Positions 1 through 34,060 of a DNA stretch of 34,060 nucleotides are shown piece after piece. The translations under genes and the position numbers were made by a program. The notes beneath the pieces were generated by a model. It worked only from the letters and a program-made list of their open reading frames with translations, did no database searches and was not told where the DNA came from. Every line of letters begins with the position of its first letter. The stretch's first letter is position 1. This DNA is from Spirirestis rafaelensis WJT71-NPBG6 (GTDB taxonomy: Bacteria > Cyanobacteriota > Cyanobacteriia > Cyanobacteriales > Nostocaceae), in contig JAHHID010000075.1 in the NCBI GenBank assembly GCA_019359015.1, positions 1 through 34,060 on the forward strand. The letters run 5' to 3'.

Positions 1-161
1 TGCTCCGAAGTTAGATTACTTGGGTAGGATGGATTCATAGCTCTCGTAACTCTGTCATACTTAAGTGTTTTTTCTAATGACAGGATACCGTTACTTGAGC
101 TTTCTTACTTTTCAGACATCCTCTAATGCTTCAGAAAATGATGGTTTAGCATACTGCCAAG

Positions 162-494
162 AAATAAATGCTACGCGGCATAACAAGCGATCCTCATCCC
201 CTACACCAAAACTGGACAAAATGGGACAGCCTTGTATTAAAGATCCGCAACACCCCACGACTAACCAAGAAGAAGGCTGTCCCCTAACAGTCTGACTTTT
301 TGAAGCCCTTGCGGGAGACGCTCTTGCGCGAACGATACCCACGAATAATTTCAATACCCGTAAGGCTATTTATTTTTATGGATCACTCTTAGCGATGGAA
401 ACTCAATAATTAGGATTGAAACGTTTCAATCCGGTATAGCGATCGCTAACTTAGTCATATGCGGATCGCTTGTTATGCCGCGTAGTATTTATTT
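162..494. repeat. 36-bp imperfect inverted repeat pair enclosing about 330 bp
   Basis: The segment at 162-197 and the segment at 459-494 are reverse complements over 36 bases with two mismatches; the shared core is CTACGCGGCATAACAAGCG. Between them lie an 11-bp inverted repeat (GGGACAGCCTT at 223-233, AAGGCTGTCCC at 273-283) and a perfect 20-bp palindrome at 413-432. No open frame inside resembles a protein I know. This could be a MITE or the two ends of an element that lost its transposase. I could not see a clear target duplication. Confidence 0.45.
413..432. repeat. Perfect 20-bp palindrome
   Basis: GGATTGAAACGTTTCAATCC is a perfect palindrome with no loop, in a gene-free stretch. It could be an operator for a dimeric regulator or part of an element end. 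The half GATTGAAAC resembles the end of many cyanobacterial CRISPR repeats, but there is no array here. Confidence 0.5.
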
Positions 495-495
495 G

Positions 496-903
496 GCGGG
501 TTTTCACAATTTTATTTTGACCGCGCTGGTGATGGACGGTGCTAGCCAGTGGTTGGTCATTAACCCAATCAATTACAACCTGATTATCTTGAAAGGATGT
601 TCCAATGGTTCCATTGTGATGTACGCTAATCGCTTTATAGCCAAGCCAAGCACATATTTCTCCTTTAGGAGTCCGATCGCGTTTGTTTCCACCATCAACG
701 CTTAATTCTTCAACTGTATGTTCTTGTCTTGGCAATTCAAAATTCTGACGATGCACTAATCTCTGTTGACTGCTATGAGAAACCTGTACGCCTGTAAAAT
801 ATTTGATGTCTGATGCCGCATCTTCATAGACGTATCTTCGTACAATATTTTAGCGATCGCCTGAATATGTTCACAGAATGGCTTGCTTTTGTTCTGGGGT
901 CAT
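496..903 (-). pseudogene. ISKra4-family transposase remnant
   Basis: Reading the minus strand from an ATG at 903, the sequence gives MTPEQKQAIL, then in another frame a helix like EHIQAIAKILYEDTS, then in a third frame IKYFTGVQVSHSSQQRLVHR, followed by VEELSVDGG and RTPKGEICAW. These match, from memory of the family, the N-terminal and first-catalytic-Asp (VEELSVDGG) parts of ISKra4 transposases. The usual continuation FQDNQxxIDWVN is present near 560-600. Similarity stops around 535, where the 36-bp repeat region begins. At least two frameshifts and the missing C-terminal half make this a dead fragment. Confidence 0.7.
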
Positions 904-1064
904 CGGTAGTTAAATACACTCGTCTTACTTAGACTGACTGATTTTCACCTTCTTTGCAAAAAACTGGGATGCTCCCCCTATAACCGCAAACAAGGCATTT
1001 TTGAAACCACATTCTATGCAAATAAGAGCGGTCTCAAAACCACAAAAATAGCGGCTACTGCTCT
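904..1064. other. Short gap with no recognisable gene
   Basis: I see no credible coding sequence or structured element between the transposase remnant and the transporter gene. Confidence 0.4.
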
Positions 1065-2315
1065 CTAAACTTGGGCGACAGTAGAACTAGAAAAGCTACG
1101 TTTGAGCAGGAATACAGCTAAGACGATGCCCAAAATAGCCAATACTGTAGTCGGATAGAAGAAGACAGTGTAACTACCGAATATGTCTCTAATTCTTCCA
1201 GCCAGCAAAGTTCCACCTAAAGCACCAGCACCATAAGCAGTGAAGACAATGCCATAGTTTTTGGCGTAGTCTGCTGATGAAAATAGGATTAAGGTAGTGG
1301 TAGGAGCGATCGCTAGCCATCCCCCAAAGGAAAAGTAAAATAGGGAAAATGCAACTAAATAGGTAGCTACCGCACCTTGACCTGCTTTCAGCATCATTAA
1401 AGAAGCAATTAATACCAATGTAAAAGACACAATTGCCCCCAACTTAGGACTAAAGCGGTCAGTAAACCAACCAAAAAACAAACGTCCCAAAGCATTAAAT
1501 ACGGCAAATAAGGAGACTGTACTAGCTGCTGTTGCCGCATCTAGTTTAATAATTTCTTGGGCTAATGGGCTGGAAATACCAATTGCTGCTAGTCCAGAGA
1601 AGGTGCCGATGGTGTAGCATAGCCACAAGCCGTAAAATCCTTGAGTTTGTACCATTGCACCTTGATTGTGGTTAGATACATCGCCTGAGTTTGTGGTAGT
1701 TGGATTCCATCCTGCGGGTTTCCAGTCTTGTGGCGGTGTCTTTAATACAGTGGCGATCGCTAAAATAATCGCTGTAAAAGCTACGCCTAAAATGACAAAA
1801 GTCTGCCGCACTCCATAACTATCAATCAGAGATTTGGCTAATGGTGCAGTAATTAACGGCGACAAACCAAAACCAATGACAGTTAAGCCGACAGCAACAC
1901 CTTTTTTATCAGGAAACCATTTAGCAACAACCGCTAAAGGGACTCCGTAAGCTATACCCACACCTACACCTGCAATCACCCCGTAAGTAAAAGTCAGCAA
2001 TTGTAAGTTGCCATTGATACTTGACAGGATATAACCTAGTCCCACAATCACACCACCAACTGCTGTCACCACACGAGAACCAAAGCGGTTGATGTAAAAA
2101 CCAGTAATTGGCATCAATATCGCAAATAGCACTAGCAAAACCGTAAATGGCAATAAACTTTCTATGGCATTAATGCTCAGTAATTTTTCTAGAGGTTTTC
2201 TGAAAATACTCCAGGAATAGACAGTTCCCAGGCAGAGTAAAACGGTTGCACCAAGGGGAATAAGCAACCATCTGCCCTTTTCTGCTGGCATACCAAAAAG
2301 CTGCATATTTTGCAT
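1065..2315 (-). CDS. MFS transporter, oxalate/formate antiporter-like
   Basis: This 416-residue protein has about 12 hydrophobic segments and no signal peptide, as expected for a major facilitator of the inner membrane. The N-terminal half contains WLLIPLGATVLLCLGTVYSW and a loop NRFGSRVV, the motif-A-like stretch between TM2 and TM3. GVGVGIAYGVPLAVVAKWFPDKKG is the signature stretch of the oxalate:formate antiporter (OFA) group, which exchanges small monocarboxylates or dicarboxylates. The second half repeats the topology with a NALGRLFFGWFTDRFSPK motif. The length fits the family (about 400-430). The start ATG at 2315 lies just before a hydrophilic MQNMQLFGMPAEKGR lead; MQLFGMP at 2306 is an alternative. 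It is a lone gene with no operon partner. The substrate cannot be read from sequence. It looks like cargo or host DNA outside the plasmid-maintenance region. Confidence 0.88.
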   Translation of the reverse strand: MQNMQLFGMPAEKGRWLLIPLGATVLLCLGTVYSWSIFRKPLEKLLSINAIESLLPFTVLLVLFAILMPITGFYINRFGSRVVTAVGGVIVGLGYILSSINGNLQLLTFTYGVIAGVGVGIAYGVPLAVVAKWFPDKKGVAVGLTVIGFGLSPLITAPLAKSLIDSYGVRQTFVILGVAFTAIILAIATVLKTPPQDWKPAGWNPTTTNSGDVSNHNQGAMVQTQGFYGLWLCYTIGTFSGLAAIGISSPLAQEIIKLDAATAASTVSLFAVFNALGRLFFGWFTDRFSPKLGAIVSFTLVLIASLMMLKAGQGAVATYLVAFSLFYFSFGGWLAIAPTTTLILFSSADYAKNYGIVFTAYGAGALGGTLLAGRIRDIFGSYTVFFYPTTVLAILGIVLAVFLLKRSFSSSTVAQV

Positions 2316-2587
2316 CTACTTTATTGGATTATTTTTCCCTTAGTATCTCACCTTTTTGGTTTTACAGATGTATTCTTACATCTTGCACCTGGAAATATGG
2401 ATGTCAAAACCACAACTACGTGTAAGAGGAAAAATCTCAGAGAACTTTTAAACCTCAGACAGCAATTGGGTTTGGAGCTTTATTTTCTAACCATGAGGTG
2501 CATTTACAACACAAGGAGATGGAAACTGGGGACAACTACCATACTGTATTCAAGCCTTAGATTTTAGTATTTACCGATATATGAGAG

Positions 2588-2650
2588 CCACAGGCCGCGT
2601 TAATCCCTCGAAACCGTTTCTGTGTCAGGCATAGGATTTACGTCAACAAA
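2588..2650 (+). repeat. Left copy of perfect 63-bp inverted repeat (integrase 3' end)
   Basis: These 63 bases occur again, exactly, as the reverse complement at 24461-24523. The repeat covers the last 17 codons of the tyrosine recombinase gene (protein end ...DVNPMPDTETVSRD) plus 12 bases after its stop. Beyond both edges identity is lost at once. Recombinase genes often lie beside their attachment site, so this is a candidate att-type sequence or the scar of a duplicative rearrangement. Confidence 0.85.
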
Positions 2651-3265
2651 ATCTATTTTCCTGACGTAACCATCACCTATATGTCCCAACATCGATAATG
2701 ATGACACCGCGCCCTTTATTTGTTCCGGTCTAACTTCCAAGTATTTCTGTAATTCCTCTAAGTTCCTATGACCTGAAATTTCCTGGATAATTCTCAATGG
2801 AATACCAGCGTTACTCATTTGAGTTAAAGCGGTTCGTCTAAAACTATGAGTGCTAACGCCTTCAAAATCAATCATCTCGCAAGTTTCACGCAATATTCGA
2901 CTTGCTGATTCAGAATTAATATGTCCCCTACCATGCCTACCTGGAAATAAAAAACCATCACGGCTATTAGGCTGATACTTCACTAATAGACTCCTTAGTT
3001 CCTCTATTACTGGTACTGCCCTAGCTGACAGTTTACCCTTAGTATTGTGTCTGCGAAAGATAATCTCATCTCTAACACGCATCTTTTTATCGTAGACATC
3101 GGGAGTATTTAAAGTACATGCTTCATTTATGCGACAAGCTGTGTACAGGCAAACACCGAACAAAGCGCGGTCACGATCTGACTGGAATCCTTCATTAAAA
3201 AGCTGCTGTATCTCTGAGGAGGTGAGGATTTTAGCGCGTCCGTGCCTGTTGATTTTCATTGCCAA
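2600..3265 (-). CDS. Tyrosine recombinase/integrase, catalytic-domain only
   Basis: At 221 residues this is a short phage-integrase-family protein that keeps the catalytic domain but lacks a full SAM-like core-binding domain. The six active-site positions are readable in order: Arg in CRINEA, Lys in TKGK, His and Arg in HSFRR, His in SGHR, and Tyr in LQKYLEV. It should cleave and rejoin DNA through a 3'-phosphotyrosine. An XerC/D-like role (plasmid dimer resolution) or an integrase role are both possible. The gene's last 51 bases are part of a 63-bp repeat found inverted at 24461-24523, which suggests its own recombination site. The start ATG at 3265 is followed by a basic segment (MAMKINRHGR); ATG at 3259 is equally possible. 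It is divergent from the EF-hand pseudogene, with 11-bp AT-rich repeats between them. Confidence 0.88.
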   Translation of the reverse strand: MAMKINRHGRAKILTSSEIQQLFNEGFQSDRDRALFGVCLYTACRINEACTLNTPDVYDKKMRVRDEIIFRRHNTKGKLSARAVPVIEELRSLLVKYQPNSRDGFLFPGRHGRGHINSESASRILRETCEMIDFEGVSTHSFRRTALTQMSNAGIPLRIIQEISGHRNLEELQKYLEVRPEQIKGAVSSLSMLGHIGDGYVRKIDFVDVNPMPDTETVSRD

Positions 3266-3353
3266 AACTGTAAACCTAGAATACAGCCTACATCTGATAA
3301 TAGCCCCAGCGATACCCGTTTTTACCTCTAAGGATATAAGTTTATTTAATTTT

Positions 3354-3386
3354 GAGATATTAATGAGATATTAATGAAATATTAAA
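3354..3386. repeat. Three 11-bp AT-rich tandem repeats
   Basis: GAGATATTAAT is repeated exactly at 3354-3364 and 3365-3375, then as GAAATATTAAA at 3376-3386. The repeats lie between the divergent recombinase gene and the EF-hand pseudogene. The related upstream region at about 19255-19300 has only one unit, so the array expanded in this copy. Spacing of about one helical turn fits protein binding (operator or recombinase arm site), but replication slippage in AT-rich DNA explains it as well. Confidence 0.5.
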
Positions 3387-3413
3387 TTGAAAAATTAATT
3401 CAGGTAGAAACTT

Positions 3414-3648
3414 ATGGCAACCGAGCAAGAGCTTCGATCTCTTTTTGATCAATTAGATGGCGATCAAGACGGCAAAGTCTCCATTAATGAGATTTTTTTA
3501 AGTCCTGGCTTAAGTGCAATCATCTCATTAGAAACAAATACCAGTACTCCCGCCTGAGTTACTAGCACAGAGTAATTTAGACAAAAACGATAGTATTACC
3601 TATGAAGAGTTAAAGGAAGTAGTTAAGAAAGCAGGTAATTTAACCTAG
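3414..3648 (+). pseudogene. EF-hand protein gene, frameshifted copy
   Basis: The frame starts MATEQELRSLFDQLDGDQDG and contains a canonical EF-hand loop DGDQDGKVSINE. It is nearly identical to the intact 77-residue gene at 19254-19021. After 47 codons the frame meets TGA at 3555, because one extra C in the run near 3549-3553 shifts the reading frame. Removing one base restores PELLAQSNLDKNDSITYEEL and the natural stop at 3646-3648. A hairpin terminator follows. It is therefore a recently broken duplicate, unless the extra base is a sequencing error. Confidence 0.8.
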
Positions 3649-3681
3649 CAGTTAAAAAACAAGGGTATCAATAGTACTCTA

Positions 3682-3711
3682 CTGGGAAGTTTGACCGCCT
3701 CCCAGGTTTTT
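3682..3711 (+). terminator. Intrinsic terminator after the EF-hand pseudogene
   Basis: CTGGGA at 3682-3687 pairs with TCCCAG at 3700-3705, and GTTTTT follows. The loop, read on the minus strand, is GGCGGTCAAACT. It resembles the conserved loop of hairpins at 4826-4861, 18841-18872 and 19341-19370. Confidence 0.75.
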
Positions 3712-3759
3712 GATTTATCTCTGAATGCTTTAAAAATACTTCCGCCGCCTAAAACTTGA

Positions 3760-4194
3760 TTAATAGGGTGAAGAAACCTCAGCATAACTAGAACATACTT
3801 TCTTCAGTAAGTTTATTGATGCAGGGCTATCTGCTTTGATGTATTGATAGCTAGAATCGTCCTGATTTACTAAAAACCACCCAGGTTGAGAAGAAACTTG
3901 CTTTTCAATTTCAGTCAAACGAGTTGCTCTAGTATCCTTCTTTATTTGTCCATTTCTACACCATTGTGTTTTAGCTTGTATAGGGTAGTTAGTCGCAGGT
4001 TGAATACTGTTTTTTGGTATATAAAAGTACGAAAATGAGCGAACGTAAGCATCGTGTAAAAAAGCTGAGTAGAAAGACAATCTGCCGCCATTGTTCGTCA
4101 ACCCAGGTACAATTTCAGCGTTAATTGACAGAGGTAAGCTAGCTACTGAAAAAACACTGACGGCTAAACTAAAACGAAATAATTTTTTTAACAT
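3760..4194 (-). CDS. Secreted protein of unknown function
   Basis: This 144-residue protein begins with a clear Sec signal peptide: a basic start MLKKLFRF, a hydrophobic core SLAVSVFSVASLPL, and a likely signal peptidase I site at INA/EI (about residue 26). The mature part is polar, with two cysteines (in QWCRN and KVCSS) that could form a disulphide, and aromatic-rich stretches such as SFSYFYIP. I do not recognise a domain. It is probably periplasmic or exported. It stands alone between the T5orf172 gene and the EF-hand pseudogene, and a 6-bp inverted repeat with a 4-nt loop lies 43 bases upstream of its start. The ATG at 4194 is the only start that gives the complete signal peptide. Confidence 0.7.
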   Translation of the reverse strand: MLKKLFRFSLAVSVFSVASLPLSINAEIVPGLTNNGGRLSFYSAFLHDAYVRSFSYFYIPKNSIQPATNYPIQAKTQWCRNGQIKKDTRATRLTEIEKQVSSQPGWFLVNQDDSSYQYIKADSPASINLLKKVCSSYAEVSSPY

Positions 4195-4236
4195 CGATAG
4201 TATTTTATATAAGCGGTTAAATTTAAACTATCGCGT

Positions 4237-4252
4237 ACATACAAAAGTATGT
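4237..4252. promoter_or_regulatory. Operator-like inverted repeat upstream of the secreted protein gene
   Basis: ACATAC-AAAA-GTATGT is a perfect 6-bp dyad with a 4-base spacer, about 43 bases upstream of the start at 4194. The position fits a repressor or activator site, but the regulator is unknown. Confidence 0.35.
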
Positions 4253-4311
4253 GTGGCTTTATACTAAAAACACAAAAGCTTTTAAATCGGCTTATTTACC
4301 AATATCAAAAG

Positions 4312-4791
4312 TTATCTCTGTTTGACGGATTTTTCGATTTTTACCTTATTTGTAGGTTCTGGCTGAAAACTTTGCCCAATCAGCATTCCCACACCTAACA
4401 GCGCTATCAGTCCACCTGCAATAGCTTTCGTTGATATCACTGGACGGTGCGATCGCTCGTACCTATTCATCAAATAAATGCACTGTTGCACCTGTAAAGG
4501 ATTGAGGTTGAACCACTCGCGAGACTTGGCAAGCTTGACATTTGAATTTTTAAAAACGCTGTGTAACTCAGCTTCAACATCCGCCATTCGCTCTACATAA
4601 ACTGTGTAGACAATTTCAATATCACAGCAAGGTTGTGCGCTTAATAGTTGATCGAGTCTGTTTTCTGGCGATCGGGATAAACCTATTTTGTACCTTCCGA
4701 TCAGCACACCTGGGATTATTCCCCCGTAGCCGATCGCTCTCATTAAGTAGATTTTTCCCGGTACATTATCATCGCGTTGCTGGTAAGACAT
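4312..4791 (-). CDS. T5orf172/GIY-YIG-like protein with C-terminal membrane segment
   Basis: The 159-residue protein starts MSYQQRDDNVPGKIYLM and has GRYKIGLSRSPENRL, then AELHSVF and SREWFNL. This is the pattern of the T5orf172 (MUG113) branch of the GIY-YIG nuclease superfamily: the YKIG strand, the conserved Arg, the Glu-x-x-Leu-His helix and the EWF strand. After residue 122 a hydrophobic segment AIAGGLIALLGVGMLIGQSF predicts a membrane anchor, which is unusual for a nuclease. It lies 72 bases after the ParM-like gene on the same strand. A hairpin with a conserved loop occupies that gap. Two more copies exist on the plus strand (18915 fragment, 19408 truncated), each preceded by the same hairpin. 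A DNA-cleaving role is known for GIY-YIG relatives but is not proven for this subgroup. Confidence 0.75.
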   Translation of the reverse strand: MSYQQRDDNVPGKIYLMRAIGYGGIIPGVLIGRYKIGLSRSPENRLDQLLSAQPCCDIEIVYTVYVERMADVEAELHSVFKNSNVKLAKSREWFNLNPLQVQQCIYLMNRYERSHRPVISTKAIAGGLIALLGVGMLIGQSFQPEPTNKVKIEKSVKQR

Positions 4792-4825
4792 AATAAGTTA
4801 ATCACTTTTTAAATTTTTGTAATAG

Positions 4826-4861
4826 AGCCTAGGAGAGTTACATCGCTTCCCTAGGCTTTTT
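4826..4861. promoter_or_regulatory. Conserved hairpin between ParM-like and T5orf172 genes (copy A)
   Basis: AGCCTAGG at 4826-4833 pairs with CCTAGGCT at 4850-4857. On the minus strand the loop reads AAGCGATGTAACTCT. The hairpin begins just after the ParM-like stop and ends 34 nt before the T5orf172 start. On the plus strand it is followed by TTTTT, so it could also end transcription from the opposite direction. The same loop core, GCGRTGTAACT, occurs at 18841-18872 and 19341-19370 in the same relative place. Confidence 0.65.
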
Positions 4862-4863
4862 AT

Positions 4864-6003
4864 TTATTCAGAATCTACTTGCTTATCGAGCCACCTCAAT
4901 CCAGTCATGTTAATTTTTTCTGGATTGGCAATAACCGCGATTTTGCCATTAGGGATATTAATTAGTAATCGCGCTAAAATCCATTGACTGATTACCTTTG
5001 AGGCGAAACCACCACCAGTGCAATAAACTGGATAACCGCTTCTTAACTCTTGAGATACACAGTCCAGTAAGTCTCTAATGGGGGTGAATAGTGACCAATT
5101 AGTAAGGGCATCTCTAACCTCTTTATCCACATTAATATCAGCGCCCTCATTTCTTAGCGGTACATACCAGTCAAAATCCTCATTCACTGTTGAAAGCTTC
5201 AGAGCGTATTCAACCTTGCTGGATTCAAAAGCGAAACATCCTTTATCGTTCCGGGATAACGCGATACTCATATCATCAATAATTCCCTTAACTCCACCAC
5301 CGCTAACAGGACGCTGTGTGATGAATACTTCATCCTTTGATACTTCACATCGGGAATAGGTGAGCGTTCCACCTCCTAAGTCTAGTAACCCAAATTCGGT
5401 AATTTTTTCCGTGTGATAAACCTCTAGTGCTGCGCCAAAAGCCTCATCTTTGAATTCAATAGTTCCGATAGTTACGATGAAATCTTCATCATCCCAAACG
5501 AAAGCAGAGATTGACTTTAGCGTCTTTTCCATGTCCTTTCGCTTCAAACTCGATAAGGTGAGAATTCGCAAGTTTAGTTTCAAGTTAGTAGGTTCAGATT
5601 TGCGTCTCTTCTTAGCTACAGCTTCTTTTAAATGTCCCCTGTAGTGTGTGATTGCTCCAAGAATCCAAATTTGTAACATGGTCAATTTCTTGTTGTCAAC
5701 AGCACGTTCTAATTCACCGTTAACTCTCCGGACTGATTCGCCAACAACATAATTCTTTTTGCCCAATAAAAAGCAACCACGGTCTTTTAGGGGTACGTCA
5801 TCTGAGATGATTTTGAACTCTGAAGGAAAGGTAATAAACTCACCATTCAACCTTGCCTTGATGTTTTTAGCGCCTGCGTCGATGTCTAAATTGAATACTA
5901 CCGCTTTGTTATTGTGGGTCTTTTTGGCTTTTACTATTTTTGAAGGCTCAATAGTTGTGATAGTTGCGTGTTGACCGTTTGCAGATTCATTTACAGTTGT
6001 CAT
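4864..6003 (-). CDS. ParM/StbA-like actin-fold plasmid segregation ATPase
   Basis: The 379-residue protein has the three nucleotide-binding motifs of actin-like ATPases. Phosphate-1 is NLDIDAGAKNIKARLNG near residue 40. Phosphate-2 is LLDLGGGTLTYS near residue 207. The adenosine motif is YCTGGGFASKVISQW near residue 329. ParM-type proteins polymerise into filaments that push plasmid copies apart through a DNA-bound ParR adaptor on the parC centromere. Three TGACGG iterons spaced 11 bp lie 38-65 bases upstream of the start, just as parC lies upstream of parM. No ParR is adjacent; the RHH protein at 9952-9644 is a candidate. A 5'-truncated homologue lies at 18083-18835. The first ~25 residues are polar and may be disordered. 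Confidence 0.8.
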   Translation of the reverse strand: MTTVNESANGQHATITTIEPSKIVKAKKTHNNKAVVFNLDIDAGAKNIKARLNGEFITFPSEFKIISDDVPLKDRGCFLLGKKNYVVGESVRRVNGELERAVDNKKLTMLQIWILGAITHYRGHLKEAVAKKRRKSEPTNLKLNLRILTLSSLKRKDMEKTLKSISAFVWDDEDFIVTIGTIEFKDEAFGAALEVYHTEKITEFGLLDLGGGTLTYSRCEVSKDEVFITQRPVSGGGVKGIIDDMSIALSRNDKGCFAFESSKVEYALKLSTVNEDFDWYVPLRNEGADINVDKEVRDALTNWSLFTPIRDLLDCVSQELRSGYPVYCTGGGFASKVISQWILARLLINIPNGKIAVIANPEKINMTGLRWLDKQVDSE

Positions 6004-6040
6004 TGTTTTTATTCTTGATTACGTAGTTTAAGTGATACAT

Positions 6041-6070
6041 TGACGGACTAGTGACGGACGACTGACGGGT
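6041..6070. repeat. Three 11-bp-phased iterons, candidate parC-like centromere
   Basis: TGACGGAC occurs at 6041-6048 and 6052-6059, and TGACGGGT at 6063-6070, each unit offset by exactly 11 bases. This places the same face of the repeat on the same side of the helix. It lies directly upstream of the ParM-like gene (start 6003), the position of parC and the par promoter in ParMRC systems. Confidence 0.6.
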
Positions 6071-6224
6071 TTTTGAGCTTGTTGGGAAAGCTAACCTTCT
6101 ATTGCGACTGAACTATTAGGAGAAAAATAAGCAGTTGCTGTTAGTGAATCAAGGCTTTAAAACAAAGTTGTCAAAAATAAAGTGGAATTCAACTAACATT
6201 AATTGGAAAAACCGCTTACCCCTA

Positions 6225-6360
6225 TTATGTGAAACCCAATTGGGAACCCAACAAAAAACCAAGACGTAATTACAAGGGTTTCAGGCTGTGATTTGGGAAG
6301 AGTTGGGGAGAGTTGGGAGCGTCCCAAGACCATTCCAAACTCGTCCAAACTGCTACAAAT
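6225..6360. repeat. Phased short repeats downstream of the 775-aa ATPase gene
   Basis: This gene-free stretch contains CCCAATTGGG near 6235, AGTTGGG at 6301 and 6311 (10-bp offset), and TCCAAACT at 6334 and 6344 (10-bp offset, roughly the inverse of the AGTTGGG units). The set forms an imperfect dyad of phased sites just after the stop of the upstream gene. It could be a second protein-binding cluster of the centromere region or a transcription end signal. I see no gene here. Confidence 0.35.
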
Positions 6361-6362
6361 CC

Positions 6363-8690
6363 TTAATTACTGTTAGTTAATATGTCTGCTACAAAAGTTT
6401 TCTTGCACTCAAAATTGAGGCATGAGTATCTATACTTATTTGCATCCTTGACAGCAGAGTGTCTGTGAAATTTAGTTGACTGGCAGTGTGGGCAATGGAT
6501 TTGTGGCAGGGATACCGCTGGTGTGGTCAACTTGATGGATGGTTCAATCTGAATAGGAGTGCTTAACGAATCCAGAAACTCATCAGCGCTAAACAGAGGT
6601 AACAGGACATAATATTGCTTCTCTCCATACTCATCAATCAAGGCAAAGCGGTACGCACCTGGTTCTACTCGGTCAAGTCCTAGCTCTGAGTTTTTGCGGT
6701 CGCAGTACTTCTGTAACAAGTCAGCTTGCTTCATAAGCTTGTCTTTGCTTTCGCTGTCGATGTGGTCTGCAAGTCTTAGATAGTCTTTAGCGTTGCCGTT
6801 GATGTGAATTGCCACGAGGTTATTCCAATCGCCTTTGGTGGTGTTGGGAATCTTGCCAGTGTTAGCACCTTGCCCTAGATAAAATACAGCTTGGCTCGTA
6901 TGGTCAATCTGGGTAATGATTGAAAGCATGTTAGCCGCCATAGTTGGCTCTGGTTCGGGGTCATCCGCTGTGGGGCGTTTCTTACCGGGCGCTTGCCTTA
7001 AGGTTGAATCTACCTCATCAAATATCCAGATACCAAAAAAGCCTTGATACTTGCGCCCACACAAAGCGGTTAGTTCTGCAATACCACGAATGCTGTCTTG
7101 ATGTGTCTTACCAATGCTAGGGAAACTCCAATTATCCTTGCGGCTACCAGCTTGAGGATTGAAAAGTTTGATAACTTCTAACCCTTTGACTTTTTTGTGT
7201 TGCAGTTGCTCTGATACAATCCGCTCTGTTAAAGGAGACTTACCCGCGCCACTTCCCCCGGTGATTCTAATGCGGTTCCACTTAAGAGCGTGTTTCTTCC
7301 AGGTGTCCCAAGACCGTGCTAATCGGTTGATTGCTTCATCGGACAGTTCATCGATTTGTTCTTTCTTAACTAAGGGTCTTAGCTGAACAGTAAGGACTAA
7401 AGTACAATTTTGGCGGTTGAACTCAACAGTAGGCAAAGTCCCTTTTAGAGAAGTGGTATACGCCGCTAATTGTTCGTGTAGATTGTCAGCAAGTAATTCT
7501 TTCTCAGTCAAAGCAGGATTATTTCTAATCCCATAAGTGAGAGTGTACCCAGTTAATGTTTCTGCCCAATCTAAACAATCAAGCTTGTAACCTAATTTAT
7601 AGTAGTGTTCGCTGATTTGATTACCCGCCTCGACAATCTTCCCACTACCATAAAATTGCTGTGGTTTCTTTGCTTCATTTAGTTGGGTTTTTAGATTTTC
7701 TTTCTCTAACGATATTTGCTCTATTTGAGCGATTAAATCAAAGACTTGCGCTCTCATCTCTGATAATGAGTTAAGATTATCTTCCAATTGTTCGCCTAAA
7801 TTATTAAGCTGGTTTTTCTGGAAAGCGTTGTATTCTCCTAGCAAGTCCTTGGCTTTAGTGATAGGCGTATGAGTCTTGCTATAATCAGCTAACGTATTGT
7901 AGGCATCTTCTAACGAGCGTCTTTCATCAATGTTTAAGAGGTTCCTAAAACGGGTCTTTAGTGCGGTCTGTTCATCGACAATGCGAGAGTAGATACCTAG
8001 AATATCAGTGACGATATCAGATAACTCGCCATCAATCTCATCTATGCTCTTGAGCAATTCACAGTGGGTATCGTAATGAAGTTGTAGCTTATCCTTGAAA
8101 GGCAGCAAATTATCATGGATAGCTTGGTAGTCTTCACTGTCGAGTTTCTTACTGATTGATTCATCTAAAGTATTAAAAAACTTGTAAATTCTCTCGTTAA
8201 GATGTTCAAATATTAAGCCTTTAAAAACGTTAATTAATTCTTGATATCGCATATCCTCACACTGCAATTTAGAATCTAATTCCTGAGTCTTAAGTGCAAA
8301 GTCAAGAGTTAGCTGGTTGAACTTTTTTTGTAAGATTTCAATAGTTTGGTTTTTTAGAACAATTTCATCACTAGCATTAAAAAAGTCTTGTTGTAGTTCA
8401 TCTCGTAGCGTCTCAATCTCTTTCAAAACTTTAGACTGTTGCTCAAACTTACTATTGAGTACTTGCCATTCTTTTGTGTGGTTAGCCGCAATATCAGCCA
8501 GTTGCTCATTAGCTTTTTTGTCATTGTTTCTACTGGTAAGTTCACTACTAATTGCAACACTTGCGGAAGCAACAATGATGTTGACGGCTAGAGGTTGCTT
8601 TGACTTAACAAAGCTGAGAACACCACCAAAGCACAAAAGACTAGCCACAACAGTAAGACCGCGTGATGCAGATTTAAGTGAAATATTCAT
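6363..8690 (-). CDS. Membrane-anchored coiled-coil P-loop ATPase with C-terminal zinc ribbon
   Basis: The 775-residue protein opens with two hydrophobic segments (residues ~13-28 and ~33-48). A long Gln/Leu/Glu-rich coiled coil follows, to about residue 340. The ATPase core has Walker A GGSGAGKSPLTE at ~478 and Walker B GIWIFDEVDS at ~552. AVFYLGQGANTGK resembles the glutamine (sensor) strand of RecA/FtsK/HerA-type motors. The last 45 residues hold a CPHC...C-x4-C zinc ribbon like the InsA-type ribbon of IS1 transposases, probably DNA-binding. I cannot name the family. By architecture it may be a DNA-pumping or DNA-tethering factor at the membrane. The 273-aa and RHH genes lie just upstream on the same strand (52- and 79-bp gaps), and the ParM-like gene lies 359 bp downstream. 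Confidence 0.7.
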   Translation of the reverse strand: MNISLKSASRGLTVVASLLCFGGVLSFVKSKQPLAVNIIVASASVAISSELTSRNNDKKANEQLADIAANHTKEWQVLNSKFEQQSKVLKEIETLRDELQQDFFNASDEIVLKNQTIEILQKKFNQLTLDFALKTQELDSKLQCEDMRYQELINVFKGLIFEHLNERIYKFFNTLDESISKKLDSEDYQAIHDNLLPFKDKLQLHYDTHCELLKSIDEIDGELSDIVTDILGIYSRIVDEQTALKTRFRNLLNIDERRSLEDAYNTLADYSKTHTPITKAKDLLGEYNAFQKNQLNNLGEQLEDNLNSLSEMRAQVFDLIAQIEQISLEKENLKTQLNEAKKPQQFYGSGKIVEAGNQISEHYYKLGYKLDCLDWAETLTGYTLTYGIRNNPALTEKELLADNLHEQLAAYTTSLKGTLPTVEFNRQNCTLVLTVQLRPLVKKEQIDELSDEAINRLARSWDTWKKHALKWNRIRITGGSGAGKSPLTERIVSEQLQHKKVKGLEVIKLFNPQAGSRKDNWSFPSIGKTHQDSIRGIAELTALCGRKYQGFFGIWIFDEVDSTLRQAPGKKRPTADDPEPEPTMAANMLSIITQIDHTSQAVFYLGQGANTGKIPNTTKGDWNNLVAIHINGNAKDYLRLADHIDSESKDKLMKQADLLQKYCDRKNSELGLDRVEPGAYRFALIDEYGEKQYYVLLPLFSADEFLDSLSTPIQIEPSIKLTTPAVSLPQIHCPHCQSTKFHRHSAVKDANKYRYSCLNFECKKTFVADILTNSN

Positions 8691-8742
8691 GTTTATCCTT
8701 ATTAGTTAGTGTGGGGAGTTTTTAACCTCCCCTAATTTTGTT

Positions 8743-9564
8743 TTAGCTATCAAATAAACGCGCTTCTAATTCCTCTCGCTTGATGTCGTTGTCTCTGTGT
8801 GATCCTTCAATTTCAAGCCTCAATCTATCGTTCTTAGTACCCTGTAATTGGAACTTAAGCATCCATTCATCCTCAATCCCATGAGTAAGATTCATAGTAC
8901 CTTGAGTAGCTACCCGTTGCTGATACAATAACTCTTCTGTCTGTTCTAGCTTGGATTGCTCTATCTGATATTTAGTATTGGATATTTCGTTTTTAACAAC
9001 CTTGGTAGCCACCTCAATTCCTGTTGTAGCGAGGTCAACAAAATCACCAATTAATCGGCGTTTTTCAATAGCGACAAAAACGACTTTCCTACCCTGTTTA
9101 ATCTTCTCAAGTCTGACTTCTAAAGCATTGTTTTGGCGCTGTATTTTGAGTTTTTCTCTGTTAGCATCAGCCGCCTTCATCTCTGGGATAGTTGCATCAG
9201 CAGCATAGGGGTCACTCCCTAGCAAGTCACTGATTTCAATCTCTTTAATGCCGTACTCAGATGCAATCTCAGAAGCTTTACTAAGGAATTCTTTGTGGTT
9301 ATCAGTAACTGTGCTGCTACCACCACTGACGGCTTGCTTGACAGTTCTCGCAGCGCGTTCAACACCCTTAACGCCTTGCGCTACTGTGCGGACACCATCG
9401 ACAACAGCATTAACAGCGTCAGCAGGTTTTTGGAAGCGTGCTTTAACGTTGTTCATTGCCTTTGCGTGATTCTCTTGCCCTTGTTCTTCGACTGATTTAC
9501 CTTTTTCGGCTGCATATCGCTTGGAGCCTGTAAGTGAACCATTTTCTTTTTTCTTGACTGGCAT
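8743..9564 (-). CDS. Hypothetical helical protein upstream of the membrane ATPase
   Basis: This 273-residue protein begins with a basic, polar tail (MPVKKKENGSLTGSKRYAAEKGKS). A small-residue stretch with repeated hydrophobic heptads follows (VVDGVRTVAQGVKGVERAARTVKQAV). A mostly helical, charged body ends in EELEARLFDS. I recognise no domain and see no catalytic signature. It sits 52 bases upstream of the 775-residue ATPase and 79 bases downstream of the RHH gene, all on one strand, so the three probably form an operon. A structural or adaptor role for the ATPase is inference only. Confidence 0.6.
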   Translation of the reverse strand: MPVKKKENGSLTGSKRYAAEKGKSVEEQGQENHAKAMNNVKARFQKPADAVNAVVDGVRTVAQGVKGVERAARTVKQAVSGGSSTVTDNHKEFLSKASEIASEYGIKEIEISDLLGSDPYAADATIPEMKAADANREKLKIQRQNNALEVRLEKIKQGRKVVFVAIEKRRLIGDFVDLATTGIEVATKVVKNEISNTKYQIEQSKLEQTEELLYQQRVATQGTMNLTHGIEDEWMLKFQLQGTKNDRLRLEIEGSHRDNDIKREELEARLFDS

Positions 9565-9643
9565 GTAATAATATCCTTAGTTTCTAGCTTGACAAGTGTG
9601 GAATTATGGCAGGATAAATTGATATTTTTTCCTGCCTTTTAAG

Positions 9644-9952
9644 TTAAAATTCCATTTCTAAGCCTGCATCAATCAACCTTTGTATGGTTGGATCAACAGC
9701 ATTCTGATTGTTTGGGATAGGTGCAAAGGCAGGCTCAAAGGTAGAAGTGTCAAAGGCATAACCTATAGGCGCTTGCGCTTGCTGTGGTACGGGCGCTGGC
9801 TTATCCCCGAATCGATACTTTAAACCACGAATATCAGTGAGCAAATAAGTCATTACAGCGGCTAAATTAGGCTCATCCATCTGTTCAGATAACTCTTGTA
9901 AAAACTTGAGATTGCGACCGCTAACGGTAATCCGTATTGATTTCATATACAT
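9644..9952 (-). CDS. Ribbon-helix-helix-like protein, ParR candidate
   Basis: The 102-residue protein starts with a short strand, KSIRITVSG. Two predicted helices follow (NLKFLQELSEQMD and NLAAVMTYLLTDIRGL). This is the order of the ribbon-helix-helix DNA-binding fold. A Pro/Gln/Ala-rich linker leads to an acidic amphipathic C-terminal helix, DPTIQRLIDAGLEMEF. ParR adaptors share this plan: an N-terminal RHH dimer that binds parC iterons, and a C-terminal peptide that binds ParM. Its gene begins the minus-strand block that leads to the ParM-like gene. The match is architectural; I see no family-defining sequence. MYMK gives two starts (9952 or 9946). Confidence 0.5.
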   Translation of the reverse strand: MYMKSIRITVSGRNLKFLQELSEQMDEPNLAAVMTYLLTDIRGLKYRFGDKPAPVPQQAQAPIGYAFDTSTFEPAFAPIPNNQNAVDPTIQRLIDAGLEMEF

Positions 9953-10087
9953 CCTTCCCGACGGCTATCGCCGCGATATGTGCAGTCATTATTCTGAAAA
10001 GTTGGTAATACTTGCGTTACTGTAAGCAGAATGAGTAGAAATGCTAGAATCGGCATGATTTGATTACATTTTCGGTGATTGAATCTA

Positions 10088-10120
10088 GACCGGGTAAAGT
10101 TAGTCAGGCGATGCCCGGTC
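10088..10120. terminator. Hairpin after the 67-aa gene
   Basis: GACCGGG at 10088-10094 pairs perfectly with CCCGGTC at 10114-10120. On the plus strand TTCGAGTTTT follows, a weak T-run. On the minus strand the hairpin comes just after the stop of the 67-residue gene. Its minus-strand loop ends in TAACTTTA, as in the hairpin at 18841, so it may be a distant member of the same family. Confidence 0.5.
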
Positions 10121-10128
10121 TTCGAGTT

Positions 10129-10332
10129 TTATCGACTAATTTCAGAAAATACTTGTAACAGGTTCATCAAATCTTCTGCATTCATATCAGCTTGCTGGTA
10201 AAGCTTGTCATTGATTCCTTGCCATTTTTCTGGGTAATTCTGCTGGAATGCGGTGATTTTCTCAAGGAAATTTTCGGCGTGCCTTCCGAGTTCGGACGTG
10301 GCGGAACTCTGCATTAATTCATTTCTATTCAT
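10129..10332 (-). CDS. Small hypothetical protein, 67 aa
   Basis: This short, polar, helix-rich protein (MNRNELMQSSATSELG ... NLLQVFSEISR) has no motif I recognise. Its ATG overlaps the stop of the frame upstream (ATGAATAG), a usual sign of translational coupling, which supports it as a real gene. A perfect 7-bp hairpin follows 8 bases after the stop. Confidence 0.5.
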   Translation of the reverse strand: MNRNELMQSSATSELGRHAENFLEKITAFQQNYPEKWQGINDKLYQQADMNAEDLMNLLQVFSEISR

Positions 10333-10620
10333 CTTTGTTTGTGGGTTGTTCTGGTTGGCTCTCGATAATCGCGATTAGTTGGCGAATGCATAGCTGGGCA
10401 GGATTGTAGTTAATTTCAGTAGTGAAACCACGTGTCAGGTCTTCGGCACTTTATAGATGTACAGCAGCTAACCTCAAGTGTGCGATCGCATGTTTTCGAT
10501 CTGTCAAGATCGAGTTTTACGCAAATTGCAAAAAACATCTTTAGCTCTTCACCACTTGGCATTTTTTGTACTGTATATGGGATATTGGAAGCATGGGTCA
10601 GCTTCGCTTCCCTGACTTCT
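10321..10620 (-). pseudogene. Frameshifted, 5'-truncated gene remnant upstream of the 67-aa gene
   Basis: On the minus strand, one frame from about 10620 reads EEVREAKLTHASNIPYTVQKM and MPSGEELKMFFAICVKL to about 10450. A second frame continues with LTRGFTTEINYNPAQLCIRQ and LIAIIESQPEQPTNKDE, ending at TAG 10321. The two join near 10430 if one base is gained or lost. Both parts look coding (helical, ordered codon use), but I cannot assign a family. The 5' side runs into GGTAATACCAATA at 10626, a string also found at an element boundary at 20013. Confidence 0.35.
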
Positions 10621-10745
10621 TCAAGGTAATACCAATAGTTATGTATTTAACAGATGCGTAAATAATAGTTAGTTATCTAATAAGTATCTATCTATAAATA
10701 ACACTGATGGTTATACTGCTATTAGTATGATAATGTGTAAGAATA

Positions 10746-10967
10746 GTGATGGAACCCAAGGTACATATAGTGTTTAGACTCAAAGAAATTAGAAATCAAA
10801 AAGAAATATCCCAGAATGAGCTAGCACGTCAGTGCGAAATGTCGGTGACCAATATTCAAAAATATGAACAACAAAAAATGAAGAGTATACCTTTTGATAC
10901 TCTTGCTCTGTTCTGCCAAGTTTTAAATTGCCAACCAGGCGATCTGTTTGAAAAGAAAGAAGTGTAA
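10746..10967 (+). CDS. XRE-family helix-turn-helix regulator
   Basis: The 73-residue protein is a single Cro/C1-type HTH domain. RLKEIRNQKEISQNELARQC gives helices 1-2, MSVTNIQKYEQQKM the recognition helix, and IPFDTLALFCQVLNCQPGDLFE the closing helices. Single-domain XRE proteins of this size are usually DNA-binding repressors of plasmid or toxin-antitoxin genes. The start is GTG 10746 or ATG 10749, one codon apart. An AT-rich region with TATGATAAT at about 10725-10734 could be its -10. It points toward the RHH, zinc ribbon and replication genes. Confidence 0.85.
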   Translation: MMEPKVHIVFRLKEIRNQKEISQNELARQCEMSVTNIQKYEQQKMKSIPFDTLALFCQVLNCQPGDLFEKKEV

Positions 10968-11214
10968 TTATCGTTTAATAATTCTTAACATTTCACTTTA
11001 GCTTTACACCTTAAATCGTCACAAGCCTTGCTGTTGCGATGTTTTGAGCTACCTATGAAAATTAATTTTTAAATATTTACTGAGTAATAATCGTTTTTAC
11101 AGCAAATAAGCTGTTACTTGCTGCACTTTTGATCTCCCTCTATTTTGGCTAGATGGCTTAAACTTATACAGCGAATTCGTAAGACGTAATTATAAAACAT
11201 AGGAAAAAATTAGA

Positions 11215-11367
11215 ATGCTCTCAAAAACAAGCAGTACTTTCAGATTAGACAGAAGCGTAAATTCCGATCTAGAACGCCTTGCTCGACAGGAAAAAGTGAC
11301 GAAGTCCGAAATTTTGCGGAACGCTTTAGAAAAATTTCTCAAAGACAATAGTAAAAAATGCTACTAG
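11215..11367 (+). CDS. Small ribbon-helix-helix (CopG/Arc-like) protein, 50 aa
   Basis: ATG 11215 opens a 50-residue frame with STFRLDRSVNSDLERLARQE, then VTKSEILRNALEKFL. The strand-helix-helix order and the conserved pattern (alternating strand residues, K-S-E-I-L-R at helix B) are those of RHH antitoxins and plasmid copy-number repressors. It is followed at once by an intrinsic terminator, so it is a single-gene unit. Its place about 500 bp upstream of the replication gene fits copy control, but this is inference. Confidence 0.8.
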   Translation: MLSKTSSTFRLDRSVNSDLERLARQEKVTKSEILRNALEKFLKDNSKKCY

Positions 11368-11376
11368 AAAAAACCG

Positions 11377-11400
11377 AAACCTTGCTGCAAACAAGGTTTT
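11377..11400 (+). terminator. Intrinsic terminator after the RHH gene
   Basis: AAACCTTG at 11377-11384 and CAAGGTTTT at 11392-11400 form a stem with a 7-base loop ending in a T-run, 10 bases after the RHH stop. Confidence 0.8.
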
Positions 11401-11447
11401 AAGGTGGTTTTTAAATTTCTCTTGAAACCGTATAAACGGTGATTCTT

Positions 11448-11750
11448 ATGTCAAATCTTAACTCTTTTCTCGACAAGTGTAAACACTGTGGGAGCGCCAA
11501 CCTAGAGGAAACACTTGAACTATCAGGTAATATTCATCATGCTCGCTCTACGTGCAAAGATTGTGGAAGATGGCAGAAGTGGCTTAAAAAGCCATCTTTC
11601 CCAGAGGTATCTATTTCTGTACTATTACAAAAAGCACAGATACAAAGTTGGGAAAAAAAATTCCTGAAAAGCGTGGTGCATAGCAAAAACCCAACACAAA
11701 GCGAGAGAATCGCGCTGGAAGCAATTAGCGATCGCCTAAATTCGTTGTGA
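11448..11750 (+). CDS. Small zinc-ribbon protein
   Basis: The product (100 aa from ATG 11448; a GTG at 11439 would add three residues) has C-x2-C in KCKHCGSANLEE and C-x2-C in STCKDCGRWQKW. These four cysteines bind one zinc ion, as in single-ribbon DNA-binding or scaffold proteins. The C-terminal half is helical and basic. ACCG-TATAAA-CGGT, an inverted repeat just upstream (about 11427-11440), could be an operator. It lies between the RHH regulator and the replication gene. I do not know its role. Confidence 0.65.
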   Translation: MSNLNSFLDKCKHCGSANLEETLELSGNIHHARSTCKDCGRWQKWLKKPSFPEVSISVLLQKAQIQSWEKKFLKSVVHSKNPTQSERIALEAISDRLNSL

Positions 11751-11782
11751 AGTTTTGACTGCACACAAAATCTCAAGGAAAA

Positions 11783-11854
11783 GAGTGGATTGTCCGTCCA
11801 CTCCCGCTACAAAAATGCAAACGCCGATCGCCTCCGTGGAAAGTTGCGATCGGC
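11783..11854. promoter_or_regulatory. Two hairpins in the leader of the replication gene
   Basis: GAGTGGA...TCCACTC at 11783-11803 forms a 7-bp stem with a 7-base loop. GCCGATCGC at 11823-11831 pairs perfectly with GCGATCGGC at 11846-11854. Both lie in the 130 bases before the replication-protein start. They may shape the mRNA leader or the origin. The second contains a HIP1-like core. Confidence 0.4.
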
Positions 11855-11881
11855 ATCACGCATCACTAACCAAAATTTTAG

Positions 11882-14486
11882 ATGCTAATTCAAGACAGTA
11901 GCGACAATTTAAACATAAATCAAAGTAATAATACAAGTGTACCACATCATTGTGTTACACCGGAAAAGGAAGGCAGATTTTTCAGAACCAAACATGAGAC
12001 TGAGTTTCAAGCCTCCGCAATCCATCCCGATCTATGGGAAAATTTCATTACGCTTGAGACAAATAAAGATGTTTTAGACTATCTCTTGATTGGGGATATA
12101 GAACGCCTTAACGCGGGTCGAGTTACTAAAAAGTGGCTAGATAAGTATGCAGGATTAGAGAGCGGCTGGGTTGTAGAGACGCTTGGTAGTGATTTCGTCC
12201 AGTTTAAGCCTGATAAGCCCAGAACCTATACCGACGCGGAGGGGAAAGAGAGAGTTATTAAGTATGAGTCACCAGCAAAATACCCCACTGATATAATCCG
12301 CCTGCGTCGCCTTCCTCGCTGGATAACTGGTGAGAAATCAGTAGAGGATTTCTACAATCATCCTGAACAAGGGTGGATTTGTGAGGGCGCGAAAAAACTG
12401 GGAGGTCTGTTAAGTTTGGGCTTGCCTGCGATCGCGCTTGGAGGAATTTTTAATACTCATGTTGGGAAGGGTGGGGAGGTAATCCCAGCTTTAGTTGAAT
12501 ACATTCGGCACAAAAAAGTAATAAACCTAGTCTTCGATGCGCCCGACAAGCTGAGTCAGCATTCTGCCCTAGAGAATTCTTACCGCAAACTTAAGAATCT
12601 AATACGAGAAATCAACCCGACTTGCGAAGTGAGAATATGCTGCTGGGAATGGTGGAAAGGTAAAGGTGTTGATGATGCGATCGCGTCTGGGCATCTTGAT
12701 AAAGCCTCGCTACTTAAATCAGCATTGCCATACTACGAAGCGTTGATACACTTGAACGGGAATCTTCCATGTCAGAAAAGAATTACTGGGAAGCGCTATC
12801 TCACATTGCAAGATATTGATAACTTTGAGGACAAATATATTGCTCTGAAAGCTGGAAAAGACAGCGGAAAAACAACCGTAACAGGGTCTTACTTGCGCTA
12901 TTTAGCCGCAACAGTTCCCATTCTTAACCCGACACATAGAATCAAGCTAGGACAACAGCTAGCGCCGCGACTAGGAACCCAGTATCTAAACGGAAGGCAA
13001 AAAACGACGGATCTTAAAAATAGAGTTACGCTCTGTATTAACTCAATGAATGTTGAGAATGTAGATCCTGCTGATTATTTGGGATGCGTAATTTTCTTAG
13101 ATGAAGTAGTTCAGTTGTGTGATTTTATTTTTTCAGGGACGCTTAAAAAAGCAGGCGAACTATTAAAGAATTTTCAGGTTTTATTCAGGACTTACGCAAC
13201 TGGCACATTTATCTGAAAACTGTCACATAGAATTAATATGGCTCTAAGGTTTATAAATCAATGCTTACAAGCATTTACGGCAAATTGAAATATATGTGCC
13301 AGTTGACCTTATATTGTGACGCTTGCGTAAGTCCTATTATTAACCAATGCAAGCAAAATAATAATTGCAGATGCCGATCTAGACTATAAATGCCTTACTC
13401 TTCTAGATGCTTTGATGCCTGGATGTGACTTTCTGAAAAACATCAAAATCTATGAATTCGAGAAAGACATAAAAAAAATTCCCATGAAAGTATTTAAAGT
13501 CAGCAACAAAAAAGTGGGCGCGGCTGTTTATGAATCTGCATTAGCTGCTTTGTTGCGTGGCGAAAAAATTCTTGTAATGGTGGATTCTCAAAGACCGACT
13601 AGCAAGCTATCAGCAGAAACTCTTAAAAGAGCGCTGGAAAAAGCTTATAAAGAGGCTACAGGCAATGATATAAGAGGTTTAGCTCTGTATGCCAAGGCAA
13701 GCAAGAATAAAGGTCATGAAGCCTCAAGAATAGTTACCGAGGGAATTCATGTAGTATATGAGTATGATTTTGTAGTATATACGACGGTGATCGGGACGGG
13801 CGTTAGTTTGGATAAAGATAAGTTAGATGAGCATCCTTACTTTGATCGAGTAATTGCCGGGTTCAGCGGAGCTATCAGCATCAACGACATTCTACAAGGC
13901 TTACACCGTTATCGTAGAGGCGTACCGAGAGAAGTTTATCTACCAAATAAAGGAATAGCAGCGCCTCACGCCGGAAGCAGCTACAGCGCCAAACAAAACA
14001 AGTTTCAAACAGACAAAATTAAAGCCGAAATCAAAGGTATCTACCTGGCTGTAGCGGAAGAGATTCCCGAAAGTGATGGTGTTAATTTACCGCTGCTGAA
14101 TTACCACTCTCAATTGAGGGCTTTTGCCAAGTACGAGTGCGATCATTATTTTGAATTATTCTGTAAACGTGCAGAGAAAGATTACGAATTAGTTGTTGAT
14201 GGAGAAAGTCAAAAAATTGAAATTCCGTCGGTCTTGGGCGAGACAGTAAAAGAGGTTTTTGAGGAATATGTAGAAACTACAGTTTCTGCAAAGATTATTG
14301 ATGATGAGGCACGGTACGAAGAAATAAAATCTAAGGATGTGGTACTGCAAAAAGAAGCAGAAGATTTGGAAAAAACTAACATTGCTAAAAAGTATCGGGT
14401 TGAATATGATGAAGCGCTAATAAATAAGGAATTGCTAACATTAGATTCTCAGATGGGCTATCACTCAGGAGTTGTCAATCATTACT
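11882..14486 (+). pseudogene. DUF3854 plasmid replication protein (CyRepA1-like), split by a MITE and lacking its C-terminus
   Basis: The first 434 codons (11882-13185) hold a DUF3854/TOPRIM-like region (GWICEGAKKLGGLLSLG, VFDAPDK), then a helicase core with Walker A LKAGKDSGKTT (~residue 325) and Walker B CVIFLDEVVQ. At 13186 a 151-bp MITE intervenes. Removing it and one 5-bp target copy restores the frame exactly (LLTNASKIIIADADLDY) and continues through TGVSLDKD and GLHRYRRGVPREVYLP, a helicase motif-VI-like stretch. Reading ends at a second MITE at 14487, so the C-terminal tail is missing. Cyanobacterial plasmid Rep proteins of this architecture are usually near 1,000 residues; about 816 remain. 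Open frames 11882-13216 and 13412-14548 would make two fragments whose ends are MITE-derived. Confidence 0.8.
13186..13336 (-). mobile_element. 151-bp MITE, copy 1, inside the replication gene
   Basis: The element has terminal inverted repeats AGGACTTACGCAA / TTGCGTAAGTCCT and a subterminal inverted pair AACTGGCACAT / ATGTGCCAGTT. It is flanked by the 5-bp direct repeat TTATT (13181-13185, 13337-13341). It encodes no transposase. It is the exact reverse complement of the copies at 14487 and 23017, so all three are recent. Confidence 0.92.
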
Positions 14487-14637
14487 TAGGACTTACGCAA
14501 GCGTCACAATATAAGGTCAACTGGCACATATATTTCAATTTGCCGTAAATGCTTGTAAGCATTGATTTATAAACCTTAGAGCCATATTAATTCTATGTGA
14601 CAGTTTTCAGATAAATGTGCCAGTTGCGTAAGTCCTG
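14487..14637 (+). mobile_element. 151-bp MITE, copy 2, with mismatched flanks
   Basis: This is identical base for base to the copy at 23017-23167. Unlike the other copies it has no target duplication: the five bases before are TTACT and the five after are AAAAA. The left flank is replication-gene sequence and the right flank is a TnpB tail. The element therefore marks a recombination or deletion junction. Confidence 0.9.
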
Positions 14638-14866
14638 AAAAAGTCGTTATCTACCCGTACTCATAAATGCTATTCTTGCGGAACAGTGATGCACCGTGAC
14701 CATAATGCAGCTAAACAAATACTGGCGAAAGGATTGAAAGTACCGTAGGGCATACGGAATCTCAAGCTTGTGGACAGAACAACCTCTGCTTAGGTGGGGA
14801 AACTCCTCTAAGTAAGTTGACTGGTTGAAACAAGAATCTCACTGCTTCAAGCAGTGGGAGTGTCAA
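14638..14866 (+). pseudogene. TnpB C-terminal remnant with IS200/IS605-type right end
   Basis: The frame 14638-14748 reads KKSLSTRTHKCYSCGTVMHR, then DHNAAKQILAKGLKVP and a stop. It holds half of the zinc finger (C-x2-C) and the last RuvC aspartate region (HRDHNAA) of TnpB, the RNA-guided nuclease of IS200/IS605 transposons. The next ~115 bases end in ACTGCTTCAAGCAGT (14841-14855) and GGGAGTGTCAA (to 14866), the hairpin right end typical of these elements. In intact elements this end also encodes the guide-RNA scaffold, and the guide would be the adjoining CPCC gene sequence. Everything upstream has been replaced by the MITE. Confidence 0.75.
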
Positions 14867-15082
14867 ATCCTTATCTTCTTCATCTTGTCCATCATCTTCC
14901 CAAAAACAAACTGGGCAAATTTCGTAGCCACCACGCTCTAATAATGTCTTGTAACTACAACATGGACAATGGTAAGCCACGTCTTCTTGATTCGGCTGGA
15001 CAACCGAGTGGGTCTCTAATTTATTAACATACCACTCGAACCATTTATTTCGTTTTTCTATTTCTTCCCGTTCAGCATCCAT
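14867..15082 (-). pseudogene. CPCC-type cysteine-rich protein, 3'-truncated by the IS200/IS605 end
   Basis: From ATG 15082 the protein reads through YHCPCCSYKTLLERGGYEIC and PVCFWEDDGQDEEDKD. This is the hallmark of the small CPCC family: CPCC plus CPVC(F/Y)WEDDGQ, probably zinc-binding. After DKD the frame enters the transposon end (LTLPLLEAV...), so the usual GGPN-x-S-L-x-E-A-R tail is gone. The open frame continues to 14762, but those last residues are transposon-encoded. Confidence 0.8.
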
Positions 15083-15207
15083 ATCATTTCAGTAGTTAAA
15101 ACATTGATTAGACAAGTTTTTTCTATAATGAAAGTATAAAAGGGAAATAAGCTTTGCTTTGTAAAGAAAAATTAGCGGAAGCGATCGCTTCGGAGGTGGC
15201 AAATATA

Positions 15208-15507
15208 ATGAAAGCCACAGTATTATTAGTAACAATTCTAGCCCTTACACCTGCTACTGTTTTGGCACAGGAAAAAAAGCAACCAACTTATGATTTCACA
15301 CTAACAACTGAGCAAAAACTATATTCTGAGAAATTATTACGGATACGTCTTAACCAGCAAATTCAGAAAATTAATACAGTCGTTAAGCAGGCGCTTAGAG
15401 AAACACAAGAGGTCAAGCAGTTTAGTACACCATACTTGGTTGAATTCCAAAGGAGAAATGAGGATATACAACGTCGCCGAGATTTTATACGTCCCGGCGG
15501 TATTTAA
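15208..15507 (+). CDS. Small secreted protein of unknown function
   Basis: I choose ATG 15208 because GGAGG lies eight bases upstream and because it gives a clean signal peptide: MKATVLLVTILALTPATVLA, cleaved before QEKK. The mature ~79 residues are charged and helical (EKLLRIRLNQQIQKINTVVK), ending in FIRPGGI. No domain is recognised. A longer frame runs from 15154, but it would bury the signal peptide. It is convergent with the primase-helicase gene. Confidence 0.6.
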   Translation: MKATVLLVTILALTPATVLAQEKKQPTYDFTLTTEQKLYSEKLLRIRLNQQIQKINTVVKQALRETQEVKQFSTPYLVEFQRRNEDIQRRRDFIRPGGI

Positions 15508-15561
15508 GGTGTTTAGGGAAAGATGCATTAGGTAGTTTTAAGTTTCTTAATCAATCATGCT

Positions 15562-18092
15562 TTATTTTTGTACCCCAGACTGAAGCCCTAACTCAGCATA
15601 TTTTTTAGGGTCAATAGCTTCCCATTGTTTGAATGTAGGAATACGATTTTGCCCCCCTTGCAACTTGTAGGTATAGCAGCTAGCTTCTATTGACTGAACG
15701 TAGGCTAATTTACCTTCTACCTTTACCCAAGTTCCTTCTTTAGGAAAACCAAACTGCTTAAGCGTAGAATTCAAATCCTTAAGCTTTTCCTCAGTTTCCT
15801 GCTCGTTAAAACAAATGGCATCCTTTAAATCTGTGACTAACCTTTGCTTGCCTACCTGATTTAAGCAAGTGTAACCGTTCGGCGTTATTTGAACAATCCT
15901 AACGACTTCAGAGGATATTTCGTCATCTGCTATTACTTCGATAATATCTCCTACTTTTGACACCTTAGCTTGACTTGTTTCTACAGCTTCGACTATTTTT
16001 GACGTACAGCTAAAACTGTCAAACTCATCAAGCCCTCCGTTTTGAAAGTTTACTTTATTGCAATTGATGATACCTGCAAAAGGCTCAAAAATGTTAGCAC
16101 TAGAGAATTTAATATTTTTCCAATGTGCTGTTCGACCTATTACTTTACCATTCATACGGCTTTGCTTTCTATCAACAAAGTGGTTAAATATTCGATCTTT
16201 CAGATGACTTACAAAAAGACTGTAACTAAAAGCCTTTAATCCTGAAGCATCACAAAAACTTTTGTAGTCGTCATATAGGAGCGCAGATTCTAACGTATCA
16301 GATTCATGCTCGGAAGGTGCTAGGCACATATCAATGAATTGAAGAACAGAAGAAGAATTTCGGGCTTGTTCTGCGTTTAACTCAGCCATTTGAGGTAAGA
16401 ATCGGGCAGTTTCTATTAACTCGTTTCTTTTTTCGGGGTTCATTCCTAAAGCCCAATTAATTATCTCAACCCTATAGGCTTTTAGTTTGTTTTTAAGCTG
16501 TGAATCAATCTTTTTTGTGTCACGCCTTTTTAACTTGAACTGAATCGATCTTCTCATCCACCCATCACCTGCATTTTCAATTTGAAGAGGTAAAACGCTA
16601 GCTAACAACCATTTACAGTTCCAGTGTCGTGTGTAGCCTGTGGCATTATTTAGCTGCCTTCCGCTCAATGGATGGTTATCTACTAATTTGTAAAAATCAC
16701 GTACCTCAGATTGAAATCCACCTAAATCTTCAAAATAACCTAGTCTAGCTTGGCTCAAATATTGATGCCTTTTCTCTGGTGATGAAACCTCTTTAAATGT
16801 TCCTAAACTGGTTACATTCTCAGGAGGTAGTAAGCTTTGTATTAAGCTTATTAATGTTCCTTTGCCGCCTCCGCTTTGTCCAATGAAATGTACGAAAAAA
16901 CCATAGGGGCGCTTGGATCAAGTATCATACTGATGACTGCTCTGATTAAGTCTAAATTTTCTTCTCCTAATGTTTCAGTTAAAAAGTTTAAGACAAACTC
17001 AGGGCAAGTCTCTGATTTCTCGTAATAACCTTCTATTTTGTGTGTAAGAAAGTAATCTTTTGAATGTGGCAGTAAACATCCTATTCTTGTGTCTAACACG
17101 CCGTTATTAAAGGTTATTAGATGCTGATTATGGTCTGAAGGTAGTTCTTTTGACAAAAAACTTCTGCAAAAAGACATTGAGTTTTTCTTGTTTCTTTCAC
17201 CTGCAAAGGTATACTCTGGCATTGTTTCGCCATCTGCTGTTTGTTCAATAGTATAAAGTTTTCTCAACTCCTCTGCAATCAATTTTTCTACTGTTATATC
17301 TGAAACATATTTCCAAATTAAATCTTTTTCACACCATTTGTAATAGTTATTATTAAGGACTATCCAGTCTTCATTTAGTTCAAACAAAATCCTTAATATT
17401 GTTTCCTCTGGCGTAGTTAGGACTTGATATAAATTGTTTGAAGCGTAATATTCTTTTTGCTCCTTTAGTCGATTTTTTCTTTTTAATTCTTGATTTACAT
17501 CATTTTCTATTTGTTCAATAATGACATGAGGATTTATTTGCTTACTTTCTAAATCTGTTATCCAATCCGCAATATCTTGTGCCGCTGGGCATTCTTTCCA
17601 AAATTTTGTGATGTCTAGTAGTACAACATTTATCCCAGAGTTTTCAGCAGTTTTTATGATTTTATTGGCTTTAGTTTTTCCGGCAGCATCATTGTCTGGC
17701 AAGACAACTAAGGTTTGAATTCCAGATTCTTTGAGTACTTCTATCAGTAACGGTTCTGAACCTGCTCTATTAGTGATTGTGGTGATGCCTAGTTTTTCCC
17801 TTGTAACATCAACGCACTTCTCCCCTTCGACCCATAGCGTGGTAGTGTGCCCTGGTAGCTCTTCGTATCTATAAGGCTTCCAAGTTGCCTGAGGTGCGCT
17901 AATTGATGCAGCCTTACTACACCACATAACCTTTTCTCTTTTGGTGCATTCAGAATCGGTGTAAAAATCGCGCCTAATAATTTCTTGCTCTTGAGCGTAA
18001 CTGTAAATAGTTTCGACGCAATTGTATTGAATAACTCCCTTTTTATTTGTGATATTACCCAAGTATTTTTTATCTGGCAGCTGTTGAGTCAC
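15562..18092 (-). pseudogene. Primase-helicase (TOPRIM + SF3, P4-alpha-like), one-base frameshift
   Basis: From GTG 18092 the first frame carries a TOPRIM-like domain (TLWVEGEKCVD, VVLPDNDAAGK), then a D5-N-like region. It stops at 16851, just after entering a wrong frame. Adding one T to the T6 run (minus strand, near 16896-16901) joins it to the second frame: FIGQSGGGKGTLI (Walker A), ARLGYFEDLGG (SF3 B motif) and WLLASVLPLQIENAGDGWMR (sensor/Arg finger). Stop is at 15562. The repaired protein has ~843 residues, and its domain order matches plasmid and phage primase-helicases that start replication. The 5' side abuts a truncated ParM copy. An in-frame stop at 18120-18122 leaves no better start, so the N-terminus may also be lost. 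A sequencing error in the T-run is the main alternative. Confidence 0.75.
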
Positions 18093-18835
18093 GCCGTCGT
18101 AAAACTCAACCCGTACAGATTAACTTGTGGTTGCGAGTCGTTACTCTTTCAAGTCCACAGCGCAAAGAGTTAGATAAGATGCTCAAGCAAATATCAGATT
18201 TCACCTGGGAAGATTTAGATTTTAAAGTCACAGTCAAGGCTTGCGAATTTATTGATGAAGGTGAAGGCGCGGCGCTGGAAGTAGTGAAGCTTTACAATCA
18301 CGAACGTTTTCACTTGCTTGACCTTGGCGGTGGAACAATTACCTTTACAACTTACGAGTGGGGAGGGGAGGAATTAAGCACAGTTGCAAAGACACCTGTT
18401 AGTGGCGGTGGAATGACTTCAATCATTAACCGCATCTTTAAGTCACTGACTAGGACTGATAGAGGCGCTATCCAAGCCGAAAATATTGATATCCAAGAGG
18501 CGTTAGAGCTATCCCAGATTGGTGAGAATAACACTTGGCACGTTCCCTTGAGAAGTAGCGGTAAAGTCAAAGATATTTCATCAGAGGTTGATGGGGCGCT
18601 CTCCGAATGGGTAAGAAATAATTACGCAATCCAAAAATTGTTTGACTCAATCTCTCAGAAGTTAGCCAAAGGTGAATATCTCTATTGTTCAGGTGGTGGG
18701 TTTGCTGTGGCTGTGATTGCTGAATGGTTGATGAAGTATTTGAGTAATGGAATTGATGGAGCGCGTATCAAAATCTTGGATAGTCCACAAGACGTTAACT
18801 TAGCAGGCTTAAAACACCTAGATATCGCAGCTTAA
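18083..18835 (+). pseudogene. 5'-truncated second ParM/StbA-like gene
   Basis: Homology to the 379-residue ParM-like protein begins around 18083 (VESRRRKTQPVQINLWLRVV against AVAKKRRKSEPTNLKLNLRI) and runs to the natural C-terminus. Phosphate-2 (LLDLGGGTITF) and the adenosine motif (YCSGGGFAVAV) are present. The first ~125 residues with phosphate-1 are absent. The break coincides with the 5' end of the primase gene on the other strand, so a rearrangement joined the two. A TTG at 18125 could start a 236-residue product, but without phosphate-1 it could not be a working ATPase. Confidence 0.8.
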
Positions 18836-18840
18836 TCAAA

Positions 18841-18872
18841 AGCCTAGCAAAGCGGTGTAACTTTACTAGGCT
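18841..18872. promoter_or_regulatory. Conserved hairpin, copy B
   Basis: AGCCTAG (18841-18847) pairs with CTAGGCT (18866-18872). The loop contains AGCGGTGTAACT. It starts five bases after the ParM-like stop and ends 42 nt before the T5orf172 fragment, the same arrangement as copy A. Confidence 0.65.
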
Positions 18873-18914
18873 CCATCCCTCACAAACTCTACGAACGCAA
18901 AGGATTGTTAAATT

Positions 18915-19028
18915 ATGGCATGGCAACAACGCGATGATTCAGTACCAGGAAAAATTTATCTCATGAAGGCGATCAAACTTCCCAGGCTTGTACTATTGAT
19001 ACCCTTGTTTTTTTTTGCAGCTAGTTAA
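18915..19028 (+). pseudogene. T5orf172 5' fragment
   Basis: ATG 18915 opens MAWQQRDDSVPGKIYLMKAI, matching the start of the T5orf172 proteins at 4791 and 19408. After about 20 codons the match ends at GGCGATCAAACTTCCCAG. There the sequence becomes the inverted downstream region of the EF-hand gene, giving a random tail (KLPRLVLLIP...). The junction falls in a string close to the terminator loop at 3687-3705, so a short shared motif probably guided the deletion. Confidence 0.75.
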
Positions 19029-19254
19029 AATTACCTGCTTTTTTAACTACTTCCTTTAACTCTTCATAGGTAATACTATCGTTTTTTTCTAAATTACTCT
19101 GTGCTAATAACTCCTGAGGAGTATTGGTATTTGTTTCTAATGAGATGATTGCACTTAAGCCAGGACTTAAAAAAATCTCATTAAGGGAGACTTTGCCGTC
19201 TTGATCGCGATCTAAGGCATCAAAAAGAGATCGAAGCTCTTGCTCGGTTGCCAT
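19021..19254 (-). CDS. Small EF-hand calcium-binding protein
   Basis: The 77-residue protein starts MATEQELRSLFDALDRDQDG. Loop 1, DRDQDGKVSLNE, has Asp at positions 1, 3 and 5, Gly at 6 and Glu at 12: a canonical calcium site. A second hand (SNLEKNDSITYEEL) lacks the full ligand set. It has no signal peptide, so it acts in the cytoplasm, perhaps as a calcium sensor or buffer. This is the intact copy of the pseudogene at 3414-3648. The start is supported by the conserved leader (TTCAGGTAGAAACTT) before both ATGs. Confidence 0.75.
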   Translation of the reverse strand: MATEQELRSLFDALDRDQDGKVSLNEIFLSPGLSAIISLETNTNTPQELLAQSNLEKNDSITYEELKEVVKKAGNFN

Positions 19255-19340
19255 AAGTTTCTACCTGAATTAATTTTTCAATCTAATATCTCAGAATATT
19301 GACTTTGACGCAAGGACAGTTAAGAAAATATTTATTAAAA

Positions 19341-19370
19341 AACCTAGATAGCGGTGTAACTACCCAGGTT
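19341..19370. promoter_or_regulatory. Conserved hairpin, copy C
   Basis: AACCT (19341-19345) pairs with AGGTT (19366-19370), and the loop again contains AGCGGTGTAACT. Against copies A and B a G-C pair in the stem has become A-T, so the stem is kept while its sequence changes. It ends 37 nt before the T5orf172 start at 19408. On the minus strand a run of six T follows, so it may also terminate the opposite strand. Confidence 0.65.
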
Positions 19371-19407
19371 TTCTATCCCTCACCTCTACGCAAAGGATTC
19401 TTTCATT

Positions 19408-19794
19408 ATGGCTTACCAACAACGCGATGATAATGTACCAGGAAAAATCTATCTAATGAAAGCGGTCGGCTACGGGGGAATTATCCCAGGCGTGCTGATC
19501 GGGCGCTATAAAATCGGATTAAGTCGCAACCCTGATGCAAGACTTGAACAACTTCTAAGCGCTCAACCCTGTTGTGATATAGAAATTATCCACACTGTTT
19601 ATGTAGAAGATATGGCAAAGACAGAACACGAGTTACATTCTGTTTTTAGAAACTCAAACGTCAAGCTTGCCAAGTCTCGCGAATGGTTTAACCTTAATCC
19701 GCTCCAAGTACAGCAGTGTTTATGGTTGATGCGTCGTTATGAGGCTAGGCGGTGGAGTAGTTCAGAGATTCCCGTTAAAGCAATTGTGGGTGGA
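19408..19794 (+). pseudogene. T5orf172/GIY-YIG-like gene, 3'-truncated by IS5 debris
   Basis: The frame starts MAYQQRDDNVPGKIYLM and keeps the whole T5orf172 domain (GRYKIGLSRNPDARL, TEHELHSVF, SREWFNL). It is cut after VKAIVGG, where the sequence turns into an inverted transposase fragment. The membrane segment seen in the 4312-4791 copy is therefore lost, and the open frame runs on to 19854 in foreign DNA. SD-like AAAGGAT lies about 10 bases upstream of the start. The nuclease-like domain could still fold. Confidence 0.75.
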
Positions 19795-19795
19795 A

Positions 19796-20012
19796 GGCTT
19801 GGTCGAGCGCTCAAACTTAATCTTCCGCATGATCTGCGGGTATACCTTTTCTAGTTCCTGTGTCAGATGTTCTGGATGATAACCCTGGTCGAGTAGGATG
19901 GTAATTTTAGGAATGTTCATTGGTTTTGACCGGAAATAGCTGATGTTTTCCCTCAACATCTCCAGCAAGCCAGCATCATCGGAAACATTGGCTTTCGTGC
20001 AGTGTGTAAAGA
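19796..20012 (-). pseudogene. IS5-family transposase fragment
   Basis: On the minus strand the segment reads LPFFTHCTKANVSDDAGLLE and later ITILLDQGYHPEHL. This closely matches the middle of the IS5-family transposase encoded at 20870-21424 (GFPFFTHCTQANISDD, TTILLDNGYHP). Only about 72 residues remain, containing the second catalytic Asp. One edge interrupts the T5orf172 gene; the other meets GGTAATACCAATA. Confidence 0.8.
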
Positions 20013-20281
20013 AGGGTAATACCAATAATCATGGTGCTTTGATTGGGGATTAGATCCCTTAGCGTACGATTTTTTACCGAAGAAAGGCAGAGGGCAGGAG
20101 GCAGAAGGCAGAAGGGAATACTGCTTCCAGCCCTCTGCCCGTGACCAAAGGGAACAAGGGTTTAAAGCCCCGCTGTCTACACGGCGCCGACAATTGGTTG
20201 GGGTCTGAATCCCCATTCAATTGTTCCTTCTGCCCTCTGCCCTCAGCATAGCTGCCTTCTTCAAAAATTCTCGCGTGACCC
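20013..20281. repeat. Intergenic repeat region with GGCAGAA-type heptads
   Basis: This stretch begins GGTAATACCAATA, a string also present at 10626. It contains purine-rich repeats (GGCAGAGGGCAGGAGGCAGA near 20087) answered by an inverted pyrimidine-rich block (CCTTCTGCCCTCTGCCCTC near 20225). Such short tandem heptad repeats are common in Nostoc/Anabaena intergenic DNA. Open frames here are chance products of the repeats. Confidence 0.55.
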
Positions 20282-20497
20282 CTAGTTGTACTCTCCAGGA
20301 AGATCAGTTTTTCTAACAGTAATGCTGCCAACTTTCTTACCTGACATTCTCAATAATTCATCACCTGAAAATTCAAAACCAAGCTTTAGTGCTATTCGCG
20401 CAACATCATCTGCGGTTGGTGCTGCGAGCACCTCGTTTTTAAGTTCAGGTTCAGACTGCATTTTCTTTAAAAATGCTTCGATTTGCTCAAAAGCCAT
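20282..20497 (-). CDS. Nif11-like leader-peptide family protein
   Basis: From ATG 20497 the 71-residue protein reads MAFEQIEAFLKKMQSEPELK, then APTADDVARIALKLGFEFSG. This is the Nif11-type leader domain found in precursors of ribosomal peptides and in stand-alone small proteins of cyanobacteria. After the domain comes MSGKKVGSITVRKTDLPGEY, without the usual Gly-Gly cleavage site or Cys-rich core. It may be a non-precursor member, or one with an unusual core. No modifying enzyme or peptidase transporter is in the window. The IS5-type element sits 33 bp upstream, which probably removed its promoter. A longer frame from 20542 starts inside the IS end and is unlikely. Confidence 0.75.
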   Translation of the reverse strand: MAFEQIEAFLKKMQSEPELKNEVLAAPTADDVARIALKLGFEFSGDELLRMSGKKVGSITVRKTDLPGEYN

Positions 20498-20587
20498 ATT
20501 TAAAATTTGATCCTCGCTAGCTACTCGTAATATAGAACCCATTTGGGATCTAGTATACTATTAAAATAATAGTACTTTCTATCACTC

Positions 20588-20869
20588 ATGTATTTAAGTA
20601 GTTTAACAGATGAAGAGTGGTTAATTATTGAACCATTATTACCTAAAAAGAAGCTGACTCGTCCACCTACATGGAGTAAAAGACAAATTTTAGATGGCAT
20701 CTTTTATCAACTGAAAAATGGCTGTAATTGGGCTGACTTACCGAAGGATTTGCCGCCCTATTCCACAGTTTTTTGGCATTACAAGCAGTGGCGAAGTGAT
20801 GGATTGATTGAGGATATCATGGAGATTTTACATCACAGAGTCCGAAAAAAAAAGGAAGAAAGCCTATGA
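20588..20869 (+). CDS. IS5-family transposase, N-terminal part (orfA)
   Basis: The 93-residue frame MYLSSLTDEEWLIIEPLLP... is the N-terminal DNA-binding DUF4096-like domain, with FYQLKNGCNWADLPKDLPPY. It ends at TGA 20867-20869 after a nine-A run. The second part starts at the very next base in the same frame. Confidence 0.85.
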   Translation: MYLSSLTDEEWLIIEPLLPKKKLTRPPTWSKRQILDGIFYQLKNGCNWADLPKDLPPYSTVFWHYKQWRSDGLIEDIMEILHHRVRKKKEESL

Positions 20870-21424
20870 GTGACTACCTTGATAATGATCGATTCCCAAG
20901 CAGTCAAAAATACTTGTAATGCTAGTATCGAAACCAAGGGGTTTTGTTTTTACAAGTCCACGAACGGTATAAAAAGGCATCTTGCAGTAGATATTCTTGG
21001 CTTTCCCTTTTTTACTCACTGTACTCAGGCGAATATTTCTGATGACCAAGGGCTGATTGAGATGTTGACAATTCATATCGACTTCTTTAAATTCAAACCT
21101 GTGGAACTACCTAAAACGACAATTCTTTTAGACAACGGTTATCATCCTGACTTTCTCGAAGCAGAGTTAGTCAAGATTTATCCAGAAATCATGAGTAAAA
21201 TTCAATTTCAATTGTCTCCCAAGCCATCCCAGCAGGAAAAAGCCCAGAAAGGAAAGTCTGGTTTTGTACCAGTTAAAGCCAGATGGGTCATTGAAAGAAG
21301 TAATGCTTGGATGGAAGGCTGTAAAAGCTTGGTCAAAAATTTTGAAAGAACTTTGGAGAATGCGACGACTAAAATTCATCTCTGTTTTGTCAGACTTATG
21401 CTCCGAAGATTAGCTACTTCATAG
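20870..21424 (+). CDS. IS5-family transposase, catalytic part (orfB)
   Basis: The 184-residue frame holds the DDE residues: Asp in IMIDSQAVKN, Asp in ILLDNGYHP, and Glu in RWVIERSNAWM, with the R-x3-E pattern. A GTG at 20870 directly follows the TGA of orfA in the same frame. The transposase is therefore either a stop-interrupted single protein or two subunits made by reinitiation. The stop overlaps the right inverted repeat. Confidence 0.85.
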   Translation: MTTLIMIDSQAVKNTCNASIETKGFCFYKSTNGIKRHLAVDILGFPFFTHCTQANISDDQGLIEMLTIHIDFFKFKPVELPKTTILLDNGYHPDFLEAELVKIYPEIMSKIQFQLSPKPSQQEKAQKGKSGFVPVKARWVIERSNAWMEGCKSLVKNFERTLENATTKIHLCFVRLMLRRLATS

Positions 21425-21490
21425 ATCCCAAATGGGTTCTATAGAACTTGTATAAAGGGTCAAAGCTATTTTATGACTCACATTTGGCTC

Positions 21491-21772
21491 TCAATTAAAA
21501 TATTTCTTTATTACCTGTTCAAAAAAGATATTATATAAACTTAACTCACTAAAAACACGTTTATCTAAATTCCTTTTTTCATCCTTATCTATAGTCTTTT
21601 TCTTAGCAGCTTCTTTCTCAGCAGCTTCTTTTAGCAATGTCTCAAAACGAGCTTCGTAAGCTTCTTTTCCAAGTGTTGCTTTTATAAGTTCCTCAAGTTC
21701 ATCTTGCGGATCGCTTTTCGCAAATAATTCTTCTGGAAGTGCTCTAGGATCAGCTTCGTCATCTTCTATCAT
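21491..21772 (-). CDS. Acidic hypothetical protein, 93 aa
   Basis: I prefer ATG 21772 because AGGA lies about nine bases upstream; an earlier ATG at 21790 has no such site. The protein is acidic at its N-terminus (MIEDDEADPRALPEELFA). It has an Ala/Glu/Lys helix in the middle and ends SLYNIFFEQVIKKYFN. No domain is recognised. Confidence 0.45.
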   Translation of the reverse strand: MIEDDEADPRALPEELFAKSDPQDELEELIKATLGKEAYEARFETLLKEAAEKEAAKKKTIDKDEKRNLDKRVFSELSLYNIFFEQVIKKYFN

Positions 21773-21888
21773 TTTTATTTTCCTAAGCAAAATCTCTATA
21801 CTAAATTATAGCGTTTAATTATTTTGAGAATTTTACTTCGGATAAATTACCTAAGACGACCCCTGCGGGAAGTTTTACCAATGTCAAA

Positions 21889-21906
21889 ATCCGTCAAACA
21901 GAGATA
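21889..21906 (+). pseudogene. Trace of a T5orf172 3' end
   Basis: ATCCGTCAAACAGAGATA matches exactly the end of the T5orf172 gene at 4312-4329, giving the terminal residues KSVKQR before a stop. It may be the lost tail of the truncated copy at 19408-19794, separated from it by the IS cluster and two small genes. Confidence 0.35.
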
Positions 21907-22072
21907 GTGCGGAAATACGATTTATCAGAGGATGTAGCAGAATTAAAATTTAACTACACTAAGTCGATAAAGCATTAATAGTATTAAAGTGTATATACTT
22001 TTCTATGTACCAAGATATTTGGTTATCTATAGCGATAATTGTTATATTCTATACTTGAAGCTTTATATCAAA

Positions 22073-23734
22073 ATGAGTAAAAATACTTTTAAATTTTTGT
22101 CACGTAAATTAGCGTCACGTCTTTTACTATTAATAACCATCCTTAGTATTACTATTGTTGGTATTCGTATTCTTTCTCAGTTTAATTGGAGCGGGTTCGG
22201 AGAAGATTCAAATAAATCAATAAGTACAGAAGAAATAATAAAAGATGGAAAGTTTATAACTACTAAAAGAACAACTATTGTACATGAGGAATCAGCAAAA
22301 AGCCTTTGGGATTGGTTAGAATTATCTAGTGTTTTAGCAATTCCTATTGTTTTATATTTGTTTCAAACTAACGAAGAACGACGGTCTCAAAAACGAGTTG
22401 AACTTCAAAAAAAGCAGGCTGACGAATTAGCAAAAACTGAAGTAAAGATTGAAAAAGATAAAGCTGAACAATTAGAAAAAATTGAAAAAGATAAAGCTGA
22501 ATCTAATTTACGCGAAGAGGCTTTTCAAATTTATATTGACCGAATGTCAGAAATTTTAACTAACAAAACAAATCAATCTCAATTATTTTCTGATGAATAT
22601 AAAGACAATCCAGTAAAAGATATAGTACGCATAAGAACAACAACTATATTACGAAGACTGGAAAAAGATAAAGAGCGTCAATATAGAATTTTACATTTTT
22701 TAGACGATGCCGAACTTTTAGGATTCTTGTTCCGTAATGCTAACCTTGGCAGTATTAACCTTAGCGGCTTAAGCCTTCCTAACATCGACTTTACTGGAGC
22801 TAATCTTAGTAAAGCTAATCTTAGTGAAGCTAATCTTAGTGATTTATACCTTTGTAGCACCAATCTTAGTGGAGCCAATCTTAGTAATACCAACTTTAAT
22901 GGCGCTAATCTTAATTATGCTAATCTTAGTAATAGTAATCTTAGTAATGCTAACCTTAGTAATACTAGTCTTGATAATGCTAATTTTAGTGATGCTAATC
23001 TTAATGGTGTTAATCTTAGGACTTACGCAAGCGTCACAATATAAGGTCAACTGGCACATATATTTCAATTTGCCGTAAATGCTTGTAAGCATTGATTTAT
23101 AAACCTTAGAGCCATATTAATTCTATGTGACAGTTTTCAGATAAATGTGCCAGTTGCGTAAGTCCTGAATCTTACAAATTCTACTATGTTAAATACAAAA
23201 TTTATAAATACTAACTTAAATAATACAAACCTTTTAAATGCAATAACTTGGGATGAAACAGAAATGGAAAATAATTATATAATAATGTCTGGAGAAGATG
23301 AATTTGGACAACTTACTGATAACTTAATATCAAATAAAACAGATTTTTCTGGCGCAAGCCTAAATAATGCTAACCTAAGATATACTAATTTTAAAGCTGC
23401 TACTAATCTAACACGACAACAATTGGAAACAGCAAAAAACTGGGATAATGCTATATATAATAATGAATTATTTAATAAGTTGGGATTGCCAAAATCATTA
23501 CAATCCATTATATTTTCTATGTCTAGAGACATGAATGATGATGTTAATGTCGAAAACCTTATTGGCTACCAAGTTGAAGTGAGAAATTACATTAATCATG
23601 AAACAAAAACCATAATTAAAGGTGAAATAACTGGTTTTTGTAGATATAATACCTACGTGAATGTAAAAACTTCAAATGGAGAACAGTTAGACAAATTGCC
23701 CCTAGATGAAGTTTACGTTTACCAGAACCAATAA
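22073..23734 (+). pseudogene. Membrane-anchored pentapeptide-repeat protein, split by a MITE
   Basis: From ATG 22073 (MSKNTFKFLSRK) the protein has two membrane segments, LLLLITILSITIVGIRIL and SVLAIPIVLYLF. A charged coiled coil with a duplicated KIEKDKAEQLEK unit follows. From about residue 225 come pentapeptide repeats of the A(N/D)LSx type (ANLSKANLSEANLSDLYL). A 151-bp MITE at 23017-23167 interrupts the repeats. Removing it and one AATCT copy restores the frame (GVNLTNSTMLNTKFINTNLN). After more repeats the protein ends in a non-repeat domain (VENLIGYQVEVRNYINHETK...). Repaired length is about 500 residues. Pentapeptide repeats form a right-handed quadrilateral helix; the role of this protein is unknown. 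In the present sequence two fragments would be made. Confidence 0.82.
23017..23167 (+). mobile_element. 151-bp MITE, copy 3, inside the pentapeptide gene
   Basis: It is identical to copy 2 and the exact reverse complement of copy 1. It is flanked by the 5-bp direct repeat AATCT (23012-23016 and 23168-23172), which proves insertion by transposition. Confidence 0.92.
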
Positions 23735-23884
23735 ACATCCTAAAGTACTTCCTACATTTCTGAAGTAAATTAATAAACTACCCCATCTGCCACCACAGCT
23801 AAGAAGGGGTATTATTTTCGTGTAAATAAAAATATCAGTAAAAAATACTTCACATACGAAATCCATCAAACATAAATAGGTTGC

Positions 23885-23941
23885 GAGAACCGCAGTTCTC
23901 ATAAGCAAAATTACTCAACCCGTCGTGACTGGCGGGTTTTG
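23885..23941. terminator. Two hairpins downstream of the pentapeptide gene
   Basis: GAGAAC-CGCA-GTTCTC at 23885-23900 and AACCCG...CGGGTT at 23917-23938 followed by TTG. The second resembles an intrinsic terminator. The 23735-24062 interval otherwise holds nothing I can call. Confidence 0.45.
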
Positions 23942-24062
23942 TCATAGCCATTCCAGCGCTCAATATGTCGGGAAATATAATTTAGACGACATATCCCTTA
24001 ATCCTCAATACAAAATGCTTTGAGCCATTTCAAGCCAGTTAAAATATGTCATATTTAACCGC

Positions 24063-24375
24063 TCACTGTTTTTTCTTCAATACAGGAGTTAAGTGTTCTG
24101 GAATTCCAGCGAGTCGAATAGCAGAACACCCAATTTGGTAAGAAAACTCAATTGATTTTCCTGCCCCCAATGCAGTGTAAAAACCAATAGCAAATTCGAT
24201 TTGTGGTTCAAAATCTAGTAGCGCTTGAGAAACGTCTCGCACACGCACAGCCCACGAGACTAGCGCCAGTAAAATCTGCGCTTCGGATATCTGCACCGCT
24301 AAAATTTACACCCTCAAGGTTTTGACCTTTAAAAGAGCGCCCTCTGAGATTTTGACCGGAGAAGTCGTGGGGCAT
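24063..24375 (-). pseudogene. Chimeric remnant: pentapeptide start joined to a CHAT-type protein tail
   Basis: ATG 24375 opens pentapeptide repeats MPHDFSGQNLRGRSFKGQNL, EGVNFSGADI, RSADFTGASL. Near 24250 this gives way, in another frame, to FAIGFYTALGAGKSIEFSYQ, IGCSAIRLAGIPEHLTPVLK. I know that second part as the conserved C-terminal end of cyanobacterial CHAT (caspase-like) effector proteins. The catalytic His and Cys regions are gone. The product is a fused relic of two genes. Confidence 0.6.
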
Positions 24376-24460
24376 GGTAGGTATAGTCAGATGTTTGTAC
24401 TTAAGCTTTGAATATGCAATTTTTCAGATTATAAACCTACTGTTGGTCATTAAATTGCAC

Positions 24461-24523
24461 TTTGTTGACGTAAATCCTATGCCTGACACAGAAACGGTTT
24501 CGAGGGATTAACGCGGCCTGTGG
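24461..24523. repeat. Right copy of the perfect 63-bp inverted repeat
   Basis: It is the exact reverse complement of 2588-2650 and carries only the last 17 codons of the integrase gene (on this strand ...DVNPMPDTETVSRD). There is no trace of the rest of the gene to its left. It lies between the CHAT relic and a stretch without clear genes. Confidence 0.85.
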
Positions 24524-24829
24524 GAGATATCGGTCGTTAGACGACATTTCTCTTAAGCCCAAGCGATCGCACAAAGTATAGAAGCAAATCTATACAAAAA
24601 ACACTACAAACTCATCCAAGGTTTTTGTCCGCCACCGCATCAAATGGGACTCAAACAAAACTGCCGACGGAAAGCGCAACGCACCACGCAACTACAACGC
24701 TTTTACGCTTCTCAGCAATGATGTGGCGATCGCCCAAAATTTCAAAGGTCAGTTTGGGACTTTGGGCTTTCTAGGACGAATGGTGAGGATTTAAACTAAA
24801 AACTAAGGACGCTATATTTTTAAGCAATT
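24524..24829. other. Gap with weak coding traces
   Basis: One plus-strand frame near 24575-24720 reads SIEANLYKKHYKLIQGFCPP and onward to RTTQLQRFYASQQ before a stop. It looks like a gene end, but has no start or family match. I call nothing firm here. Confidence 0.25.
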
Positions 24830-25231
24830 ATGATTGCACAAAACGAGGAAGGATTACAACGATGGCAGAACACTAATATCGATGTCTTGAAACATCAAAA
24901 AGCCATCTGTTTTTTAGTAGCTGGACTTTCAATAGACGATACAGCTAAAGAGTTAGGGGTATCAACTAGAACACTTGAAAGGTGGTTTAAACATCCTGAA
25001 TTTAATCAAAATTTAGGTCTAGCCATTAAGCATGTTTACGTGTCTTCCTTTGCTAAAGCAGTAGGTTATGTTGACGAAAGCATGAATGTATTGATGGGAA
25101 TTATCAGAGATGAGAGTACACTTACGAGACACCGCATAGATGCTATTAAACTGCTACTTGATTTCACAGCAAAAGGCTATCAGGAAACATTTAAAAACCA
25201 AACTAATACTGAGGAAAACACTGTTTCGTAA
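24830..25231 (+). CDS. Helix-turn-helix protein, terminase-small-subunit-like
   Basis: The 133-residue protein has a homeodomain-like HTH near residues 25-60: HQKAICFLVAGLSIDDTAKE followed by LGVSTRTLERWFKHPEF. The rest is helical (GIIRDESTLTRHRIDAIKLL). This layout, HTH then a helical tail with a hydrophobic IKLLLDF, is seen in phage terminase small subunits (phBC6A51-like) and in small plasmid regulators. No large terminase is present, so a regulatory or plasmid role is more likely. It is followed 16 bases later by an 89-residue gene and then a terminator, so the two form an operon. Confidence 0.65.
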   Translation: MIAQNEEGLQRWQNTNIDVLKHQKAICFLVAGLSIDDTAKELGVSTRTLERWFKHPEFNQNLGLAIKHVYVSSFAKAVGYVDESMNVLMGIIRDESTLTRHRIDAIKLLLDFTAKGYQETFKNQTNTEENTVS

Positions 25232-25246
25232 GGTATTAGAAAACAG

Positions 25247-25516
25247 ATGCGTGTACTGAATGAAGGTTTGCTACTTAACCAAACTGCAAAAGGATATCCT
25301 AAGCAAATAGCAGAAGAAATAATAGATAAAAACTCTCGCAAAGTCTGGGCTGAGTTGTTCCCTGATACACCCTACCCCGAAGAAAATGCCCCATTGATGT
25401 CACCGGAGATGCGGGAGCGAGTAGCGGCTGAAATTGCACGAAGACGATACGAGGCAGAGCAACGGATTTTGAACCAAACTCAGAACCCTGAAACCGAGCC
25501 GGACAGCGTACCATAG
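25247..25516 (+). CDS. Hypothetical protein paired with the HTH gene
   Basis: The 89-residue protein (MRVLNEGLLLNQTAKGYPKQ...) has a helical, basic C-terminal half MSPEMRERVAAEIARRRYEA and an acidic Pro-rich tail. No domain is recognised. It follows the HTH gene by 16 bases and is closed by a strong terminator at 25573. Confidence 0.5.
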   Translation: MRVLNEGLLLNQTAKGYPKQIAEEIIDKNSRKVWAELFPDTPYPEENAPLMSPEMRERVAAEIARRRYEAEQRILNQTQNPETEPDSVP

Positions 25517-25572
25517 AGAAAAACCTATTATCCTAACGACTAGGCAAAGCTAAAGTCTATGCAGTATTATTA

Positions 25573-25595
25573 CCCGCACCGCTGGCGGGTTTTTT
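25573..25595 (+). terminator. Strong intrinsic terminator
   Basis: CCCGC-ACCGCTG-GCGGG followed by TTTTTT. It closes the HTH operon before the telomere resolvase promoter region. Confidence 0.9.
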
Positions 25596-25612
25596 CTGTG
25601 CCTTGTCATCCT

Positions 25613-25702
25613 GTTACGTAACCCATAGATAATTCTCTATCATATAACCAGTTAAACAAAAAGAAGTTATATAACCAGATTGTTAACAAATTCATAACTA
25701 GT
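25613..25702. promoter_or_regulatory. Repeated dyads upstream of the telomere resolvase gene
   Basis: Two 10-bp palindromes of form GTTAYRTAAC occur: GTTACGTAAC (25613-25622) and GTTATATAAC (25666-25675). ATATAACCAG is repeated directly at 25642 and 25669, and ATAACTAGTTA follows near 25694. They fill the 140 bp before the resolvase start. They may be binding sites for autoregulation, or they resemble half-sites of the telomere. No long perfect telomere palindrome is visible here. Confidence 0.4.
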
Positions 25703-25738
25703 TAGATAATATATAGAAGTCAGCCAACAACGAACAAG

Positions 25739-27502
25739 ATGAGCAACGCACTAAAAGACCGGGTACAAGAGCTTTACGAAGCGACAAAAGACTTAAAATC
25801 CTTTGAAGAATTAGCCCCACATTGCGAATCTTTCAATAACTGGATAGCCGACAGCAAGCTAAGTATTAATACTCTAGGTACTAAATTAAGCGCCGCAGGA
25901 TTCTACAAGTTGTTTAACGCTTTACCCCTAGAGCAAGGCAAAAATGCTGAATCAATCCCTAAACACGATGAACACGGCAACGTTAAAAGCTACCAGCTAA
26001 AGCACTATGTCTTAACTCTGTGTGGCTTAAAGCCTCAAGATTGGGCAACCCGGAACGAAACCGACCGCGTTACAAATCGTCTAGCAGAAGGTCAGGAAGT
26101 AGACCCTGACTCCTACATTGAAGTAACAGGTAAACTATTAGAAAGTAGCGACCCACACGAATTAGCCGTTGGGTTGATTGCTGCCACAGGTCGCCGTCCC
26201 CACGAGATATTAGCTCGTGCCGTTTTTACTCCTGTACCTGACGAACCCTACAAAGTCAGTTTCAAGGGACAAGGAAAAAAGCGCGGTAAGGCAGTTGAAT
26301 TCATGATTTCAACCCTATTCCCTGCTAGCCACATCATTAAACAGTTGAATAAGTTGCGTAGAGAAAGTAGCACCAAAGCTTTACTAAAAGAAGTTGCTAA
26401 AGAGTTTCCTACAGATATAACCGCTCAAAACGCAGCTATAGAAAGCCGTCGCGGTAATTCACTGCGTCGTGTTGTACAAGAATATTTTGGCGGTCGCGAT
26501 ACAAAAAAACCCGTACTTAGCTTTCGCGCTGAGTCAGACCAAAACGACTGTAAAGCCCTACGTGCAGCCTGTGCAGCGTTACTAAGTGAAAGAGACTGTG
26601 ACGGTGGGGTAGGTTCTAAAATGCTCTTTTACGGTCGGTTTCTAGGGCATGTTGATAACTCTGTAATTCCCACTGACAAAGACTTGCAAAATATTGTCAC
26701 GTCTCTCGGATACGCTGATTATTACGTCACACAAGCGGTTCCTTTTCCTCCTGCGCCTGATATTGAAAAAACGATACGAGTTGGGCTTACTCATGAAATT
26801 AGAGACACCATCAATGACCTAAAGGAAGAGTTAGAAGCTAGCACTCAAGCTGAGGTTATTGAAAAGCTTATTGATTCTCACCTTAATCGGGCTGAGGGTG
26901 TCCGCGCTCTACATGCCGAAATTGCCCAATTAAAAGCCAATAACCAACAATTACAGGAGAAACTAGCTATGTCAGAATCCAACCCTACCGCAGACATTCA
27001 AGCCATTATTGCTCCACTGGTAGCCAGAATAGAAGCGCTAGAGGCAGCCCAAGCAAATACATCTGCAACCAAACCTCAACCCACGCAACCAAAAGAAGAA
27101 ATCAACTGGGAAAATGTTAGCAATACTGACTTATGGACAAATCTAGACGGCACAAGCAACCGAGCCAAAGGAAGCGCAGAAGAAAAAATCAGGCGCTCTT
27201 TTGAGGCGATTACCACTTACAACGACACTATCGCCACAGGAGATAACGACCGAATTGCAATTACTAACTTAGGACTCAGAGCTTTATCAGGTGTGAATGG
27301 TTTAGTAGTTGGCGAATGGATAAAAGCCCACACAGACGAAATAATTAGCCACCATGCCAAATATGAAATGTTGAACCCAAAAGACCCGAACAAAGTTGAA
27401 ACCTACTTTAACAAATCACTTGGAAATGACAAAATTAACAAAATTCTTGAATTGATAAACAAAGAACTACTTGATGGGGTTGCTTTGAAAAAATCAAGCT
27501 GA
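25739..27502 (+). CDS. Telomere resolvase (protelomerase) candidate
   Basis: The 587-residue protein has the catalytic layout of telomere resolvases, tyrosine-recombinase relatives that cut a replicated telomere palindrome and seal each end into a hairpin. Visible residues are Arg in ATGRRPHEIL (152/153), Lys in KGQGKKRGK (176-184), the paired Lys and Arg in CKALRAA (K272, R275, the i/i+3 spacing of TelK), His in GRFLGHVD (H304), and a Tyr in GYADYYV (Y325, 328 or 329). The His-Tyr spacing is longer than in TelK. The N-terminal ~110 residues are helical. After residue 380 come a coiled coil and a C-terminal helical domain (LRALSGVNGLVVGEWIKAHT), likely DNA-binding HTH. It is a single gene after a terminator. 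A single-A change near 27488-27493 may have shortened its C-terminus by about 30 residues. Confidence 0.8.
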   Translation: MSNALKDRVQELYEATKDLKSFEELAPHCESFNNWIADSKLSINTLGTKLSAAGFYKLFNALPLEQGKNAESIPKHDEHGNVKSYQLKHYVLTLCGLKPQDWATRNETDRVTNRLAEGQEVDPDSYIEVTGKLLESSDPHELAVGLIAATGRRPHEILARAVFTPVPDEPYKVSFKGQGKKRGKAVEFMISTLFPASHIIKQLNKLRRESSTKALLKEVAKEFPTDITAQNAAIESRRGNSLRRVVQEYFGGRDTKKPVLSFRAESDQNDCKALRAACAALLSERDCDGGVGSKMLFYGRFLGHVDNSVIPTDKDLQNIVTSLGYADYYVTQAVPFPPAPDIEKTIRVGLTHEIRDTINDLKEELEASTQAEVIEKLIDSHLNRAEGVRALHAEIAQLKANNQQLQEKLAMSESNPTADIQAIIAPLVARIEALEAAQANTSATKPQPTQPKEEINWENVSNTDLWTNLDGTSNRAKGSAEEKIRRSFEAITTYNDTIATGDNDRIAITNLGLRALSGVNGLVVGEWIKAHTDEIISHHAKYEMLNPKDPNKVETYFNKSLGNDKINKILELINKELLDGVALKKSS

Positions 27503-27741
27503 ATCTACAAATTTCAAACAACGTCGATTAGACAAACGCCAAGCCAAACGCATCTTAATTAGTCTTGACAAAAAGCTTAAGACCGTGCATTAACGGTAGA
27601 ACAAGAATTTATTGGGGGAATTGGTTTTTCAGGGGTTAAGCGATCGCTAACAAACTTGTCAATAAGCGGGCATCAACGCGATTATTTTGAACTTTATTGA
27701 CATTTAAAGGCTCTTGTTGACAAGAATCGTTTGCCCTGTAT
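27503..27741. other. Possible lost C-terminal codons of the resolvase, then AT-rich gap
   Basis: From 27489 to 27593 a frame one base off from the resolvase reads KNQAESTNFKQRRLDKRQAK and RILISLDKKLKTVH before TAA. It is basic and looks coding. Beyond 27593 I see no gene, only HIP1 sites. Confidence 0.4.
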
Positions 27742-27753
27742 ATACTTTAGGAC

Positions 27754-27951
27754 TAGCCCTTTCAAGGTGAACGTTTGTACTATGAAATAAATAATGTTTT
27801 TCACCCAATTTTGGTATTTTGGCGATTGCGATCGCTTAATTTCCAGTCCAAAAATTTGGAGTTTAATCCATAATTTCTTTCTTCAATTGCAGCCGATGCT
27901 TGAAATGCGGTAAAAAATTGGATAGTACATATGCTCACCTTGAAAGGGCTA
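27754..27951. mobile_element. 198-bp MITE with ~30-bp TIRs and 12-bp target duplication
   Basis: The ends TAGCCCTTTCAAGGTGA / TCACCTTGAAAGGGCTA continue as imperfect inverted repeats to about 30 bp. The flanks carry a 12-bp direct repeat, ATACTTTAGGAC (27742-27753 and 27952-27963). The insertion lies inside the left end of the neighbouring 168-bp MITE. No transposase is encoded. Confidence 0.85.
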
Positions 27952-27957
27952 ATACTT

Positions 27958-28125
27958 TAGGACTTACGCACTGTACAAATTAGCCATAATATGGGTTACG
28001 GTTTTTGGTCGTTTCAGGCGCTTCGCATAACCCCGATTTATTCCCATATTTGCGATCGCTGAGTGCTAAACACGGCTGAAATACCCAAATTGCGTGTAGT
28101 ACTTATGTACGATGCGTAAGTCCTA
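27958..28125. mobile_element. 168-bp MITE sharing TIRs with the 151-bp family
   Basis: The ends TAGGACTTACGCA and TGCGTAAGTCCTA match the 151-bp MITE termini. The interior is different (contains GGTCGTTTCAGGCGCTTCGC). The 5-bp flank TACTT is repeated at 27953-27957 and 28126-28130. The shared ends and duplication length suggest the same transposase moves both families. Confidence 0.85.
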
Positions 28126-28176
28126 TACTTATAAAATGGTAAAATTTTTACTTCCTACCTTTAGGGATAATTGTTT

Positions 28177-28332
28177 ATGAAAGAATTTAAGTCCTGCACA
28201 ACAGCAAGAACTTGAGCAAATGCAAGTAGAACGGTTAAGACAGTCAATAGAACAAGGGTATGTAATACAGAATATGAAAAATTGCATGAATGGTCTTGGT
28301 TATAATTGTGGACGCAGCCTGTTCGATCCATA
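28177..28332 (+). pseudogene. Short frameshifted gene, unknown family
   Basis: ATG 28177 gives MKEF. The frame then shifts and continues SPAQQQELEQMQVERLRQSI, EQGYVIQNMKNCMNGLGYNC, GRSLFDP and a stop. The second part is clearly ordered, but I cannot name it. A partial element end (AATGCGTAAGTCC at 28343-28355) follows. Confidence 0.35.
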
Positions 28333-28342
28333 AGTAGTATTT

Positions 28343-28863
28343 GTCAATGCGTAAGTCCAGATTTCTTCTTTATCTAAGCAAACTACAAAATATTACAGAT
28401 TTTCTAAAAATGTAGTATATTACTGAGAAGGAAGTTATATCAATAAGTTTCTACAACTGACATTTGAAACGGCAGTTGTCTTGTTCGTTTCGGACACCCC
28501 CGACGCACTCCGCTATCATCGAAGTTTTTCCGAAGTTGTCATAATTTCCTACAAGATCGGTTTTTGGTCGTGACCCGACAGGGATTTTTGGGCGTTGCAG
28601 AATAAAAATATGAATGAGAGCGATCGCTAAAAATAACCCTTGACGTTATGAGTCTTTGAGGGAACGAAACAGGTCTGCCCTATTAAGGGATCTGTTAAAC
28701 TAGACTGCCCCCTCACCAGAGCGACTTAGCTTAACAAATTACTTATTAGCAATCTTTAAATTCTAAAAGTCGCATTATTTGGGAACTTAAAGTAATAGAA
28801 AAGTTACTATATATCTATAAAACTAGAAACTTACGTATTTATACCCATTTTTATAAATTTGTT
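28343..28863. other. Gap without genes; one partial transposon end
   Basis: It begins with AATGCGTAAGTCC, an orphan right end related to the MITE TIRs. A loose dyad GAAACG...CGTTTC lies near 28465-28490. Nothing else can be supported before the Trypco1 gene. Confidence 0.4.
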
Positions 28864-29202
28864 GTGAAACGCATAGTAGAATTTCCTCTTGAAAGTGGCG
28901 AATCCATTCTTGTTGAAGTAGACGAAGCAGCACAGACCGACGATCGCATCGGTTTGCGAGACCAACTGGTTGATAAAGCTACACAAACTTTCGAGTCAGC
29001 CCTAGAAACCGTCAAGCCGATAGCTAATGCGATTATTACCAAAATAGGCAGCATCAAACAACCGGCAGATGAAGTGGAAGTCAAGTTTGGCATCAAGATT
29101 AGCGCTCAACTTGGGGCGGTTGTAGCTTCTGGCAATAGTGAAGTCAACTATGAAATCACCCTGAAGTGGAAAAGAGACTCACAAAATGGCAGCACCCCTT
29201 GA
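28864..29202 (+). CDS. Trypco1 (CU044_2847-family) protein
   Basis: The 112-residue protein starts at GTG 28864: VKRIVEFPLESGESILVEVD, later VKFGIKISAQLGAVVASGNS and EVNYEITLKW. This is the trypsin-co-occurring domain 1, a small beta-rich module found beside trypsin-like peptidase genes in predicted conflict systems. It overlaps the next gene by 17 bases, so the two are co-translated. By comparison with other such pairs it may be the substrate, regulator or sensor of the peptidase; that is inference. Confidence 0.85.
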   Translation: MKRIVEFPLESGESILVEVDEAAQTDDRIGLRDQLVDKATQTFESALETVKPIANAIITKIGSIKQPADEVEVKFGIKISAQLGAVVASGNSEVNYEITLKWKRDSQNGSTP

Positions 29203-32200
29203 GTCATCTATTGTCAGGATTTACTCCAACGGTGGCAGAGTAATTGGTGCTGGTTTCTTAGTTTCCCAAAACTATATCCTCACCTGCGCCCATGTGGTAG
29301 CTGATGCCTTGGGACTTCCTAGAACAACACCTCAAATGCCAGATGCAGAAATCACCTTGGATTTTCCGTTAGTTGCACCCAAACAACTGCTCAAAGCTAA
29401 GGTTGTTTTCTGGCTACCTGTAAATCCTAGTGTAAAATTAGAAGATATTGCCGGATTAGAGTTAGTACTTTCTCCCCCAAATCAGGCTCTAATGGCACCA
29501 TTAATTACATCTGATGAATGGGCGGGACATCCTTTCCGAGTATTTGGTTTTCCCGCAGGACAACCAGATGGTGTTTGGGCTACCGGCGTTTTACGCGGAC
29601 ACACGGGTAAAAGTTGGGTGCAACTAGAGGATGAGAAACAAACAGGTTATGGATTAAAGCCCGGTTTCAGTGGTGCGCCAATATGGGATGGTGAGCTTCA
29701 GGGTGTAGTAGGAATAGCAGTAGCGGCAGACATCAACCAACCAAATGCTAAAGTTGGGTTTATGATTCCCACACGGGTGCTGGTGATAGCATGGCCTATA
29801 TTGAGTAAGCAAACTATTGCTTCGTGTCCATATCGTGGTCTATTTGCTTTTCGGGAAGAAGACGCACGATTTTTCTTTGGGCGCGAGATTTTCACCCAGA
29901 AACTTGTAGATACAGTACAAAAACAATCATTCATAACAGTAATTGGGGCTTCTGGTAGTGGTAAGTCTAGTGTAGTGTTTGCGGGTTTGATTCCTAATTT
30001 ACGCCAACAAAGCAATTGGCTAATTGAGTCCTTTCGCCCAAAAACTCATCCTATAGATGAACTTGCATCAGTAATTGTGCGCCTACGTGAACCAGAGAAG
30101 GGAAAGACGGAACAGGATATTGAGGCGGGAAAGTTAGCTTGTAGGTTGCGATCGCAACAAGTAGCAGCACATACTGTTTTATCCCGAATTTTGTCAGAGA
30201 ACGATAATAAGCGGCTGTTACTGGTAGTCGATCAATTTGAGGAACTTTACGCTTCTTGCTCAGATATTCAAGAGCGCCAATTATTTTTAAATCAACTATT
30301 AGAAGCGGCTAAACTGGTAGAGAATTTTACCCTTTTGCTGACCTTGCGGGCTGACTTTTTGGGATATGCGCTTTTAGATTATCGCTTTGCCAATGCTTTG
30401 CAGAATGCTGATTTAAAACTTGCGCCGATGAACCAGCAAGAATTGCAGCAGGCGATCGCTCTACCTGCAAACAAGCAAGGGGTAAGGTTAGAAGAGGGTC
30501 TTGCAGAGCGAATTCTCAAAGCAGTAGTAAATTCACCAGGGAATTTACCATTACTAGAATTTACTTTGACACAACTATGGGCAGAACAGGAAAATCGCCA
30601 AATGACTCATGCTGCTTATGAAGCAATTGGCGGTGTAGAAAAATCTTTGGCGAACCATGCAGAAGCCGAGTTTGCCAAGCTGAAGCCAAAGGAACAACAA
30701 CAAGCGCAGCAAATATTTGTCCAGCTAGTGCGTCCTGGCGAAGGGACAGAAGACACACGCCGACTAGCTACTAGAAATGAGGTAGGAGATAACTGGGATT
30801 TGGTTAAGCGCCTAGCTGATGCGCGGCTAGTGGTAACTGGACTTAATGACACTGCTGGTAAAGAAAAAGAAACAGTAGAGATTGTCCATGAAACCTTGAT
30901 TCGGGAATGGGGACAACTGCATAGATGGATGGAGAGCGATCGCTCTTTCCGTACTTGGCAAGAATTATTGCGAACCAGAATGCGTCAGTGGGAAAATGCC
31001 GGACAAGATGAAGGGCCATTGCTGCGAGGTGTCCCCTTAGCAGAAGCGGAAAATTGGCTCCACCAGCGCCAAGATGAATTGAGCCAAGCAGAGCAAGATT
31101 TTATCCAGCAGAGTTTAGCATTGCGCGATCGCGATCGTCAGCAAAAAGAACGCCGTCGCAAGCTTACTCTATTTGGGCTGACAGGTGGTTTACTAGTAGT
31201 CTCAATGCTGGCTGCGATCGCTTTTTGGCTACGATGGACAGCCCAAGTTGAAGCCTCTGGAGTCACTGCTTTAAGAAATTTTGAGTCTGGTGCTGGAGAA
31301 ATAGAAGCTTTAGTATCAGCAATGGAAGCTGGACAAGAAGTTAAAAAGATGGCTTTTTGGAATAGCAATTGTTTGCATGACTGTCCAGCCACAAGTCCTC
31401 TGCTAGCTTTGCAGAAGATTCTCGATAATATTCATCAAACAAATCAAATCAATACTTACCAAAGAGGTGTAAATAGTATCCGTTTTATTCAAAATAAAAC
31501 GAGTAAACAAAACGAAGAGTTAATTGTTGCTGGTGGAGAAGATGGAACGGTCAAGTGGTGGGATTATCAGAACAAGAAATTGAAAACGTTGAAAAATTCA
31601 AAACTGGATAAGAACAGTATCAAAAGTATCGATTTTAACGAAAATCAAACAATATTAGCGACATCTGCAAGTAATGGTTGGGTAAAACTGTGGGATGTCT
31701 CAAAGATGTGGAATTTTTTATCACCAGATCAGAATTGGTCTCCACCTTGGATAACATCTATACATCATCAATGTCAAATAATAGAATACGACTTAGCAAA
31801 AGAGGATGATAAATGTAGTGTTAACAATGTTCGTTTTCTTCCCAAGATAAATCTGTTGGCAACAACTGGAGATGATGGCTACGTCAGACTGTGGACTCTC
31901 GAAGGGAAAATTGTTAAAACAATACTTGCTCACAGAGGTAGTATCAAAAGCCTTAATTCCAACCCTTATAATAACCAACAATTTGCCACGGCTGGAGAGG
32001 ATGGACTAGCAAAGCTTTGGGATATTAATCAGACAGAACCGATAGCAATATTTAAAGGTCATCAATGCAATGTCAAAGACACTAAAAAATGTAGTGTTAA
32101 CAGCGTCTGGTTTCACCCCAAAGAAAAGCAACTTGTGACAGCTGGAGATGATGGTACCGTCAGGCTGTGGGATTTTTCAGGAAAAGAACTGGCAGAAAAA

Positions 32201-33424
32201 AAATTTGAGGCTCACCATGAAGGTGTGGAGGCAGTTCGTATTAGCAAAGATGGGCTGATTGCTACATCAGCTAGCAATGGAAAAGTCTGGCTGCGGAAGG
32301 ATTTCAATAGAAGACTGGAAGCACAATTTAAGGGTCATCAAGGCAGTGTTGTCAGCACTCGCTTTAATACGAAAGGCGATACTCTTGCCACTGCGGGAAA
32401 AGATGATGGTACGGTGAGATTCTGGGCAGTTCCAGGAAAATCATTAATCAAACCCAAAAATCCTTTAATCAAACTAGAGGAGCATGAAAAAGCTGTTGGT
32501 AGTGTTCGTTTTAGCCCAGATAGCAAGTTAATGATTACAGCTTCAGATGATGACTATATTAGGCTTTGGAACCTCGAAGGTAAGCTGGTAAGAAAATTCA
32601 AAGCCGAGCAAGGCGGTGTCAATACTGTACGTTTTAGCCCAGACAAAGCTAAAAACCTAATTGCTACAGGTGGAAAAGATGGCACAATAAAGCTCTGGAC
32701 ACGCACCGGAAAACCGTTAAAGCCTTTGAAACCTTTCGAGGGGCATTCTCAAGCAGTACGAACTATCAATTTTAACAATCAAGGGGATAGGCTTGTTACT
32801 GCTGGAGATGATGGCATAGCGAAAGTGTGGGATCTCAAAGGAAACAAGTTGCAAGAATTTAAACAACAAGGCAAGGTTGAAACTACCAGATTTAGTCCAG
32901 ATGGCAAGCTGCTAGCTACAGTTGGAGAAAATGGGACGGCATTGCTGTGGGATATTAATGGCAAGCTGTTTAAAAAATTGACAGGGCATAAGGGCTATGT
33001 TAACACTGTCAGTTTTAGCCCTAACGAGAATAAATCGGCTACATCTGGAGATGATGGTACTGTCAGGCTGTGGGATTTTTCAGGAAAGCAATTAAAAGAA
33101 TTTAAGACTTATGAAGGCAGAGTCACACACATAAATTTCAGCCCAGATGGTAAACTACTGGCTACATCTTCAGCAAACTACACAACTAGGTTGTGGAATT
33201 TATCAGGGCAACAAGTAGCAGAATTTACAGGTCATCAAGGCTTTGTGAGAAGTGCGGGTTTTAGCCCGGATGGTAAACTGCTAGCTATAGCCACTGAAGA
33301 CAATACGGTAATTGTGTGGCGTATGCGGGGGTTAGATGAACTGTTGCATGAAGGATGCGATCGACTCAAAGATTACCTTGTAACTAATCCCGAAGAAGAG
33401 AAAAAACTTAATGTATGTCGTTGA
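29186..33424 (+). CDS. Trypsin-like peptidase - nSTAND1 NTPase - WD40 protein
   Basis: The 1,412-residue protein has four parts. Residues ~1-205 are a trypsin-like peptidase with the catalytic triad His (ILTCAHVV, ~35), Asp (EDIAGLEL, ~87) and Ser (PGFSGAPI, ~163). Residues ~210-600 are an nSTAND1 NTPase (CPYRGLFAF, Walker A GASGSGKSS ~254, Walker B LLLVVDQFEEL ~350). A single membrane-like segment (LFGLTGGLLVVSMLAAIAFW, ~658) follows. About fourteen WD40 blades, ending in motifs such as VRLWDFS, IKLWTRT and ARLWNLS-like strands, run to the end. STAND NTPases oligomerise when their sensor repeats bind a trigger, which here would activate the peptidase. The domain set is typical of predicted antiphage or cell-suicide systems in filamentous cyanobacteria. 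ATG 29186 overlaps the Trypco1 gene. All triad and P-loop residues are present, so it looks functional. Confidence 0.9.
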   Translation: MAAPLESSIVRIYSNGGRVIGAGFLVSQNYILTCAHVVADALGLPRTTPQMPDAEITLDFPLVAPKQLLKAKVVFWLPVNPSVKLEDIAGLELVLSPPNQALMAPLITSDEWAGHPFRVFGFPAGQPDGVWATGVLRGHTGKSWVQLEDEKQTGYGLKPGFSGAPIWDGELQGVVGIAVAADINQPNAKVGFMIPTRVLVIAWPILSKQTIASCPYRGLFAFREEDARFFFGREIFTQKLVDTVQKQSFITVIGASGSGKSSVVFAGLIPNLRQQSNWLIESFRPKTHPIDELASVIVRLREPEKGKTEQDIEAGKLACRLRSQQVAAHTVLSRILSENDNKRLLLVVDQFEELYASCSDIQERQLFLNQLLEAAKLVENFTLLLTLRADFLGYALLDYRFANALQNADLKLAPMNQQELQQAIALPANKQGVRLEEGLAERILKAVVNSPGNLPLLEFTLTQLWAEQENRQMTHAAYEAIGGVEKSLANHAEAEFAKLKPKEQQQAQQIFVQLVRPGEGTEDTRRLATRNEVGDNWDLVKRLADARLVVTGLNDTAGKEKETVEIVHETLIREWGQLHRWMESDRSFRTWQELLRTRMRQWENAGQDEGPLLRGVPLAEAENWLHQRQDELSQAEQDFIQQSLALRDRDRQQKERRRKLTLFGLTGGLLVVSMLAAIAFWLRWTAQVEASGVTALRNFESGAGEIEALVSAMEAGQEVKKMAFWNSNCLHDCPATSPLLALQKILDNIHQTNQINTYQRGVNSIRFIQNKTSKQNEELIVAGGEDGTVKWWDYQNKKLKTLKNSKLDKNSIKSIDFNENQTILATSASNGWVKLWDVSKMWNFLSPDQNWSPPWITSIHHQCQIIEYDLAKEDDKCSVNNVRFLPKINLLATTGDDGYVRLWTLEGKIVKTILAHRGSIKSLNSNPYNNQQFATAGEDGLAKLWDINQTEPIAIFKGHQCNVKDTKKCSVNSVWFHPKEKQLVTAGDDGTVRLWDFSGKELAEKKFEAHHEGVEAVRISKDGLIATSASNGKVWLRKDFNRRLEAQFKGHQGSVVSTRFNTKGDTLATAGKDDGTVRFWAVPGKSLIKPKNPLIKLEEHEKAVGSVRFSPDSKLMITASDDDYIRLWNLEGKLVRKFKAEQGGVNTVRFSPDKAKNLIATGGKDGTIKLWTRTGKPLKPLKPFEGHSQAVRTINFNNQGDRLVTAGDDGIAKVWDLKGNKLQEFKQQGKVETTRFSPDGKLLATVGENGTALLWDINGKLFKKLTGHKGYVNTVSFSPNENKSATSGDDGTVRLWDFSGKQLKEFKTYEGRVTHINFSPDGKLLATSSANYTTRLWNLSGQQVAEFTGHQGFVRSAGFSPDGKLLAIATEDNTVIVWRMRGLDELLHEGCDRLKDYLVTNPEEEKKLNVCR

Positions 33425-34060
33425 ATGAGATTTAATCGGTATTATGGCAAGATTGTTGTAAAATCCCATACTCATCCGTCTCATCCTCTTTTAAAAGAGC
33501 AACGAGCCGCTTCAATGTCACCGTAATATCGCTGCTAAAGGGTTGCGCTGACTGGAGTTTAGACTAAAAGCGATAGAAGGGAACGCTCATAACAGAAATA
33601 TTTAAACAAACACACATATAAACAAAACTTCAAATTTGAGAAAATATCTAATTTAAGTACATTATGTACCATTAACGACATTATTTATTTTTCTTATTGA
33701 GAATAATTCTTGTACAAGCTTGCGTAAAAAACCAGAAAGTCTCCGTTTTTTACGCAGATTGAAACCCATAACCATGCGGGTTGTAGCTCGAATTGACGTG
33801 AGAATCTGTATATAGGGGATAGAGTCCCCACGTCACAAGCGCAAAACCACCCATGCGTATACTTAGGGTCAAATGTGATTTAAAGAGAAACTCAAAGCAG
33901 AGCAACAAAACCAGCAGATGAAATTTGTTTTAGACAGAACTTACGCATTGACAAATTAGACAATAAGTGCCATATGGAAAAGAAGAAAAAATATGCGATC
34001 GCTAATCACTCTTGGACTGGAAAGACGGATAATTTACGTCCAGAGCGTATTTAGGGTTCA
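33425..34060. other. Gene-free right end with hairpins and an element end
   Basis: No firm gene is present. Seen here: a 14-bp palindrome CTCTTTTAAAAGAG near 33487; a faint TnpB-tail-like string (CHRNIAAKGLR) near 33515-33550; a perfect 12-bp hairpin at 33721-33756; an element-like end ACTTACGCATTGACAAAT at about 33941; and a short frame MEKKKKYAIANHSWTGKTDN near 33973-34050. Confidence 0.4.
33721..33756. repeat. Perfect 12-bp inverted repeat with 12-base loop
   Basis: TGCGTAAAAAAC (33721-33732) and GTTTTTTACGCA (33745-33756) are exact reverse complements. It could work as a terminator in either direction, since each arm holds a six-base T run on one strand. It lies 300 bases after the nSTAND gene. 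Confidence 0.6.

Follow-up and report, generated by a model that had tools for sequence, protein, structure and literature searches.

The window analysed here, that is, the whole 34,060-nucleotide stretch covering positions 1 to 34,060 of contig JAHHID010000075.1 (called C75 below) of Spirirestis rafaelensis WJT71-NPBG6, carries a gene of the telomere resolvase family at exactly the position where a sequence-only reading of the same DNA had placed it (Table 1). The gene is intact, with a full-length reading frame and all catalytic residues, and 6.5 kb of DNA with unrelated genes separates it from the contig end. Downstream of it (28864-33424), a Trypco1 (trypsin-co-occurring domain 1) protein and then an nSTAND1/WD40 protein are encoded, a combination of a type known from conflict systems. 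The terminase-like ORF on its upstream side has relatives that adjoin the resolvases on contigs C74 and C102 of this genome, and the backbone block further upstream is common to contigs C53, C108 and C113 and in part to NIES-22 plasmid8, PCC 7716 p8 and pNPM9. A repeat of roughly 155-162 bp is found at 13183-13344, 14487-14639 and 23009-23170, with 12 matches of 89-100% identity in the own-genome contigs examined.

Table 1. Features of the window discussed in the text, with their positions.
Feature	Position	Strand	Basis or remark
Telomere resolvase gene, 587 aa, ATG start	25739..27502	+	PF16684 match, predicted fold, helices
Codon of catalytic Arg153 (second R of GRRP; TelK Arg275, TelA Arg255)	26195..26197	+	
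Codon of catalytic Lys180 (first K of GQGKKR; TelK Lys300)	26276..26278	+	hhalign, invariant in 31
Codons of K272-x2-R275 (TelK K380-x2-R383)	26552..26563	+	hhalign; R275 invariant
Codon of catalytic His304 (TelK His416)	26648..26650	+	hhalign, conservation
Codon of Tyr325, candidate nucleophile (TelK Tyr425)	26711..26713	+	hhalign, invariant in 31
AACYRGTT box upstream of the gene, same 8-bp palindrome as by telomeres	25646..25653	.	
Second AACYRGTT box	25696..25703	.	Ends 35 bp before the start codon
Phage terminase small subunit-like ORF	24830..25231	+	phrog_2538, E=3.4e-10; upstream of resolvase
MUG113/T5orf172 (GIY-YIG-type) gene	4312..4791	-	Backbone gene of related plasmids
MUG113/T5orf172 backbone gene, second copy	19408..19854	+	
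Backbone block, ORFs of 379, 775, 273 and 102 aa	4864..9952	-	
Broken plasmid replication gene, related to CyRepA1-annotated proteins	11882..14548	+	Interrupted by the 162-bp repeat
162-bp repeat inside the replication gene	13183..13344	.	
Broken D5-type primase gene	15562..18092	-	Frame change near 16900; intact 975 aa relative on C108

The profile search that had been proposed for the protein turned out positive, PF16684 matching residues 119-309 with E=7.8e-26 and a score of 91.2 bits, where the cut-off is 27. Compared by hhalign with aligned sequences of TelK, TelN and the VP882 enzyme, the protein reaches a probability of 99.1, and the alignment pairs Arg275, Lys300, Lys380-x2-Arg383, His416 and Tyr425 of TelK with Arg153, Lys180, Lys272-x2-Arg275, His304 and Tyr325 of the window protein, in agreement with the Arg / Lys / Lys-x2-Arg / His / Tyr set suggested earlier. 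The catalytic arginine is assigned to the second R of GRRP because the TelA R255A chains read GRAP. When the window protein is aligned with 30 homologs, drawn from 40 without stops, Arg153, Lys180, Lys181, Arg275, His304, Tyr325 and Tyr328 are invariant, and Lys272 is nearly so, being replaced in 2 of the 31 sequences. Since Tyr325 and Tyr328 are both invariant, the identity of the nucleophile has to be inferred; Tyr325 is the best candidate, with Tyr328 as the alternative. With either residue, the distance from the histidine (21 or 24 residues, respectively) is longer than the 9 of TelK, as had been noticed, and hhalign places 12 extra residues between His and Tyr relative to TelK. The RefSeq annotation of the gene in plasmid records is 'protelomerase family protein'. 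Among phage records, only the two of VP882 match at E<=0.001, and the IMG/VR viral contigs contain neither a relative of the protein family, as judged by alignment, nor a match to one strict palindrome.

The protein is predicted to consist of an N-terminal helical part, the PF16684 catalytic domain (119-309), the 21-residue His-to-Tyr stretch, a coiled coil (about 370-438) and a small all-helical C-terminal domain (about 475-577). In the AlphaFold model, built from 31 sequences, the catalytic part has block pLDDT values mostly of 80-97, and of 66-80 in places. The eight best Foldseek matches in the PDB are TelA, TelK or ResT (E from 2e-8 to 2.2e-4), and tyrosine recombinases (XerA, lambda integrase) come next with E of 0.09 or worse. 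The proposed structural comparison with TelK and TelA was thus also positive: the catalytic fold is nearer to TelA, TelK and ResT than to other tyrosine recombinases, with an overlay on TelA that is loose (TM to target 0.55-0.57, rmsd 8-9). The C-terminal coiled coil of the sequence-only reading is recovered as predicted helices 370-411 and 417-438, together with a sub-threshold Pfam coiled-coil match. Its 'HTH-like' assignment of the last domain was not confirmed. This part, modelled from residue 452, is confidently predicted as a small helical domain (pLDDT 86.6), but searches of Pfam and PDB gave nothing convincing, and in PDB and BFVD there was no match at E<=0.001. ORFs of about 320-350 aa that match the C-terminal domain only (about residues 450-573) are found in other genomes, four in G366 and two in G377, so the domain may also occur by itself.

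One palindrome, GTCYGTTAATTTAAATTAACRGAC or a similar form of it, is found 0.4-9 kb from many of the homologs, and there the assemblies fold back to their end, as would be expected of hairpins. By tblastn, the gene is present in 22 plasmid records, in 11 of which at least 80% of the protein is matched; pNPM9, shown as 80%, makes 12. The motif stands at the end or at the centre of a fold-back in seven of these 12. The pNPM8, pNPM9 and pNPM10 records start and finish at the palindrome centre (AAATTAACRGAC...), pNsp_d runs 9-10 bases beyond the centre at each end, NIES-22 plasmid8 has perfect fold-backs of 98 and 146 bp at its two ends, and pC052_G and pC052_H have long fold-backs centred on the palindrome. 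In NIES-4106 plasmids 4 and 7, both record ends are reached by terminal inverted repeats, which measure 2832 bp (99.97%) and 1491 bp (100%), respectively, and the motif is absent. It is important to point out that the gene alone does not imply a linear replicon, since three of the 12 records show no linear end, namely PCC 7716 p8 (examined whole), p057_I (deposited as linear; 50 of 159 kb examined) and NIES-4106 plasmid2 (44 of 312 kb examined).

NIES-22 plasmid8, NIES-4106 plasmids 4 and 7 and pNPM9 are listed as circular. The records AP018215.1, AP018302.1, AP018305.1 and NZ_CP026691.1, so listed, have ends that are inverted repeats or hairpin read-throughs, and as judged from these ends they are probably linear. 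In the accessible part of PMC5987646 (2018), pNPM9 is called linear, hairpin plasmids with AAATTAACRGAC ends are described for Nostoc sp. N6, and the hairpins of pNPM8, 9 and 10 are inferred from reads of two library types; the words 'telomer' and 'resolvase' are absent from that part of its main text. The accessible part of PMC3558466 holds a single mention of cyanobacteria as having hairpin-ended linear chromosomes.

The plasmid records bear on the possibility that the protein is an ordinary tyrosine recombinase, i.e. an integrase or dimer resolvase that acts on circular DNA. Such a role would agree with the tyrosine-recombinase catalytic core, with the homolog on the circular PCC 7716 p8, which has no terminal repeats, and with a shortened homolog on the circular, mobilizable UHCC 0926 pn6. 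However, the clear gap by which TelA, TelK and ResT lead XerA and lambda integrase among the PDB fold matches, the hairpin-type fold-backs near homologs, and the hairpin ends published for three gene-carrying plasmids (PMC5987646, accessible part) make this explanation very improbable.

A scan of GTDB genomes gave 45 homolog loci, all in genomes named as cyanobacteria, and 43 of them were checked for contig ends. The downstream contig end is included in 35 loci, where we find seven palindrome fold-backs, one CATG-centred variant (Spirulina), two truncated half-sites, and 25 ends with none of these; at upstream contig ends the palindrome occurs in 0 of 11 cases. The contig-end fold-backs stay perfect up to at most 1 base from the end, as expected when sequencing has passed round a hairpin. 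In a sample of 290 genomes of the order, the pattern GTYNGNTAATTTAAATTANCNRAC occurs in four, all within the 20 gene-bearing genomes, and the reversed control pattern has no occurrence among the matches listed. The nominal Fisher p of 1.7e-5 for this association comes from a sample that was not blind, as G000, G075 (=L061) and G421 (=L044) had already shaped the motif, and the independent parts are the positive genome G435 and 270 gene-free negatives. The strict motif is absent from 16 of the 20 gene-positive genomes and so accounts for only part of the family. The records G075:C53 and L061 are the same, as are G421:C58 and L044, and each is counted once. The case for hairpin telomeres rests mainly on the fold-backs, not on the order-wide motif count. 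G075:C53 carries the motif at each end, the two copies being about 22.75 kb apart, and the gene lies close to one of them, while G435 is an exception to the layout, its two genes being more than 18 kb from its telomere.

In the Spirirestis genome itself, contig C102 opens with TGGTTATGTCCGGTAATTTAAATTACCGGACATAACCA, a perfect 38-bp palindrome, which is followed by 5.6 copies of a 19-bp tandem repeat. Inward of these, and all pointing toward the telomere, are the gene for a large terminase subunit, an ORF resembling a small terminase subunit (58% identity to the phrog_2538-matching ORF of NIES-22) and a resolvase paralog with 85% identity to the window protein. Among 177 surveyed ends of the 91 contigs C53-C143 (both ends of each contig, or the left end alone for C96-C100; C1-C52 were covered by the pattern searches), the fold-back to the contig end is seen for C102 alone; it has nine AACYRGTT boxes within 600 bp of this end, and the others have 0 or 1. 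A second C102 telomere may be missing from the assembly, because the shortest contig is 10,149 bases long and the other C102 end is a repeat common to several contigs. A half-site search allowing up to two mismatches returned the C102 site on both strands and one 2-mismatch place on C28, the control giving one match per strand. With three mismatches allowed, the looser palindrome is found at 32 places, compared to 37 for the reversed control, and since it is no commoner than the control, only the exact C102 site was counted. G+C-rich palindromes near contig ends (for example on C53, C86, C90, C91, C108 and C122), which lie in multicopy repeats and do not fold back, were also discarded as telomeres.

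The last group of palindromes could be taken to mean that palindromic contig ends in general are assembly artefacts or transposon ends. However, these G+C-rich sequences have neither a fold-back to the contig end nor the telomere motif, whereas the telomere palindrome is found in several genera, is confined to gene-bearing genomes within the order sample, and is present at both ends of G075:C53. In addition, the Nostoc N6 hairpins are backed by two library types (PMC5987646, accessible part). We therefore regard an artefactual origin as extremely unlikely. The palindrome check proposed for the whole genome has thus yielded a hairpin-type palindrome, at the C102 end. The earlier claim of a linear replicon or plasmid-prophage in this strain can be kept for C102, with its fold-back end and terminase genes, and does not carry over to the window contig, which has no telomere and broken replication genes. 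The description as a 'linear plasmid-prophage' also fits the terminase genes beside the C102 resolvase and the N15-related replication protein on NIES-22 plasmid8 and pNPM9.

The AACYRGTT box was chosen by eye from the window and telomere sequences. In the 300-bp regions immediately before 38 homologs its density is 3.33/kb, and at more than 1.5 kb upstream it is 0.103/kb, a 32-fold enrichment, compared to ratios of 0-3.1 for five control motifs. The exact box is present in 18 of the 38 upstream regions (18 of 30 without near-duplicates) and absent from the other 20. On the telomere side, 15 of 17 stretches of 600 bp contain between 1 and 9 copies, the two without it being L061 and L078; two of the 17 are NIES-4106 ends that do not have the palindrome motif. 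We infer that the boxes are a shared putative binding site, through which the resolvase would control its own gene.

The occurrence of the boxes both in the promoter and beside telomeres, and the additional coiled coil and C-terminal domain, the latter found without the enzyme in other ORFs of G366 and G377, could also be accounted for if the protein had been domesticated as a regulator that binds telomeres or boxes and no longer cleaves DNA. However, the catalytic residues are kept in the 31 aligned sequences (with Lys272 replaced in two), and such a loss of function is very improbable.

It is important to note that the genome contains eight PF16684 genes (7.07 Mb, 143 contigs), two each on C53 and C74 and one each on C75 (the window), C102, C108 and C113, against one visible telomere, although short ends may be missing from an assembly whose smallest contig has 10,149 bases. 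Of 291 genomes sampled evenly across the phylum, 14 match at E<=0.001, 13 of them over the cut-off, and as none of the other 13 matching genomes has more than four matches, eight genes are unusual. Protein comparison gives three groups, C75+C102+C74a, C53a+C74b and C53b+C108+C113, the first with identities of 84-86%. The paralog dN/dS values are 0.05-0.10 (0.05 and 0.08, with dS above 1, for the window gene and its two near paralogs), although dS exceeds 1 in six of the seven pairs, which is near saturation, so that the low ratios are no proof of present-day constraint.

No telomere was found on C75 in the fold-back and palindrome examination, and around the gene (23500-30000) there are no inverted repeats of at least 12 bp within 60 bp. 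Because of the missing telomere and the broken replication genes, the window contig is read as a decayed relative of the hairpin plasmids that has retained an intact resolvase gene. Long shared synteny was not seen for window positions 15000-34060 in 19 relatives, the longest match being below 1 kb among the matches listed; for C102:1-20000 the matches listed in the same 19 relatives are likewise short or repeat-like.

This raises the question of whether the window copy is itself a relic, i.e. an open gene without substrate or role on a plasmid that has decayed or integrated. The replication gene split by the 162-bp repeat, the frameshifted primase, a transposase fragment at 20870-21424, the position of the gene away from any telomere or contig end, and the lack of long matches in the relatives are all in line with this. 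On the other hand, the full-length ORF with its catalytic residues and the paralog dN/dS values speak against it, as do the two boxes remaining in the promoter and the 85%-identical paralog, which has a telomere substrate in the same genome. We consider the relic scenario a real possibility, but not the probable one.

Taken together, it is highly probable that the protein belongs to a cyanobacterial branch of the hairpin telomere resolvases (protelomerases), with an origin in linear, hairpin-ended plasmids seemingly derived from N15-like phage-plasmids; this judgement includes the role of the boxes and an action in trans. The family, the catalytic residues, the fold, and the proximity of the palindrome to homologs, among them the 85%-identical paralog, are read directly from sequence and prediction. 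In the mechanism we propose, replication of the plasmid would join its copies head to head through the palindrome centred on TTAATTTAAATTAA. A resolvase dimer would then cut both strands near the palindrome centre with Tyr325, and each cut strand would be folded back and rejoined, to yield two hairpin ends. The boxes at the telomeres and in the resolvase promoter would bind the enzyme, or a partner, and thus allow both telomere sensing and control of its own gene. The window copy, stranded on a decayed plasmid, would act in trans on telomeres such as that of C102.

Most detailed work on hairpin telomere resolvases concerns Borrelia, Agrobacterium and enterobacterial or Vibrio phages. Among the closest known systems, the Nostoc N6 plasmids pNPM8, 9 and 10 share backbone genes with the window and have resolvases about 50-52% identical to the window protein, with the difference that they carry telomeres while the window copy is off a telomere. 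TelK (phiKO2) and TelN (N15) have the same catalytic set, including Lys380-x2-Arg383. The phage-plasmid setting is common to N15/phiKO2 and the cyanobacterial elements, but the palindrome of N15 and phiKO2 is about 165 bp upstream of the resolvase gene, whereas in the cyanobacterial elements measured the gene usually points to a telomere 0.4-9 kb downstream. ResT of Borrelia (PDB 8vs5) has the same catalytic domain (profile E=2e-5, fold E=2.2e-4) with a sequence identity of only 14%, and its accessory domains differ from those of the window protein. TelA of Agrobacterium (PDB 4dwp, 4f41, 4e0z) shares the catalytic domain, the fold and the R-K-[K/Y]-R-H-Y set, with Tyr363 in place of Lys272 (PMC3558466, accessible part); compared to TelA, the window protein has a longer His-Tyr stretch, the coiled coil and the extra C-terminal domain, and it scores 32.7 bits with the TelA equivalog NCBIfam NF052462, below the cut-off of 800.

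Concerning the phage-plasmid relationship, phrog_4913 replication and terminase matches are found for NIES-22 plasmid8, NIES-4106 plasmid7 and pNPM9. A partial N15 Rep sequence, compared directly by BLAST, matches NIES-22 (2.3e-10) and pNPM9 (3.5e-6) and has no match in NIES-4106 plasmid7. Resolvase, RepA-type replication and terminase genes occur together in the relatives, while the window has a broken replication gene and, of the terminase, only the small-subunit-like ORF. The PHROGs scan (8/23 NIES-22 plasmid8 proteins and 8/35 NIES-4106 plasmid7 proteins) gave no portal, capsid or tail match, and one weak 'minor head protein' match (3.7e-4). The hairpin-type plasmids of about 21-23 kb, and C102, have terminase genes and no recognised capsid among the proteins tested; NIES-22 plasmid8, NIES-4106 plasmid7, pNPM9 and C102 are possible phage satellites.

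A wider picture can be put forward only tentatively, namely that filamentous cyanobacteria harbour widespread hairpin-capped linear elements with one telomere palindrome, shared boxes, self-repression of the enzyme and telomeres specific to its sub-groups. If so, some elements with a phage terminase and no recognised capsid genes would be linear plasmids or phage satellites, the promoter box would enable the enzyme to gauge the number of telomeres and to repress its own gene, and the three sub-groups formed by the eight resolvases would each act on telomeres of their own, in some cases in trans from decayed plasmids.

The Nostoc N6 hairpin plasmids with their AAATTAACRGAC end (PMC5987646, 2018, accessible part) and the 'protelomerase' annotation were already known. 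As far as our searches reach, the tie between enzyme and palindrome and its spread over several genera and this strain are new, and the same applies to the box, to the eight paralogs and to the N15-like set of genes in its reversed arrangement; in the open-access literature searched, we found no paper tying the enzyme to cyanobacterial hairpins. The hairpin plasmids of 2018 would thereby gain a likely enzyme, and for a type of linear bacterial DNA that has received little study, both the probable maker and a candidate target site would be at hand, with the suggestion that some plasmid records deposited as circular are linear. A photosynthetic branch that has a telomere sequence, accessory domains and a gene arrangement of its own would offer another natural design for comparison, and the short palindrome and the protein might serve as a DNA-capping tool.

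Finally, some observations concern PF16684 genes elsewhere. A match above the cut-off is also found in Synechococcus elongatus, a control genome, whose replicons are known as circular. In G027:C1, a 6.1 kb perfect palindrome with an odd centre and arms of 3079 bp (about 2110111-2116268; L104, centre 9190) lies inside a single 4.68 Mb contig and contains two inverted PF16684 genes; it is either a real palindromic insertion or an assembly fold-back. The right end of G075:C59 (L108, centre 10133) shows a second type of fold-back (CTTTCATTCCTTGTTCTCATGAGAACAAGGAATGAAAG) on a contig with a compact PF16684 gene, which suggests another resolvase-telomere pair.
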